Assembly: GCA_017473335.1 (NCBI GenBank)
Contig: JAFULN010000009.1
Location: forward strand, 1 to 64,000
DNA length: 64,000 nucleotides
Reading direction: 5' to 3'
From: Erysipelotrichaceae bacterium
GTDB taxonomy: Bacteria; Bacillota_I; Bacilli_A; Erysipelotrichales; Erysipelotrichaceae
Shown: positions 1 to 64,000 of the stretch, one piece after another
Position numbering within the stretch: position 1 is the first letter of the stretch
Layout of the letters: each line of letters begins with the position of its first letter
Position numbers and translations under genes: made by a program
The notes under the pieces: generated by a model
Seen by the model: only the letters and a program-made list of their open reading frames with translations
Told to the model about the DNA's origin: nothing
Database searches by the model: none

Positions 1-139
1 CCAATGCAAGAAAGTTTCTCTACGATAGTCAGCTCTATAAATTCATTAAAAACACTCTATATTCAATTTATAAACACAATAAAAAATGGGGCGTTCCAAC
101 CTAGGTGGTTGAAATACCCCATTTTGTCGATTGTCTGAA
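1..139 (+). mobile_element. Right end of an insertion sequence (IS1182-like), cut by window edge
   Basis: An open frame from position 3 to a TAG at 102-104 reads as the C-terminal tail of a transposase. The noncoding end after it, up to about 139, is nearly identical to the end of the IS1182-type relic near 28.9 kb: both share a long hairpin and the sequence GTCTGAAA. I infer that a copy of the same IS family lies mostly to the left of this window. The family assignment comes from the better preserved N-terminal coding part at 28.3-28.8 kb. Confidence 0.6.
83..125 (+). repeat. IS-end hairpin, copy 1
   Basis: The arms AAAATGGGG (83-91) and CCCCATTTT (117-125) are perfectly complementary, and an inner CAACC/GGTTG stem sits inside. 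The same structure occurs at 28882-28924 with one mismatch in the outer arm. It lies at the 3' end of the transposase frame and could act as that gene's terminator or as part of the IS end. Confidence 0.7.
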
Positions 140-160
140 AGGAACTCTTTCGAGTTCCTT
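139..160 (-). terminator. Hairpin terminator after the flavoprotein gene
   Basis: AAGGAACTC (139-147), loop TTTC, GAGTTCCTT (152-160). The hairpin lies 15 bases past the stop of the minus-strand flavoprotein gene. The expected T-run on the minus strand is cut short because the IS end abuts the hairpin. Confidence 0.6.
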
Positions 161-174
161 AGAGTCATCATCTC

Positions 175-2238
175 TTATTCAGCCTGACCAGCGTTCTTAC
201 CAGCAATCTTACCGAATGTGAAGATATCTGCAACAGCGTTACCACCTAAACGGTTACCTGCATGGATTCCACCAGTTACTTCACCAGCAGCCCACAGACC
301 TTCGATAACGTTGCCTTCTGTATTCAGAACTTCACAGTTAGTGTTGATCACAACACCACCCATTGAATGATGCAGAGAAGCCTTACGTGGAGAAATTACG
401 ATAACATAGTTTTCGTTTTCTTCGAAAGTTTCCAGATCGATAGCACCAGAGATAACTTCCTTACCGAAGTCAGGATCATGCTGTGCTTCTACATAGCTGT
501 TGTACTTTTCGATTGTAGCACGCAAAGATTCTTCTGTAAACTTAGCAGTTACGCCGCCAATTGGAGTTGTGTTTGCAACTTCAGCCAGTTCTTTCAAAGT
601 AGAACCATACCATACATGACCTTCATATGCACTCAGCATTGAACCAAAGAATCCAGCTGTATCAAGACCAGCATAAGTTCCATCTTCCTGAGGCATATAA
701 CCAGCACAGATAATGTAGAAGATACCGCCATCAAGTTCCAAAGATGCTTTAGCCAAAACGTCACGTTCAGCATATTCATTTACGAAACGATTACCATATG
801 TATCTACCCAAATCTGAGCTTCTGCAGCACCCCACATACCATCAGTCATCGTACCCTTAATTGGTGATGAAGAAGGCATCATCTGAGTAACACCCAAATC
901 AACAACATCTGCACCAACAGCCTGAGCCATGATAATACCATCACCCTTGTTTGTACCAACGTTTGTTGTCAAAGTAGTTGCAGTTAAGTCATCGCCCCAG
1001 TATTCATCATATTCTTTAACCATTGCTGGATTAGCACAGTATCCACCAGATGCCAGAACAACACCCTTTGTTGTGTTCACTGTAATCTGAGTTCCATCAG
1101 CCTTTTCACAAACTGCACCCACAACTACACCATCTTTAGTCAATAAAGACTTAGCAGCAACTTCAGTGTAGTAAGTTACGCCTTCCTTATCAGCAGCAGC
1201 CTTCAAAGCATCAATCAGTGGAGCGCCTGCACTGTAAGAATGTGTACGAGGCCACATAGCACCCAATACTGTAGAAAGATTTGCACCTTCACCAGAAGCT
1301 GTAGTTACACCAATTGAACCAGCCCAGTCATAAGATGCCAGAGCGTTTTCAGCCAATGTACGAGCCAAATCAATGTTTGAGCAAACCCATCTGCCATCTG
1401 ACATCTGACGCAAACCACCTGTGTAGATGTGCCACATATGCAGATTGATGCTGTCAAAACCAGGCATGTCAACGCCAGCAGTCTTACCAGCATTTGCATC
1501 ATAGAATGCGTTGATATCAGCCTTCAGGCCATCCAGAACTGGAATCCATTCTGGGAACAAATCAAAGTGCAGAGCTTCATCTTCATTTGACAGAGCCAGA
1601 TAGCCATCCAGAGTATTCTTTTCTGCAACTGTCAGTACACGAGTTGACTGAGCGCCAGTATCCACAGCGTTGAATGCTCCACCAGCCATATAAGTGTTTC
1701 CACCAAAGAACGAACTCTTTTCAATCAGAATAACCTTTGCACCTTCCTGTGCAGCAGAGATAGCAGCAGCAAAACCAGCTCCGCCTCCACCTACAACCAG
1801 CACATCAGTTTCCCAAGTTTCTGCTTCACCAGCAGTTGCATGATAAGCATTCTGTTTCAGAACATCTTTATCAATGCCTGCTTCTTCTGCTGCAGCTGCT
1901 GCTGCACGCATCAATGCATTACTTGTCAGTGTTGCACCAGTTACAACATCAACTTCTGTTGTCTGGTGTTCCACCATCTGAGCAGGAATTCTTTCCAATG
2001 CAACGTCTGTTACATGAGCACTTTCTTTACTTTCTGTTACTACAACGCTTGTAATAACACCAGACTCAAGAGTCATTTCAACAGTTACAGGTCCCTGCAT
2101 CCCTGCTGAAGTACCAGTGAATGTACCAGAAATTGACGGATCGATTGTTTTGACTTCATCCTCTTTAGGAGCAGAAGTACATGCAGCCATACTAATTGAC
2201 ATCAATACAGCCAGCACAAGTGTCAATAATTTCTTCAT
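175..2238 (-). CDS. Extracellular flavinylated fumarate reductase-like lipoprotein
   Basis: 687 residues. The signal peptide ends in a lipobox with Cys20 (SMAAC), so the protein is probably a lipoprotein on the outer face of the membrane. Residues 36-120 form an FMN-binding domain; DVVTGAT (97-103) is the known flavinylation motif for covalent FMN on Thr103. From residue 145 follows a FAD_binding_2 reductase with GGGGAG at 150-155 and C-terminal HHSMGG and GNRLGGNA motifs as in the soluble fumarate/urocanate reductase family. No haem motifs (CxxCH) are visible. Family knowledge suggests an anaerobic terminal reductase fed by membrane flavoproteins; the substrate cannot be read from the sequence. 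RBS AAGGAGGAT precedes ATG. The gene follows its MerR-type neighbour by 43 bp, suggesting co-transcription or local control. Confidence 0.9.
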   Translation of the reverse strand: MKKLLTLVLAVLMSISMAACTSAPKEDEVKTIDPSISGTFTGTSAGMQGPVTVEMTLESGVITSVVVTESKESAHVTDVALERIPAQMVEHQTTEVDVVTGATLTSNALMRAAAAAAEEAGIDKDVLKQNAYHATAGEAETWETDVLVVGGGGAGFAAAISAAQEGAKVILIEKSSFFGGNTYMAGGAFNAVDTGAQSTRVLTVAEKNTLDGYLALSNEDEALHFDLFPEWIPVLDGLKADINAFYDANAGKTAGVDMPGFDSINLHMWHIYTGGLRQMSDGRWVCSNIDLARTLAENALASYDWAGSIGVTTASGEGANLSTVLGAMWPRTHSYSAGAPLIDALKAAADKEGVTYYTEVAAKSLLTKDGVVVGAVCEKADGTQITVNTTKGVVLASGGYCANPAMVKEYDEYWGDDLTATTLTTNVGTNKGDGIIMAQAVGADVVDLGVTQMMPSSSPIKGTMTDGMWGAAEAQIWVDTYGNRFVNEYAERDVLAKASLELDGGIFYIICAGYMPQEDGTYAGLDTAGFFGSMLSAYEGHVWYGSTLKELAEVANTTPIGGVTAKFTEESLRATIEKYNSYVEAQHDPDFGKEVISGAIDLETFEENENYVIVISPRKASLHHSMGGVVINTNCEVLNTEGNVIEGLWAAGEVTGGIHAGNRLGGNAVADIFTFGKIAGKNAGQAE

Positions 2239-2281
2239 ATTCTATCCTCCTTGACTCTTTTAGTTTAAACCTGTAAGTAGC

Positions 2282-3094
2282 TTACAGGTCAAACTTTTCC
2301 TCAGGGATTTTGTACGTTAACACGACTCTATGAACAAATTCATCATTTTCCATATAACTCATATGCACTCTTCCGACAATATCTTCAGTAATATCAATTT
2401 TTCTGCGTTTCAACTCCTGAAGTAAAGGAAGAAGATCTTTTTTTGTCAGCTCAAATGGATTTTTTGTATTCAAATATTGATAAACAACTTTCCCTGACTC
2501 AGTACTTTCTACCCAATCAGGCAAGTTGATCTTCAATAACTCTCGATTCTCTTCAATGATTCCAAGTCCAATGCGAATATCAAGGTCATCCCCATCATTC
2601 ATAATGCTCTGTTTTGTCACTTTAATCGCAACATAAGAAAACGGCATCACTGACGCTAATGTTTCTATCGTCTCATTTAAGCACTCATGTGGTTTCTCTT
2701 TATTTCCAATATGACATATATTATAGGTTACAGGTCGATACTGAACAGTTACAGAAGAATCTTCATTCTGAAATAAATCAAAGTGCTTCTTTATTGCTTT
2801 CAAACGAGTCAAAAGAATCTGTTTTCTTTTAATCTCTGTTTCTAAGTTTTCAATGGTCTTTTCCATATGACGATCAATCGTATCAAATGATTCTCCAATG
2901 GCCTTTACAGAATCATCCACGCTCATCTCAAAGCTTCTCAGCATCTGAGCATGATATATATTTAATGCATCTGTCATGTCATAATCTCGATAATTATTTT
3001 CTTTTCTATCCGAATTGATCAGCCCTTTGCGATCATAATATCGAATCTTGCTGTCAGGAATGCCAATCAATTTAGAAAATTCATTTACTTTCAT
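2282..3094 (-). CDS. MerR-family transcriptional regulator
   Basis: About 270 residues. The N-terminus (VNEFSKLIGIPDSKIRYYD) is the MerR winged HTH, followed by a coiled-coil segment (residues ~75-115) and a C-terminal region of ~150 residues resembling GyrI-like or other ligand-sensing domains. An upstream GTG (3103) also opens the frame, but AGGTGATAAGC is well spaced for the ATG at 3094, which I choose. It lies directly upstream of the fumarate reductase-like gene on the same strand, so it is the natural candidate regulator of that gene, perhaps sensing the substrate. No metal-binding Cys pair is seen, which argues against a metal-responsive MerR. Confidence 0.85.
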   Translation of the reverse strand: MKVNEFSKLIGIPDSKIRYYDRKGLINSDRKENNYRDYDMTDALNIYHAQMLRSFEMSVDDSVKAIGESFDTIDRHMEKTIENLETEIKRKQILLTRLKAIKKHFDLFQNEDSSVTVQYRPVTYNICHIGNKEKPHECLNETIETLASVMPFSYVAIKVTKQSIMNDGDDLDIRIGLGIIEENRELLKINLPDWVESTESGKVVYQYLNTKNPFELTKKDLLPLLQELKRRKIDITEDIVGRVHMSYMENDEFVHRVVLTYKIPEEKFDL

Positions 3095-3260
3095 GCTTAT
3101 CACCTATTTTCATCAACAACGACCCTAACTTGTGAATTTTTGTACAATATAAAAAACATTATCACTATCTATCACTTTTGTCTATACAAAAAGGCTCTCT
3201 TTTTGAGTTTCCTGGATAATTCTTTTCAACAAAGAAAAAAGCCCTTTTTCAAGGGCTTAG
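3095..3260. other. Noncoding gap between merR and the integrated element
   Basis: Chromosomal DNA that would originally have lain downstream of the tRNA-Leu gene. It holds the merR promoter region (minus strand) and, at its right end, the tRNA terminator hairpin. No gene is seen. Confidence 0.5.
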
Positions 3261-3285
3261 TTAACAAATGGTGCGGATGACAGGA
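3221..3285. repeat. attL: left direct repeat of the integrated element
   Basis: Positions 3221-3285 match 6621-6685 at an exact offset of 3,400 bases, with three mismatches in 65. The core 3261-3285 (25 bases, starting TTAACAAATGGTGCGG) is identical in both and includes the last 17 bases of tRNA-Leu with CCA. Identity stops abruptly at 3286/6686, as expected for an attachment site. Confidence 0.9.
3239..3258 (-). terminator. tRNA-type terminator hairpin in attL
   Basis: The arms AAGCCCTT and AAGGGCTT form a perfect hairpin with a T-run on the minus strand. It is the original terminator of tRNA-Leu, now separated from the gene by the insertion. Confidence 0.7.
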
Positions 3286-3367
3286 TTCGAAAATATGGTA
3301 AAATCCGATAAAATCCAACTCAAAAACCATCATTTTTCGACAAAATTCGACCGAATTTGAGATGATT

Positions 3368-3400
3368 CTTCTCAAAATCTTCTCAAAAAACTTCTCAAAT
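3368..3400. repeat. Three direct repeats CTTCTCAAAA, candidate integrase arm sites (left)
   Basis: CTTCTCAAAA at 3368-3377 and 3379-3388, and CTTCTCAAAT at 3391-3400, spaced 11 and 12 bases, about one helical turn. The same decamer recurs beside the right att (6611-6620 and, as CTTCTCAACA, 6622-6631). Repeats of this type flanking both att sites commonly bind the integrase N-terminal domain; that function is inferred. Confidence 0.55.
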
Positions 3401-3446
3401 TTATGCAAATATTTGCAAATATGTGAAATTATGTAGGAATTTTTTG

Positions 3447-3474
3447 TTGATAATTTCTAGGAGTTCGATATAAT
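3447..3474 (+). promoter_or_regulatory. Promoter of the RHH gene
   Basis: TTGATA (3447-3452), 16-base spacer, TATAAT (3469-3474), followed by AAGGAG and an ATG at 3497. The preceding A/T-rich repeats (TGCAAATAT twice at about 3404-3423) could be operator sites for the RHH protein. Confidence 0.6.
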
Positions 3475-3496
3475 TTAATTAAGGAGTGAACAAGAA

Positions 3497-3757
3497 ATGA
3501 AAGTAGATAAGAAAACAAGAATACAAATATCACTAACTCCAGAACTCGATGATAGAGTTAACAAACTAGCTGATAAGATGGGAGTAAGCAAACCCCAGCT
3601 ATGTTCCATGCTCGTTGCTCAACAGTTTGACATTTTCGAAAAGACATGGGAAATTATGCAATCCCCTGACTTCTTCAGTAAAGTGTTTAAGCTTGGTGAA
3701 GCAACTGGCGGACAACTCGTAGATACTGTTATGTCTACCGTAAAACCTAAGAAATAA
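3497..3757 (+). CDS. Ribbon-helix-helix (CopG/Arc-like) protein of the element
   Basis: 86 residues. TRIQISLTPELDDRVNKLAD is a typical ribbon-helix-helix start (beta strand, then helix A), with MGVSKPQLCSML as helix B; the C-terminal half is helical and unassigned. RBS TAAGGAG, 10 bases before ATG. As the first gene of the element, just before the origin and rep, it most likely represses its own promoter or rep, acting as a copy-number or maintenance regulator like plasmid CopG; this role is inferred. Confidence 0.75.
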   Translation: MKVDKKTRIQISLTPELDDRVNKLADKMGVSKPQLCSMLVAQQFDIFEKTWEIMQSPDFFSKVFKLGEATGGQLVDTVMSTVKPKK

Positions 3758-3763
3758 AAAAAA

Positions 3764-3797
3764 GTAACTCGTCTTTCCGCCAAGTCTGCCGAGTTAC
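3764..3797. repeat. Inverted repeat after the RHH gene
   Basis: GTAACTCG (3764-3771) and CGAGTTAC (3790-3797), perfect 8-base arms with an 18-base loop, 6 bases past the RHH stop. No T-run follows, so it may be a structural or binding element rather than a terminator. Confidence 0.5.
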
Positions 3798-3880
3798 CCA
3801 ATCACCCATATAAAACCAAGTGAGGCTCTATTAGGCTATTGAATTATAGCATTTTTACGTGCATTTTCCAATAGTCTGAT

Positions 3881-3913
3881 AGCCTCCATAAAGATGTAGA
3901 AAGGAGGCTTTTT
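3881..3913 (+). terminator. Terminator upstream of the origin region
   Basis: AGCCTCC (3881-3887) pairs with GGAGGCT (3903-3909), followed by a short T-run. Just before it, AGGCTATTG and its near complement CCAATAG...AGCCT could form a competing larger fold, a layout seen with antisense-RNA control regions; no such RNA can be proven here. Confidence 0.6.
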
Positions 3914-3952
3914 ATATGGTAAACCCTCACATTCATTCATCCATTCGTGAGG

Positions 3953-3979
3953 GGTGCCCCCATACTTCTATGGGGCACC
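3953..3979. repeat. Strong hairpin next to the replication origin
   Basis: GGTGCCCCCATA and TATGGGGCACC form an 11-bp stem with one bulged C and a tiny loop. It lies 13 bases left of the origin stem-loop. A second inverted pair, CCCTCAC (3924-3930) and GTGAGGG (3947-3953), precedes it. Possible Rep-binding or strand-folding element. Confidence 0.55.
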
Positions 3980-3991
3980 ACGATGGACGAA

Positions 3992-4019
3992 GCCCTAAAG
4001 CTAGTATTACCTTTAGGGC
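3992..4019 (+). other. Rolling-circle replication origin: stem-loop with TAGTATTAC
   Basis: GCCCTAAAG (3992-4000) and CTTTAGGGC (4011-4019) form a perfect 9-bp stem. The loop CTAGTATTAC contains TAGTATTAC at 4002-4010, identical to the circovirus nonanucleotide and one base from the geminivirus TAATATTAC. In those systems Rep nicks between bases 7 and 8, which here is between 4008 and 4009. The rep start codon lies 33 bases downstream. The combination of motif, stem, loop placement and adjacent CRESS-type Rep makes chance very unlikely. Confidence 0.9.
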
Positions 4020-4023
4020 ACTT

Positions 4024-4037
4024 CTGTGTCTTGTGTC
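4024..4037 (+). repeat. Tandem heptamers next to the origin, candidate Rep iterons
   Basis: CTGTGTC (4024-4030) and TTGTGTC (4031-4037) lie directly after the origin stem, between it and the rep RBS. CRESS viruses carry short tandem repeats bound by Rep at this place. GGGGCAC (3972-3978) and AGGGCAC (4015-4021) are a second candidate pair. Confidence 0.45.
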
Positions 4038-4051
4038 TAAGGAGGTGCTAC

Positions 4052-4972
4052 ATGAGTAACAAACGCTCACGCAAATTTCAGCTCACAATCAACAACCCCG
4101 CAGAACATGAAATGACACATGAAGTTATCAAAGAAACCCTTAACACAGTGTCAAACATCGTCTACTGGTGTATGTGTGATGAAATGGGCTCATGCTATCA
4201 CACACATCTGTACTTGCACTTTTCAAACGCTAGAACCTTTCAAACTATGAAGAATCTATTTCCGTCTGCTCATATTGAAATTGCACACGGTACTGCTCAG
4301 CAGAATAGAGATTACATTCGTAAAGAGGGAAAGCATGCAGATACAGATAAAGCTGAAACTAACCTGAAAGATACCTTTGAAGAATCTGGTACTCTTCCAG
4401 AAGAACATCAAGGTAGACGTTCAGACCTATTTGAAGCTAGAGAAATGCTGGCGGATGGATGTTCTGTTCATGATGTAATTCAAGAGTTCCCTCATCTAAT
4501 GCTTCAGCAAAAAGCACTAGAACAGTATCGCCAATCTATGTTATTTGAAAAATTTCGTGATGTTGAACGAGATGTCACTGTCATTTATCAATACGGAGAT
4601 ACAGGAACAGGAAAATCAAGAGGAGTATACAAAAACCACGGCTTTAGAGATGTCTATACAGTAACCAATTATGAGCACCCCTTTGATGGATATGAAGGTC
4701 AACCGGTCATCATGTTCGAAGAATTTAGAGGTCAAATTCCCCTTGCTGAAATGCTGATGTATCTTGATAGATACCCCTGTAGACTTCCTGCTCGCTATAG
4801 TGACAAAGCTGCATGTTATACAACTGTCTACATCAATAGCAACATCCCACTCTCTGAACAGTACAAGCAAGAACAAATCCACGAACCTCGCTCGTATGAC
4901 GCATTCATACGACGAATCAACAAATGTTTTGAGTACAAAATTCAATCTGAAAATGCAAAATCTGGTATCTGA
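4052..4972 (+). CDS. rep: CRESS-type replication initiator (HUH endonuclease-SF3 helicase)
   Basis: 306 residues from ATG 4052, chosen because AAGGAGGTG lies 3-11 bases upstream; the open frame continues back through the origin but that part is unlikely to be translated. HUH domain: motif I FQLTINN (9-15), motif II H50-T-H52-L, motif III Y88 with K91 (YIRK), the tyrosine that would nick and bind DNA. Helicase domain: Walker A GDTGTGKS (182-189), Walker B VIMFEEF (219-225), motif C INSN (261-264). This order and size match Rep of circoviruses, geminiviruses and bacterial pCRESS plasmids. Predicted role: nick the TAGTATTAC loop and unwind the circle during rolling-circle replication. Confidence 0.92.
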   Translation: MSNKRSRKFQLTINNPAEHEMTHEVIKETLNTVSNIVYWCMCDEMGSCYHTHLYLHFSNARTFQTMKNLFPSAHIEIAHGTAQQNRDYIRKEGKHADTDKAETNLKDTFEESGTLPEEHQGRRSDLFEAREMLADGCSVHDVIQEFPHLMLQQKALEQYRQSMLFEKFRDVERDVTVIYQYGDTGTGKSRGVYKNHGFRDVYTVTNYEHPFDGYEGQPVIMFEEFRGQIPLAEMLMYLDRYPCRLPARYSDKAACYTTVYINSNIPLSEQYKQEQIHEPRSYDAFIRRINKCFEYKIQSENAKSGI

Positions 4973-5270
4973 TGTATCTTCCAATATAACCACAAAACAT
5001 CAACTATTGCTTAATACATCCCCCACCGCATCCTAGAGATAGACTAATGGTCAACCACAACACTAGCATTTGATGGTACATCAAACCACCAAATGAATGT
5101 CTACAACTATCTTGCAAGTACACCAAAAGACGGGGAATTTCTAGAACCGCTCCGAGGTGGCTCTAGAAAGGGGCTGGCAAGCCCATTTCATGCGTAAGGC
5201 TAACGCATGCGTTATGCCTGAAGCAGATAGAGACATGCGAAGCATGTTCCACTTAGAAAGGAATTAGCAA
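4973..5270. other. Noncoding 298-bp region between rep and the HTH gene
   Basis: No convincing gene. The right half contains four consecutive stem-loops, listed separately; the left half shows nothing recognised. Confidence 0.5.
5140..5247. repeat. Cluster of four stem-loops, candidate single-strand origin
   Basis: Stem-loops: TCTAGAACC/GGCTCTAGA-type arms at 5140-5167; GGGCT/AGCCC at 5171-5184 with a 4-base loop; CATGCGT/ACGCATG at 5189-5209; ACATGC/GCATGT at 5233-5247. Rolling-circle plasmids carry noncoding, hairpin-rich single-strand origins for lagging-strand synthesis. The position in a noncoding gap of this element fits that role, which remains inferred. Confidence 0.45.
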
Positions 5271-5549
5271 ATGACCACTAACTTAACATGGAAAGACCGC
5301 TATCGACTCGCACTGCGTGAAGAATACACATTGAAAGACATCAAGAACCTGTGTGACTGCGGTCCGACAAAAGCAAAACAAATCAGAGACAAAGCCATTG
5401 AATATGCTCTAAGAAACAACCTTTGTTTAAGTAGTCAAAAAGTACCTGCTGAAGCTGTTTTCAAAGTAACAGGACACGACATCAACTACTTTTACGATAA
5501 GATGATGCTTGAGCATAAGCTGACGCTCTTAGAAAAAGAGGTGCAATGA
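5271..5549 (+). CDS. Small HTH protein, candidate excisionase
   Basis: 92 residues. The segment YTLKDIKNLCDCGPTKAKQI looks like a helix-turn-helix, and a second helical pair follows (PAEAVFKVTGHDINYF). It ends one base before the integrase start, so the two are probably translated together. Small DNA-binding genes directly upstream of tyrosine integrases are usually recombination directionality factors (Xis); no family is recognised with certainty. RBS AAAGGAAT. Confidence 0.6.
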   Translation: MTTNLTWKDRYRLALREEYTLKDIKNLCDCGPTKAKQIRDKAIEYALRNNLCLSSQKVPAEAVFKVTGHDINYFYDKMMLEHKLTLLEKEVQ

Positions 5550-5550
5550 A

Positions 5551-6660
5551 ATGCCAGTTTACAAAGACAAAAACGGAAAATGGTATGTCAAATACAAGAA
5601 CAAAACCAAACGAGGATTCAAGACAAAATCTGAAGCAAAACTTTATGAAGCCAAGCTGAAGCTCGATGATCCAGAGGATAAAACATCTCCAATAGGCTTC
5701 CACGATCTGATTCGAGACTACATGAACACAGTTGAAAAACAGATGACTTATGCATCGTTCTACAAAATTTCAAACTATGTTGAGAACATCATCATAGCAA
5801 ACACCGAAAACAAAAGAATTGATAAAATCACTGAACTAGACTGTCGTTCATTCTATGACAAACTGTATGAAATGGATTATTCCACAACCTACAAGAACGA
5901 CATTCTCAGCAGATACAAAGCTTTCTTCAAGCATGCTCAAATCTATTACAACCTTGTAAAAGACCCTACAAGACAATTAAAACCATTCAAGAAATCATTT
6001 GAAGAAAAGCTGAAGAAGAAAGAAAAAGACAACCAAGTTTGGACTCCAGAAGAATTTACTCAATTCATCAACCAAGTTGGACAACTGTCCTACAAAATAC
6101 TTTTCATTCTTCTGTACCATGGTGGATTACGCATTGGAGAAGCCCAAGCCCTGCAGTGGTCAGACTTTCATGATGGTAAACTTCACATTACCAAATCACT
6201 CTCCAGAACCGCTAGAAATGGCTCATATGAAATCAAAGAACCAAAAAGTGCTTCATCAGTCCGTGAAATTCCACTTGGAAAAAATGTCTCAGCTGTCCTT
6301 GAGGATTTCAAAGCATCTGAGTCAGCCATTGCAGGCTTTGATGAATCATGGTACATTTTTGGAAGAATTGAACCATTAGCACGAACAACCATAACAAGAA
6401 TCAAAGATGCTGCAACAAAAAAAGCAGGTGTTAAACGAATAACCCTGCATGAATTCAGACATTCTCATGCCTCAAATCTTCTTGGACAAAATGCAAATAT
6501 CGTTGCAGTCTCCAGAAGACTTGGACATTCTAGTGTAGAAATGACTCTTGGTGTTTATGCTCACATCATCAAAAAAGCTGAAGATGAGCTGGTATCAAAA
6601 ATAGACGAATCTTCTCAAAATCTTCTCAACAAAGAAAAAAGCCCTTTTTCAAAGGCTTAA
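5551..6660 (+). CDS. int: Tyrosine recombinase / integrase of the element
   Basis: 369 residues. N-terminal arm-binding domain (residues 1-45; NGKWYVKYKNKTKRGF), SAM-like core-binding domain (~50-145), catalytic domain with R194 (GGLRIGEA), K232, H300/R303 (HEFRH), H326 (LGHSS) and nucleophile Y336: the full set. RBS AGAGGTG. The last ~13 codons and the stop lie inside the right direct repeat and double as the tRNA terminator hairpin. Catalyses integration into the tRNA-Leu 3' end and, with Xis, excision. Confidence 0.93.
   Translation: MPVYKDKNGKWYVKYKNKTKRGFKTKSEAKLYEAKLKLDDPEDKTSPIGFHDLIRDYMNTVEKQMTYASFYKISNYVENIIIANTENKRIDKITELDCRSFYDKLYEMDYSTTYKNDILSRYKAFFKHAQIYYNLVKDPTRQLKPFKKSFEEKLKKKEKDNQVWTPEEFTQFINQVGQLSYKILFILLYHGGLRIGEAQALQWSDFHDGKLHITKSLSRTARNGSYEIKEPKSASSVREIPLGKNVSAVLEDFKASESAIAGFDESWYIFGRIEPLARTTITRIKDAATKKAGVKRITLHEFRHSHASNLLGQNANIVAVSRRLGHSSVEMTLGVYAHIIKKAEDELVSKIDESSQNLLNKEKSPFSKA
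6611..6631. repeat. Two direct repeats CTTCTCAAAA, candidate arm sites (right)
   Basis: CTTCTCAAAA at 6611-6620 and CTTCTCAACA at 6622-6631, 11 bases apart, inside the 3' end of int. They match the three repeats near attL and are in the same orientation. Confidence 0.5.
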
Positions 6661-6685
6661 TTAACAAATGGTGCGGATGACAGGA
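6621..6685. repeat. attR: right direct repeat at the tRNA-Leu 3' end
   Basis: Matches attL at offset 3,400. The element supplies the last 17 bases of the tRNA plus a replacement terminator, so the tRNA stays functional after integration. Confidence 0.9.
6639..6658 (-). terminator. Element-supplied terminator of tRNA-Leu
   Basis: AAGCCCTT and AAAGGCTT arms (one mismatch versus the attL copy) with a T-run on the minus strand. It overlaps the last codons of int. Confidence 0.6.
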
Positions 6686-6755
6686 CTTGAACCTGCACGC
6701 TTTTAAGGGCATATGAACCTGAATCATACGTGTCTGCCAATTTCACCACATCCGC
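6669..6755 (-). tRNA. tRNA-Leu (anticodon CAG)
   Basis: 87 bases. Acceptor GCGGATG pairs with CATCCGC; encoded CCA at 6669-6671; the D-loop has GGCAGAC typical of tRNA-Leu; anticodon stem GTATGA/TCATAT with loop TTCAGGT; GGTTCAAGTCC T-loop; long variable arm. It is the integration target of the CRESS-Rep element. Confidence 0.93.
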
Positions 6756-6982
6756 ATTTGATGTTGCTTATATATTAAACAACATTTCATAATAGAAATC
6801 AAGAACTTTTTTCATAAATTTATACTTTTTTACATTTTTCACTTAAAAAACATGTTTTTTCTATTTTAAATGACAACATAATCTTTTATCTTAGTATCAA
6901 CGTAATTTATTTCATTAGGTTGCTTGAAGTTTTTTGATAGTGAGGTATATTTAACTTGTAAGAAGTAGAAAGGATGCGTAAG

Positions 6983-9277
6983 ATGAATTGGAATATTTTA
7001 GGAATTGAACCCACAAAAGATAAACAAGCAATTACAGCTGCATATCGTGCACAATTGAAACATGTCAATCCAGAAGATAAACCCGAAGAGTTCAAAGCTC
7101 TTCGTGCAGCTTATGAAGAAGCATTAAAGCTGGCAGAAGAAACTGAAACAACAGATATTCACCCTGTAGCACAGTGGATGAATCAAGTTACTGCTCTTTA
7201 TCATGATTTTGCACGACGCATTCAGCCAGAACACTGGCAAGAGCTGTTAAAAAATCCGATTTGTACTGCTCTGGATACTCGTCCACTGATTGAAGAAGCC
7301 CTGTTAAATTTCTTAACACGTGACTTCTATATACCTCAATCTGTTTGGAAAGTACTCAACAATACATTCTCTTGGGTAGAAAGAAAAGAAGAACTCTATG
7401 AATCTTATGCTAGAGATTTTGTAGATTATGCTGTAGTCAATGGGACACTCTATTCTGAAAATCTGCCTTATCATTTATTTAAACCTGGAATCAGCAGTCA
7501 AGACTGTGATAAATACAGAAGAATCTATTATCAGGCTTCTCAAAGCAATCCAAATGAAATGTTAGATCTATTGGAGAAATTAAATCAACTCTCTGAAAAA
7601 CATCCATATGGTGAACTTTTAGCCTATCATCTGATGCTGGAAAACGGGGATACAAATGGAATCGCAGGCATTCAAAAACTTGCAGAAAGTTTTCCGCAGG
7701 ACATCAAACTGCAGTTAGAGTGGGCTGCACAATGTTTACAGCTAGAAAACTTGGCTGAAGCAGAACTAATTCTTCGTCATGTTCTTAAAATCAATCCTGA
7801 TATAGCACAGGCAAAACACATGCTGGCAAACTGTTTAGCCAGTCAGGGACAATACGAAGAAGCTAAAAAACTGATATTCCAGTTAATGGATGCTGCAGGC
7901 GGAGATAACAAACGCATTTATGAGCTAAATCAAACGCTTCAGCAGTGGAATCAGCATTTAATTCAACAATACGAAACAGAACTTCAATCAGATTCCGAAA
8001 ACAATACCATCAAAAAACAGCTGGCTTGGTGCTATCTGCAAAATGGACGCAGTCAAGATGCACTTCAGCTGTGTCAAACCATCTCATCAGAGGATGAAGA
8101 TCCATATGATTATCACAATCTCTACGCAAAAGCACTGTATGCTACCAATGATTTTTCAGGTGCACTTTTTCAGCTGAAAAAAACAGAAGACATTCTACGT
8201 TCTATGGAATCTGGTGGTTCAGAGCAAGCTGAATCACGCATCAGTTCATTGCCTGAAAAACTTCAAATGCAGGGCAGCTGTCTCATTCAGTTACAGCGCA
8301 TGGAAGAAGCCATCCAAAAATATGAACAAGCACTTGAATTAGCACCAGAAAATCCTGAAGTACTCACTCACATGGGACATCTATTTGTGCATATCGGTAA
8401 TCATCAGCGTGCTTTTGAAATCTTCAAAAAACTGACAAATGTTTTACCTGGATCTTATCATGGCTATTATCTGCTTTCTCAGACACTCTATGATTTAGGT
8501 CAGGATAGAGATGCTTTTGAAGCTATCAATCGTGCCCTTGAACTGGAAGGCTCAGATTTGAATGTTTACCTGTTAAAAATACGTATCCTTGTGCGCAATC
8601 ATGCATGGGAAGGTGCACGCAGCATCATTGATTTCCTGCATCAAAATGGCATTACTGAAGAAATCAATACTCTGTGGTTAGAAGCACAGCTTTTCGAGTT
8701 GGGAGAAAACAAAAAAGAAAAGGCTCTTGAACTATATCGAATTGTTGCATCACGTATTGAACAGGGTGAATATCTGCAAGAAGCTTCTAATCTATATTAT
8801 CGTTTGCTGTGCCTAGAAGCAGAACATTTAGATGCGAATAAAAGCGAAGACCGTGCAAAGATGCTGGAGCTCGCCAATAAAGGTCTAGCTCATAATGAAA
8901 ATGACTTCTCTTGTCTTGACTACAAAGCTTGGCTGTTAAAACGTGGCGGTAAAAGAGATGAAGCATTAGAACTTTATCATCGTCTTGAAGCTATCCCACG
9001 CCGTTCATTGTACATAGAATCAGAACTTGCACAGCTTTATTATCAAAATCTAAGTCGCGATGCTGATAAAGCACTCCATTACTATCAAATATTACTAGAA
9101 AATGAAGAAAAGCCTGTCTATCTGTTCTATGCTGGTACATGCTGCAGATATCTGGATAAATACAATGATGGTGAACAGTACTTCCTTCGTCTTCAAGAAC
9201 TTGAACCTGAAGATGTAGATGGCTACAATGGCATGTCTTTCCTTTATGAAAAAATGAAGCGTTATGAAGACGCATAA
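6983..9277 (+). CDS. J-like/TPR protein, N-terminal part (in-frame stop)
   Basis: The ATG at 6983 is chosen over 6974 because AAAGGA is properly spaced only for it. Residues 1-50 look like a J-domain (MNWNILGIEPTKDKQAITAAY) but the catalytic HPD tripeptide is replaced by NPE (29-31). The rest is a long array of tetratricopeptide-like repeats (e.g. EEAIQKYEQALELAPENPEV). The frame ends at TAA 9275-9277, yet the same frame continues open through 10129 with TPR-like sequence, so one substitution has split a gene of about 1,049 codons. The downstream Hsp70 gene suggests a co-chaperone role. It may be a pseudogene or a sequence error. Confidence 0.75.
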   Translation: MNWNILGIEPTKDKQAITAAYRAQLKHVNPEDKPEEFKALRAAYEEALKLAEETETTDIHPVAQWMNQVTALYHDFARRIQPEHWQELLKNPICTALDTRPLIEEALLNFLTRDFYIPQSVWKVLNNTFSWVERKEELYESYARDFVDYAVVNGTLYSENLPYHLFKPGISSQDCDKYRRIYYQASQSNPNEMLDLLEKLNQLSEKHPYGELLAYHLMLENGDTNGIAGIQKLAESFPQDIKLQLEWAAQCLQLENLAEAELILRHVLKINPDIAQAKHMLANCLASQGQYEEAKKLIFQLMDAAGGDNKRIYELNQTLQQWNQHLIQQYETELQSDSENNTIKKQLAWCYLQNGRSQDALQLCQTISSEDEDPYDYHNLYAKALYATNDFSGALFQLKKTEDILRSMESGGSEQAESRISSLPEKLQMQGSCLIQLQRMEEAIQKYEQALELAPENPEVLTHMGHLFVHIGNHQRAFEIFKKLTNVLPGSYHGYYLLSQTLYDLGQDRDAFEAINRALELEGSDLNVYLLKIRILVRNHAWEGARSIIDFLHQNGITEEINTLWLEAQLFELGENKKEKALELYRIVASRIEQGEYLQEASNLYYRLLCLEAEHLDANKSEDRAKMLELANKGLAHNENDFSCLDYKAWLLKRGGKRDEALELYHRLEAIPRRSLYIESELAQLYYQNLSRDADKALHYYQILLENEEKPVYLFYAGTCCRYLDKYNDGEQYFLRLQELEPEDVDGYNGMSFLYEKMKRYEDA

Positions 9278-10129
9278 ATTCAGATCAACAAAGTCATTGA
9301 ACTAATTCAAAGCTGGGAAGGAAATCAATCTAAGTTCTATTATCATAAATCTCGATTATTACGTCGTCTTAATCGACCAATGGATGCAATTCATACGATT
9401 GATGAACTCACTGAAAAGTACGGAAATGATGATGTTTATCAGGAAAAATTTGAAATCTATTGTCAATTTGGTCTTTGGGATGATGCAGCTGAGCTGTTAG
9501 CTCAATGGAAGAAAAGCGGTTCTAAAAAGGCAAGACAGGCTGCTGCTGAACTTGATTTAAAACTGTACACCGGAAAAATCGATGAAGCTCACGCAGAGAT
9601 GATGACTTCATCAAAAAAACTAAACGCAAATGATTATGAACGATTAGATTTATTAATCAATGAACTGTATGGTAAAGAAGAACCTCAGATGACAATATGG
9701 TTAAAAAGAGCTGCATCACGTCAGGATAAAACCCATGAACTTATGAATATGGCACAAGTACAGTGGTGGAATGAACACTATGACAAAGCCCGTGAATATG
9801 CTCAACAAGCCCTGATACAAATTGACAAGCTGCTTCCAGACAAGAAGAAGACTGAAGCTTTGTATCGTGGACGCCGTGCACTGTGTCTGGCAATTCTAGG
9901 ACGTTTTGAAGAAGCAGTAAAGGAACTTGAAATTGTCCGCAAACTACCTCTATGTGAACACTGCAATTACTGCAGCTGTAAAGATGCAGATATTTTTGAA
10001 GCCAACATGGAAGAAATCCGCGGAAATTGGAAAAACGCACTCAGCCTTCATACACAAGGCGCAAAACAATGGCCAGATGACTTGGACTTTGTATCTGGTG
10101 CACGCCGCATGAAAAGAAAGGAGCTCTAA
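9278..10129 (+). pseudogene. J-like/TPR protein, C-terminal part after the stop
   Basis: Codons 9278-10129 stay in frame with the upstream part and continue the helical repeats, including a Cys-rich stretch (CEHCNYCSCKD). The first ATG (9380) has no ribosome binding site, so separate translation is unlikely. The stop TAA at 10127-10129 is followed one base later by the ATG of the Hsp70 gene, so the two were translationally coupled in the intact operon. Confidence 0.7.
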
Positions 10130-10130
10130 G

Positions 10131-11834
10131 ATGATCATTGGTATTGATTTAGGAACCACCAACAGTCTAGCTGCCTGCTTCAAAGATGGAAATGTTGAAA
10201 TCATTCCAAATCGATTAGGAAAAAAACTGACTCCTTCCATCGTTAGCATTGATGAAGACGGCACTGTTTATGTCGGTGAAACCGCAAAAGAAAGAGCTAT
10301 GCTGCATCCTTTGGAATCTGCTCGAGTCTTTAAGCGCAGCATGGGAACCAACAAAGAGTTTCAGCTAGGAAATCAGACATTTACTGCTGAAGAACTATCT
10401 AGTTTGGTACTGCGCAGTCTAAAAGAAGATGCAGAAGCTTATTTAAATGAAGAAGTTACAGAAGCAATTATTAGTGTTCCTGCTTATTTTAATGACCTTC
10501 AGCGAAAGACAACAAAACAAGCAGGTGAACTTGCTGGTTTAAAAGTCAGCCGTATTATCAACGAACCAACTGCTGCAGCCCTTGCTTATGGCATGCACCA
10601 GCAAGCCAAAGACTCTCGTTATTTAGTTTTCGATTTAGGCGGAGGTACTTTTGATGTATCTATCCTAGAGCTTTATGGTTCTATTATGGAAGTTCACGCA
10701 ATCGCTGGTGATAACTTCATCGGTGGAGAAGACTTCACGGCTTTATTGTGTTCCATGTTTTTTGAACATACACAAATCGCACCGGAATCATTAGATCTGA
10801 GAACTCTTCATGAAGTAATCAAAACTGCAGAAGCATGCAAATGTGCTTTTTCAGATCAGCATGAAATCACCATGAGCTGCACCATCCACAATCAAACTTA
10901 CAAGATGAATTTAACTTTAGAAGAATATGAAGATGCATGTGCTCCATTACTAGAAAAACTGCGTCGACCTATTGAAAGAAGCTTAAAAGATGCTCATCTT
11001 GGACTCAGTGATATTGATCAGATTGTGTTAGTCGGTGGTGCAACACGTCTTCCAATCGTGCAGCGATTTGTAGAACGACTGTTTAACCGCACACCTGAAA
11101 AGCTCGTCGATCCTGATTATGCCGTGGTGTTAGGTGCTGCAATTCAATGTGGTATGAAAGAACGTCAAAAAGAAATTCAGGAAATCATCTTAACTGATGT
11201 ATGTCCATATACGCTAGGGACAGAAGTTGTGGTCAATAACGGTTTCTTTGAAGAACGTGGTCACTATCTGCCAATCATTGAAAGAAACACTGTCATACCC
11301 GTCAGCAGAACTCAAACTGTCTATACGGCATATGACAATCAGACGCAAGTGAACATTAAAGTTCTTCAAGGTGAAAGCAGAATGGCTCATCACAATCTCT
11401 ATTTAGGGGAAGTAGAAGTACCTGTACCTGCTGGCCCAAAAGGAAAAGAAGCTATCAGTATCACTTATACCTATGACATCAACTCTTTGCTTGAAGTTGA
11501 AGTCTTTGTCCATTCTACAGGCGTACGTAAAATCATAATGATTCAAAACGAAATTACACGCATCAGTGATGAAGAAGCAAAAGAACGAATGAAAAAACTT
11601 CAATATCTGAAACAAAATCCACGATTTGACGAAGTCAATCGATTGCAGATTTTACGTGGTGAACGTCTGTATGAAGAAATCCCTGAAATGCGTAATGAAA
11701 TCGACAACGCTATGATGAACTTTGAACAAGCTCTTTTAAAACAGGATCGTTTAAAAATCGAACAGTCACGCAAACAGCTCACAAAATTATTAGATAAAAT
11801 AGAATTTCATCTCAATCAAGATCATCAGCTGTAA
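10131..11834 (+). CDS. hscC: HscC-type Hsp70 chaperone
   Basis: 567 residues, shorter than DnaK (~610). ATPase motifs: IGIDLGTTNS (3-12), VPAYFND (116-122), INEPTAAALAYG (143-154), VFDLGGGTFD (166-175), VLVGGATRLP (~302). The substrate-binding beta domain is present, the lid is short and there is no EEVD-like tail, as in the HscC subfamily. RBS AAAGGAG lies inside the preceding gene. It pairs with the adjacent J-like/TPR gene, forming a specialised chaperone module separate from dnaK-dnaJ-grpE. Clients are unknown. Confidence 0.88.
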   Translation: MIIGIDLGTTNSLAACFKDGNVEIIPNRLGKKLTPSIVSIDEDGTVYVGETAKERAMLHPLESARVFKRSMGTNKEFQLGNQTFTAEELSSLVLRSLKEDAEAYLNEEVTEAIISVPAYFNDLQRKTTKQAGELAGLKVSRIINEPTAAALAYGMHQQAKDSRYLVFDLGGGTFDVSILELYGSIMEVHAIAGDNFIGGEDFTALLCSMFFEHTQIAPESLDLRTLHEVIKTAEACKCAFSDQHEITMSCTIHNQTYKMNLTLEEYEDACAPLLEKLRRPIERSLKDAHLGLSDIDQIVLVGGATRLPIVQRFVERLFNRTPEKLVDPDYAVVLGAAIQCGMKERQKEIQEIILTDVCPYTLGTEVVVNNGFFEERGHYLPIIERNTVIPVSRTQTVYTAYDNQTQVNIKVLQGESRMAHHNLYLGEVEVPVPAGPKGKEAISITYTYDINSLLEVEVFVHSTGVRKIIMIQNEITRISDEEAKERMKKLQYLKQNPRFDEVNRLQILRGERLYEEIPEMRNEIDNAMMNFEQALLKQDRLKIEQSRKQLTKLLDKIEFHLNQDHQL

Positions 11835-11849
11835 AAATCATATAAATAA

Positions 11850-11866
11850 AAACGGGATTATTTCCT
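11850..11866. other. Half of a terminator hairpin cut by an IS
   Basis: AAACGGGATTATTTCC matches the left 16 bases of the hairpin at 28937-28957. The right arm is missing because an IS4-type end begins here. This was probably the terminator of the hscC operon. Confidence 0.5.
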
Positions 11867-11900
11867 CAATGTCATTAAGTTAAGAATAGGGTTTTTATGA

Positions 11901-11936
11901 AACAGTACAAACTTATGTGTTTGTACTGTTTTTTTC
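11901..11936 (+). terminator. Terminator inside the IS left end
   Basis: AACAGTACAAAC (11901-11912) and GTTTGTACTGTT (11919-11930) form a perfect 12-bp stem followed by T's. It would block read-through into the transposase gene. The second IS copy has a terminator at the same place. Confidence 0.85.
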
Positions 11937-12078
11937 TTGACAAAATATGAAAAATCGGGCGTGGAGCTATGCTCCACGCAATCTGAAAGGAAGTGTAGGA
12001 GGAAATGATTCATGATATATCACACTTTCTTTATTTTTTCATTTTTCGTCTTTTCATCGTTTTTTGGGGTGATTCTCT

Positions 12079-13418
12079 ATGAGTTGTCATTCTCAGGATA
12101 TTCTTTTTAGTTTGAATTCAATCATTGATTCTTTACCTCAACGCCCTGAATTTAATTCTCTCATTTATGACCCAAAGAAGAATTTTTTCAGAGAATCTAA
12201 ATTCGGCTTTTCCAATATTATCTACTTTCTTTTTTCTGCTGGTCCTTCAGCTTTGAAAAATGAACTCAAATCTTATTCTCTGGCTACGGAATCAACAGTA
12301 ACTCCCAGTGTTGTTGTTCAATCCAGATCCAAAATCAAACCTGCTTTATTCCGATTTATCTTTGATCAGTTCAATCAAAAGTATCCATGTAATAATACTT
12401 ATAAGGGATATCAGTTGATAGCTGTTGATGGAAGTAAATCAAATATTCCTTATAATTCTAAAGATCGTTCTTCTGTTCATCTTGGAAAATCTAAAGCTAA
12501 TGGTGAAACAGGAAAAGGATATAATCAAGTCCATTTAAGTACATCTTTTGATATTCTTAATAATCGTTATCTCGACTGCATTATTAAAGATATCACTTTA
12601 TATAATGAAATCTTGGAGATTAATGAATTAGTTGAGCGATATTCTGGACCACCTGCCATTTTTATCGCAGACAGAGGATATGAAAGTTAAAATCTCATTG
12701 AATATTTGCGTAAAAAAACGAAATTTATATTGCGCGTAAAAGACATAGACTCTTGTACAACTGGACTCATGAAAGGACTCATATTCCCAAACGATGAATT
12801 TGACGTGGATTATCGGCTGATTTTCACAAATCACAATCGCAAAGAATACCAGCAGCAGAAGTCTCTTTATAAAATCATCCAAAAAAGTCAATGCTTTGAT
12901 TTTCTTGATGATCAAAAACATTTCTATGAAACTACTTGGAGAATCGTGATATTTAAACTTGAAGACAGTTACGAGATAATTGTCACCAATCTTAGTAGAA
13001 ATGAATTTGACAGTTCTGAAATCAAGTATCTGTACAATCTTAGATGGAAAACTGAAACTGCCTATCGTTATTTAAAACACGATATCAATCTCACTCATTT
13101 TATTAGCCGTAAAAAGCCTTTATCCATCAAGAAATCTGGGTGAAATTAACCCTTTATAATCTTAGTTCTCTCATTACAAATCTTTTAGAAGATACAAGGA
13201 AAGAGAAAAAGAAGAAAAAATACATTCATAAAATCAATTTTTCCAATGCAGCACATTTAATTACTAATTCTATCAAACTGATAAAAAGAAAAGGCGGAAT
13301 ACCGCCTGATCTGGACGCATAGATAATCAAAGATACTTCTCCTGTTAGAGAAGGCAGAAGGTATAAGCGAATCCCACATTCACAAACCTATTCTGCATCT
13401 AATTATCGTGCTTATTAA
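12079..13418 (+). pseudogene. IS4-type transposase, broken
   Basis: DDE transposase: first Asp in AVDGSKSNIP, second in FIADRGYES, and the R-E-K signature in LRWKTETAYRYLKHD. An in-frame TAA at 12688-12690, right after the second Asp, is followed by the same frame. A frameshift lies near 13140 and another near 13320, with the C-terminal sequence IPHSQTYSASNYRAY running to a stop at 13416-13418. RBS TGGGGTGA. Not functional as a single protein. Confidence 0.85.
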
Positions 13419-13579
13419 ACATCTATATTATACATCATGAAAATTGACTTTTGGTTCAAAAGTTCCTTTTGTCGTAGTGATGAAGATAAATTCTAACAAA
13501 AAAGAAGCAGTCTATCATGATAAGTGATTCTTACTTGCATTACTGCTTCTCTATTTCCACCTTTAACTAAATGACATTG

Positions 13580-13746
13580 TTGTTTCAAGGCCTTTTTATT
13601 GTTACCGATATAGTTGTTTATAGTGCTATTTTTTATTACCTTTTGAGTTATTGTCTAACAATAGCTGTTGAATGACAACTCATTCGGTAATGATAAATTT
13701 TAATGCCTGTTTTCCTTCATTCATTATACCCCTCATCCTCAAAAAA
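13580..13746. other. AT-rich gap between IS and surface-protein terminator
   Basis: No gene or RNA recognised. It contains a short imperfect palindromic stretch (TTGTCTAACAATAGCTGTTG). Confidence 0.4.
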
Positions 13747-13792
13747 AGGCTGTGACGCCTAGAGAGTTTGGTTTCTCTATTTGTCACAGCCT
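13747..13792 (-). terminator. Terminator of the giant surface-protein gene
   Basis: AGGCTGTGAC and GTCACAGCCT arms with an inner AGAGA/TCTCT stem. On the minus strand the hairpin is followed by a seven-T run. Confidence 0.85.
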
Positions 13793-13813
13793 CTTAATTT
13801 AAAACACTGTGTT

Positions 13814-16800
13814 CTATGAAGATTTCTTTTTCTTGTTCAATACAATAATCATTGCCGCAAGTGATGCAACCATTAGTCCCATCCAGCCAAACAAGTTAGA
13901 ATCATCTGATGTGTTTGGAGTATCTGGAATTACTGGAGCATTTGCAATCACAAATTCACAGTTTGCAGTATATTCTTCATCAAGAAGTTCATATACCACT
14001 GTCAATGTATGTGTTCCAACACTCAAGGTTTTCAGATAGCTTGACTTCAATGTGATGATTGTGCTTCCAGAAACTGCTGTATAGTGTTCTGGATCAATCA
14101 TTTCTCCATCTACTTTGACTGCATTGAACAGTCTGAACAATCCGTTGGCAGTAAACTTAAGGTCACTTGAAGTTCCCACTGTATACTTTCCATTGTGACC
14201 CTCAATGATCTGATAAGAAGTGATGGATTCAATCAGTTGTTTTACATCTTCTTCGACCATATTGCCTAGAAGCTCTTTCTGACGATCATCCAATGCTTCA
14301 TATCTTTCTACAACATCAATAATTTCATCAATCACTGCTTCATGATCAGGAAGCGTTGACTTATCTTGGATACTTTCGACCATTTCGACTGCACGATTGA
14401 CACCTTCATTCACTTTATTTGTTTCTGAGATATCTTCAATGATTGAATTGACACGATTCAATTCTTCCTGTGCAGTCTGCTTTTCAGCTTCAGTATAGTT
14501 TTCGTTGTTTTCATCTACAATCTCTTTCAAATCTTCGACTGCCTTTTCAAGATCTTCTTTGTCCGTAATCAGATAATTCTCAGCAGTTGTATCCTCTGCA
14601 GACTTCAAAGCTTCATCAAACGCTTCACTGTTTTCTTCGATTTCTTTCAGAAGAGTTTCTGCTTCTGCTTTTGTTTCTTCAAGTACTTTTCGCTGTTCTT
14701 CTGTCAGATTGTCTGTTTCAAGAAGTTTATCGATAGATTCAACATTAGCTTCGATGGCTTCCTTTTCAGCTGAAGTGATATCTGCTTCTGTTTTTTCTTT
14801 GTATCCTTCTTGTGAAACTGCTGTTTCTACTGCCTCTTTCGTTTCTTCGATGACTTTTTCAAGTTCTTCAATCTGATCAAGCTTCTGCTGAGCTGCTTCT
14901 TTTTCTTCTTCTGTGTAGTTATCGCTATTTACGATATCTTCCAGTTTTTCTTTTGCTTCAGCGAGTTCTTCTGCATCATCTGCAGTGACTTCTTCTGCAT
15001 CAATTTCTGGCATAGAATCCTTAGCTTCTTCCAGTGCTGCTTTGTTATCATCAATCTGCTGCGCTAGTTCCTTTGCGCCTTCAAGAGCATCTTCTAATGT
15101 AGCTTTCTGCTCTTCAGAAAGGTTTGTATCCTCCAGTTTAGATGTAAGTTCAGCAATCAACTGATCAACTACTTCCTCATCTGTAGATTTCACAGTGTTC
15201 TGATCATAGGCTGCAAGTGTATCTTCTAGCGCTTTGACCTCTGCTGCTGTGTCTTCCACAACTTTCTGCAGTTCATCGATGCTGTTCTGTGCATCTTTCA
15301 GCAGCTGCTTTTCTTCTTCTGCTGCATATGTTGTATCTATTGCATCCAATACTGCTTCAACTTCTGCAAGCGCCTCAGAATCATCAGCTGTTACATCTTC
15401 TTTTGTCAGATCTTTGATTGTTTCTGTCAATGAACTGATTGGTTTCATGAAGACAGTCACGGTTGCACTGTTACCAGCTTTGTCTGTTGCGACAACGACA
15501 TATTCCTGGTCTACATTACCATCAAGAATCTGTCTTGAGGCGGTTGCTCCATTGATAAAATATCTGAACAGATGTGCATCCGTAGCACTGAAGCTCTGTG
15601 TTGTGTAGTATGTTGCACCATCCGTGATACCTGTGATCACAGGAGCAGCAAAGTCATAAACTGCACCATCTGTCGACAGATATGTTACATTACCTGCCTT
15701 ATCTGTGATACGTACAAAGTACACAAACTGTTTTGCATCTTCTGCTGTAACTGCAACACCACCACTAGGCATCATAGTCCAATCTGTGATTGCCTTGATT
15801 TCACTTTCTGTCAGTGCCTGATCTGCGAATGAATATTCTACACTATCAACACCAGAAAGCACATCTTCAGCTTCTGCTTTGACTGTAACTTCCGCCTTGA
15901 AGAACAGATTGAAAGAAATTGTATTCAGCAATTCTTCCCAGATGTTTCTTTCGTCAAAATAGACTTTGCCAACAGGTGCAATCGTATCGCTAACAGTTAC
16001 AATTGCTGTTCCATTTCCAGACATATAGTTTTGTGTATCATCAGGCACAAAAGTGAATTGGACTTCATTATTGCCCCATACTAAAGATTCTGTGCTTGTC
16101 ACAGCAAATTCCCCTGTCAGTGCATTGCCATCCACACCTTTTGCACCTTCAATTTGAACGTCTATCAATTCCGTACTGTTGTCTACAATCGATGCAGTCA
16201 CACTACTTAGATCAGGTGCTGCCTTTGTAATTGTAAATTTGGATTCAGTATCAAGTGTTATTGTATAGTTAGGATTTGACAGTGTACCAATTGTGAAGTC
16301 ATATTCGCCCACACCTTCACCATCAATACGTCCAAGTTTTCCAGTCAGTTTGTCATTTCCATACAACTGGCCTTCTATGATTTCATAATCAAACTCAGGA
16401 TCTGTCGAGCCAAAAACTTTTGCCTGTTCTGTTTTTGGCTTTACTGTAATTGATGCAGGTTTGATCGACCATGTGGTAGTGAATGTATCCTTCACCATAT
16501 AGTTAAACGCATCTGCTCCACCCAAACCAATACCTGTAATCGTTACTATCTTATTTTCGCCAACATTAGCGTCTTCAAAATATGCTGTGTAATCATCAAT
16601 GATCAATTTAACATCATCTCCAACGACAAGATTTTCGCCTCCACTTGCAAGCTTGATAGGCAATTCCATTGTTCCATTATAAGGTTTAGGATTTGGGGCA
16701 AAAAAACTGAATATTGGAGTAAGTTCTCTTTGTTCAATCTCAAACACCGCTTCTGCCTTTGCATCATTGATTGTTATTGCAGCTGTATATACTCCTGCTT

Positions 16801-19800
16801 CAGATGGTGCAATAGCACTGTTATAAGTCATACCTCCACAAGTAGTACCTGTATAAGCAATGATATGATTTTTGTCGCCATCCCAGTCATCACCATAAAT
16901 CACAGCTGCCTTGTCATAAACTGAGCCATGATAAATGATATCTTCAGCAGTAATCGTTACAGAAGCCGTTTCAATCACTTCATTGCAGAAGGCACATTCA
17001 GAAACAATTGTATTCTTTTGATCACCAAGACAGCTCTGCAAATCATGTGTCGTCATACTGCCACAGATAAATTCTGCCTGATCAGAAATCGTAAAACTTG
17101 ATGCCTTCAGTGCCTTGCCATATTTGTCAATGACATTCTTAGGTTCTCCGATACTGTCCTCTGTATATCCTCCTGGTTTGACCATGAAGCCAACATCATT
17201 TACATCATATCCATTCCACTCTCCACCAGTAGCCTTTACAGTACCACCAGTGATTTCAATCTCATTACCAGCAAACATAGCCGCTGTTGCACTGGCTTTG
17301 GAAATACTGCTTAAATTATAACTTGTGGTAATGTTGGCATAACCGCCACTAGTTGTTACAGTACCTCCGCTGATTTGAATATTCTGATTTGCATAAATAC
17401 CATAAGTACCTTTAGGCGCATATTCATCTTCATAATTTACTTTTGACTCTCCGCTTGCTGCAACAGAACCACCAGTGATCATTATATTTTCAGCCACAAG
17501 GAAATCAGCTTCTACTGTTCCACCTGTAATTGTAAGATTGCCAGACAAACAGATGCCTGCAGTCACTGTACCACCAGTAACACTCAAACTACCTTCACCC
17601 GCAATGCTGCTGTTGACATATATTTTTTCCTGTTCCAGATAACCTAACTGTTGTCCTTCAGCAGTCAATGAACCTGTAGAACTTTCTGCAACGGTTAATG
17701 AAGCACTATTTTCAATCACAATAGCTGCAACATCTTCAGAGCCTGTTAAATGATTATCACCCACAAGAACAAGTGTAATATCATCTTCACTAATTCTTAA
17801 TGCCGGAATACTTTCATTCAAATCCGCAGCATTGATGACAGCATCTGAAAGAGTCAGTGTATGCGTATCAGCATCATAGCTGACAGTGCCATCTGCAAGC
17901 ACATCCGCCGCATTGTCACTGCTTACCTGTACGTTACCTACAAAGATGTTGTAATAAGTAAAGTCACAGTTTTCGCACTTATTATCCACAATGCTATGAT
18001 CACCTGGCTCACCATAGTATTCATTACAAGTTGTGCACTTATATCCCTTACAAGTCTGAGTACCACCTGTATGGTTACATTGCCACTGAGCATAGATAGT
18101 TATATCCTCACTAGCCCCTACGACAATTGCGCCGTTGATACGACTTTCTGGATATACCTTTCCACTTGCATCGCGCCAGTCGACAAAGGTATATCCTGGA
18201 CGTGTGATACTCACATAATGATTCAGGAAAACATCGCTACCAATTGGAAACTCCTGTACCCAATAACTTCCATCCTCCGCAAAGCCAGTGTCACCTGGTT
18301 CAGGAAATCCATCTTCAGGCTTGATGACACCACCATTGGCATCAAACTTGATTTCCACATAGTGATCGCAATCGATATATAAATTAGCAGCAGGAAGATC
18401 CTCTGCCTCAATGTTCAGTACACCATTTTCATAAGTATAGTTGATTGAAGTATAAGGTGCATCCGCCAATTGTACACCAGTGATTCTCAGATGGGTATTC
18501 TCTGGTACAGTAAAAGTCTGAGTAAATGTCTGACCATAAGTGCTGATACTTTGCATCGGCGTATTTGACAATACCCAACTTACAGTGAAGGTTTCCACAG
18601 CGCCGCAGGCTGCACAAACATGAGTTACCTCATCAAAGACATGGCTATTCTCGCCACAAATCCATTTCTTATTTTCATCATCCCATGTATACGACTTTTC
18701 ACCGGTATACACAGTTCCATCCTTTGGAGCATCCAATATGCTAAAATCATCAGGAAGTATGATTGTACCCTGATTAATAACTGTTCCTTCAAAAGCAATA
18801 TCATCTTTTGAACATGCAGATAAATCAAGAGTCACTCCCTCATTCACATTCAAAGTAGTCCCTGAAGGAACAGTGAAGGTATAGATCAAACCGTCAATAT
18901 TTGGAACAATCAGGTTATGAGTCAAAGTAGTGCTGCCATAAACCTGAACTGCTGAAACCGTATTACTCTTTCTCACTGCACCCAAACCATTGATAGTACC
19001 ATCTGCCTGTATCTCATCAGCAATCAGACCAATGTCAGAATAATAAATAGATTTGCCAGTTGCAGCATTTAACACCGCATCGGATGCAACCGTGATTATT
19101 CCACCAACGTTAACAGCGATAGAACTATTGCTTCCACCACCTGATTGGATTGTCACAGTACCACTTTGAATGAGTAAATTACCTTCTACTTCTATACCAT
19201 ATAGACCATCTCTATCTTCATTACTAGCTCCCTGCATGAATAGTTCTGCACTTTCATCCATTCCAATCATCGTCACTGAAGATGTTGAAAACAACACCTG
19301 ACCTTCCAAACTATACAAATTTGTCAAAGAGTTCTTTCCATAGAAGCGAATTGTCAAAGGAACAGACGCAGAAATCACACCAACTTCATCTACCTCTCCA
19401 ATATCACTTTGGCTTGTTGCATTGTGCAGCTCAAGAACTGCAGTTTCTGTATCAGAAGCTGGGATGACAAGCATATATCCGTTTCCAGATTTATAGTATG
19501 TATATCGATTGAATTCATTGATAACTCCACCGTACTTATCAACTTCAGTCAAATCTCCGCCATCATAATACAACTGATTTTCAATAATGATTCCAGCTTC
19601 TGTACCAATTTTTACAGTACCGTTACAAGTAATTGTATAATCACCAGCATCTAGATAAGCATAAGAGGCAAACGTAATCTCATCTTCTATGATTACATCC
19701 GTAAGCAATACAATGGTATCGCCTTCTTTTGCATGCTGAGCCGCTTCTTTCAAATTAGCGTAATTCGTAGTTCCAATCTTAGCCTGAGCCTTTAAGTTAC

Positions 19801-22630
19801 ACTTGCAGCTTTCACTTTCTGTGAAATCATGATCTTCAATCACGTCAGATTGACATTCTGAACACTTGAAACTATGTGTACCATTGCCGTTATCCATCAC
19901 ATCGTTCGTATTGCTGCTATGATCACAATAAGTTTCACACTTATTACAGAATCCATTTTCCCACTGATGCTCAGCATAATTCAGCGTTACTGTAGCATCA
20001 AAAGCATTGGATGCAGCCATCATACCACACGGCACATTCACTAAGGTTAAAGATGTACAATCTTTAAATACGCCCTTTTCAACACTCACTTTATTCGTCA
20101 GGAATGTAACTTCTGTAAGTGCTGTACAGAGAACAAACGCATATTCAGAGATAGACGTTACATTTTCTGGAATCGTGATTTCTTTCAGTGACGTACACTC
20201 TGCAAATGCACGCCCTCCAATAGACTGTATAGTGGATGGGATTGTTATGCTTTCGATAGATTCACAGAAAGAAAAAGCACCCCTAGGAATCTCTGTGAGA
20301 CCAGCTCCAACATTCACAGTTTTCAAATTCTTACTGCCTGCGAAAGCGTTGTCTCCCATTTCAGTCACATTGTCCGCAATGGTTACCTCTATCAAATTTT
20401 TTGTTCTATAGAAAGCTTCTTCTTCAATCTTTTCCACACTATCAGGAATGGTATAGGAGTTTCCCTCCTTCATTGCAGGATAATGGATTAGTGTCTTGCC
20501 ATCTTTACTGAAAAGAACACCATCCACTGACTTGTAAACTGTATTTTCCTCTGCTACATCAAAGCTCTCCAATGCATTACACGTACTAAAGGCATCATCC
20601 GCAATTGATGTTACGGATGCAGGGATAACCACTTCTTTCAAGGAAGAACATATCGCAAACGTCACAGATTCAATGGTTGTTATCTTGCCTGGAATACTGA
20701 TTTTTTTAAGTGAGATACACTGAAAGAAAGCAGTATCACCAATTGATTCTAAGCTTTCCGGCAATGTGATTTCTGACAGTTTAGCACAACCCCAGAATGC
20801 ATCAGAGCCAATTGTTTTTAGCCCCTCAGAAATATTCACCTTTTCTAAATGTTTTACATAATAGAAAGCATTAGACTCGATTGTCTCTACAGTGTCTGGA
20901 ATCGTAAATTCTGCCTCCATTTTATTTTCAGGGTATTTCATTAGAGTTTTTCCATCTTTTGTAAACAGTACTCCATCAATCGATTTATAAACGGCATTGG
21001 CATCATCTACATGGATTGCAGTCAAAGATGGAATGCTATGATTCCAAAACACCCTTCTACCTATAGTCGATACACTGGCAGAGATATTGACTTCTTCCAG
21101 ATTGTTACAATCAATAAATGAACAGTCGCCGATAGAAGTTACACCATCTTCTATGATTACTTTTTTGATGTCATCACGGTGACTCTTCCATGGAACATCA
21201 GAAGATTTAAAATTATTCATAGCACCCGTGCCACTAATTGTGAGTGTGCCATCAGCCAGTGTCCATTTGACATATTTATTACTCGCATCGCAATAGCCAC
21301 TGATCAGTCCACAAACTGTGCAGACATGATCAGCATCAAAGCTATGCTCATTCATCTCACCATAACTTGTTTTACAAAAATCGCAGATTGCCTGTTTTAT
21401 GCAGGTAGCTGTACCTCCACTATGCGCTTGGTTATCTACCACAGCATCGCAGTTCGCACATGTCGCATCGTGAGTACCATCGCCATTGGAAGTCCAATCA
21501 TAGTCATGAGTCAAAGCAATGCTCTTCCATGTCAGATCGTAATCATTGTTTGATTTGAACCACGTTTTATTTTCGACATCAGGTTTGTATGCATCTTCTG
21601 CCTTCAGTTGCCCACAGTCTAAGATAAGATCACAGCCTCCAACATTTACTCCAACCCCATCAAATACATCCCACTCACTTTGATAAATTGAAGTAACAAT
21701 TGCGCCAAAAGTGATGGTCTGTAAATGATAACAGCCATAGAAAGCTCCATCCCCAACAGTTGTCACTTTAGGAAGTGTTATACTTTTAAGTGCATAGGCT
21801 TCATAGAATTCATGATCTACAATTTCTGTAGCATCCGAAAGAATTAAATCGACTCTACCGTAATATTGACTCTCTTCTTCTGAATTATCAGCCAAGAGGT
21901 AAAGTGCTTCAGCATAAGCAGGAATATCACCAAAATAGGAAGCGTATATAGCGTGTTCAGTTCCATGAATTACAATAGTTGACATTCCGCTATCCACATA
22001 TCCCCTGATTGTATCCACCAAAGCAGTAATATCATCTTCAGTTGCATCAGTTTTGCCACCTAATGTACTATCGATCGTCAAAGTTCCTGCTTCAGCATCA
22101 ACTACATACCAGTTAGTATCATAAACCACAGCGCTGTCTGTACCGCTGCACTGAGTGTAGTCTAAACCACAGATATCACACCAGATATTTGCTTCTGTAC
22201 ATTTCTCAGCACATTCACATGTTGGTGTCTCTGGTGCAGTGTACTGTGGACAGTTTGTTGCATGTTTCTCATTATCTGTTTCACATGTACATAGTGTTTC
22301 TAAAAGATTCTGTGCATCTAACTGTTCCTGTTGTTCTAGAGCGGTTGTGCATTCTGTACATTCATAGTGACACTCATGTCCTTCCACTGCTTCAATGTAT
22401 CCACAGGTTTCATCATGCATGATGTGCACACATGTCTCTGCACAGGTTTCATCACATTCATGAGTACATTCATGGCCTTCAACAGCTTTTTGATAATGAC
22501 ATTCTTCAGTATGTACTGGACGATGCTCACAAAGTCCTGTCTCTTCTGCTTTGACAGGAACTGTGATGTAATTCAGCATCATATTTAAGATAAGAAAACT
22601 TTTTAACACTTTATCCAATGTTCGGTTCAT
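13814..22630 (-). CDS. Giant multidomain cell-wall protein (2,938 aa)
   Basis: Order of parts: signal peptide (1-28, cut after VKA); Cys/His-rich region (~33-165) with repeats such as VEGHECTHECDETC; BspA-type leucine-rich repeats (~280-350 and ~487-880); CxxC-type segments between modules; an InlB-like Flg_new repeat (~1420-1515, ending ITIYAQW); stacked GGTV beta-helix-like repeats (~1680-1810); an MBG-type domain (~2058-2138); Ig-like domains (~2210-2395); a long acidic alpha-helical region of FIVAR-like repeats (~2400-2810); a last beta domain; and a C-terminal PNTSDDS, hydrophobic helix and KKKK tail, a non-canonical sortase-type anchor. Probably a surface adhesin or matrix protein. RBS GGAGGAAAG lies inside tetR, whose end overlaps the start by 20 bases. 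Confidence 0.9.
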   Translation of the reverse strand: MNRTLDKVLKSFLILNMMLNYITVPVKAEETGLCEHRPVHTEECHYQKAVEGHECTHECDETCAETCVHIMHDETCGYIEAVEGHECHYECTECTTALEQQEQLDAQNLLETLCTCETDNEKHATNCPQYTAPETPTCECAEKCTEANIWCDICGLDYTQCSGTDSAVVYDTNWYVVDAEAGTLTIDSTLGGKTDATEDDITALVDTIRGYVDSGMSTIVIHGTEHAIYASYFGDIPAYAEALYLLADNSEEESQYYGRVDLILSDATEIVDHEFYEAYALKSITLPKVTTVGDGAFYGCYHLQTITFGAIVTSIYQSEWDVFDGVGVNVGGCDLILDCGQLKAEDAYKPDVENKTWFKSNNDYDLTWKSIALTHDYDWTSNGDGTHDATCANCDAVVDNQAHSGGTATCIKQAICDFCKTSYGEMNEHSFDADHVCTVCGLISGYCDASNKYVKWTLADGTLTISGTGAMNNFKSSDVPWKSHRDDIKKVIIEDGVTSIGDCSFIDCNNLEEVNISASVSTIGRRVFWNHSIPSLTAIHVDDANAVYKSIDGVLFTKDGKTLMKYPENKMEAEFTIPDTVETIESNAFYYVKHLEKVNISEGLKTIGSDAFWGCAKLSEITLPESLESIGDTAFFQCISLKKISIPGKITTIESVTFAICSSLKEVVIPASVTSIADDAFSTCNALESFDVAEENTVYKSVDGVLFSKDGKTLIHYPAMKEGNSYTIPDSVEKIEEEAFYRTKNLIEVTIADNVTEMGDNAFAGSKNLKTVNVGAGLTEIPRGAFSFCESIESITIPSTIQSIGGRAFAECTSLKEITIPENVTSISEYAFVLCTALTEVTFLTNKVSVEKGVFKDCTSLTLVNVPCGMMAASNAFDATVTLNYAEHQWENGFCNKCETYCDHSSNTNDVMDNGNGTHSFKCSECQSDVIEDHDFTESESCKCNLKAQAKIGTTNYANLKEAAQHAKEGDTIVLLTDVIIEDEITFASYAYLDAGDYTITCNGTVKIGTEAGIIIENQLYYDGGDLTEVDKYGGVINEFNRYTYYKSGNGYMLVIPASDTETAVLELHNATSQSDIGEVDEVGVISASVPLTIRFYGKNSLTNLYSLEGQVLFSTSSVTMIGMDESAELFMQGASNEDRDGLYGIEVEGNLLIQSGTVTIQSGGGSNSSIAVNVGGIITVASDAVLNAATGKSIYYSDIGLIADEIQADGTINGLGAVRKSNTVSAVQVYGSTTLTHNLIVPNIDGLIYTFTVPSGTTLNVNEGVTLDLSACSKDDIAFEGTVINQGTIILPDDFSILDAPKDGTVYTGEKSYTWDDENKKWICGENSHVFDEVTHVCAACGAVETFTVSWVLSNTPMQSISTYGQTFTQTFTVPENTHLRITGVQLADAPYTSINYTYENGVLNIEAEDLPAANLYIDCDHYVEIKFDANGGVIKPEDGFPEPGDTGFAEDGSYWVQEFPIGSDVFLNHYVSITRPGYTFVDWRDASGKVYPESRINGAIVVGASEDITIYAQWQCNHTGGTQTCKGYKCTTCNEYYGEPGDHSIVDNKCENCDFTYYNIFVGNVQVSSDNAADVLADGTVSYDADTHTLTLSDAVINAADLNESIPALRISEDDITLVLVGDNHLTGSEDVAAIVIENSASLTVAESSTGSLTAEGQQLGYLEQEKIYVNSSIAGEGSLSVTGGTVTAGICLSGNLTITGGTVEADFLVAENIMITGGSVAASGESKVNYEDEYAPKGTYGIYANQNIQISGGTVTTSGGYANITTSYNLSSISKASATAAMFAGNEIEITGGTVKATGGEWNGYDVNDVGFMVKPGGYTEDSIGEPKNVIDKYGKALKASSFTISDQAEFICGSMTTHDLQSCLGDQKNTIVSECAFCNEVIETASVTITAEDIIYHGSVYDKAAVIYGDDWDGDKNHIIAYTGTTCGGMTYNSAIAPSEAGVYTAAITINDAKAEAVFEIEQRELTPIFSFFAPNPKPYNGTMELPIKLASGGENLVVGDDVKLIIDDYTAYFEDANVGENKIVTITGIGLGGADAFNYMVKDTFTTTWSIKPASITVKPKTEQAKVFGSTDPEFDYEIIEGQLYGNDKLTGKLGRIDGEGVGEYDFTIGTLSNPNYTITLDTESKFTITKAAPDLSSVTASIVDNSTELIDVQIEGAKGVDGNALTGEFAVTSTESLVWGNNEVQFTFVPDDTQNYMSGNGTAIVTVSDTIAPVGKVYFDERNIWEELLNTISFNLFFKAEVTVKAEAEDVLSGVDSVEYSFADQALTESEIKAITDWTMMPSGGVAVTAEDAKQFVYFVRITDKAGNVTYLSTDGAVYDFAAPVITGITDGATYYTTQSFSATDAHLFRYFINGATASRQILDGNVDQEYVVVATDKAGNSATVTVFMKPISSLTETIKDLTKEDVTADDSEALAEVEAVLDAIDTTYAAEEEKQLLKDAQNSIDELQKVVEDTAAEVKALEDTLAAYDQNTVKSTDEEVVDQLIAELTSKLEDTNLSEEQKATLEDALEGAKELAQQIDDNKAALEEAKDSMPEIDAEEVTADDAEELAEAKEKLEDIVNSDNYTEEEKEAAQQKLDQIEELEKVIEETKEAVETAVSQEGYKEKTEADITSAEKEAIEANVESIDKLLETDNLTEEQRKVLEETKAEAETLLKEIEENSEAFDEALKSAEDTTAENYLITDKEDLEKAVEDLKEIVDENNENYTEAEKQTAQEELNRVNSIIEDISETNKVNEGVNRAVEMVESIQDKSTLPDHEAVIDEIIDVVERYEALDDRQKELLGNMVEEDVKQLIESITSYQIIEGHNGKYTVGTSSDLKFTANGLFRLFNAVKVDGEMIDPEHYTAVSGSTIITLKSSYLKTLSVGTHTLTVVYELLDEEYTANCEFVIANAPVIPDTPNTSDDSNLFGWMGLMVASLAAMIIVLNKKKKSS

Positions 22631-23360
22631 ATTCTTTCCTCCGTTGAGTTTGTAAATCCATCAATACCTGCAGACTTGTTTTTTCAACATAATCTTTGAA
22701 GTCATTCAACATTCCATGTCCTATTTTGTGATAATCCATAGATAAGACTCTGTCGATTTTTGTTTTTCTCAATTCTTCAGGCACATTGTAGATACTAAGT
22801 ATCGTATCGAGTGCTCCTTCAATTCTTAATTCAAGCGACACAGCTCCATGAGTACTCATCAATGTTGAGTATTCAATCCCAGAAACAAGGATCTCAGCTT
22901 CTTCAAATCTTGCATTGCTCCAGCTTTGACAATATTCTTTGAACACCTCTTTGGCTCGTGCTGTATCGTTCTTACGAATGATTTCTAAACAAAGCGGACT
23001 TCTGTAAGCAGAGATATAGAAATCTTTGGTGATCTCATCATCTTCACACATGGATGCCATTGCAGCCAATTCAAGACAAATTGCCATGATGGAGCTGTAG
23101 CCTTCACTGATTTCTCTTTCAACCATTTCCTGTTGAAATCCGCCAAGAAGTTCAACCAATTCTGCCAGCATATCTTCTTTTGCAGGATAGTGAAATGTTA
23201 AGTTCCCTGGACTGATTTTTAATTCTTTGGCGATATAGCTTACATGCGTATTTGTATATCCATCTTTAAGGAATCTTCTTGCAGCAGCTCTCATAATTTC
23301 AAGCTTTCTCAATTCGCCTTTATATCTTCTACCCAAGTCATCACTTCCTTGTCTATTCAT
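22611..23360 (-). CDS. TetR-family regulator coupled to the surface-protein gene
   Basis: 249 residues. The N-terminal HTH (AARRFLKDGYTNTHVSYIAK...ISPGNLTFHY) is that of TetR proteins; the C-terminal ~170 residues are an unassigned helical ligand/dimer domain. The stop codon lies 20 bases inside the surface-protein gene, so the two are one transcript and likely translationally coupled. It probably controls its own promoter and thus the adhesin. No good RBS precedes the annotated ATG; a start slightly downstream is possible. Confidence 0.85.
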   Translation of the reverse strand: MNRQGSDDLGRRYKGELRKLEIMRAAARRFLKDGYTNTHVSYIAKELKISPGNLTFHYPAKEDMLAELVELLGGFQQEMVEREISEGYSSIMAICLELAAMASMCEDDEITKDFYISAYRSPLCLEIIRKNDTARAKEVFKEYCQSWSNARFEEAEILVSGIEYSTLMSTHGAVSLELRIEGALDTILSIYNVPEELRKTKIDRVLSMDYHKIGHGMLNDFKDYVEKTSLQVLMDLQTQRRKEYEPNIG

Positions 23361-23390
23361 TCAAAGGATAATCTTTCCAAACCTACACAC

Positions 23391-23420
23391 ATTATAGTGT
23401 CGATACTAATATGTACACAA
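23391..23420 (-). promoter_or_regulatory. Promoter of the tetR-adhesin operon
   Basis: Minus strand: TTGTGT (23420-23415), 18-base spacer, TATAAT (23396-23391). The -10 lies inside the palindrome ACACATTATAGTGT, a plausible TetR operator. Confidence 0.55.
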
Positions 23421-23516
23421 GAAGTATTTGATGAAATTTCTTTTTATTGAATGTAAACCATGACTGATGACTTGTAATCTAACATTGTTCAGGTCACAAG
23501 AGGAAATAACCCAGAG

Positions 23517-23539
23517 AAAAAGCAGGTCAATTGACCTGC
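23517..23539 (-). terminator. Terminator of the SIS-domain gene
   Basis: The perfect palindrome GCAGGTCAATTGACCTGC (23522-23539) is followed on the minus strand by TTTTTC. Confidence 0.75.
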
Positions 23540-23558
23540 CAATTCTTTCTTATCTCGC

Positions 23559-24254
23559 TTACCATCCAAATTCTTTGTAATGAGGATAAACTTCTGCATT
23601 GTTGTAGTCTACACCACCTGGGAAGTTTACGCTCTTGAGAAGGCGTGGAGTCTTGCCTCGCTTCATCATTTCTTCCAGTACTACCGCAGTCACTGACCAC
23701 AAAATATACGAGCTGGCAATTCCGCTTGCTGCTGCAAAGTTAGCTTCAATGCCTTCCACTTCTAGCATTGCCTCAGCTGCTGGTGCACAGTTGTCCAGTG
23801 TCAAATCTACAAAATCGATCAGTTTCTGTCCCGATGAATGAACTGGATCGACACTTCTTGCGTAACTGAGCGAACTCATTGCAATGACTTTGATACCCAT
23901 CTTTTTGGCTTCCCATGCCAAATCAACAACATGCTTTGTACGTCCTGAAACTGATCCTACAAACAGTACATCGCCTGGCTTGATTGTGGATGCCTTCAAA
24001 ATGTACGCTCCCAAACCTTCCATGTTCAAATCCATGTCGCTGCTGTCTCTTTCTCTGGCATCAGATTTCACATCTAAATTGTAATGGAAAGTTCTATAAA
24101 ATACTGGACCTCCACCTCAATTGAATAAATCCATTTCAATAGAATGGCAAATACCGCTCAGATAAATATTCCCGCCTGCATCAATGGTATCTGCGATCAT
24201 TTTCCCTGCAGTTATGATATTTTCTCTTTGTGTGGATTTGATTTGATCAAACAA
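23559..24254 (-). pseudogene. SIS-domain sugar-phosphate isomerase-like protein, interrupted
   Basis: The downstream part (from GTG 24071) encodes 170 residues with SIS motifs (PGDVLFVGSVSGRTKHVVDLA). Upstream in the same frame lies DAGGNIYLSGICHSIEMDLFN, then TGA at 24119-24117, then GGGPVFYRTFHYNLD, so a single CGA-to-TGA type change interrupts an otherwise intact ~231-codon gene. A TTG at 24254 is the likeliest original start. Relatives act on phosphosugars or regulate their use; no substrate is evident. Confidence 0.7.
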
Positions 24255-24285
24255 AAATGTCTTGATCCTGTCACCTCTTTTGAAA

Positions 24286-24620
24286 TGATTCAACTGATCG
24301 AATCTCTTCAGTTACAGTATATTATTCTTACAACTTCCCAAAGCTGCATCAGTATGCATCATGATGAACTGTTTGAATATTATCAACAATTCAACATTGA
24401 TTTAGATGCCATTCGCACTCAATACAATTTAAACGAGATTCTGCCTTATGCCTTAAAAATCGAAACTATGCCACATACTCCTAAAGAACGTGAAAACATC
24501 AAAGAGAAAGCAGAATCTTTAGGACTCTTTGTCGAAATCAAAGAAACTGCGAATGAAATTACGCTTTCCGTCAGTGAAGACGGAGCTGCACATGCACTGA
24601 ACATATTATTTCATCTTTAA
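24286..24620 (+). CDS. Unidentified partial or remnant protein
   Basis: About 111 residues from the first internal ATG; the frame is open further back, over the start of the divergent SIS gene. The sequence looks like real coding (acidic, helix/strand alternation, e.g. LGLFVEIKETANEITLSVSE) but there is no RBS and I recognise no family. It is probably the C-terminal remnant of a gene cut by rearrangement; the truncated IS begins 22 bases past its stop. Confidence 0.35.
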
Positions 24621-24641
24621 AAAAAGACAGGAAATGATGAA

Positions 24642-25745
24642 CCAATGTCATTAAGTTAAGACATTGAAATGTAAAATCGAGCCTAATCACGAAAGTGATG
24701 GGGCTCTTTTTTTGTGTGAATAGCATATAAAAACAAAAAAACACTTGACAAGAATATTGTCGGAATAAAGACATAATCCGAAGGAAATTGTAGGAGGTAT
24801 TTTTACACTATGATTTCTAATGTTCCAAATTATGTCTTATCTACCCTTGATAAATGTATTGATCAAGTCAAATCCAACCTTCGTCCATATGTCACTGATC
24901 CAATCTCTGATTTCACAAGAGAACGAAAGCTTAATTTCGAACAGTTGGTCAAATTCTATCTTCAACTTCAAGCGAAATCCAATAACTCAGAACTTAATGA
25001 CTATTTCAATAAGGGTGAATTGATGCCATCTTCTTCTGAACTCAGCCAAGCTAAAGGCAAAGTATCATACAAAGCTTTTGAACGTATCTTTCACAAATTT
25101 AACCATTCATTCGAATTGAGTAAAACATGGAAAGGCTTTTACATTCTGACTTGTGATGGTTCCGACGTGAATATTCCTTCTGATCACAATGACATTGAAA
25201 CACTTTGCCAAAATGGAACTGCAAAATCATATAATCAATTTCATCTGAATGCACTGTATGACTGTCAAAATGAAATTTATTTGGATGTATCCATTGATAG
25301 TTCGACAAAAACCAGAGAGTGTGATGCGATGAAACAAATGATAAATCGTGGTTTTTATCCCAAGAAATCCATAATAATTGCCGATCGAGGATATGAAAAG
25401 TATGAATTATTTGCGGATTGTAATGAAAAGAATCAGAAATTCGTTGTCCGAGTGAAAGACAAGGATTCAAACGGAATACTTTCAACTGTGGATCTACCTG
25501 ATGGTGAGTTTGATACTGTCATCACTCGCAAACTCACAAGAAAACAGACAAAAGAAACTAAAGAAAACAAAGGGTTTGTCCTTTTGATGAATCATTCTGA
25601 ATTCTCTTATCTTGGAATCAACGATGAATATTATGAACTTTCATTTAGAGTGGTGTGCTTCAAAATCACAGATGATACTTATGAATATCTAATCACGAAT
25701 TTAGATACTACAGAAATTTCAATCCAGGAATTAAAATTATTACTT
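24642..25745 (+). mobile_element. Truncated IS4-type insertion sequence, copy 2
   Basis: The left end CAATGTCATTAAGTTAAGA (24642-24660) is identical to that of copy 1, followed likewise by a terminator and transposase gene. The right end is missing: homology to copy 1 stops near 25745, where unrelated sequence begins. The two transposases are clearly diverged, so these are different members of one family. Confidence 0.8.
24679..24713 (+). terminator. Terminator inside IS copy 2
   Basis: GAGCC/GGCTC outer arms and ATCAC/GTGAT inner arms around GAAA, followed by a T-run. Same position as in copy 1. Confidence 0.85.
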
Positions 25746-25778
25746 GTAATAATTCGTTCATTTCCTTTTGTACAGTGA
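24810..25778 (+). pseudogene. IS4-type transposase, C-terminally truncated
   Basis: 322 codons. CDGSDVNIP and IIADRGYEKYELF carry the first two catalytic Asp residues; the frame runs off after ITNLDTTEISIQELK into unrelated residues before the expected R-E-K signature with the catalytic Glu. RBS GTAGGAGGT. The truncation removes the active site. Confidence 0.85.
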
Positions 25779-25779
25779 C

Positions 25780-26109
25780 TTACAAAATAGATATCTTCCT
25801 TCCACCTTGCAACAGCATTTCTATTTTTTCTTGTTTTCCATGATATCCAATAAAAAACTCAATATTACCTATAATTTCTGCTTTAGATAGAATGTGATTA
25901 TCTATGACCCATCTTAAAAGTCTATGACGTTCATCAGTCGACATTCCGTCTTGTCTAACACTATAACCACAACTTCCCAATTTTGAAACTTTATTTAAAT
26001 TGAAGCCTTCTGCAGGCTGATCTTCGAACACAAAATGAAATACTGGATAACGATTTTTATCATATAAATTTTGTAGCGCTTCATATTTTTCTGTCTGTAT
26101 TATATTGAT
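25780..26109 (-). pseudogene. Unidentified gene fragment
   Basis: Open for ~110 codons without a convincing start. Sequence such as SCGYSVRQDGMSTDERHRLLRW and ILSKAEIIGNIEFFI looks like genuine protein, possibly the C-terminal domain of a larger protein of the kind found in mobile or accessory genes. The junction with the IS at 25745-25780 suggests deletion of the N-terminal part elsewhere. No function assigned. Confidence 0.4.
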
Positions 26110-26412
26110 TTAAGAAAACACACAATCAATTATAATCGTGTTCACTTTGAAAATATAATTATCTAGTCTCTTCAATATATCCAAACTTTCAAAAAAAGTT
26201 TTCACAACATAACAGTATATTGGAGAAACGGATTTTTAGCCAGCAATTTCTCAGCATAGAAAATGCAGTCCTCCTAATCAATATTATGATGCTAAGATAC
26301 TGAAATGAATGATCCAAGCCACGATCAGTGATTTAAAAATTCACATATTTTTTTCTTTTACTCTTTTCTATTTTGAGTAAAATAAAAAAGTAATAAATTT
26401 GGAGGATTTATT
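26110..26412. other. 303-bp gap of gene debris
   Basis: A minus-strand stretch near 26205-26275 reads EDCIFYAEKLLAKNPFL, which looks like a protein remnant, but it is short and bounded by stops. No RNA gene or clear promoter is seen. The rest is AT-rich. Confidence 0.4.
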
Positions 26413-28147
<1,735 letters not shown>

Positions 28148-28269
28148 TGAGTTCACTCATATTCCTATGCAAACTCTCTTTTAGCTATTTAAGATTAGAT
28201 ATTTTATAGCATCAATCTACTTCATCTTTAGAAATTTATTAAGACCTCATGGTACTTGCAAGCTTTCTA

Positions 28270-28939
28270 ATAATTTATCTGAAAATATCAATTCTTAAAT
28301 CAGATAAACGTCAAAGAAAAGCGAATCTGATACTGCTGGAAGACTTAGTTCCAGATAATCATATCTTGAGAAAGATAGATAAAGTGATAGATTTCAGCTT
28401 TATTTATGAATATTTGGAGCCTCTATACAGTGAAATCTGCAGACCAAGCATCGATCCAGTCATCCTGTTCAAACTGACTTTTTCTTGATCGTCTAGACAA
28501 TCGGCATAGTATGAAAAAGACCTGTGAAGAAGCACAGGTAATTCTTGCATACCGTTGGTATCTTGGAATTGATTTGGATGAAAAGATTCCACATTACAGT
28601 GATTTTTCGAAGAACTACACTCGAAAATACTGTAAGGAAATAGAAGTGATCAATTTCAAAGGAGAAAAAGAAATGAAGACGATCTTCCGAATCATCTTCG
28701 AAAAGATATTGGAAGAAGCGATGGGAAGAGGATTCATCGATGCCACTCATATTTATATGGATTCAACACATATCAAAGCTAACGCCAATAAGAAAAAGTA
28801 GCGAAGAAGATCGTTGAAGCAGAAAGTAAGCTCTATCAAGAAGAACTTGAAAAAGAAATTGACTATGAACATAAAAACAAAAAAATGAGGCGTTCCAACC
28901 TTGGTGGTTGAAATACCCCATTTTGTCGAATGTCTGAAA
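28270..28939 (+). pseudogene. IS1182-type transposase relic
   Basis: Residues such as LLEDLVPDNHILRKIDKVID, then RPSIDPVILFKL, then ILAYRWYLGIDLDEKIPHYS are typical of IS1182-family N-terminal regions. There is a frameshift near 28482 and another near 28797. After KKIVEAESKLYQEELEKEID the sequence jumps directly to the IS right end, so the catalytic C-terminal half is deleted. The end hairpin and GTCTGAAA match the copy at the left edge of the window. Confidence 0.8.
28882..28924 (+). repeat. IS-end hairpin, copy 2
   Basis: Same structure as 83-125, with AAAATGAGG/CCCCATTTT outer arms (one mismatch) and CAACC/GGTTG inner arms. Confidence 0.7.
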
Positions 28940-28966
28940 CGGGATTATTTCCCGTTTCTTTTTTGC
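28936..28966. terminator. Hairpin at the nudix stop codon, abutting the IS end
   Basis: GAAACGGG and CCCGTTTC arms around ATTATTT, followed on the plus strand by TTTTTT. The nudix stop codon lies in the loop. It ends transcription coming from the IS and may also serve the minus-strand gene. Confidence 0.65.
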
Positions 28967-29475
28967 ATAATTTTAAATGTCATTGCCATTGTCTTGGCAT
29001 CAACGATTTCATTATTCATAATCATTTCTGTCAATTCTTCCAATGTATATCGTTTCAAAGAAAGATTTTCATCACGATCAAAATCTGTACCTACATACTT
29101 TCCGCAGCGTCCCATATACATATAGATTCTTTCCTGCAGATATGCACCTGTTGGCACACAGAATCCCAGATACTCTACATCCAGTGCTTCATAGCCTGTT
29201 TCTTCCTGAGCTTCACGAATAACTGTTTCCAGTGGATCTTCCCCAGGTTCCAGTTTACCTGCTGGATATTCCAGCATTTCTAACTGCTGTGCATAACGAT
29301 ATTGAGAAACCAGAAGATACTTTCCATCTTCATCCATCATCGCAATGCTTGCTCCACCTGGATGTTCAATGATTTCGCGTTCTGCAATGATTCCACCATC
29401 ACATTCCACAACATCATTTCTCAGATTTACAATTCTTCCATCATATATTCTTGTTGTACTGATATGTTTTTCCAT
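28945..29475 (-). CDS. nudF: Nudix hydrolase, ADP-ribose pyrophosphatase type
   Basis: 176 residues. The Nudix box GKLEPGEDPLETVIREAQEE plus TGYEA (about residues 73-97) is complete (GX5EX7REUXEEXGU). Length and the N-terminal strand region (ISTTRIYDGRIVNLRNDVV) fit the ADP-ribose pyrophosphatase group, which hydrolyses ADP-ribose to AMP and ribose-5-phosphate. RBS GGGATGTGA. Confidence 0.9.
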   Translation of the reverse strand: MEKHISTTRIYDGRIVNLRNDVVECDGGIIAEREIIEHPGGASIAMMDEDGKYLLVSQYRYAQQLEMLEYPAGKLEPGEDPLETVIREAQEETGYEALDVEYLGFCVPTGAYLQERIYMYMGRCGKYVGTDFDRDENLSLKRYTLEELTEMIMNNEIVDAKTMAMTFKIMQKRNGK

Positions 29476-29591
29476 AATATTTCACATCCCGTTGCTTATT
29501 GTAACATAAATCATCTTTTGTGTGAATTTCTTCTAGTTTTGTTGATGCTTTTTTCTACAAAAAGGTATACTTAATAAAAAGGAGCTCTATC

Positions 29592-30020
29592 ATGAACACT
29601 CAACTTAACCGCTATCTTGAAGCACAGCAGTATTCCTATGCACAAGCTTTATCAGAAATTAAATCAGGTTTTAAACGAAGTCACTGGATGTGGTACATCT
29701 TTCCTCAAATCAAAGGACTAGGAACAAGTTCAACATCCATATATTATGCTATTCAATCTTTAGATGAAGCCAGAGAATATTTGAATCATCCTATTTTAAA
29801 AGAACGCTTATTTGAAATCACGCAAGCACTTCTAGAACATCAAGATAAAACTGCATCAGAAATCCTTGGAGGTATAGATGCCTTAAAACTAAAATCAAGC
29901 ATGACTCTTTTTCATCTTGCTGATCCTGACAATCCATTATTCATAAAAGTAATCCATCAGTATTTTCAAGGAAATTATGATGAATCTACCCTCCATATTC
30001 TTAAAGCAACTCACAAATAA
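29592..30020 (+). CDS. DUF1810 family protein
   Basis: 142 residues, close to the family length. The signature SGFKRSHWMWYIFPQ and GLGTSSTSIYYA are characteristic of DUF1810. Function not established; soluble, no membrane segment. RBS AAAAGGAGC. Confidence 0.85.
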   Translation: MNTQLNRYLEAQQYSYAQALSEIKSGFKRSHWMWYIFPQIKGLGTSSTSIYYAIQSLDEAREYLNHPILKERLFEITQALLEHQDKTASEILGGIDALKLKSSMTLFHLADPDNPLFIKVIHQYFQGNYDESTLHILKATHK

Positions 30021-30025
30021 CAGTA

Positions 30026-30056
30026 AAGCACTCTACTTATCATAAGCAGAGTGCTT
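30026..30056. terminator. Bidirectional terminator
   Basis: AAGCACTCT...CTTAT pairs with ATAAG...AGAGTGCTT. It lies between the convergent DUF1810 and HAD genes and covers the HAD stop codon. Confidence 0.8.
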
Positions 30057-30866
30057 CTTTTCATTATTATGTACAATACACCAGTCAATCAGTTCGTGGA
30101 CTGAATCAATCGTATATGAAACCTGATTTTTGATTTCATCTCGTGCAGAATTCATCGCAAACCCATAAGGAATACATTTCAACATCCCTAAGTCATTTAT
30201 TTCATCCCCTATTGCTGCAGCCTGCGTTTCTTCTAAATCTAATCGCTGTAGTATTTCTTTAAGTGCTATATCTTTGCCAACCCCTAAGCAGCACAGTTCA
30301 ATGTTGTCCTGTCCACTGCTGGTTACTTCCAAACGCCCTTCAAAGCGCTTTGTAAGAAGTGTCATCAGTTCCTGCTTAACCTTCTGATTTTCACAAACCA
30401 TAAAGATTTTATTAGGATACATTTCTCTAGGTACATCAATGTACTGCTGAACTGTTGTATTAAAGATAGCACCGCCATAGTTTTCTTCAATTAATCCATG
30501 TCTTCTAAGCACAACCCATTCAATCCAATCCATATCCAGCGCAAAATCCACAGACTCACCATAAGGCTCACAAATATCCATGATTTCCTGAATATAATCT
30601 GGGCCTATTTCTTTCGACCAAAGAACTTCATGATTAAAAATAACTTTCGCTCCATTGCATGCCAAAATATCACAATCAATTGGATAACGCTGCATCAATT
30701 CTGTACGAATCGAAGAAGGTCTTCCAGTCGCAATCACAAAACGATGTCCTAAAGATGTCCATCGTTTGATAGCTTCTTCATTTTCTTTTGTCATCTGTGT
30801 TTTTCCAGGACCTCCATAAAACAGTGTCCCATCTAAATCACTAAAAATTACACGTATTGGTTTCAT
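30033..30866 (-). CDS. HAD-superfamily phosphatase (Cof-type)
   Basis: 277 residues from the ATG at 30866; GAGGGA is properly spaced for it but too close to the ATG at 30872. Motif I FSDLDGTLF, motif II ATGRPSS, motif IV GDEINDLGML; a C2 cap of ~100 residues. Cof-type enzymes dephosphorylate sugar phosphates or flavin/pyridoxal phosphates; the substrate is not predictable. Confidence 0.88.
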   Translation of the reverse strand: MKPIRVIFSDLDGTLFYGGPGKTQMTKENEEAIKRWTSLGHRFVIATGRPSSIRTELMQRYPIDCDILACNGAKVIFNHEVLWSKEIGPDYIQEIMDICEPYGESVDFALDMDWIEWVVLRRHGLIEENYGGAIFNTTVQQYIDVPREMYPNKIFMVCENQKVKQELMTLLTKRFEGRLEVTSSGQDNIELCCLGVGKDIALKEILQRLDLEETQAAAIGDEINDLGMLKCIPYGFAMNSARDEIKNQVSYTIDSVHELIDWCIVHNNEKKHSAYDK

Positions 30867-30950
30867 ATACATCCCTCATGAATAAGTATATCATAGTTTG
30901 TACTCAACAACAGGGCATGATATAATACCCCACAGAAAGAAGTGATATTT

Positions 30951-31274
30951 ATGAAGTTTGGTTTAACCCTTTGGTCTATCTGTGTCTTTGGTGTCTATGC
31001 TTTCTGCATCTCACAGAGCATTGATGTCTTTCTGCTTTTGTGGTGTCTTTTAGCTATCTTAGGTCTTGTCTTCTTTATTGCAGACCATGCAACAGCTAAA
31101 ACTCTTGACACAAAGAAAAACGGTCTTATGGGAACCAGTGAAACTGATATTAAAAATCAGATAGAAGACAGAAGAAAGGCTATCTTAGAAGATAAATCAC
31201 CTATCTCCACAGCTTTAGCATATGCTGCCATCCCTTTGTTTCTATGTCTGATTCACAACTATATCTTCATGTAA
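30951..31274 (+). CDS. Small membrane protein of unknown function
   Basis: 107 residues from ATG 30951 (a GTG at 30942 is less well placed for the RBS AGAAAGAAGTG). Two N-terminal membrane helices (residues ~3-20 and ~25-45), a charged cytosolic stretch, and a third helix near the C-terminus (ALAYAAIPLFLCLIHNYIF). No family recognised. Confidence 0.65.
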   Translation: MKFGLTLWSICVFGVYAFCISQSIDVFLLLWCLLAILGLVFFIADHATAKTLDTKKNGLMGTSETDIKNQIEDRRKAILEDKSPISTALAYAAIPLFLCLIHNYIFM

Positions 31275-31275
31275 G

Positions 31276-31302
31276 AAGCTTATCTCAAGGGTAAGCTTTT
31301 TT
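31276..31302 (+). terminator. Terminator of the small membrane-protein gene
   Basis: AAGCTTA (31276-31282) and TAAGCTT (31292-31298) with a following T-run. Confidence 0.75.
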
Positions 31303-31621
31303 AATCTAAATGAAACACATTTTTTAAATCTATAGATACTGGTGAATTATCTGGATTGGTATCCATAATGTCTGCCATATAATCCCACCATTTACGACAG
31401 ATTGCAGTATTAGCGCTCTCATCCCATCTAGCAGGATCCTCTAATTCAATTACACCAAACAATGTATTTGTCTCTTTATCTAAAAAAATCGTGTAGTTGC
31501 TTCCTCCATATTCATGAATCATTTCCTTCATTTCAGGCCACAATTCATTATGTCTTCTTTCATATTCTTCATGAAATTCTGGATATACTCTCATTTTAAA
31601 TCCTTTGATTACTTTCGCCAT
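31301..31621 (-). CDS. rhaM: L-rhamnose mutarotase family protein
   Basis: 106 codons from the ATG of MAKVIKGFKMRVYP; the frame is open 36 codons further but that part is unlike the family, whose members have ~104 residues. Motifs RMRVYPE-like KMRVYPEFHEEY, HNELWPEM and WWDYMADIM fit RhaM, which interconverts the anomers of L-rhamnose. No other rhamnose gene lies nearby. Confidence 0.85.
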   Translation of the reverse strand: MAKVIKGFKMRVYPEFHEEYERRHNELWPEMKEMIHEYGGSNYTIFLDKETNTLFGVIELEDPARWDESANTAICRKWWDYMADIMDTNPDNSPVSIDLKNVFHLD

Positions 31622-31760
31622 AAACACACACCATCTCTTTCTAACTTCACTATATCGTTTGTATTCCTGTTTTTCAATTCCTTTTCTTCTTTTTTTACAA
31701 ATCCACTTTTCATCATCTTTCCACAACATTATAATTAATAAGACATACGGAGGTATTCAA

Positions 31761-32534
31761 ATGATTGCGAATTATCATACACATACAAAATGGTGCAGAC
31801 ATGCCAAAGGTGAAGCAGAGGATTACATCAAAGAAGCGATTGGTTTAGGACTTAAAGAAATCGCAATCACTGATCATGTCCCTCATATCGACAACAGTGA
31901 CCCTGGACGCATGATGTGGGAAGAATTTGAAGCTTTCAACCAAAAGCTTGACGAAGCCATTGAAAAATACCAAGATCAGATTACGATTTATAAAGGCTTT
32001 GAATGTGAATATTATCCAGAAGCACTAGATTTTTATAAAAAATGCATCAATAACTATGGTTATGAAATCATGATACTAGGTCAGCACAGATGCGGTAAAG
32101 ACCGTTATTACAATGCTTTTTCAAACATGGATGAAACTGCATTAAAGATATATGCAGACACTGTCTGTGAAGGACTAAAATCAGGATTATTTTCTTTTCT
32201 AGCTCATCCTGATGTCTTTCTATTCAGTTATCCTCAATGGGACAAACATGCAGAAAATGCATTAAGACAAATCTATCAAACTTGTGAAGAACTGAAGATT
32301 CCTGTTGAAATCAATGGATTTGGATATTATGCAGGAAGACCTTATCCAAGCACAGACGCTTTAAAGATTTCTAAAGAATATCAGTTAACCTACATGATTA
32401 ACACAGACGCTCATCGTCCAGAACTGCTATACACAGAAAAGACCAAAGAACTAGAGCAGCTTATCAAAGACATGGGAATTGAAGTACTGGATTATCTTCC
32501 AAAAGAAAGACACATCACAAAAGCGATTCGTTAA
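31761..32534 (+). CDS. PHP-domain phosphatase, histidinol-phosphatase family
   Basis: 257 residues from ATG 31761 (RBS ACGGAGG); the longer open frame upstream overlaps the rhaM start and is not used. YHTHTKWCRHA, ITDHVPH, GFECEYY and INTDAHRP give the PHP metal ligands in order. Resembles HisK-type histidinol-phosphatases, but no his genes are nearby, so another phosphoester may be the substrate. Confidence 0.85.
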   Translation: MIANYHTHTKWCRHAKGEAEDYIKEAIGLGLKEIAITDHVPHIDNSDPGRMMWEEFEAFNQKLDEAIEKYQDQITIYKGFECEYYPEALDFYKKCINNYGYEIMILGQHRCGKDRYYNAFSNMDETALKIYADTVCEGLKSGLFSFLAHPDVFLFSYPQWDKHAENALRQIYQTCEELKIPVEINGFGYYAGRPYPSTDALKISKEYQLTYMINTDAHRPELLYTEKTKELEQLIKDMGIEVLDYLPKERHITKAIR

Positions 32535-32787
32535 ATAAAGAACACTTTAGTGATGATAGATACAGCTAAAGTGATATTTATCGCTGAAAGAAGCAGGATT
32601 ATCGCTAGGACAGATCATATTATATGGTTTGAATAGATAATTTTTGTAAACTATCAAAATAATATTTAAAGTTTATTAAATTAATACTTTCATCAATTAT
32701 CAGGAATGATTATCATTTTTGCTAAGTTGACTTTTCAATAAAAAAGTCTAAAATATGTATATATTTTTATAAGAAAGGAGATTCATC
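32535..32787. other. 253-bp gap upstream of the pyridoxal kinase-like gene
   Basis: Contains the hairpin CACTTTAG/CTAAAGTG (32543-32574) and a Fur-box-like palindrome (32705-32717). AT-rich otherwise; no gene. Confidence 0.5.
32705..32717. promoter_or_regulatory. Fur-box-like palindrome
   Basis: AATGATTATCATT is a perfect palindrome identical to the core of the classical Fur box. It lies 71 bases before the kinase start codon. Similar sites occur at 44296, 54933 and 62687. Confidence 0.45.
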
Positions 32788-33615
32788 ATGAACGATTCAA
32801 GAATTTTAACGATTCAAGATATTTCCTGTGTTGGACAGTGCTCACTAACAGTTGCACTTCCTATTTTATCTGCCTGTGGCATCGAAACTGCTATTCTTCC
32901 TTCTGCTGTTTTATCGACACATACTGGAGGATTTACAGGCTTTACTTTTAGAGACTTAACAGATGATATGCCTGCGATTGCAGCTCACTGGAACAAAGAG
33001 AATATCAAGTTCGATGCAATTTATACTGGATATCTGGGAAGTATCAAACAGATTGATATTGTGAAAGAAATCATGTCATCCACATTAGAAAATGACGGTA
33101 AAAAAATCGTTGATCCTGCGATGGCGGATAACGGAAATCTTTATTCCATTTTCAATATGGACTATGTTAAAGAAATGAAGACACTTTGCGATATTGCAGA
33201 TATCATTCTGCCTAATATTACTGAAGCATGTTTCTTAACCAATACAGAATTCAAAACAAGCTATGACAAAAACTATGTCATGGATTTACTGAATAAACTT
33301 TCTACTGGCAACAAAACTATTATTCTGACAGGTGTCAGCTATACACCAGATACAACAGGTGTTGTAGTCTATGAAAATGGCACATACAGCTATTATGAAC
33401 ATAGGAAAATCTCAAAAGGCTGTCATGGTACGGGTGACGTATATGCTTCTGCATTTACAGGTGCACTTATGCATGGAAAAACAACTTATGAAGCCGCAAA
33501 GATTGCTGCAGACTATGTCGTAAAATGCATTGAATATACTCAACAAGACCCATCACACTGGTATGGTGTTAAATTCGAACCTGTTTTACCAGAACTTATC
33601 AAAGCTGTTTATTAA
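32788..33615 (+). CDS. pdxY: Pyridoxamine/pyridoxal kinase-like PfkB-family enzyme
   Basis: 275 residues. TIQDISCVGQCSL near the N-terminus, LPSAVLSTHTGG, and the anion-hole motif GCHGTGDVYASA (catalytic Asp in GTGD) fit PdxK/PdxY-type kinases, which phosphorylate B6 vitamers in salvage of pyridoxal phosphate. RBS GAAAGGAG. Confidence 0.88.
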   Translation: MNDSRILTIQDISCVGQCSLTVALPILSACGIETAILPSAVLSTHTGGFTGFTFRDLTDDMPAIAAHWNKENIKFDAIYTGYLGSIKQIDIVKEIMSSTLENDGKKIVDPAMADNGNLYSIFNMDYVKEMKTLCDIADIILPNITEACFLTNTEFKTSYDKNYVMDLLNKLSTGNKTIILTGVSYTPDTTGVVVYENGTYSYYEHRKISKGCHGTGDVYASAFTGALMHGKTTYEAAKIAADYVVKCIEYTQQDPSHWYGVKFEPVLPELIKAVY

Positions 33616-33636
33616 CTTTAAGATTGAATCTAAAAT

Positions 33637-33667
33637 AAAGGAACTCCCTTTTTGTGGAGTTCCTTTT
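33637..33667. terminator. Bidirectional terminator
   Basis: AAAGGAACTCC and GGAGTTCCTTTT arms between the convergent kinase and HAD genes. Confidence 0.85.
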
Positions 33668-33689
33668 CACTGATAGTTCTTTCATATAC

Positions 33690-34529
33690 CTATTCAATCA
33701 ATCCTAAATATTTAAATGCTTTATACAAACCATCATCACTGACATGTGCAGTAATATAGTCTGCCTTTTCTTTTAAACTATCACATGCATTTCCCATTGC
33801 TACACCAATGTGTGCATGCTCAATCATAGAAAGATCATTATCACTGTCACCCAATGCAATCGTATCTTCGAGGTTTCCGCCAAAATACTCCAACACATGA
33901 TCTATACCTGACGCTTTATCTGCACCCTTCACAAGTATTTCACCCTCAAGATCTCCAGAAATAGAATCACTGTATACAAAATATTCCAAAGATGAAGGAA
34001 GTGTCTTCAAATATTCTAACATGAGTTCTCTTTGTTCTGTCTGAAATGCCATCTTTAAAATCTGTGAATAATCTTCTTCCTGAATCTTATCTATGGTCTT
34101 AACAACTTTCTTTTCTTTAAACTTAATACTCATTTCATCCTTTTCATCAAGCCCCTTACAGAAATAGCTTTCATACGCCTTCAAAAAAGGTTCAGTAAAG
34201 AAATTCACAGTTTTCCCCTCTAAACTATATTCAATCTGATGATCTTCCATAAATTGAGAAAGTTCATCGATTTCCTTGCGAGGAAACTGAACACTGTATA
34301 TTTCTTGGCCATCCATTTCAACATGTGCACCACATGCATACACAAATCCTGTAACTGGCAATTTAAAATAACTGCTATCCATGTATTCTTTCACTCGTCC
34401 AGTACACACAAACAGTTTATGACCATTTTCTTTTGCCTGTCTTAATGCCTGTACGGCAGAAACAGGCACTGAATGTGTAGAATGATCAAACAATGTCCCA
34501 TCTACATCAATAAATACATACTTTCCCAT
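33690..34529 (-). CDS. HAD-superfamily phosphatase (Cof-type), paralogue A
   Basis: 279 residues from the second of two adjacent ATGs (RBS TTAGGAG). Motifs FIDVDGTLFD, CTGRVKE and LGDSDNDLSMI. It is followed upstream by a close paralogue (about 50% similar by eye, same motifs and the same GVAMGNACD end region), so the pair arose by tandem duplication. Substrate unknown. Confidence 0.88.
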   Translation of the reverse strand: MGKYVFIDVDGTLFDHSTHSVPVSAVQALRQAKENGHKLFVCTGRVKEYMDSSYFKLPVTGFVYACGAHVEMDGQEIYSVQFPRKEIDELSQFMEDHQIEYSLEGKTVNFFTEPFLKAYESYFCKGLDEKDEMSIKFKEKKVVKTIDKIQEEDYSQILKMAFQTEQRELMLEYLKTLPSSLEYFVYSDSISGDLEGEILVKGADKASGIDHVLEYFGGNLEDTIALGDSDNDLSMIEHAHIGVAMGNACDSLKEKADYITAHVSDDGLYKAFKYLGLIE

Positions 34530-34537
34530 CATAACTC

Positions 34538-35374
34538 CTAAATCAGCTTTAGTTCTTTAAACGCATGATAAAGTCCATCTTCATCAACACGTTTTGTCAC
34601 AAATGCTGCCTTTTCTTTTATCTCATCACATGCATTGCCCATCGCAACACCTATATGTGCATGTTCGATCATTGCCAAATCATTGGTACTGTCACCAATT
34701 GCTATGCTGTCTTCAAGCTTTGCACCATAATATTTTAAAACACGATCTATTCCAGATGCCTTGCTGACACCAGAAACTAATATTTCAGCTTCTATAACAT
34801 CACCAATTGGAACACTATATACAAATCCTTCCACACATTCAGGTAGATTTTTTATATACTCATGAATACGTTCATCATTTTTCGCAAACAAATCGATTTT
34901 AGAAACCTGCTGCAAATCTTCTTCAATAAGCAGGTGGATAGGTTTGATATCAATAAAATGTTCAAACTTATCTTTCATTTCTGATTCAGCACTTGCTTTT
35001 TTACAAAAGTAATTTCTAAAATACTGCATTGTCCATTCTGTATAGTAATTTCTTTCAATACCTTCTAATGTATATGATATCTGTTGTTTTTGGAAATCAT
35101 CCAGAATCTTTAACAGAACATCTTTAGGAAATAAAGCTGTATAGATGGTCTGATGATTAATCACAATATGACCACCGCCAGCATAAATGATGCCACTAAC
35201 AGGCAAATCCAAATAAGATGACTCCACAACTGGTTTTGGACGTCCTGTACAAATAAACAATTCATGTCCATTCTCTTTTGCCAACTGAAGTGCTGTTTTT
35301 GCAGACTCTGGCACACAATGGTTCACAGGATCAAACAAAGTACCATCAATATCAATAAATATATACTTTTTCAT
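34538..35374 (-). CDS. HAD-superfamily phosphatase (Cof-type), paralogue B
   Basis: 278 residues from the ATG of MKKYIFIDIDGTLFD, which has GGTGAT at the right distance; the frame extends five codons further. Motifs as in paralogue A (CTGRPKP, IGDSTNDLAMI). It lies upstream of paralogue A with a gap of only 8 bases, so they form one transcript. Confidence 0.88.
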   Translation of the reverse strand: MKKYIFIDIDGTLFDPVNHCVPESAKTALQLAKENGHELFICTGRPKPVVESSYLDLPVSGIIYAGGGHIVINHQTIYTALFPKDVLLKILDDFQKQQISYTLEGIERNYYTEWTMQYFRNYFCKKASAESEMKDKFEHFIDIKPIHLLIEEDLQQVSKIDLFAKNDERIHEYIKNLPECVEGFVYSVPIGDVIEAEILVSGVSKASGIDRVLKYYGAKLEDSIAIGDSTNDLAMIEHAHIGVAMGNACDEIKEKAAFVTKRVDEDGLYHAFKELKLI

Positions 35375-35412
35375 AACATCACCATACATTCTGATACATA
35401 TTATACAATGAA

Positions 35413-35434
35413 GGCCTCTGCAAAAACAGAGGCC
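35413..35434. other. Hairpin between nagA and the HAD pair
   Basis: GGCCTCTG and CAGAGGCC, perfect 8-bp stem. No T-run on the minus strand, so termination of nagA may be incomplete. Confidence 0.5.
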
Positions 35435-35447
35435 CTAACATTTTTAC

Positions 35448-36578
35448 TTAGTACTTTTCTCCCATGAGATATACATCTTGTACATTGAAATGATCATCAA
35501 AGACTACAACGTCTGCATCATAACCTTCCGCAATCAATCCTTTCGTATTGATTCCCAGCATGCGACATGGATTCACTGTACTTGCATTAATTGCAGTTGT
35601 TACATCAATCCCTGCATCATGAATCGCAAAATCCAGAATATGATTCATCTTATTGCAGCTGCCTGCCAAAGTACCATTTTCTAGACGTCCAACACCATCT
35701 TCACCAATGTATGTAGTACGTCCCTTCGTCACATGAATCCCTGGCTTCAATCCTTTGATTGCGACAGAGTCAGTCACCAGAATCAATTTATCCTTGCCCT
35801 TCAATCGAGCCAGGATATTGGCAACATGTTTTTCAACATGAATACCATCACAAATCAATTCTGCATAACAATCATCAAAATTCATTGCTGCGCCTACTGT
35901 ACCAGGTTCTCTGTGATGAAGCCCCAGCATACCATTGAATGTATGTGTAAATGATGTTGCTCCATGTTCAATCGCTTTTGCACACTGTTCAAATTTTGCG
36001 CCAGTATGTCCCAGTGCTACCTTCATTCCATTCTCAACGCAATATTTGACAACACTATAATCTTCTTTTAATTCCTCTACGGCAATCATGACATAAACCA
36101 AATGTCCTCCACAAGCCTCATTGAATTCATCAATCACTTCTTGTGATGCTGTAATCTTGCACTCAAGCGACTGAGCCCCACGGAATTTTTCAGAAATGAA
36201 AGGACCTTCTTCATAAACTCCTAACAAATGTGCCCCCTTCACAGGATGACTCATGTATTCCTTCACACTATGAAGTCCACTCAGCAATTCATCTTTTGGA
36301 GCACTTGAAATGGTTGCCAATGTTGCAGTGACACCTTCAGTTGGCAGATATTTCATCCATCTTTCAAGCCATTCTACTGTTGCATGGTTAGTATCTAAAC
36401 CATCATAGCCATGATTGTGCACATCTACCAAACCGGGAAGAATCATCAAATCACCATAGTCTACCGCATCTTCCTTCAAACCATAAGGAAGTACCGCCTT
36501 AATCTTTCCGTCCTCAATCACAACCTGACGAGGCTGAAGTTTTTCTTCATAATAAACACGTGTACTTTGAAGTATCAT
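35448..36578 (-). CDS. nagA: N-acetylglucosamine-6-phosphate deacetylase
   Basis: 376 residues. LPGLVDVHNHGYDG (metal HxH), EEGPFIS with the metal Glu, GHTGA, THTFNGM and LVTDSVAIKG (catalytic Asp) are all present. Removes acetate from GlcNAc-6-phosphate to give glucosamine-6-phosphate in amino-sugar use or cell-wall recycling. nagB is not in the window. ATG 36578 is favoured over the GTG just before it. Confidence 0.93.
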   Translation of the reverse strand: MILQSTRVYYEEKLQPRQVVIEDGKIKAVLPYGLKEDAVDYGDLMILPGLVDVHNHGYDGLDTNHATVEWLERWMKYLPTEGVTATLATISSAPKDELLSGLHSVKEYMSHPVKGAHLLGVYEEGPFISEKFRGAQSLECKITASQEVIDEFNEACGGHLVYVMIAVEELKEDYSVVKYCVENGMKVALGHTGAKFEQCAKAIEHGATSFTHTFNGMLGLHHREPGTVGAAMNFDDCYAELICDGIHVEKHVANILARLKGKDKLILVTDSVAIKGLKPGIHVTKGRTTYIGEDGVGRLENGTLAGSCNKMNHILDFAIHDAGIDVTTAINASTVNPCRMLGINTKGLIAEGYDADVVVFDDHFNVQDVYLMGEKY

Positions 36579-36593
36579 CACAATCCCTCTTTT

Positions 36594-37145
36594 CTATGAT
36601 TCTATTGTAACATTTTTATCAACTTGAAACAGTCTTTTTGTCTGTTCAAATACATCATATTGATCATCTATCACAATCATTGACAACTGATATCTTTCAC
36701 ACATCATTTTATTGTACAAGTTTTCTTCTACTAAAGCCTTTATATTCAACTCTTTATCTAATCGGCATTCCACAATATCACCATGTCTGATGATTTCATC
36801 TCTATGATTCAATAAATATGTTTCACTCATTACAAGACACACATACTGAATGTGCTGAAGATAATCCTCTTCAAATGATTCTTTCCAGTCAAAAGGAATG
36901 TAACATCCTTCAACAATTAAATCCTGATGATTTTCAATAGCCGTCTTGATGATTTCTTTTGTGATTGGCCATAGATATTCTTTCAGTTGTTCATCATCCA
37001 GTGGTGTTAATTCTGTCTGACCACTTCGAATCAATCCCATTTTTAAATGATCCTGCGATAAAGTCCGAATATGAAACTGTTCTAACAGCTGCTGTGCAAG
37101 CAGTGTTTTACCCGTATGAGAAGCACCGCTTATTAACAGAATCAT
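36594..37145 (-). CDS. P-loop kinase-like protein
   Basis: 183 residues. Walker A GASHTGKT (6-13) near the N-terminus, then LSQDHLKMGLIRSG and a DLIVEGCYIPFDW segment, as in small nucleotide/2-phosphoglycerate-type kinases. Substrate unknown. It lies between nagA and proC on the same strand with small gaps. Confidence 0.7.
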   Translation of the reverse strand: MILLISGASHTGKTLLAQQLLEQFHIRTLSQDHLKMGLIRSGQTELTPLDDEQLKEYLWPITKEIIKTAIENHQDLIVEGCYIPFDWKESFEEDYLQHIQYVCLVMSETYLLNHRDEIIRHGDIVECRLDKELNIKALVEENLYNKMMCERYQLSMIVIDDQYDVFEQTKRLFQVDKNVTIES

Positions 37146-37151
37146 CGCTTC

Positions 37152-37949
37152 TTATCCCGCTTTCTTTGACTGACATGCATTAATAGCGGACATGACTGCA
37201 TATCTGAAACCATTTTGTTCCAGAGCTTCAACACCTACAATCGTGATGCCTCCTGGTGAACATACTGCATCTTTCATAGCCCCCGGATGGTTCTGATGTT
37301 CCAGATACAGCTTTCCTGTCCCTGCAAGCATTTGTGAAGCTAAGCGATATGCAGATGCACGAGTAAGTCCATGTTTTACACCCGCATCACCCAAAGCTTC
37401 AATAAACATTGCAGCGTATGCCGGTGTAGCTCCACTCAATGTTCCTGCAATCCCCATATGATCAATATCAAGTATTTCTACTAATGCAACCTGTTCAAAA
37501 AGTTGTATCAAATGACTAAATTCATCATCACTTAAAGAATGTTTATCCTCTACAATAATAATCCCTTCTGCAACTGCAACAGGTGTATTCGGGCTTGTAC
37601 TGATGTGATGAGTTCCCTTTTCCAGCAGCCCTTCAAAACGATCAAACATCCATCCTGATGCCACTGACACTACAATTTTATCTTTCAATAGACTCTTTAG
37701 TGGTGTAACTACTTTTTCCATCTGATATGGCTTCACAGCTAAGATCACCACATCACTCTTCTCAATTACTTCTTCTGCATCCTGACATGCATGAACTCCA
37801 TATTTTTCAGCATTCATACGCAATTTATCAACATGTGCAGCACATACAAAAACCTGTTCAGGATCAATTGCCTGTACCTTCAGCAATCCACCAATGAGTG
37901 CCTGTGCAATATTTCCAAAACCAATCACACCAATCTTCCAGTTTGTCAT
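37152..37949 (-). CDS. proC: Pyrroline-5-carboxylate reductase, paralogue 1
   Basis: 265 residues. Rossmann start IGVIGFGNIAQALIGG, then SDVVILAVKPYQME, and the C-terminal CSPGGITIVGVEALEQNG signature. Reduces pyrroline-5-carboxylate to proline with NAD(P)H. A close paralogue lies directly upstream. proA/proB are not present. Confidence 0.9.
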   Translation of the reverse strand: MTNWKIGVIGFGNIAQALIGGLLKVQAIDPEQVFVCAAHVDKLRMNAEKYGVHACQDAEEVIEKSDVVILAVKPYQMEKVVTPLKSLLKDKIVVSVASGWMFDRFEGLLEKGTHHISTSPNTPVAVAEGIIIVEDKHSLSDDEFSHLIQLFEQVALVEILDIDHMGIAGTLSGATPAYAAMFIEALGDAGVKHGLTRASAYRLASQMLAGTGKLYLEHQNHPGAMKDAVCSPGGITIVGVEALEQNGFRYAVMSAINACQSKKAG

Positions 37950-37962
37950 ATGTTCAGCTCCC

Positions 37963-38757
37963 TTATTTCTTACTCATTGCTGCATTAATTGCGCTCATTG
38001 CAGCTGCTCTAAAACCATTTTGTTCTAAAGCTTCTACACCACGAATCGTCGTACCGCCAGGCGAACAGACCGCATCCTTCATTGCTCCTGGATGTTTTTC
38101 CTGTTCAAGATACAATGCCCCTGTTCCTTTGAGCATCTGTGCAACTAGACGATAAGCCATCGGACGAGTCAGACCATGCTTCACTCCTGCATCCCCCAGT
38201 GCTTCTAAATACATTGCAGTAAATGCAGGTGTACAGCCACTGATTGTATCTGCGATTGACATATGATCTGAATCTACCACCTCAACCAGTGCAATCTTTC
38301 CCAGTAATTCTTTCCACATAGAAAACTCTTCTTCTGTCAGAGAATTCTTTTCTTCCATAATCACAATCCCCTGTGCAACTGCAACAGGTGTATTAGGAAT
38401 CATACTCAAATGATGTGTCCCTGGTGCAAGTGCCGCATCAAACTTATCAAAATTCCACTTCGATGCAACAGTAATCACAATCTTATCTTTTAAAAGATTC
38501 TGAATCGGTGCACATACTTTCTCCATCTGATAAGGCTTGACTGCTAAAATCACAACATCACTCTTATTAATTACTTCTTCTGCACTTTGACATGCATAAA
38601 CACCATACTTCTTGGCGCTTACACATACTTTATCATAATGTGCAGCACATACATGCACCTGTTCAGGCTTAATTGCCTGTACTTTCAATAACCCTCCAAT
38701 GAGCGCCTGTGCAATGTTTCCAAATCCAATCACACCAATCTTCCAACAATTCATCAT
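37963..38757 (-). CDS. proC: Pyrroline-5-carboxylate reductase, paralogue 2
   Basis: 264 residues, near-identical architecture to its neighbour (IGVIGFGNIAQALIGGLLKV shared over 20 residues, CSPGGTTIRGVEALEQNG). 13 bases separate the two genes. The divergence in the central part (APGTHHLSMIPNTPVAVAQG) shows the duplication is not recent. One copy may have a different imino-acid substrate. Confidence 0.9.
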   Translation of the reverse strand: MMNCWKIGVIGFGNIAQALIGGLLKVQAIKPEQVHVCAAHYDKVCVSAKKYGVYACQSAEEVINKSDVVILAVKPYQMEKVCAPIQNLLKDKIVITVASKWNFDKFDAALAPGTHHLSMIPNTPVAVAQGIVIMEEKNSLTEEEFSMWKELLGKIALVEVVDSDHMSIADTISGCTPAFTAMYLEALGDAGVKHGLTRPMAYRLVAQMLKGTGALYLEQEKHPGAMKDAVCSPGGTTIRGVEALEQNGFRAAAMSAINAAMSKK

Positions 38758-38769
38758 ACATCCTCTTTT

Positions 38770-39464
38770 CTATTCTTTTGATATTTGTAAAATATTCTGC
38801 TCATTCACAAAATGATACAATGCATGAGCCAGAAGATTCTGTGCTGGCCAGTAACTATATGAACACAAAATCCAGACCAAACGACTGCTTTTTCCAAACA
38901 TATCTATCGCTAGCATTAAATCAGAAAACCAGAACATCAGACTTCCTATTAAAATAAGCTTTGTAGATATACATTTATTCGTACAATAGTTCGATAATGC
39001 CTTTGCCAGCATACAAGCGATAATCACTGCATATCCAATCAACAGTTTCTTCAATCCACTATCTTCAATCTGTATAAGCGGTGTCCCCGTACAAGATAAA
39101 TTGACAAAACAGCTACAGGTACAATAAAAAGCACATCTTTCCACTGAAATCTCTTAAGTATATAAAACGCTACCAAATACATGACATGTCCAGACGCAAA
39201 ACACAGTAGCCCTGCCATAAAATTGATGCCTAAAAGTACATCTGCGCACATTCCTAAACACAGCCCCAGTACTATCAGAATAATAACGCTTTTTCTATTT
39301 ACATTCTGTTTCCATGCATAGACAAGATTTATACAACCAAGCACAAAAAACCATGAACTAGTGAAGCCTTTCAGCCATAATCCTCTAAATAGGTCATAGC
39401 ACACAAGACATATCATCGCTGATATCAGCATCACTAAATTCAATACTCTTACTTTTTTATCCAT
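38770..39464 (-). pseudogene. YhhN/TMEM86 family lysoplasmalogenase-like membrane protein, frameshifted
   Basis: The first frame (39464 to 39051) gives several membrane helices; the second (to 38770) carries on with LLIGYAVIIACMLAKAL and SLMFWFSDLMLAIDMF, a YhhN-type signature. The frames join at a run of four G's on the minus strand (39085-39088), where one base appears to be missing. Together ~230 residues with about eight helices. Either a real frameshift, slippage at the G-run, or a sequence error. Confidence 0.75.
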
Positions 39465-39481
39465 AGCTAAGATTCTCTTTA

Positions 39482-40306
39482 TTAGTCACATAGTAGTTTA
39501 TCTTTCACAAACAAAGCTGCACCTTCTACACGATTTGACTGCGCAATTTCATCCGCCTGTTTCTTTAAATCTTCAGAAGCGTTTTCAACTGCAACTTTCA
39601 GACCTACCGCTTCAAACAAACTCAAATCATTCGTATTATCTCCAAAACCAACTGTTTCTTCTTTAGAAATCTGTCCTAAATTCATGATAATCTTCAAGGC
39701 TTCTCCTTTTGAGCATCTCGGATGCTGAACCTCTACATTGGATGCACCCGACCAGGTAATTAATATATCTTTCACATCTTTCAAGGCCTCAAGCAGTTCT
39801 GCTTTATGTTCAGCATTCTTTACCATGAAATGAAGCTTTCGCACTCCACCTTGTGCTTGATTTAAAAAATCAGCATCATATTGAAAGATACGTGTCTTTC
39901 TAAATTCCTGAATACGTTTGTGTGTCTCTCCAATCAGCTCTTTATCATCACTTAGTGTTTCACTACAATACAAGGTACCATCAACATCAATTGTCCAATA
40001 GGATGAAATTGGAGCACATACATCAAATACCTCTTTTGCCTTTTCCATAGAAAGTACTAAAGTGCGAATCACATTTCCAGCATGATCACTAATCAATGCT
40101 CCATTGGATGTCACTAAATACTTAAACTCTGTTCTTTCTTTAAAATAATCTGGAGCTTCTATGTACGCTCTTCCAGTACAAGGTACAAACAAAATCCCTT
40201 TTTCATGCAGCTGCTGAAGAACTTCTTTACTCAGTTCACCAACTTCTCCTTTGACATTTAGAAATGTACCATCCAAATCACTCGCTACACAACGTATCTG
40301 TTTCAT
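39482..40306 (-). CDS. HAD-superfamily phosphatase (Cof-type)
   Basis: 274 residues. ASDLDGTFLN, PCTGRAY and FGDNTNDLSLF are the HAD motifs. More distant from the tandem pair at 33.7-35.4 kb. Substrate unknown. Confidence 0.88.
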   Translation of the reverse strand: MKQIRCVASDLDGTFLNVKGEVGELSKEVLQQLHEKGILFVPCTGRAYIEAPDYFKERTEFKYLVTSNGALISDHAGNVIRTLVLSMEKAKEVFDVCAPISSYWTIDVDGTLYCSETLSDDKELIGETHKRIQEFRKTRIFQYDADFLNQAQGGVRKLHFMVKNAEHKAELLEALKDVKDILITWSGASNVEVQHPRCSKGEALKIIMNLGQISKEETVGFGDNTNDLSLFEAVGLKVAVENASEDLKKQADEIAQSNRVEGAALFVKDKLLCD

Positions 40307-40419
40307 GACGCATCCTCCATAGAATCATTATATCGTTTTTCAACATCAAGTTCTATCCTAAGTGCGAAATCAAGAAAATAGTGGTATGATTGTGGAGTAA
40401 GAAAAGAGGAGAACTCATT

Positions 40420-41517
40420 ATGATCAATCGTGATTTAATTCAAAAGCTCGCAGAAATGCTGAAAAACGAACATGTCGATGCTCTTATGGCAGCTCCAGGA
40501 CATGACCTTGTCTTCCTGTTAGGACATTCTCCTTATCTGTGCGAACGTTTTCAGACGCTTGTCATCACCGCAAAAGGTGAAGCTTTCTATATCTGTAATC
40601 GCTTGACAGAAGCAGAAGCAATAGGTTTTATGGATGGAAATAAAGTCTATCAATGGATGGATTCAGAGGGCTTTACTGAGACTGTTAAAAAAGCCTTTGA
40701 GGAACATAATCTCATCGGTAAACGTATTGCTGTCAATGGTACAGTACGTGCATTTAATTTAATTAAACTGATGGAAACCTTTGAATTTACACCAGTCAAC
40801 GGAAAACATTATTTAGAAATGACACGAATCATTAAAACACCTGAAGAACTTGAGAATTTAAGAATCTCATCACAGATTGTGGATAAAGCTTTTGAAGATA
40901 TTATTCATTTCATCAAGCCAGGCATGAGTGAAAAAGATATTAAAAATGAACTCGCTCGTTTATGCATGCATTATGGTGCGGATGCCTTTATGGGAGGTAT
41001 TGTTGCGGTTGATGCGAATGCTGCAAATCCACATTATTTTGGTGACAGCGCAATCATTGGTGAACATGCAGTTGTAGAAATGGACTATGGCTGCACCTAT
41101 AAAGGCATGTTCAGTGATATCACAAGAACTGTTATTGTAGGTAATGCAACCGACAGAGAAAAAGAAATCTATAACCTCGTACTCAAGGCAAACCTAGCTG
41201 GTGAAGCAGCTGCAGTAAATGGGGCATGGATTCCAGATGTTGATATGGCAGCCCGCAAAGTCATTGAAGAAGCTGGATATGGCTACGAATTCAATCATCG
41301 TCTAGGACACGGTATCGGCTATGCTGGACATGAAGCTCCATATATCCACGGTGACAACAAGATGCATTTAGCACCTGGCATGGCTTTCAGCTGTGAACCT
41401 GGCATCTACATTCGTAATGAAATCGGTGTTCGTATTGAAGACGTTGTCATCATCAACGAAAAAGGCGAAACCGAAGTCCTCAACAAGTGTACCAAAGAAC
41501 TCGTTGAAATCTTCTAA
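40420..41517 (+). CDS. M24-family Xaa-Pro peptidase
   Basis: 365 residues from ATG 40420 (RBS GAGGAG). Creatinase-like N-terminal domain, then the pita-bread fold with metal ligands in VEMDYG, FSDITRT, RLGHGIGYAGHE, CEPGIY and VRIEDVV. Cytosolic aminopeptidase that likely removes residues before proline. Ends at its own terminator. Confidence 0.92.
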   Translation: MINRDLIQKLAEMLKNEHVDALMAAPGHDLVFLLGHSPYLCERFQTLVITAKGEAFYICNRLTEAEAIGFMDGNKVYQWMDSEGFTETVKKAFEEHNLIGKRIAVNGTVRAFNLIKLMETFEFTPVNGKHYLEMTRIIKTPEELENLRISSQIVDKAFEDIIHFIKPGMSEKDIKNELARLCMHYGADAFMGGIVAVDANAANPHYFGDSAIIGEHAVVEMDYGCTYKGMFSDITRTVIVGNATDREKEIYNLVLKANLAGEAAAVNGAWIPDVDMAARKVIEEAGYGYEFNHRLGHGIGYAGHEAPYIHGDNKMHLAPGMAFSCEPGIYIRNEIGVRIEDVVIINEKGETEVLNKCTKELVEIF

Positions 41518-41522
41518 TATCT

Positions 41523-41552
41523 GCTGTGACATTGAATGTGTCACAGCTTTTT
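41523..41552 (+). terminator. Terminator of the M24 peptidase gene
   Basis: GCTGTGACA and TGTCACAGC arms followed by TTTTT. Confidence 0.85.
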
Positions 41553-41600
41553 ATTATTGTAATCATGGATTTATCATTATTTCTTTTCTATACCAAATGA

Positions 41601-41630
41601 TAAACCCGTAAACTTATGCTTACGGGTTTA
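41601..41630 (-). terminator. Terminator of tRNA-Ser
   Basis: TAAACCCGTAA and TTACGGGTTTA, perfect 11-bp stem, 14 bases past the tRNA 3' end. Confidence 0.7.
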
Positions 41631-41643
41631 TTTGATTTATAAA

Positions 41644-41733
41644 TGGCGCAGCGAGAGGGATTCGAACCCTCGGTAAGCTTACACCTACACACGCTTTCCA
41701 AGCGTGCTCCTTCAGCCTCTCGGACATCGCTAC
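41644..41733 (-). tRNA. tRNA-Ser (anticodon GGA)
   Basis: 90 bases; acceptor GTAGCGA pairs with TCGCTGC; encoded CCA; anticodon loop CTTGGAAAG with GGA; long variable arm as in tRNA-Ser; GGTTCGAATCC T-loop. Confidence 0.93.
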
Positions 41734-41742
41734 AATAGCTGC

Positions 41743-42558
41743 TTATTTAGCAGCTGGTTTTTTCATTCTCCACAGTTCGCTATATGGTACAAACACGATA
41801 GAATCGGCATTAACCTTTGCCTGATTTCTCTGTTTCTTGATATTGCCTTCATGAACAGAGTTCAAAAGATCTTTTGATACCATGTACTGTACATAGCAAA
41901 CCTTCTTCAATAAGAACCACTTCTGAATCATTTCATAAATAACTGGCTGTGGATCTTCAACTGCATTTACAGCTTCAGATGCATGTTCTTTCAATGCAAC
42001 CGATTCAGCAACTGCTTCAGTCTTCAGCTGTTCATAATTGCTGAAACAAGACTTGTCAAATTCTCTCTGCAAAGCACCTGCTTTGTAAGTGTACAGTCTA
42101 GAATAAATTGATGCAACTGCTTTTTCATCATTATTTACAACAGATACAAGTTCATTCTTGCAATCTGCAAATGGACTTCCTGGTTCAGTGAAGCAGTAGT
42201 ACATACCCTTTGCATACAGGTAGTTCTGCTTATCTGCACGATAAATCATCAGACCACGCTGCTGTCCATCACGTTCTGAATAAACAATCAGTGGACAAAC
42301 AACACGCAAATCTTCAAGTTTGAATGCATCCTTATAACGGATAATCTGGTTGGAAATCACAGTACGATTCAGCGCAATGCGATAATTTACGCATACACGG
42401 CAGTCATTGTCCTGTTCAAAAATTGTCGTCAGGATACTTCTGAATGGATCTGTTTCTTCCATCATTTCAAGGTAATCTTCAAGATAACCATTGAAATCGC
42501 AGTCTGTACCGCCCTTACGTACATCCTGCACTTCTTTAAGTAATGTTGTGATTGGCAT
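41743..42558 (-). CDS. Conserved-looking protein of unknown function
   Basis: 271 residues, soluble, no signal peptide or membrane helix. Several Cys residues (CRVCVNY) and a C-terminal basic stretch (KKQRNQAKVNADS). It looks like a true gene (RBS GGGGAGC, normal codon use), immediately upstream of tRNA-Ser with 9 bases between, so the tRNA may lie on its transcript. I recognise no family. Confidence 0.7.
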   Translation of the reverse strand: MPITTLLKEVQDVRKGGTDCDFNGYLEDYLEMMEETDPFRSILTTIFEQDNDCRVCVNYRIALNRTVISNQIIRYKDAFKLEDLRVVCPLIVYSERDGQQRGLMIYRADKQNYLYAKGMYYCFTEPGSPFADCKNELVSVVNNDEKAVASIYSRLYTYKAGALQREFDKSCFSNYEQLKTEAVAESVALKEHASEAVNAVEDPQPVIYEMIQKWFLLKKVCYVQYMVSKDLLNSVHEGNIKKQRNQAKVNADSIVFVPYSELWRMKKPAAK

Positions 42559-42651
42559 AATTCTAGCTCCCCTATTATGGTATAAAACCCTTATTTATAA
42601 TTATTCTACCTAATATTCAAAAAGGATACACTATTTTTATTTTTTAGTACT

Positions 42652-42680
42652 TGACATTGCAAGGTACTTGTCTTAACATA
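42652..42680 (+). promoter_or_regulatory. Promoter and likely operator of the padR operon
   Basis: TTGACA (42652-42657), 17-base spacer, TAACAT (42675-42680). GTACTTG (42648-42654) and CAAGGTAC (42661-42668) form a near-inverted repeat overlapping the -35, suited to autorepression by PadR. Confidence 0.6.
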
Positions 42681-42706
42681 ACCTTAAAGAAACAAAGGAG
42701 GCAACT

Positions 42707-43030
42707 ATGAACTCTCAATTTAAAAAAGGTGTACTTGAACTGGTTGTCATGATTGTAGTTAGTCAACATGATATCTATGGATACGAACTTGTGAAGCAAG
42801 TATGTGAAGTCGTACAAGTCAATGAAGGAACCATCTATCCATTATTAAAGCGAATGACCAACGAAAAGTACTTTGAAACCTATTTAAGAGAATCTACTGA
42901 AGGTCCTCCACGTAAATATTATCGTATCACTCCCCTAGGACTAGAAGCTATGAACCAATTAAAATATGACTGGCTTCAGTTCAGCAGACAAATCAATCAA
43001 TTTATTGAAGGAGATTGTGACCATGACTAA
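42707..43030 (+). CDS. PadR-family regulator
   Basis: 107 residues: winged HTH with IYGYELVKQV, NEGTIYPLLKRM and the wing GPPRKYYRIT, the typical PadR-s1 form. RBS AAAGGAGG. The stop overlaps the start of the HAAS-domain gene by 8 bases. PadR-HAAS pairs usually control envelope or efflux functions; here the target is probably the operon itself. Confidence 0.92.
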   Translation: MNSQFKKGVLELVVMIVVSQHDIYGYELVKQVCEVVQVNEGTIYPLLKRMTNEKYFETYLRESTEGPPRKYYRITPLGLEAMNQLKYDWLQFSRQINQFIEGDCDHD

Positions 43031-43679
43031 ACAAGAATTTTTAACAAGACTCAAAATGAAATTATCTGTGCTAAGTACAGATGAAATCACAGATATCATT
43101 GATGAATATTCAGAAATCATAGATGAAAAAATCAATGAAGGTAAAACAGAACAACAGGCAGTTCATGATTTTGGCAATGTGGATGAGTTGGCACGTGAAA
43201 TCTTAAAAGCTTACAAGATAGATGATCAATTCACAGAAAAAGAAGACTGGTCACGTCAGTTAAGTTCCATATTGAATGATGTTGCATCCTTTTTAACACG
43301 TATCTTTGGTGATTTGTTTGAACACATGAATGAAAGAGGTTTCTCCAACATCATCTCTACCATTATCACCGCAATCCTTCTCTGTATTTTCCTGCGTATT
43401 CCATTTTGGATTATTGAAGTTCTAGGTGATATTCTATTATCAATTCTATTGCCAGGTTTATTAGAAGGTTTAGTCGTAGGTGCATGGAATATTCTTTGTG
43501 ATATTGGATATCTAGTATTTGCGATTGGTGTTATCGTAAATTTAGTTAAAACTGGAGAAGTCTCACTAAAAAAAGGATTCCATTCCATGAAACAAGAAGA
43601 CAATACACCTAAACAAATCATTGATGCAGATTATACTGAAAAAGAATCATCTGAAAATCCTGATGATTCAGACCTCTAA
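43023..43679 (+). CDS. HAAS/DUF1700-domain membrane protein
   Basis: 218 residues from ATG 43023, within the end of padR. The N-terminal HAAS domain (FLTRLKMKLSVLSTDEI...DYSEIIDEK type) is followed by two or three membrane helices (~120-175) and an acidic tail. The family is the membrane partner of PadR regulators; a mechanism is not established. Confidence 0.85.
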   Translation: MTKQEFLTRLKMKLSVLSTDEITDIIDEYSEIIDEKINEGKTEQQAVHDFGNVDELAREILKAYKIDDQFTEKEDWSRQLSSILNDVASFLTRIFGDLFEHMNERGFSNIISTIITAILLCIFLRIPFWIIEVLGDILLSILLPGLLEGLVVGAWNILCDIGYLVFAIGVIVNLVKTGEVSLKKGFHSMKQEDNTPKQIIDADYTEKESSENPDDSDL

Positions 43680-43737
43680 AAAGTAATATTATATGTTATC
43701 ATAAAAGTGATTCAAGACTAAAGGAGGTCTTCACTCA

Positions 43738-44256
43738 ATGAGTCAGCCATTACAGACAGAGCGCTTAATCCTTCGTCAAGTCATAGAAGATGACGCTATT
43801 CCAATGTATCACCTGATTCATCACAATCCAAATGTACTTAAAACTTTTTTAGCACAGTACATCGACAACATCAAAGATGCTACCGTTGATAATCTGATTC
43901 AATTTCAGGAATTAGGAAAACTCATCTATATCCTGGAACTGAAAGATACACATGAAGTAATAGGACTTCTTTTAGAACAGGAACAAACCATTGAATCCAT
44001 TGAACTGGGCTATGCGATTGGAGAACCTTATTGGAACCAAGGATATGCTACAGAAGCTCTCAAAGCAGTCATTCATCATCTATTCCATTTAGAGTATCAA
44101 AGAGTCACTGCAGAATGCTTCATTGAAAACGTTGCATCCTCACGCGTGATGGAAAAATGCGGTATGAGACGCACACATAACAGCTATCCACTGCATTATC
44201 AAGGTAAAGATCACACTGTGATTGAATATGAGATTCATTCAAAAACAGACTTTTAA
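43738..44256 (+). CDS. GNAT acetyltransferase (RimJ/RimL-like)
   Basis: 172 residues. TERLILRQVIEDD start, acetyl-CoA loop PYWNQGYATEAL, and VASSRVMEKCGM near the end are the signatures. Probably acetylates a protein N-terminus or small amine; substrate unknown. RBS AAAGGAGG. Confidence 0.88.
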   Translation: MSQPLQTERLILRQVIEDDAIPMYHLIHHNPNVLKTFLAQYIDNIKDATVDNLIQFQELGKLIYILELKDTHEVIGLLLEQEQTIESIELGYAIGEPYWNQGYATEALKAVIHHLFHLEYQRVTAECFIENVASSRVMEKCGMRRTHNSYPLHYQGKDHTVIEYEIHSKTDF

Positions 44257-44273
44257 AAATAGTCTGTTTTTTT
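44242..44273 (+). terminator. Terminator of the GNAT gene
   Basis: AAAACAGACT and AGTCTGTTTT arms with a T-run; the GNAT stop codon lies in the loop. Confidence 0.8.
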
Positions 44274-44548
44274 CATGTTTTATAAAATTTTAAAGAATGA
44301 TTCTCATTCTCATATTCAACAAACGAATACTTTTTTCTTTTGAAAATCTACAACCAATATTACAAGAGTCATCCCATCACAAATACATATGATAGTACTT
44401 ATCAGCTGTTTATAGAAAGCCTCATATTAATTATTCTTTTTTAAAATATAAAACCTCAAAAATGGATGATGAAAAATCATTCATTTTTCTTCTCTGTGAG
44501 AGAATCACGAACTGTGGTAAAATAATGTCAAATACGGAGGTGCACTTT
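44274..44548. other. 275-bp gap before addB
   Basis: Holds a Fur-box-like site (44296-44308, AATGATTCTCATT) and AT-rich DNA. An open frame runs back from addB through it, but it lacks an RBS. Confidence 0.45.
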
Positions 44549-47149
44549 ATGAAAAAAGTAATTGCTGCTCCAGCTTATCTGCATGAGACCCTTCTTCATC
44601 AGCTGCTGGACGAACAACATACACAAGTATTAAGCAACGTATCCGTTGTTCCTTTTAGTGCCCTTCTGCCTCGTTCAACAGTTAGCACATCAGAAATCCT
44701 TGAACAAGCATATGCACGTATTCAGTCCATAAAGGATGCTTGTCCTCATTTTACTCAAATGATGGATAACCCCAGCTTTCTGAAACAGCTGACTGATTTT
44801 CGCAATGAGATGGCTGAATATCAGATACAGCTGGAAGATCTACCTGAAGAAGATGATTTTCAAAGAGAGTTAAAACAACTCATTCAATCTTTTTATGATC
44901 TTCCCACTGCATCATCACATCGAATTGACTTTTTACACTCACACATTAATATGAATCATGTAGAAGTCATTCCTTCTTATCATTCATCAATGTTTGATGG
45001 CATGTGCACTGAACATCTTTTAAAATCAGGTGCAGCTTTAAAAGACATATCTTTAACACCTGTTTCATTGACTGGCTATACTGCATTAAATCGACGTCAG
45101 GAAATCGAAGCCTGCGCTCAGCATATTATCTCAAATAACCTTAAGCCTGAAGATATCAATATCGTACTTTGTGATTCTGCTTCTGATCAGAAAGTACTTC
45201 AGCTTGTCTTTGATCGTTATGGCATTCCTTATGGATTTGTCAACTCTTCAAAACCATCTCAGATTGCTCGACTGTGGATAACTCTTGTAAAGTTTCTGCA
45301 AGAAAAAAATCTGGATACATTCATCGAATATCTTCATGCTGGCTATCATACTTTAGAACATTTTGATGCTCTGATTCATTATCTTGATTTATTTGTAGAA
45401 AATCCTGATGAGTTGAACTTTCCATTTGAACATGTTCAGCATATTGTTGATTCAGAAATTCTAATGGATGACAGAGAAGTACAAAAACTGATTGATTTGG
45501 AAAAACATGCAGAAGAAGTACGTGAAAAGATTCAGATTCATTTTGAAGGATCTATCTTTGTATCAGCATATGAATTCTGTAGAGCTCATGCATTGTCTCA
45601 ACAGCCAGAAGAACGTTCTGTATTACTTCGCATTAAAGAAATACTTGAACATCATGTACGTGTATTGGATCATCCTCAATATACTGATTTAATTTGTTTT
45701 GAAATTCAAAATTTAACATGTACCTCTTCAAGTTCATTCCAGCATTGTGTCTGTGTAAGTGATTTAACTCATCCTGTACTTCCTCGAACTCATGGATATG
45801 TATTAGGTTGTGTTCAAAGCAGTTTCCCTAACTTTCAGCCATGCAGCCGTATCTTTGATGAAGACTATGTATCAAAAGTAAAAGGCTACCCACTCAAGAC
45901 AGAACGTCAGCGTTTTAATGCTGTACAAACATCTTGGATTTTTAGATGTGCCGATGACATTATCTTCTCTGCTTCCTGCGCGGACTATGAAGGTAAAGGT
46001 CGACAAATGTCTGTAGAAATATCCAGCAGACTTGCCCATGACCCTGTTCCATGGAAACTGGTTCAGCATCATCAAAAACACAAAACTGACTTCACAATCA
46101 GTGCAGATACCGCAAAAAAACTTTTCTTAAGAAATGGAAAGCTGCATGGAAGTATCTCTTCTTTTGAACGCTGGTTTCATTGTCCTGCTTCCTATTTTTT
46201 AAGCTATGGTCTAAAACTCAGAGATCAGAAACTTCCTGAATTTAATATCGCCATGATGGGTACTTTACAACATGCAGTCCTAGAAGAAGTTCTTTCAAAA
46301 TACCATAAAAATATTGGACAGGTTCAAGAAGAAGAACTAATAGAAATCGTTGATCATATCTTTAATCCTGTGATTCATCTGTTTAAAAAACAACGCACAC
46401 ACTTAACTGTCACAAAACATAGATGTATCAAAAACATGACACAAATATTTGAGTTTTTAGGTGAAATGGAACAGAACACAGACTTTGAGCCTTATGCAAT
46501 GGAAAAACATTTTAAGATGACTCTTTTAGAAAACGAAGATGTACCTGTCGCAATCCAGGGAATTATTGACCGTATTGATATGACACATGATATGTTAAGA
46601 ATCCTGGACTACAAAAGTTCTCATAAAACACTTTCAGTCACAAAGGCTCAAAGTGGTCTTCAGCTTCAGCTGTTAACCTACCTATATACAGCTTCCTTGT
46701 TATTTCAGAAAACAGCTGCAGGATGTTACTATGTCTCTTTGAAAAATGATGATATCAAGTCAGGTATTTCTAAAGTGGATGGGAGAAAATTTGTACTGGT
46801 TGACCCTGTAGATGATGGATATGATTTATGGAAGCAGTCTCATCGTTTAGATGGATTAACTTTTGAGAATACAGATATGCTAGATTTTGATGGTACACAT
46901 ATCAAAAACTTTAAGAATGGAAAACCTTCCAAAATCTATTCTATTGACGATTTATCTGGTCTTATTACTACAATTTATCAATATCTGGCTGAGCAAGTTT
47001 CATCTGGAAATATTGCCCTTATTCCAACAGAAGATGCTTGTCTGTTTTGTGAAACATCAAGTATCTGCCGTTTCCATTCCCTGAAAGTCAAATCAATTGT
47101 TCCTCCTGAATTGACTTCTCACTTTTTTAAGGAGGTGACGAAATCATGA
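44549..47149 (+). CDS. addB: AddB-type helicase-nuclease subunit
   Basis: 866 residues from ATG 44549 (RBS ACGGAGGTG). The C-terminal RecB-like nuclease (IQGIIDRIDM...ILDYKSS) is flanked by the Cys residues of an iron-sulfur cluster (CPASYF at ~545 and CLFCETSSICRF near the end). The N-terminal half is a degenerate helicase that recognises Chi in relatives. Forms with AddA the enzyme that resects double-strand breaks for RecA. Stop and addA start overlap as ATGA. Confidence 0.9.
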   Translation: MKKVIAAPAYLHETLLHQLLDEQHTQVLSNVSVVPFSALLPRSTVSTSEILEQAYARIQSIKDACPHFTQMMDNPSFLKQLTDFRNEMAEYQIQLEDLPEEDDFQRELKQLIQSFYDLPTASSHRIDFLHSHINMNHVEVIPSYHSSMFDGMCTEHLLKSGAALKDISLTPVSLTGYTALNRRQEIEACAQHIISNNLKPEDINIVLCDSASDQKVLQLVFDRYGIPYGFVNSSKPSQIARLWITLVKFLQEKNLDTFIEYLHAGYHTLEHFDALIHYLDLFVENPDELNFPFEHVQHIVDSEILMDDREVQKLIDLEKHAEEVREKIQIHFEGSIFVSAYEFCRAHALSQQPEERSVLLRIKEILEHHVRVLDHPQYTDLICFEIQNLTCTSSSSFQHCVCVSDLTHPVLPRTHGYVLGCVQSSFPNFQPCSRIFDEDYVSKVKGYPLKTERQRFNAVQTSWIFRCADDIIFSASCADYEGKGRQMSVEISSRLAHDPVPWKLVQHHQKHKTDFTISADTAKKLFLRNGKLHGSISSFERWFHCPASYFLSYGLKLRDQKLPEFNIAMMGTLQHAVLEEVLSKYHKNIGQVQEEELIEIVDHIFNPVIHLFKKQRTHLTVTKHRCIKNMTQIFEFLGEMEQNTDFEPYAMEKHFKMTLLENEDVPVAIQGIIDRIDMTHDMLRILDYKSSHKTLSVTKAQSGLQLQLLTYLYTASLLFQKTAAGCYYVSLKNDDIKSGISKVDGRKFVLVDPVDDGYDLWKQSHRLDGLTFENTDMLDFDGTHIKNFKNGKPSKIYSIDDLSGLITTIYQYLAEQVSSGNIALIPTEDACLFCETSSICRFHSLKVKSIVPPELTSHFFKEVTKS

Positions 47150-50100
47150 AATGGAGTGTAAATCAGCAGCGCGCTATTGAAACATTAGGTAAAAACGTTG
47201 TCGTCTCTGCCTCTGCAGGTGCTGGAAAAACAGCTGTATTAACTGCACGTCTAACAAAGCGCATCGTTGAAGATCATGTACCTGTTACTGCAATTCTAGC
47301 AATGACCTTTACAGAAGCTGCAGCTGCAGAAATGAAAAGCCGATTGTTTATGAGCCTATCAAAATCTGCCGAACAAGAAACAGACCCTCTACAAAAACAG
47401 TTTCTATTAGATCAGCTTGTTTTGTTAGGAAGCGCACATGTTTCTACCATTCACTCTTTCTGTCTTTCTGTCATTAAAGAGAATTACTTTATGATTCATC
47501 TTGATCCTAAGACAGCTTCTAACATTCTTAGTGATGATGAATGTCTTATGTTAAAACAGCAGGCATGGAATCAGTCTGTTGATGAATTCTATCAAAGTGA
47601 TAAAAATCGTTTTGAATCTTTAGCACATTATTTCAGTGGCCGCAGCGATGATGTCGATGCATTAAAAAACAGCGCAATGAAACTGGCTCAAATCTATTCT
47701 GAAACAGAAGACTTAGATTCATTGATAGGACAGTTCAAACAAAACATTCAGCCTGTTCGTACACTCAGTGAACTTTCTGAAAATCTATTAAGACTATTTA
47801 TGGATGCATGTCATGCACAGGCGCTCTGTATTGAAAATGCACTTGATGAAGCATTAGATATAATCAATAAGACTCATGCTGATGTCAGTGACTTTGAAAG
47901 TCATGTTCGACTACGCAAAGAAAAGCTTGCCCCATTAAAAGACGCATTGGATACAATGAACTACCGTGAAGTATATCGCATCATCCGTAACTGCTGTGAA
48001 ACACCACTGGGACGTGTCACAAAAGAAGAAGCATTAAAACCTGTTCGAAAGAAAATCATGGACCTGTGTAATGATGCAGCTGCCTTTTTAATTTCTGAAG
48101 ACCAGCTTATTCAATCCATCAATGATACTTCTCCTTATGCAGAAACTCTCATTGACTTAAGTTTGAGGATACATCACAACTACGCCATAGCCAAAGCACA
48201 AAAACAGGCTATGGACTTTGGCGATATGGAACAGTTTGCGCTTAAAATTCTGTTGGCAGATAATAAGCGAACCGCACGAAAAATACAGCGTCAGTTTGAA
48301 GATATCCTTGTTGATGAGTTCCAGGATACCAATGATGTACAAAACACAATCATTGAACTTATCAGCCGAGGCAACAACATCTTCCGTGTTGGTGATATTA
48401 AACAATCTATCTATCGTTTCCGAGGTGCACGTCCTCAGATTATGCGTGATCTGATTCATAGTGAAGATGGTTCACAGGAAATTATCTTCTTGTCTGAGAA
48501 CTATCGTTCCTGCAAAAGTATCGTTGAATTCAACAATTATCTATTCAACGTCTTAATGAATGTTCAAGGCCTCTCACAGGAATATACTTCCTTTGACTGG
48601 GTTTCTATTGGTACTGACTCACAGGATGACCACGATGAATATCCTGTTGAATTTCATGCGATATCACCCTCTGAAGAACTTAATGATGAAGAAGAAATGG
48701 GTGACCTGAAGGCAGACTATATCGCAAAAGAAATCCTGTCCATGAAAGAAAAGACCAAATTCAAAAAATGGTCAGACTATTGTGTTCTTGTACGTTCACA
48801 CGCAGTAAAAGATAAACTGCGTTACAGCTTTGATAAGGCTGGCATTCCTAACTCCATGGCTGTGAAATCAGGCTTCTATAAGTCAGTTTCCATTCAGGAA
48901 ATCATACAGTTTTTTAAACTGATACAAAACCCTAACGATGATCTTGCGATGGTCACTGTATTGACTTCTTCAATGTTCAAAATGGACTTTGAAACACTGT
49001 CAAAAATAAGAATTGAAAATAAGAATCGTTCTTATTATTTCTGTTTAGAGGCTTCAAATAACGACTTTATTCGACATTATCAAAATGTATGTCAGTGTTA
49101 TTATCAAGAAGGTTTATTTGCAGCATATCAGGCAATGCTGGATATCAATGACTTTTATTTCAATCAGTCTGTACAGGAAAAAACAAACTTAGATTTGTTT
49201 TGTGATCGTCTTTGTGACTTTGAATCGAAACATGGACCATCTCTCAACAAGTACCTTAGTTTCTTAAAAGAAGTTGAAAATCAGCCAACCTCTGAAGCCA
49301 TCTCTGCATCTAGTTTAGATGATGTTGTACGCATTATGAGTGTACATCAGTCTAAAGGTCTGCAATTTCCTGTCGTCTTTTTCTGGAGTACCTTTGGCAC
49401 ACGTATTATGGATAACACCGAAAAATGCATGATAGATAATATCCATGGTTTAGGTATGCAAAGCGTTCTTATGCCATATCGTATCAAACGTCCAACACTT
49501 CAAAGATTAGCACTGGAATATCGTAACTCTATCGAAGAGTTTGAAGAAAACATTCGTCTTCTTTATGTAGCGACAACTCGACCACAAACCAAACTAATTC
49601 TTGTAGATCAAGTCAAAGACACCTATACTACATCCCCTGTTAATCTTGCACTGATGTTTGCTAAGAAAGGATTCTCTGACTTGCTGCTTTCTGGCATGGA
49701 ACAGTTTGAACGCTATCATAGAATTCTTCCAATCATTGTTACACCACAAAAAGTGAATCTGTCTAAAACAGAAAAGAAATCAGATGAAACAATAATCCGC
49801 TGGGAAAAACAAGTTCAACAGACTTCTGTCATTACTCCTTCTTCTTTGGAAGTAAATGATATAGGGCCTTTGAATCTGAGTGGATATCGTGCATCCCTAA
49901 GAGGGACTCAGCTTCATGAACTGGTTGAGCATCTTCCAGCTGCACCATGGACTGCTTCACAGATAAAAGCTATCGCACCAGATATTTATCCATCTGATGT
50001 TGAACGTTTAATCAACCTTGGCAATCACCCACTCTTCCTATCTCTTCAACACAACCAAATTCATAAAGAATACAGTTTTATTCTAAGAGAAAACGGAAAC

Positions 50101-50319
50101 ATCACCCATGGGTTTATTGACTATCTGTCCGTCAGTGATGATACTGTCACACTAATTGACTTTAAGTCAGATCGTCACGTTGATGAACAAATCCTGATAG
50201 AACGTTATCACGATCAGATTTCTGCATATCACTATGCACTTTCTAAAATGTATCCTCATCATCAAATTCTTGCATACATCTATAGTTTTGAATTAAATCA
50301 AATGATTGAAATGAGATGA
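47146..50319 (+). CDS. addA: AddA helicase-nuclease subunit
   Basis: 1,057 residues. UvrD-type motifs: Walker A SASAGAGKTAVL (~21-32), DFGDMEQFALK, Walker B ILVDEFQDTN, VGDIKQSIYRFRGA, and IMSVHQSKGLQFPVVF; the C-terminal RecB-like nuclease has FIDYLS and LIDFKSD. RBS AAGGAGGTGA is inside addB. A full-length, intact motor and nuclease. Confidence 0.95.
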   Translation: MKWSVNQQRAIETLGKNVVVSASAGAGKTAVLTARLTKRIVEDHVPVTAILAMTFTEAAAAEMKSRLFMSLSKSAEQETDPLQKQFLLDQLVLLGSAHVSTIHSFCLSVIKENYFMIHLDPKTASNILSDDECLMLKQQAWNQSVDEFYQSDKNRFESLAHYFSGRSDDVDALKNSAMKLAQIYSETEDLDSLIGQFKQNIQPVRTLSELSENLLRLFMDACHAQALCIENALDEALDIINKTHADVSDFESHVRLRKEKLAPLKDALDTMNYREVYRIIRNCCETPLGRVTKEEALKPVRKKIMDLCNDAAAFLISEDQLIQSINDTSPYAETLIDLSLRIHHNYAIAKAQKQAMDFGDMEQFALKILLADNKRTARKIQRQFEDILVDEFQDTNDVQNTIIELISRGNNIFRVGDIKQSIYRFRGARPQIMRDLIHSEDGSQEIIFLSENYRSCKSIVEFNNYLFNVLMNVQGLSQEYTSFDWVSIGTDSQDDHDEYPVEFHAISPSEELNDEEEMGDLKADYIAKEILSMKEKTKFKKWSDYCVLVRSHAVKDKLRYSFDKAGIPNSMAVKSGFYKSVSIQEIIQFFKLIQNPNDDLAMVTVLTSSMFKMDFETLSKIRIENKNRSYYFCLEASNNDFIRHYQNVCQCYYQEGLFAAYQAMLDINDFYFNQSVQEKTNLDLFCDRLCDFESKHGPSLNKYLSFLKEVENQPTSEAISASSLDDVVRIMSVHQSKGLQFPVVFFWSTFGTRIMDNTEKCMIDNIHGLGMQSVLMPYRIKRPTLQRLALEYRNSIEEFEENIRLLYVATTRPQTKLILVDQVKDTYTTSPVNLALMFAKKGFSDLLLSGMEQFERYHRILPIIVTPQKVNLSKTEKKSDETIIRWEKQVQQTSVITPSSLEVNDIGPLNLSGYRASLRGTQLHELVEHLPAAPWTASQIKAIAPDIYPSDVERLINLGNHPLFLSLQHNQIHKEYSFILRENGNITHGFIDYLSVSDDTVTLIDFKSDRHVDEQILIERYHDQISAYHYALSKMYPHHQILAYIYSFELNQMIEMR

Positions 50320-50342
50320 GTTGAAAACAACTCACCTTTTTT
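50317..50342 (+). terminator. Terminator of addBA
   Basis: TGAGTTG (overlapping the addA stop), AAAA loop, CAACTCA, then TTTTTT. Confidence 0.85.
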
Positions 50343-50417
50343 CAGAAAACACTTTCATTTTGTTTCATTTTCATATAAACTATTCCTATGAGTCAATTTT
50401 AAAAGGAGCTGATCATT

Positions 50418-51806
50418 ATGAATGAAGCGTTGAATCATCTTGCAGACCAAATCTGGTCTTATGCAGAAACTGGTTTTTTAGAAACAAAGTCATGTGATGC
50501 GATGTGTGAATATCTTGAACAGGAAGGATTCGAAGTCACAAAAGGAATCGCAGATATGGCAACTGCCTATAAAGGAGTCTGGGGACATGGAAAACCAGTC
50601 ATTACTTTCTTAGGTGAATATGATGCATTGTTTGGGATGAGTCAAAAGGCTGATATTACTGAATATGCCCCTCGCACTTCAAATGAAGATCCAGGACATG
50701 GATGTGGCCATCATTTGTTAGGTGTCGGGTCGATTGCTGCCGCAATTGAATATCGCAATTATCTAAGAGACAATCATCTTGAAGGTACAGTAGAAATACT
50801 CGGATGTCCTGCAGAAGAATCAGGAAGCGGCAAGGCTTATCTGGCAAGAGATGGATATCTCTCTAATACAGATATCGCATTGTCATGGCATCCAGGTCAA
50901 TTCAATCAGGTTAGTACGGGTTCTTCACAAAGCTGTATTAGTGTCAACTTTAGATTCCATGGTGTTTCTTCTCATGCAGCAGGATCACCCCATTTAGGAC
51001 GTTCTGCACTTGATGCATGTGAACTCATGAACGTTGGTGTCAACTATCTTAGAGAACACATGGAATCTACAGACCGTGTACATTATGCCTATTTAAATGT
51101 TGGTGGAAAAGCACCAAATGTTGTACAGTCTGAAGCTGAACTGAAGTATTTCATCCGTTCTACAACAAATCCTAAAGCAGTAAAATTATATGAACGTGTC
51201 ATTAATATCGCCAAAGGTGCTGCACTAATGACTGAAACAAAGCTAGATGTCTTATTTGATGAAGGATTAAGTAACACTGTACCTAATTTTGTACTTGAAA
51301 ATGTACTTTCTGAAGCATTTATGAAAGTGCCTGCACCAGAATATACCGATGCAGAACTCGCTTATGCAAAGTCATTTAAAGACACATACCCTCAAGAAAA
51401 CATCGGTGTTCCACACCGCGCAAAACATCCTGAACTTATGAAAGAAATCATTAAAAATGAAGCTCTTCATACAGGATTTATGGAATCTGATCACAGTGAA
51501 GAATGTGGCATGGGCTCAACAGATGTTGGCGATATTTCCTGGGTTGTACCAACAGGACAAATCAACACTGCATGTTTCGCAATTGGCGCAGGTGCTCACA
51601 GCTGGCAGTGGGTTGCCCAGGGAACTTCATCAATCGCCCATAAAGGACTGGAATATGCTGGACATATTCTTGCACAGGCTGCAATTGAACTGCACTCTCA
51701 TCCAGAACTGATTGAACAAGCTAAGGCTGAACACAAACAGCGTCTTGGTGATGATGTTTATGAATGCCTGATTCCAAAAGATGTAAAACCACATATCATC
51801 GATTAA
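50418..51806 (+). CDS. M20-family amidohydrolase (AbgB-like)
   Basis: 462 residues. GHGCGHHLLGVGS and ILGCPAEESGSGK carry metal ligands; the dimerisation domain holds VNFRFHGVSSHAAGSPHLGR. Length and sequence fit the p-aminobenzoyl-glutamate/indole-acyl amidohydrolase group. Substrate not certain. RBS AAAGGAGC. Confidence 0.88.
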   Translation: MNEALNHLADQIWSYAETGFLETKSCDAMCEYLEQEGFEVTKGIADMATAYKGVWGHGKPVITFLGEYDALFGMSQKADITEYAPRTSNEDPGHGCGHHLLGVGSIAAAIEYRNYLRDNHLEGTVEILGCPAEESGSGKAYLARDGYLSNTDIALSWHPGQFNQVSTGSSQSCISVNFRFHGVSSHAAGSPHLGRSALDACELMNVGVNYLREHMESTDRVHYAYLNVGGKAPNVVQSEAELKYFIRSTTNPKAVKLYERVINIAKGAALMTETKLDVLFDEGLSNTVPNFVLENVLSEAFMKVPAPEYTDAELAYAKSFKDTYPQENIGVPHRAKHPELMKEIIKNEALHTGFMESDHSEECGMGSTDVGDISWVVPTGQINTACFAIGAGAHSWQWVAQGTSSIAHKGLEYAGHILAQAAIELHSHPELIEQAKAEHKQRLGDDVYECLIPKDVKPHIID

Positions 51807-51829
51807 AAAAGTGCCTTTCGGCACTTTTT
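51806..51829. terminator. Bidirectional terminator
   Basis: AAAAAGTGCC, TTTC, GGCACTTTTT between convergent genes. Confidence 0.9.
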
Positions 51830-51830
51830 G

Positions 51831-52349
51831 TTATCCTCTTCTTTCCCTTTCAATTTCCAAATACATATCAACGTAAATTTTGTGTACAAAGGAAATAATT
51901 GTTTTTCTTAATACAGTTTTAGCTGCAGACTGTGTGACACCAATCTCTTCCATTTCATCTTTAAGTCCAAAGACATATGCACCCACATTCGCGATTTCAC
52001 GTCTTAAATATTCATAAGCCACATGATCTTCATACACTTCTTCATGCATCTGAAACATCAGACGAATATTATCTAAAGACAGTACACTTTTCGCAACAAC
52101 GAGAAAAATCAAACGCACAATATGTTCACGATAATAGCGTTTCTTAATGGACTTAGACACAACCCCCTGCTTCACATAGTTACTGATCATAGATCCTGTA
52201 ATTTCCATTCCAGGAACATGACTAAAACAATCATTGATGTACTGGACAGTCTGTTCAAGATACAGTCCAACATCAGGGATCATTTCATATGCGGGCAGAT
52301 TAAATTTCTCTAATTTTTCTGCAATTTTTTCTGTTACTTCGTTTCTCAT
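51831..52349 (-). CDS. DUF1836 protein, likely MerR-like DNA-binding
   Basis: 172 residues. The N-terminal part (EITGSMISNYVKQGVV, KKRYYREHIVRLIFL) reads as a MerR-like HTH typical of DUF1836, followed by a helical C-terminal region. Family function unknown, probably transcriptional. Divergent from degV. Confidence 0.8.
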   Translation of the reverse strand: MRNEVTEKIAEKLEKFNLPAYEMIPDVGLYLEQTVQYINDCFSHVPGMEITGSMISNYVKQGVVSKSIKKRYYREHIVRLIFLVVAKSVLSLDNIRLMFQMHEEVYEDHVAYEYLRREIANVGAYVFGLKDEMEEIGVTQSAAKTVLRKTIISFVHKIYVDMYLEIERERRG

Positions 52350-52411
52350 ATCTTTATTCTAATGAACCAACAAGTGTTCGTCAAGTTATCTTGTAAGGGT
52401 TTTGATTATCT

Positions 52412-52440
52412 CTTGACATACTTTTTATAATTAGTTATAT
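52412..52440 (+). promoter_or_regulatory. Promoter of degV
   Basis: TTGACA (52412-52417), 17-base spacer, TATATT (52435-52440), then RBS AGAGGT before ATG 52477. Confidence 0.65.
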
Positions 52441-52476
52441 TGTTTTATATAATTACGATTTACAAGAGGTAATCCT

Positions 52477-53304
52477 ATGAAATTTAAAATTGTTGCGGAT
52501 TCTGCATCTAACGTCTATGAACTTGAAAACACGAACTATCAGTCAGTTCCATTAAAAATTATTACTGATAAAGAATACGTTGATGACAAACATCTGAATG
52601 TTTTTCAGATGGCCATGGACATCAAAGCCTACAAAGGAAAAAGCGGAACATCTTGCCCAAACAGTGCTGAATGGCTTGAAGCATTTCAAGATGCTGAATA
52701 TATCTTTGGTGTTGCGATTACATCAAGACTTTCAGGTTCCTATAACTCTGCAGTAATGGCTGCAAAAGAATATACTGAAGCACACCCTGAACGCAAAGTA
52801 CATATTGTTGATTCTCTTTCAACAGGACCACATATGAAAATGATTGTTGAAAAACTCGTTGATCTCATTAACAGTGGGGATTCTTTTGAAGAAATCAAAA
52901 ATCAGATTGAAGAATATACCTCAAGAACACACCTCGTATTCTCACTTCAGTCAGTAGATAACCTAGCCAGAAATGGACGTGTTAACCCTGCAGTTGCCAT
53001 GGCAGTCAATGCATTAGGCATCCGCATTGTAGGTGAAGCTTTTGATGGACAGCTAGCTCAAAGAAATAAATGTCGTGGTGAAAAGAAAGCTCTTCAAGTA
53101 CTTTTCAACAACATGAAAGAAATGGGATATAAAGGTGGACGCGTATCCATTGGACACAACTTCAATGAAAAAGGAGCTGAGACTTTAAAAGAACTGATTC
53201 TCTCTGAATTCCCTCAGTGCAATATTGAAATCAATGTAAATCATGGGCTAAACTGTTTTTATGCAGAACTCGGTGGAATCTTAGTAGGATTTGAAGCTTT
53301 CTAA
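52477..53304 (+). CDS. DegV-family fatty-acid-binding protein
   Basis: 275 residues. KIVADSASNVYEL at the start, the GTSCPNSAEW motif and ITSRLSGSYNSA are those of DegV proteins (FakB-like), which hold a fatty acid for phosphorylation by FakA. Cytosolic. The fakA partner is not in the window. Confidence 0.9.
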   Translation: MKFKIVADSASNVYELENTNYQSVPLKIITDKEYVDDKHLNVFQMAMDIKAYKGKSGTSCPNSAEWLEAFQDAEYIFGVAITSRLSGSYNSAVMAAKEYTEAHPERKVHIVDSLSTGPHMKMIVEKLVDLINSGDSFEEIKNQIEEYTSRTHLVFSLQSVDNLARNGRVNPAVAMAVNALGIRIVGEAFDGQLAQRNKCRGEKKALQVLFNNMKEMGYKGGRVSIGHNFNEKGAETLKELILSEFPQCNIEINVNHGLNCFYAELGGILVGFEAF

Positions 53305-53306
53305 AG

Positions 53307-53333
53307 AAAAGGTGATCAAACGATCACCTTTTT
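53307..53333. terminator. Bidirectional terminator
   Basis: AAAAGGTGATC, AAAC, GATCACCTTTTT between degV and the symporter gene. Confidence 0.9.
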
Positions 53334-54696
53334 AGTTAAGTTCAACATCTCTTTCATCAAGTCGAGATTCATGTAAGTAATATTTGGTTTCTTTGACAAT
53401 CAGCTTGCTTAATAGTAAAACCGCAATCAAATTAGGTATTGCCATCAGTGCATTCAAAGCATCTGATATTTTCCAGACTAAACTTAAGTTTGCTACAGCA
53501 CCAACAAATGTAACGATAACCCAGAGAACCTTATATGGTACTGCTGATTTTTCCCCGAACAAATAAACCATGCATCTTTCTCCATAATAATTCCACCCTA
53601 ATATTGTAGAGAATGCAAATGTAATAACTCCAAATACAAGTAATGGCGTTCCGATAACAGGAATTTGAGCAAAGGCGAGTGAAGCCAGTTGTCCTCCATC
53701 TAATCCAACACTGGTAATTGCATCGTTAGCAACAACACTAGAACATAATACCAGACCTGTCATCAAACACACAATAACAGTATCCCAGAATACACCTGTG
53801 GAACTGATTAGTGCAGTACGAACTGAGTTTCTAGTTTGTGATGCGGCTGCGACAATTGGAGCTGACCCCATACCAGATTCATTAGAAAACAATCCTCTGG
53901 CAATCCCATAACGAGCAGCCACCATGAGTGTTGATCCAACAAAACCACCGAACGCAGCTCTTGGTGTAAATGCACTTGATATAATTAAAGAAACAGTTTC
54001 CCCCAAGTATGCTCGATTATAATACAAAATGTAACCACAGCCTAAAAAATAAAACAATGACATAAATGGCACAAGCAATTCACAAACTTTTGAAATAGAC
54101 CTTATTCCACCAAGTACCACCAGTGCAGTTAATGCAGCAATCACAATTCCAGATATCATCACAGGAACCTGATAATTGTTTTTTAAAATATCGGCAATCG
54201 CATTTGACTGAACTCCGCATCCTATTCCAAAGGAACACAACCCTGCAATCACTGCAAAAGCAATTCCCAATGATTTTAAATTTAGATGTTCCAAAGCAGT
54301 CATAGCTCCTCCAATGTATGAGCCATCTGGCATTTTCTTTCTATATTTGATTGCGATTAAGCTTTCTGCATATTTTGTGGCAATTCCAAACACTCCAACA
54401 ATCCAAGTCCAGAAAACAGCTCCAGGTCCTCCTGACACAATTGCTGTGGCAACACCAATAATATTACCGGTTCCTATTGTAGATGCTAAGGCAGTAGCTA
54501 ATGCACCAAAAGGTGTAATGTCACCTTCTGCATCAGGATCTTTTGACACAGATAATCGGATTCCTTTAAAAATATACTTTTGCATAAAGCCTGTTTTCCA
54601 AGTCATCCATACATGAGTTCCTGTCAATAAAATAATCATTGGTGGACCCCAAAGAATATCATTTATTCCATCTATTAAAGTTACTAGAAAATCCAT
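53332..54696 (-). CDS. Sodium:alanine symporter (AGCS family)
   Basis: 454 residues, about eleven membrane helices. The segments GNIIGVATAIVSGGPGAVFW, FSNESGMGSAPIVAAA and GWNYYGERC are hallmark AGCS motifs. Imports alanine or glycine with Na+. A 26-bp palindrome lies 114 bases upstream, and the minus-strand -10 looks like an extended TGGTATGAT. Confidence 0.92.
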   Translation of the reverse strand: MDFLVTLIDGINDILWGPPMIILLTGTHVWMTWKTGFMQKYIFKGIRLSVSKDPDAEGDITPFGALATALASTIGTGNIIGVATAIVSGGPGAVFWTWIVGVFGIATKYAESLIAIKYRKKMPDGSYIGGAMTALEHLNLKSLGIAFAVIAGLCSFGIGCGVQSNAIADILKNNYQVPVMISGIVIAALTALVVLGGIRSISKVCELLVPFMSLFYFLGCGYILYYNRAYLGETVSLIISSAFTPRAAFGGFVGSTLMVAARYGIARGLFSNESGMGSAPIVAAASQTRNSVRTALISSTGVFWDTVIVCLMTGLVLCSSVVANDAITSVGLDGGQLASLAFAQIPVIGTPLLVFGVITFAFSTILGWNYYGERCMVYLFGEKSAVPYKVLWVIVTFVGAVANLSLVWKISDALNALMAIPNLIAVLLLSKLIVKETKYYLHESRLDERDVELN

Positions 54697-54809
54697 AACT
54701 CTCTCCCTTATCGTTTGTTTATATCATACCACATCCTCTTTAAATCCTTGTTCATTTTTCTTTTGAAATTTAGCATATATTTATTATTTTATCTGTAATT
54801 CACCTATAA

Positions 54810-54835
54810 TTTGGGAAATATTAATATTTCCCAAA
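54810..54835. promoter_or_regulatory. Perfect 26-bp palindrome, likely operator
   Basis: TTTGGGAAATATT followed directly by its reverse complement AATATTTCCCAAA. Too symmetric for a terminator (no loop), so better read as the binding site of a dimeric regulator controlling the symporter. Confidence 0.6.
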
Positions 54836-54932
54836 CATATTTTAATAGCTATTTATTAATTTTAATCTATTCCAATTGTTTTTCACTTAACAACTAAACA
54901 TTATATTTAAAGGTATTTATAGATTTTATAAT

Positions 54933-54945
54933 AACGATTATCATT
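54933..54945. promoter_or_regulatory. Fur-box-like site
   Basis: AACGATTATCATT, one mismatch from a perfect core palindrome. The surrounding TTATAATAACGATTATCA is shared exactly with the site at 62687. Confidence 0.4.
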
Positions 54946-54966
54946 ACAGAACAATATCTTAAAGAA

Positions 54967-55010
54967 AAAGTGAACCTCCTAAAGTTGGTCCAACTTTAAG
55001 GGTTCACTTC
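54967..55010 (-). terminator. Terminator of the prs operon
   Basis: AAGTGAACC and GGTTCACTT outer arms, AAAGTTGG/CCAACTTT inner arms; T-run on the minus strand. Confidence 0.85.
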
Positions 55011-55029
55011 AATATGGCTCTTTTTTGCT

Positions 55030-55986
55030 TTAGTCGTTGAATAGATCGTAAACTTCAGATACAGGTGAATGTGTCTTGATAGCTTCGATTGTCTTTGCCA
55101 GCATATATCCTACAGACAGTACTGTAATTTTTGGACATGCTTTGCGTTTTTCTTCAGACAATGCAATAGTGTTTGTGATAACAAATTCCTTGATAGGAGC
55201 ATTGTTCAAACGTTCTACTGCAGGACCAGACAACAGCCCATGGCTCACTGCACAGTAAATATCCTTAGCCCCTTTGTCCTTCAGAATCTTAATTCCTGCA
55301 ACAAGGCTTCCTGCTGTATCGCACATATCATCAATGATGATAACATCCTTGCCTTCAACATCCCCAATGATATTCATTGCTTCAGCCACATTTGGTTTAG
55401 GTCTTCTCTTATCAATGATAGCCATAGGTGCATTCAGAAGATCTGCCAGATTACGAGCGCGAGTAGTTCCGCCATGGTCAGGAGACACAACAACGATATC
55501 ATCCAAATTTTTAGAACGGAAATACTGTCCAATCAAAGAGATTGCGCTCAGATTGTCAATTGGAATATTGAAGAATCCCTGAATCTGTGTAGCATGCAAA
55601 TCAACTGTAACAACACGGTCTGCGCCAGCACTTTCCAAAAGATTAGCTACCAGCTTTGCTGTGATTGGCTGACGAGCACGAGCCTTACGGTCCTGTCGTG
55701 CATAGCCAAAGTATGGTGTAACAACAGTAATTTCACCTGCACTTGCACGACGGCAAGCATCCAGACAAATCAATACTTCCATCAAAGTTTCTGATACTGG
55801 AGCACATGTTGACTGAATAATGAAGACTGAACGTCCACGTACAGTTTCTTCAGGCTCAATCAGAATTTCACCATCCGCAAAATGACGGACAGCGCATTTA
55901 CCCACAGGCAGATTCAGATATTCACAGATTTCTTTAGTTAGTTCTACGCTGGATGTGAGTGAAAAAATTACAGTTTCTTTCATCAT
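55030..55986 (-). CDS. prs: Ribose-phosphate pyrophosphokinase
   Basis: 318 residues. RQDRKARARQPITAKLVA, VSPDHGGTTRARNLA and VIIIDDMCDTAGSL (PRPP loop) are all present. Makes PRPP from ribose-5-phosphate and ATP for purine, pyrimidine, His and NAD synthesis. 21 bases downstream of glmU, as in Bacillus. Confidence 0.95.
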   Translation of the reverse strand: MMKETVIFSLTSSVELTKEICEYLNLPVGKCAVRHFADGEILIEPEETVRGRSVFIIQSTCAPVSETLMEVLICLDACRRASAGEITVVTPYFGYARQDRKARARQPITAKLVANLLESAGADRVVTVDLHATQIQGFFNIPIDNLSAISLIGQYFRSKNLDDIVVVSPDHGGTTRARNLADLLNAPMAIIDKRRPKPNVAEAMNIIGDVEGKDVIIIDDMCDTAGSLVAGIKILKDKGAKDIYCAVSHGLLSGPAVERLNNAPIKEFVITNTIALSEEKRKACPKITVLSVGYMLAKTIEAIKTHSPVSEVYDLFND

Positions 55987-56007
55987 ATTTAGTTTTCCCC
56001 CTGATAT

Positions 56008-57378
56008 TTATTTGTTTCCGCGTACCTTATCTAGGTATGCTTTTCCATATCCTTCTTTATTAATTTGTCTTGCACGAGCAATCGCCATGTCTTCATCATC
56101 AACATTGTCTGTGATTGTACTTCCGCAAGCCACAAAGCTGTTTTCACCAACAGTAACAGGTGCAATCAAATTTGAATTAGAGCCGATAAATGCACCATCT
56201 TTTACTGTCGTATGCCACTTGTTTTTACCATCATAGTTTACAGTCACTACACCGCATCCAATATTGACATGACTGCCAATCTCACAATCTCCCAAATATG
56301 TTAGATGTGCACAACGGCTGTCATAGCCCATATGATTGTTTTTAAATTCCACAAAGTTTCCAACACGATTTTTAGACTCTACCAATGAATGCCCGCGAAT
56401 ATGTGCAAATGGACCTACTGTGATTTCATCTTTCAGTTCACTGTCAATAATTCTTGAAGCATCAATTGTACAGTTCTTTCCAATAACCGCATTTTCAAGC
56501 CAGCAGTTAGGCATGATTGTAGAACCATCTCCAATATATGTCTTTCCTGTTAGAGTAATGTTTGGATAAAGCGTAACATCATGCCCAAATGTAACATCAC
56601 TTCCAACATATGTCACATCTGGATTTACAAAAGTAACACCCTCTCTCATCCATTTCTCATTGATACGAGATCTCATCCATTTATCTGCCAAAGATAGTTC
56701 GTAACAGTCATTAACTCCTGCAACTTCATCATTGTTTTTCGCAATCGTTGCCTTAACAGTCAGACCATTTCGATTAAAAATCTCAACCAGATCTGTAATG
56801 TAGTATTCCTTCTGTGCATTGTTGTTTTCAATGTCTTTTAAATGCTTAAACAATTTCTTGTTGTTGAAACAGTAAATACCTGTGTTAATTTCACGGATTG
56901 CCTTTTCTTCATCAGTTGCGTCTTTGAATTCAACGATACGATCAATCGTTCCATCTTCCTTGCGTACGATGCGTCCATAAGATCTTGCATCTTCAACGAC
57001 AGCACTAAGCACTACCATATCCGCAGATTCACATTCTTTCAACAGCTGTTCAAGTGTTTCACTTTGTATGCACGGACAGTCACCATTGACAACCAAAGTC
57101 AGTCCATCTTCTTCCTCAAGTTGTCGTGCCTGCATTACTGCATGACCTGTACCCATCTGAGGCATCTGCAGCGCAAATTCACATTGGCCCTGCATCGCTT
57201 CTTCAATGATTTCATGTCCATAGCCGACAACGGTTACAATTCTTTCTACTGAGGCTTTTTTACACTGATCAATGATATGCGCAATCATTGGCTTTCCGCA
57301 TACTTGATGCATAACCTTTGGCAAGTCAGAATGCATACGCGTTCCTTTACCTGCAGCCATTAATATTGCTGATTTCAT
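56008..57378 (-). CDS. glmU: Bifunctional GlmU (UDP-GlcNAc synthesis)
   Basis: 456 residues. N-terminal uridyltransferase (MAAGKGTRMHSDLPKVMH), C-terminal left-handed beta-helix acetyltransferase with hexapeptide repeats and YLGDCEIGSHVNIGCG. Converts glucosamine-1-phosphate to UDP-GlcNAc for peptidoglycan. Confidence 0.96.
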   Translation of the reverse strand: MKSAILMAAGKGTRMHSDLPKVMHQVCGKPMIAHIIDQCKKASVERIVTVVGYGHEIIEEAMQGQCEFALQMPQMGTGHAVMQARQLEEEDGLTLVVNGDCPCIQSETLEQLLKECESADMVVLSAVVEDARSYGRIVRKEDGTIDRIVEFKDATDEEKAIREINTGIYCFNNKKLFKHLKDIENNNAQKEYYITDLVEIFNRNGLTVKATIAKNNDEVAGVNDCYELSLADKWMRSRINEKWMREGVTFVNPDVTYVGSDVTFGHDVTLYPNITLTGKTYIGDGSTIMPNCWLENAVIGKNCTIDASRIIDSELKDEITVGPFAHIRGHSLVESKNRVGNFVEFKNNHMGYDSRCAHLTYLGDCEIGSHVNIGCGVVTVNYDGKNKWHTTVKDGAFIGSNSNLIAPVTVGENSFVACGSTITDNVDDEDMAIARARQINKEGYGKAYLDKVRGNK

Positions 57379-57516
57379 TCCTTAGTCCTCCACGTTAATA
57401 TTTTACTCAAATTCCTCTCATAAAAAAAGTCTTTTATATGCTTTTTCATTGTTTTTTGTTACACTGATATTTTTCCCTACTCTGTAAAACGACACATAAT
57501 CATTTCAAGCATTCAA

Positions 57517-57541
57517 AAAAAGGAACTTTTTACAGTTCCTT
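57517..57541 (-). terminator. Terminator of ispE
   Basis: AAGGAACT and AGTTCCTT arms overlapping the ispE stop; T-run on the minus strand. It separates glmU-prs from the upstream genes. Confidence 0.8.
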
Positions 57542-58384
57542 ACGTGGTTGAATAATACGTGTTTTTCTTACAAAGCATCCTTTATTTCTAAAATGAGAAC
57601 TTGCACGCTCCAGCAATTCTTTATCTTTAGTAATCGCAAATACAGTTGATCCAGACCCTGACATCAGTGCACCATCAAAGCCGAAATCAATCATTTCATA
57701 TTTAATGTCACGAATCTGCGGTACAAGATCAAAAGCGGTCTGTTCCAAAGAATTTCCTAGGGCACCTATCATTTGATAATAATTATCATTTTCTAAAGCA
57801 TCACGAATTGCCTCTATATTAGGATGTCGAAGTGTGTCAAAATTTAAACTTTCAAATGCCTTCTTCGTTGAAACTCCACGATATGGCTTAGCTAGGAAGA
57901 GATAAAAATCTGAATTGAACTCAAAGAAATCCATCTTCTCGCCAATACCCGTTACCTGTGCTGGCTGTTCCATATAACAAAACGGCACATCAGCTCCTAC
58001 TTTCTTGGCCAGCTGAATCATGATTTCATCATCTGCCTCAAGATTCAACAAATCTTTAATGATATGCATTGTCGCTGCTGCATCACTGCTTCCGCCAGCT
58101 AGTCCTGCCTGTGATGGAATATGTTTTTTCAGAATGATTTCAAAATTCTCTGTGAATCCGAAATGCTCGCGCATCACATTCACTGCCTTCAACATTGTAT
58201 TCTTATCATCAGACGGAAGATAGGAAGCATTGCAGTGAAAAGACATCTCCTCACTGATATTAATTTCTGCAATATCATAGAAATCAATGGGAACCATAAT
58301 CATATTGAGCTCATGATATCCATCTTCTCTGCGACAGACAACATCCAGCCCCAGATTCACTTTAGCGTACGCTCTTCTTTTCAT
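57530..58384 (-). CDS. ispE: 4-diphosphocytidyl-2-C-methyl-D-erythritol kinase
   Basis: 284 residues. AYAKVNLGLDVV start, the GHMP ATP loop PSQAGLAGGSSDAAA, and MSGSGSTVFAI near the end. Phosphorylates CDP-ME in the MEP isoprenoid pathway. Start overlaps the rsmA end by 23 bases. Confidence 0.95.
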   Translation of the reverse strand: MKRRAYAKVNLGLDVVCRREDGYHELNMIMVPIDFYDIAEINISEEMSFHCNASYLPSDDKNTMLKAVNVMREHFGFTENFEIILKKHIPSQAGLAGGSSDAAATMHIIKDLLNLEADDEIMIQLAKKVGADVPFCYMEQPAQVTGIGEKMDFFEFNSDFYLFLAKPYRGVSTKKAFESLNFDTLRHPNIEAIRDALENDNYYQMIGALGNSLEQTAFDLVPQIRDIKYEMIDFGFDGALMSGSGSTVFAITKDKELLERASSHFRNKGCFVRKTRIIQPRKEL

Positions 58385-59228
58385 CCTGAACTCCTTTCAG
58401 ACGAATAAAGTCTTCCATTGTACAAGTCTCAGCACGAGCTGACAATTCAATCCCCGCCTCTTTCAATATGCTTTGAGCCAGTTCACTGTCCTTCAAATAT
58501 TCACGATAGTTATTATAGATTGTTTTACGTCTTTGTTTGAAACAAGCTTTGACCATTTCAAAAAATCCCTGTTCATCTTCAATATGCAATGGCTGTTCTT
58601 TGACTCTAAACTGAATCACCGCAGAATCTACATTCGGTTTTGGATTAAAGATCGTTCTAGGAATCTTCATCACTGGCACACAATCATAATATACGGACGA
58701 AATAATACTTAAAGCATTGTAATCTTTCGTTGATACTTTTGCAGTGAAGCGATCGGCAACTTCCTTCTGCATCATCACAGTAATAGCATCCAGTGGTACT
58801 TTTGCCTCAAAAATTTTAAACAGTAGTGCAGTTGTAATGTAATATGGAAGATTGGCCGCTATCACAACTTTTCCATACTTTTCTTTCAGTTCATTCACTT
58901 TCGTTTTTAAATCACAATTTAAAAAGTCTTCAAAGATAATTTCTACATTGTCATATTCTTCCAGTGAATAAGACAATACATCTTTTAAACGTTCATCAAT
59001 TTCGTAACATGTCACATGTTTCGCTCTTAGCGCAAGCTGTTCAGTAAGTGCTCCAATTCCTGGACCAATCTCAATTGCAGCCCCATCCTGACATTGTGAA
59101 CTTTCTGCAATCTTTTCTACAATACGTGGTTCAATAATAAAGTTCTGACCAAATGTTTTTTTCGCATTTAAATCAAATCGTTTCAGAATCTCATTGGTTC
59201 TGGCAACGGTCGCTATCGGTTTATTCAT
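58362..59228 (-). CDS. rsmA: 16S rRNA dimethyladenosine transferase
   Basis: 288 residues from the ATG at 59228, which has CGGAGGG in front and overlaps the rnmV stop as ATGA. KKTFGQNFI, IEIGPGIGALTEQL (SAM site) and ANLPYYITT (catalytic NxPY) are diagnostic. Dimethylates A1518 and A1519 (E. coli numbering) of 16S rRNA. Confidence 0.95.
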   Translation of the reverse strand: MNKPIATVARTNEILKRFDLNAKKTFGQNFIIEPRIVEKIAESSQCQDGAAIEIGPGIGALTEQLALRAKHVTCYEIDERLKDVLSYSLEEYDNVEIIFEDFLNCDLKTKVNELKEKYGKVVIAANLPYYITTALLFKIFEAKVPLDAITVMMQKEVADRFTAKVSTKDYNALSIISSVYYDCVPVMKIPRTIFNPKPNVDSAVIQFRVKEQPLHIEDEQGFFEMVKACFKQRRKTIYNNYREYLKDSELAQSILKEAGIELSARAETCTMEDFIRLKGVQDEKKSVR

Positions 59229-59761
59229 ACAGCCCTCCGGCAAATTTCTTCTACTTCTTCATATTGGATGTTCGCCATTAACAGTCGTTTATACAATGTT
59301 TTGGCGTTGCAGTGTCCCAGTCTGAAATGCTTTGATACTTTTTCTCTCAATGCAGCACTCTCTGGTCTTCCCGAAAGTCCAAGCTCCTGATACTGAGTTA
59401 GTGTGATGAACTTTTCATCCTGTTCATCAAAGGTGACACATTTTCGCAATGCTTCTTCAAGCACTTTTTTGCTGGCGTGTTCAACACCCACTTTCTTGGA
59501 TGTCTTTGCCATCTCTTTAGGCACAAATGCATTCTTGCATCCTCTGACTCTCTGATTGATTTGTGTGCGTATTCTTTCTCCCGGGTAATCTGGATCTGTA
59601 AAAATAATCACACCACGTTTTTTCTGCATGGATTCAATCAGATTCAAGGTAAACTCTGAAAGACATGATCCATGAGTCTCTATGGTATCACAGTCAAAAT
59701 AGCCTTTTAACACCGCAGTATCATTTTTACCTTCAACCACAATGACTTCTCTTATTTTCAT
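59225..59761 (-). CDS. rnmV: Ribonuclease M5
   Basis: 178 residues from ATG 59761 (RBS AGGGTGAGA). Toprim domain with VVEGKNDTAVL and FTDPDYPGERIR (DxD). Matures 5S rRNA; neighbour of rsmA as in Bacillus. Confidence 0.93.
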   Translation of the reverse strand: MKIREVIVVEGKNDTAVLKGYFDCDTIETHGSCLSEFTLNLIESMQKKRGVIIFTDPDYPGERIRTQINQRVRGCKNAFVPKEMAKTSKKVGVEHASKKVLEEALRKCVTFDEQDEKFITLTQYQELGLSGRPESAALREKVSKHFRLGHCNAKTLYKRLLMANIQYEEVEEICRRAV

Positions 59762-59798
59762 AAGTCTCACCCTGACGCTATTTTATCACACTTGATGT

Positions 59799-59827
59799 CA
59801 AAAGAAAATGCAGGATCAATCTCCTGC
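59799..59827 (-). terminator. Hairpin at the end of the yabE-like gene
   Basis: GCAGGA and TCCTGC around the stop codon, followed on the minus strand by ATTTTCTTTT. Confidence 0.6.
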
Positions 59828-60412
59828 ACAGCTCATCTGTCCTATCTCATTTCTCTGGTAATTCAAAAAACCGACAATCTCAACAACAGCACCACTCATT
59901 TGTTGATGAGATACCAATGAATTTTTCTCTGATCCCGCAAACAAATCAATCACATTTTCATCAATCATGCTTCCGCGATCTACAACCAGCGCATAGAATG
60001 GAACACCTTCCCTTAGACCTTCTCCTGTATATGAGTGTTCAGAAATTTGTACAACCGTGCATAATGGCAGCGCATCATCTGCAGCAATCAGATAATATCC
60101 ATCATAAGTGATTCCTTTTTTCCAAGATCCATCGCTTTGTCTTACAGAATCTGTTGTTACTTCAATCATAGAACTTGTTGAAGCAATACCATTTTGAATA
60201 GTACACCCTATACAGTCAGCTCCATAAACTGTATTTCTCTTTGTGACAAAAAAACTGCCGATATCTACTGCAGAATTCTTTTCACCATCCTGACCATCTC
60301 TCAGCCATGATACAGTGATTTCTTCTTCAGATTGTATTTCGACAGTTGTTTCTGTTTCTTTTGTGATAAACCAAGCCCCTAACAATAGAGACATGAGTAT
60401 CATCCATTTCAC
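59816..60412 (-). CDS. YabE-like secreted protein with 3D-type domain
   Basis: 198 residues from a GTG start (RBS AGAGGAG). Short N-terminal hydrophobic helix (~1-16), then an extracytoplasmic region; the C-terminal ~100 residues (YYLIAADDALPLCTVVQIS, VDRGSMIDENVIDLF) match the double-psi 3D domain with its Asp residues, as in YabE/MltA-type cell-wall enzymes. Its place between tatD and rnmV is that of Bacillus yabE. The G5 domain and most of YabE's N-terminus are absent, so it is a short form. Confidence 0.75.
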   Translation of the reverse strand: MKWMILMSLLLGAWFITKETETTVEIQSEEEITVSWLRDGQDGEKNSAVDIGSFFVTKRNTVYGADCIGCTIQNGIASTSSMIEVTTDSVRQSDGSWKKGITYDGYYLIAADDALPLCTVVQISEHSYTGEGLREGVPFYALVVDRGSMIDENVIDLFAGSEKNSLVSHQQMSGAVVEIVGFLNYQRNEIGQMSCAGD

Positions 60413-60426
60413 AAATAATTCTCCTC

Positions 60427-61197
60427 TCAGTCTTTAGAAAAGAGTCTCTGGTAATTTTTTTGTACTGCATTCATCAGTGTTTTCAAATCGATTTCACGAA
60501 GATTAGCAATTTCTTTCGCAATAAATGGAATATACATTGGCTCATTTCTCTTACCTCGATGAGGTGTTGGTGTTAAATATGGACAATCTGTCTCCACCAA
60601 CAAATAGTCCAGCGGTACTGTTTTCGCCACTTCTTTAGGAACTTTCGCATTCTTAAATGTAACCGGTCCACCCAAGGCAATCATATATCCCAGCTTCACA
60701 AATTCTTTTGCCATTTCAGCGCTTGATGAGAAACAATGAATGATGCCTTTACGCTGAACTGGATATTCCTTAAGAATGTTGTAGGTATCCATGATTGCAT
60801 CACGACTATGAACGATTACTGGCAGCTGATATTTCTGAGCCAGTTTCAGTTGTGCAATAAAGATTTCTTTCTGTTTTTCTATATTGTCTTTACGCCAGTA
60901 ATAATCCAGACCAATTTCACCAACAGCTTTCAGCTTACCACTTAGAATCAATTGTTCTAACTGAATCAAGCGTTCATTGGTCACATCATCTGCTTCTTCA
61001 GGATGATAACCTGCAGCTACATCAATAAACGGTTCTGTTTCCTGTTTCTTCAAAGCTCGTTCTGCCTCATCCAAAGTACAGCAGATGCACATCAAATGTG
61101 TCAGTCCTGCATCTTTAGCATGTTGCAGAATCACATCTGAATCATCACCATATTCACTGCAGAAGATATGTGCATGACTATCCAGAAACTCAATCAT
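60427..61197 (-). CDS. tatD: TatD-family metal-dependent hydrolase
   Basis: 256 residues from the ATG at 61197. DSHAHIF, GEIGLDYYW, IVHSRDA, HCFSS and ETDCPYLTP are the metal and family motifs. Exo-type DNase / D-aminoacyl-tRNA deacylase-like activity in relatives. It starts 7 bases after the mnmE stop. Confidence 0.92.
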   Translation of the reverse strand: MIEFLDSHAHIFCSEYGDDSDVILQHAKDAGLTHLMCICCTLDEAERALKKQETEPFIDVAAGYHPEEADDVTNERLIQLEQLILSGKLKAVGEIGLDYYWRKDNIEKQKEIFIAQLKLAQKYQLPVIVHSRDAIMDTYNILKEYPVQRKGIIHCFSSSAEMAKEFVKLGYMIALGGPVTFKNAKVPKEVAKTVPLDYLLVETDCPYLTPTPHRGKRNEPMYIPFIAKEIANLREIDLKTLMNAVQKNYQRLFSKD

Positions 61198-61204
61198 AGT
61201 GTAC

Positions 61205-62533
61205 CTACTTTCCAAGGCAGAAATTGCTGAAAATTGCATCCAGCAAATCTTCTCGTGATACTTCTCCCAAGATTTCCTTCAGTGCAATAAAGCACTCCTG
61301 AAAATCAATTGTCACAAGATCCAGTTCTGCACCCTGCCTGAGTGCACCAACCGCCTGATTCATCGCCTTCATTGCTTTGCGAATTAAGCCAATCTGACGT
61401 TCGTTGTTTAGTGTGCCTTCTTCCAGGGCAAACTGATGTTTTTCATAACGTGCATTAATCTCATCAATCAATCCACTGATATCATTCTGTGCTGCACTGA
61501 TCACAATTCCTTCCTCAAACTGAGTTTTGAGGTCTGCCTTGTTTGTCACTAAAATGCGATTCATATCCTTTGTACGTTCTAACAAAGTTTCATCTTCTTC
61601 ATCCAGTGTTCTACTTCCATCCAGCACAACAATGACAAGTTCTGCCTGATCCAATGCTTCCAGTGTTTTCTGAATTCCTATCTTCTCAACAACATCTTCT
61701 GTTTCACGTATACCTGCAGTATCCAATAGATGCAGTGTTACATTTTCTAATGGAATGATACCTTCCACAAGATCACGTGTTGTTCCTGCGATATCTGTTA
61801 CAATGGCTTTCTCCTCTTCAAGAAGTGCATTCAATAAAGAGCTCTTGCCAACATTCGGTTTCCCTGCAATAACTGTTTTTACACCCTCTTTGAGGATACG
61901 TCCACTTTCTGCCTTGCGTTCAATTTCTCTCATCTTTGACATCATCTTTTCAGCTCGAGGGAGCACAACTTCATCTGTCAGCTGTTCTACATCATCATAT
62001 TCAGGATAATCTATATTTACTTCAATGGTTGCGATTAATTCCAGCAGTTCATCGATCACTGGCTGTATCAATCCTTTCACTGAGCCTTTGACTCCACCAA
62101 TTGCCATCTTCGCAGAACGCTGAGAATCTGCATGTATCAAATCTCCAATCGCTTCTGCCTGTGTCAAATCAATGCGTCCATTCAAAAATGCTCGCTGTGT
62201 AAATTCACCCGGACGTGCTAAGCGAGCACCATGTTCAAGGCATAAAGAAAGTACACGACGAGTCACAATGCGTCCGCCATGACAATTGATTTCTACAACA
62301 TCTTCACGGGTAAAAGTCTTAGGCGCTCTAAACACACTAACCAATACTTCATCGACAGTTTCCTGGCCATCTTTAATCAGACCGTAATGAACAGTATGTG
62401 TAGGTACATTCATTAAATCTCTGTTAAAGATTTCATTCGCTATTTCAATAGCCTGTTCACCAGACATTCGCACAATGCTAATAGCCGCTTCAACAACTGC
62501 AGTTGATACTGCAGCAATTGTATCATTCAACAT
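61205..62533 (-). CDS. mnmE: tRNA modification GTPase MnmE
   Basis: 442 residues. N-terminal formyl-THF-binding domain, G domain with GKPNVGKSSLLNALL, DIAGTTRD, LDTAGIRET and TNKAD, and the C-terminal FCLGK that carries the catalytic Cys. Works with MnmG on U34 of tRNAs. mnmG is not in the window. Confidence 0.96.
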   Translation of the reverse strand: MLNDTIAAVSTAVVEAAISIVRMSGEQAIEIANEIFNRDLMNVPTHTVHYGLIKDGQETVDEVLVSVFRAPKTFTREDVVEINCHGGRIVTRRVLSLCLEHGARLARPGEFTQRAFLNGRIDLTQAEAIGDLIHADSQRSAKMAIGGVKGSVKGLIQPVIDELLELIATIEVNIDYPEYDDVEQLTDEVVLPRAEKMMSKMREIERKAESGRILKEGVKTVIAGKPNVGKSSLLNALLEEEKAIVTDIAGTTRDLVEGIIPLENVTLHLLDTAGIRETEDVVEKIGIQKTLEALDQAELVIVVLDGSRTLDEEDETLLERTKDMNRILVTNKADLKTQFEEGIVISAAQNDISGLIDEINARYEKHQFALEEGTLNNERQIGLIRKAMKAMNQAVGALRQGAELDLVTIDFQECFIALKEILGEVSREDLLDAIFSNFCLGK

Positions 62534-62840
62534 ATGAATCGCCTCACTTTCCTGTCCTATTCTATCACAAAGCGCACATGAAATATAGAGGATGTTTTAT
62601 CATACCCCTTTATTTCAACAAACTTCTACACATTTCATTAATAACTGATATTTTACATATAATAAAGACATTTTTCTATTTATAATAACGATTATCACTC
62701 TAATTAGTTTTATTAAATCTTTTTATAATCAACTTTTCATTTACAATCTTCCTTGTTTGTCATTCTCAATAATTAGATTCTTGATTTTATACTCAGAACT
62801 CTATATACTTCTAAAAGAAAAGGTTGAAAGGAGAAACACA
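62534..62840. other. 307-bp divergent gap between mnmE and the AI-2E gene
   Basis: Holds both promoters and a Fur-box-like site (62687-62699, AACGATTATCACT). An open frame runs back from the membrane-protein gene but lacks an RBS. No RNA gene seen. Confidence 0.45.
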
Positions 62841-63965
62841 ATGAAAGATTTCTCACTGAAAACATGGTTTTTACTATGTGTTTGTTTCTTTGTAACATGG
62901 CTTGCGACAACATACTGGCACAGTGCAATTGAATTATTAAAACTGATATTAAGTGCAGCATCACCTCTCATCATAGGTCTTGTCATCTCTTATATCCTTA
63001 ATCTTTTGATGAGTTTCTATGAACGAACTACGTTCTTTCAAAAGAATTTCAATGCCTCATCAAGACGTATCATCTGTCTGTGTTTGGCTATCATCAGCAT
63101 GGTAGCGATTGTTGCAGGTGTAGTTAGATTAGTCATTCCAGAACTTGTTTTATGTCTGCAGCTACTATTTGCAGAAGTTCCTTCCTTTATAGATGCTTTG
63201 CTCAAAAATGAAAACATTCGTATTTTGCTTCCAGAGACAATCACCAACGATTTGGCAGGTCTGAACTGGCAGGAAATCCTAAATAAGATTGCCCCTGTGT
63301 TAACAACTGGAATTAGTACAATAGGTACATTTGTATCCTCTATTTTCTCTTCACTTGTTACAGGATTGCTATCTCTTATCTTTGCGATTTATCTGCTTTT
63401 AGGTAAAGAAAGTCTACAGGCACAGACAGATCGTGTCCTGAAAACTTACATGAAACCTGCACATTACAATCGTCTTTTAGAAATACTGAATATCTTTAAT
63501 GACTGCTTCCATCGCTACTTTGTAGGACAGTGTGCTGAAGCTGTTATCCTAGGTATCTTGTGTGCATTGGGAATGCTGGTTCTACAGTTCCCATACGCTG
63601 TCATGATTGGTACCCTGGTTGGTTTTACAGCATTGATTCCTGTTGCTGGTGCATATATCGGTGCAGCAGTGGGTGCCATTATGATTCTGACTGTTTCACC
63701 AATTCAGGCAGTTTTCTTCCTAATTTTCATTGTTATCCTGCAGCAGCTGGAAGGTAATCTCATCTATCCTAAAGTCGTTGGAAGCTCTCTAGGTCTTCCT
63801 GCAATTTGGGTTTTGGCTGCAGTTACTGTAGGTGGAGGTGTCATGGGTATCGCAGGTATGCTGCTAGGTGTACCTACTGCCGCAGCCTTTTATCGTTTAT
63901 TAAAAGAAGATGTTTTTCAGCGTGAACAGAGTCACAAACCAAATCACATTGAAATTACAGAATAA
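62841..63965 (+). CDS. AI-2E family transporter-like membrane protein
   Basis: 374 residues from ATG 62841 (RBS AAAGGAG). Seven or eight membrane helices. The segments IGLVISYILNLLM, GTLVGFTALIPVAGAYIGA and GNLIYPKVVGSSLGLPAIWV are typical of the AI-2E (UPF0118/PerM) family. The transported molecule is not known for most members. Confidence 0.9.
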   Translation: MKDFSLKTWFLLCVCFFVTWLATTYWHSAIELLKLILSAASPLIIGLVISYILNLLMSFYERTTFFQKNFNASSRRIICLCLAIISMVAIVAGVVRLVIPELVLCLQLLFAEVPSFIDALLKNENIRILLPETITNDLAGLNWQEILNKIAPVLTTGISTIGTFVSSIFSSLVTGLLSLIFAIYLLLGKESLQAQTDRVLKTYMKPAHYNRLLEILNIFNDCFHRYFVGQCAEAVILGILCALGMLVLQFPYAVMIGTLVGFTALIPVAGAYIGAAVGAIMILTVSPIQAVFFLIFIVILQQLEGNLIYPKVVGSSLGLPAIWVLAAVTVGGGVMGIAGMLLGVPTAAAFYRLLKEDVFQREQSHKPNHIEITE

Positions 63966-63967
63966 AC

Positions 63968-64000
63968 CAGAAAGCAGAGTTATCTGCTTTTCTTATTTTT
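63968..64000 (+). terminator. Terminator of the AI-2E-family gene
   Basis: AAAGCAGA, GTTA, TCTGCTTT, then a T-rich tail to the window end. Confidence 0.8.

Follow-up and report, generated by a model that had tools for sequence, protein, structure and literature searches.

A predicted mosaic BspA-type leucine-rich-repeat surface protein of an Erysipelotrichaceae bacterium with a Cys/His-rich, metal-binding-like head

Introduction

Anaerobic Gram-positive bacteria are generally believed to exclude cysteine from exported proteins. The protein described here is encoded in a 64,000-nucleotide stretch of an Erysipelotrichaceae genome (contig JAFULN010000009.1 of GCA_017473335.1), hereafter the window, and has 67 Cys and 48 His in total. 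Its closest described relatives fall into several groups. BspA-type leucine-rich-repeat (LRR) proteins carry LRR_5 repeats and include the solved structures 4h09, 4gt6 and PcpA (4cp6), and the LRR region of the window protein is strongly homologous to theirs. Beyond the LRR region, over which it was compared with the solved proteins, the window protein has CxxC linkers, a Cys/His head, a beta-helix, YDG/MBG domains, a sortase-type anchor and a BB8-like domain.

The IgA protease of Thomasclavelia ramosa (IgAse/ThomasA, 9qa6) has a C-terminal domain, placed in BB8, that is homologous to that of the window protein. Zinc-type spacers and a PxTG-like anchor are similarly placed in the two proteins (available text of PMC12237041 and PMC12402451). 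According to the available text of PMC12237041, IgAse has 24 Cys and no disulfides observed in experimental or predicted structures, its anchor is SPQTG, and the zinc sites of its ZBD1 and ZBD2 are putative, being predictions with two His and two Cys (three Cys and one His in one of them). The same text makes no mention of a comparable Cys/His head. Unlike IgAse, the window protein has no M64 peptidase family among its Pfam matches, and linker 1 of the window protein is not directly similar to IgAse.

Two further comparisons concern the linkers and the anchor. The Eubacterium eligens MucBP-domain protein WP_012740397.1 and surface proteins in gut phage records have the linker core GG-x2-TC-x5-C-x2-C in common with the window protein; compared over the CxxC segments and the protein ends, their flanking domains are different. 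Clostridioides difficile SrtB substrates combine a class B sortase with a Pro-x-Thr anchor, as in the window genome. SrtB specificity is (S/P)PXTG (available text of PMC5118464), and the window protein differs in having Thr before the Pro and Ser after the Thr.

Results

The gene and its surroundings

The adhesin gene has an ATG start and no internal stops, and it begins 7 bases behind a GGAGG (Table 1). The order of SIS-domain gene, regulator and adhesin start is kept in a same-genus genome, where the head is 98% identical. A second contig of the assembly (C75) carries the same head. A second gene copy was rejected, and C75 is read as a strain or unresolved contig because all of its 5,575 bases are 99.93% identical to window positions 19349-24923 (4 mismatches). 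This near-identity suggests that the assembly contains more than one strain. Transposase-like genes lie on both sides of the adhesin region (12079-13143 and 24810-25778). A DDE transposase domain is present in the right-hand gene. The left-hand gene is split into two frames and looks similar to the right-hand one by eye, with no Pfam match for its first piece. Farther left, at 9380-11834, a TPR protein gene immediately precedes a gene for a 567-aa Hsp70.

Table 1. Features of the adhesin gene and its flanks, in window coordinates.
Feature	Residues	Position	Strand	Basis
TetR-type regulator; overlaps adhesin start by 20 bases		22611..23360	-	ORF list and family match
GGAGG, likely adhesin ribosome-binding site, within 3' end of upstream tetR gene		22638..22642	-	sequence
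Whole adhesin gene, 2,938 aa		13814..22630	-	ORF and translation
Signal peptide	1-28	22547..22630	-	by eye
Head repeat unit 1	34-63	22442..22531	-	pattern and alignment
Head repeat unit 2	67-94	22349..22432	-	pattern and alignment
Third Cys cluster of head; full match only in same-genus genome	114-161	22148..22291	-	sequence and searches
Linker 1, three CxxC, HSGG-type module	370-450	21281..21523	-	sequence
Main BspA-type LRR region	about 448-885	19976..21289	-	Pfam and PDB search; outer borders by eye
Linker 2, two CxxC	886-950	19781..19975	-	sequence
No Pfam match, beta-helix-like by eye	951-1316	18683..19780	-	domain scan
Linker 3, one CxxC	1317-1348	18587..18682	-	sequence
Flg_new / List_Bact repeat	1473-1515	18086..18214	-	model matches
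Linker 4, two CxxC, HTGG-type module	1516-1558	17957..18085	-	sequence
Beta-helix repeat region	1560-1853	17072..17953	-	domain scan
Linker 5, one CxxC	1854-1886	16973..17071	-	sequence
YDG domain	1978-2049	16484..16699	-	Pfam
MBG_2 domain	2061-2127	16250..16450	-	Pfam
Weak Ig-like match (DUF7743/Big_3_2), below cut-off	2235-2326	15653..15928	-	Pfam
Cys-free, Glu/Lys-rich stalk; FIVAR below cut-off	2401-2800	14231..15430	-	sequence; helical by eye
Domain homologous to T. ramosa IgA protease C-terminal stretch (9qa6 976-1068), placed in BB8	2801-2895	13946..14230	-	PDB sequence search
Cell wall sorting signal: TPNTSDDS, hydrophobic stretch, KKKK tail		13823..13918	-	TIGR01167 and sequence
Terminator-like inverted repeat, then T run, 3' of adhesin gene		13748..13791	-	sequence

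The head contains two units of a Cys/His repeat

Cysteine is concentrated in the head, which has 19 Cys and 10 His in residues 34-161. The Cys share is 14.2% over residues 29-162 and 0.8% in the adhesin minus head and linkers; it is 1.8% over 36 other window genes chosen from the ORF list. The original prediction, a Cys-dense head with a repeating VEGHEC/CxxxC pattern, was borne out: VEGHEC occurs twice (residues 50-55 and 82-87), and the repeat resolves into a unit C-x-H-x(1-3)-H-x3-C-x-Y-x(6-8)-C-x3-C-x(2-3)-C. Two copies, starting at residues 34 and 67, fall within residues 34-94, and the whole protein holds no third copy. Among 200,000 shuffles of the head, scanned with a slightly looser pattern, one unit appeared in 6 and two units in 0. 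Seven aligned units from four proteins have eight invariant columns (C, H, H, C, Y, C, C, C), a count that displays the pattern and is no test of it because the rows were chosen for matching.

The head has no Pfam match, either in the window protein or in the 473-aa frame of a second head-bearing genome (G877, below). The unit profile gave no match in the PDB, and the single head query gave one weak match to a designed repeat protein (E 0.076). An AlphaFold2 model of the head had a mean pLDDT of 47 from a shallow alignment of 4 rows, too poor for fold or site geometry. Among the open-access papers listed for CXXC, zinc-ribbon or Cys-rich modules of gut surface proteins, no title or opening abstract described such a head. 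Judged from its sequence, the head is an unnamed Cys/His-rich repeat on an otherwise known combination of modules.

One reading of this composition is a disulfide-rich cap, with cysteines that would form extracellular pairs and lock the tip in the manner of EGF-like modules. The head looks exported and is Cys-dense, and some clostridial species have working DsbA and VKOR enzymes (available text of PMC12453122). However, neither the VKOR nor the DsbA family, the two thiol oxidase families searched, had a match in the window genome (94.7% complete, 86 contigs). The Cys numbers are odd, 19 per head and five per unit, and the two His of each unit are as invariant as the Cys. Disulfides are disfavored for these three reasons, and the 24-Cys IgAse, also from a gut anaerobe, has none observed in the available text of PMC12237041. 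A disulfide cap is considered improbable.

The head is found on mostly different proteins

The head was found in six genomes, the window genome included. In all six, its start lies no farther than about residue 110 of the frame and follows a hydrophobic stretch that is signal-like by eye. The remainder of the protein mostly differs, being LRR, SpaA/DUF7601 pilin-like, Flg_new or little but repeats. Of 145 relatives searched with the head of the window protein, 3 matched, its own genome counted. The other two, assigned by coordinates and translation, are a goat-cecum Erysipelotrichaceae MAG (L014), which has the same head as the BspA-LRR protein of the window, and an uncultured Erysipelotrichaceae MAG (L016), which has the head unit on a SpaA/DUF7601 pilin-like protein. 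The assignment of the window itself to Erysipelotrichaceae agrees with these neighbors. Among named genomes the pattern was matched 12 times, and 3 of these matches are relatives: L014, L016 and an Oscillospiraceae MAG (L015), whose 202-aa head frame is short and may be truncated.

Profile searches extended this set. Profile A1 matched 1 of 392 genomes in the phylum sample, the window genome itself. In the class sample around the L015 genome, profile A2 matched 10 of 391 (E up to 0.01) and profile A3 matched 3 of 391; two genomes of the 391 were accepted, G475 (the L015 genome) and G827. Eight A2 matches (E 0.0016-0.0086) were dropped because their frames with six or more Cys showed no such unit, and the A3 match in G775 was dropped at E 0.0078 with internal stops. 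Within the order of G827, A3 matched 2 of 67 genomes. These are G827, with the head on a 2,036-aa frame with Flg_new, and G877, with the head on a 473-aa frame that has 3 model matches and about six copies by eye. The third Cys cluster as query matched 4 of 391 genomes, all weakly (E 0.0003-0.005). The window genome has a further weak third head match (E 0.053) with one stop.

The original prediction named a lack of same-head homologues and a cytosolic location as counterevidence. The findings point the other way, since head homologues exist on proteins with an N terminus that is signal-like by eye. The window head and the G877 head had no match in plasmids, phages or IMG/VR, and unit model A3 had none in IMG/VR; this lack of matches rules against a phage or plasmid origin of the head. 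The distribution fits a mobile tip module, as far as sequence comparison goes.

Two further readings of the head bear on these data. It might be a remnant or a low-information Cys-rich repeat with neither fold nor function. Rarity and patchiness (two accepted genomes among 391 in the class sample) and the poor AlphaFold2 prediction would suit a remnant, but distant genomes share the Cys/His pattern despite variation at the other positions, and the head is 98% identical in the same-genus genome. A remnant is very unlikely. Alternatively, the head could capture a metal, zinc or some other, for nutrition or sensing, or could make zinc-dependent cell-cell contacts, in which case adhesion would follow luminal zinc. 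Such a role would draw on the density of Cys and His at the presumed distal tip, on several possible sites per head and on the greater number of unit copies in G877. Against it, zinc-transport and zinc-regulator families are absent among the seven flanking window genes scanned (two of which have no family at all), and the available text of PMC12237041 proposes that the IgAse zinc-type domains act as a spacer or hinge, or alternatively bind protein. Metal capture or contact is considered improbable.

CxxC linkers separate the later modules

The protein has 11 CxxC motifs, 2 in the head and 9 in five linkers, which agrees with the predicted CxxC segments between later modules. Linkers 1 and 4 have the common core H[ST]GG-x2-TC-x(4-5)-C-x2-C and are 44% identical across 39-41 aligned residues. 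AlphaFold2 on linker 1 gave a mean pLDDT of 47 from an alignment of 5 rows, too poor for a fold or for the geometry of sites. A search with linker 1 gave 2 plasmid records, both from E. eligens, and 4 phage records; of these, one plasmid protein and three phage records were examined. The E. eligens MucBP protein has 60 Cys and six copies of the linker core, one with Cys replacing the first His, and a GNIEYWYCxxC segment stands behind the last copy. In the phage record PV036458.1 (Oscillospirales; L049, 1289-4996), the last gene encodes an exported-looking protein of 1,235 residues with 37 Cys and one linker-core copy.

CxxC and HxHxxxC segments of similar kind are frequent in human-gut Lachnospiraceae proteins. 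This frequency was partly borne out by the linkers of E. eligens and the phage records and was not reflected in the genome samples searched for the head. A query made of the last E. eligens core copy and GNIEYWYCxxC matched 9qa6 residues 839-896 (E 5e-4). Linker 1 had no match to 9qa6 at E up to 1 or up to 10; linkers 2-5 were compared with the PDB through the whole-protein search. The link between the linkers and the IgAse zinc domains is therefore one of neighborhood and kind, with no direct homology. The claim that such segments are unusual for an exported Gram-positive protein is weakened by the similar segments in records of gut phages and in the surface protein of E. eligens, and by the putative zinc domains of the T. 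ramosa IgA protease (available text of PMC12237041).

The other modules are largely those of surface proteins

The predicted module list held in part. LRR_5 scored 286.3 bits against a gathering cut-off of 27.7 (E 2.7e-86), and YDG and MBG_2 were above their Pfam cut-offs, which upholds the LRR and MBG assignments. Beta_helix_3 scored 36.2 against 27 when its segment was scanned alone and 14.1 in the whole protein, so the beta-helix stands only for the isolated segment. Flg_new failed with the Pfam model (15.6 against 27) and just passed with TIGR02543 (21.2 against 20.95). The listed Ig-like matches (DUF7743/Big_3_2) were below cut-off, as was FIVAR (16.0 against a gathering cut-off of 29.2), and neither module is confirmed. 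The HupY/LrrG adhesin model NF047961 scored 93.4 bits against an equivalog cut-off of 1250. The LRR, YDG/MBG and beta-helix modules would suit an adhesin and do not prove one.

The C terminus and the sortase

Residues 2801-2895 match 9qa6 with E 2.5e-17 in the whole-protein search and E 1.1e-18 with the C-terminal piece. This domain is most likely BB8, an assignment made from the borders 1009-1100 in the available text of PMC12237041, whose numbering is offset from that of the chain. The sorting signal that follows has no canonical LPxTG letters, as predicted, and reads TPNTS; TPNTSDDS narrowly passes the LPXTG-anchor model TIGR01167 (16.5 against 15.9). The genome scan gave a single other anchor above the cut-off, VPNTGDDS, carried by a frame of 2,313 residues that has 3 Cys; a further match fell below it. 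In G877, two frames have the tails NPKTSDATN and NPKTGDATN, which differ at two residues. Ser for Gly is apparently a tolerated variation because that genome has both NPKTSD and NPKTGD tails. The anchor is thus non-LPxTG in its letters, and a separate anchor class is not upheld, given the model pass and the two G877 tails.

A sortase with PxTS preference had been proposed as a search target. The genome has two sortase (PF04203) matches, on contigs C35 and C39. The C35 protein is clearly class B (208.5 against a cut-off of 153.75), and the C39 match is below the cut-off at 73.5. These matches, the VPNTGDDS anchor and the paired G877 tails leave a new PxTS sortase class unsupported. In contig C39 (L038), within about 380 to 3735, a 906-residue pilin-like frame ending VPKMGLD overlaps the start of the sub-cut-off class B-like sortase frame.

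Discussion

The analysis agrees with the original prediction in reading the protein, from its sequence features, as a mosaic BspA-type LRR surface protein that is adhesin-like and has a metal-binding-like head. The fuller reading, which we consider probable, is a sortase-anchored BspA-type LRR mosaic with a Cys/His head at its tip and structural zinc in head and linkers. The protein would be exported by its signal peptide, and its C terminus is probably joined to peptidoglycan by the class B sortase of the genome. The BB8-like domain and the long helical stalk would hold the protein away from the wall, and the N-terminal Cys/His head would therefore be the tip.

Head and linkers most likely hold structural zinc. 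Every head unit would have two sites, one made of the two Cys and two His of C-x-H...H-x3-C and another, rich in Cys, made of C-x3-C-x(2-3)-C. At this Cys-rich site the fourth ligand is not conserved (Tyr or Phe region in unit 2 of L016 and in G827). In the reducing gut lumen, zinc would stiffen the protein and protect it from proteases, as disulfides do elsewhere.

A bolder proposal treats the head as a previously undescribed family of extracellular zinc modules that has moved between distant gut Firmicutes onto the tips of unrelated surface proteins, where it replaces disulfides and makes adhesion zinc-dependent. We regard this as unlikely; if true, adhesion would depend on luminal zinc and hence on host zinc withholding. 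Alongside the putative zinc domains of the T. ramosa IgA protease, the head offers a small, expressible module for testing metal stabilization. A conserved Cys/His tip module on differing surface proteins suggests metal-based stabilization of extracellular proteins in some gut Firmicutes.
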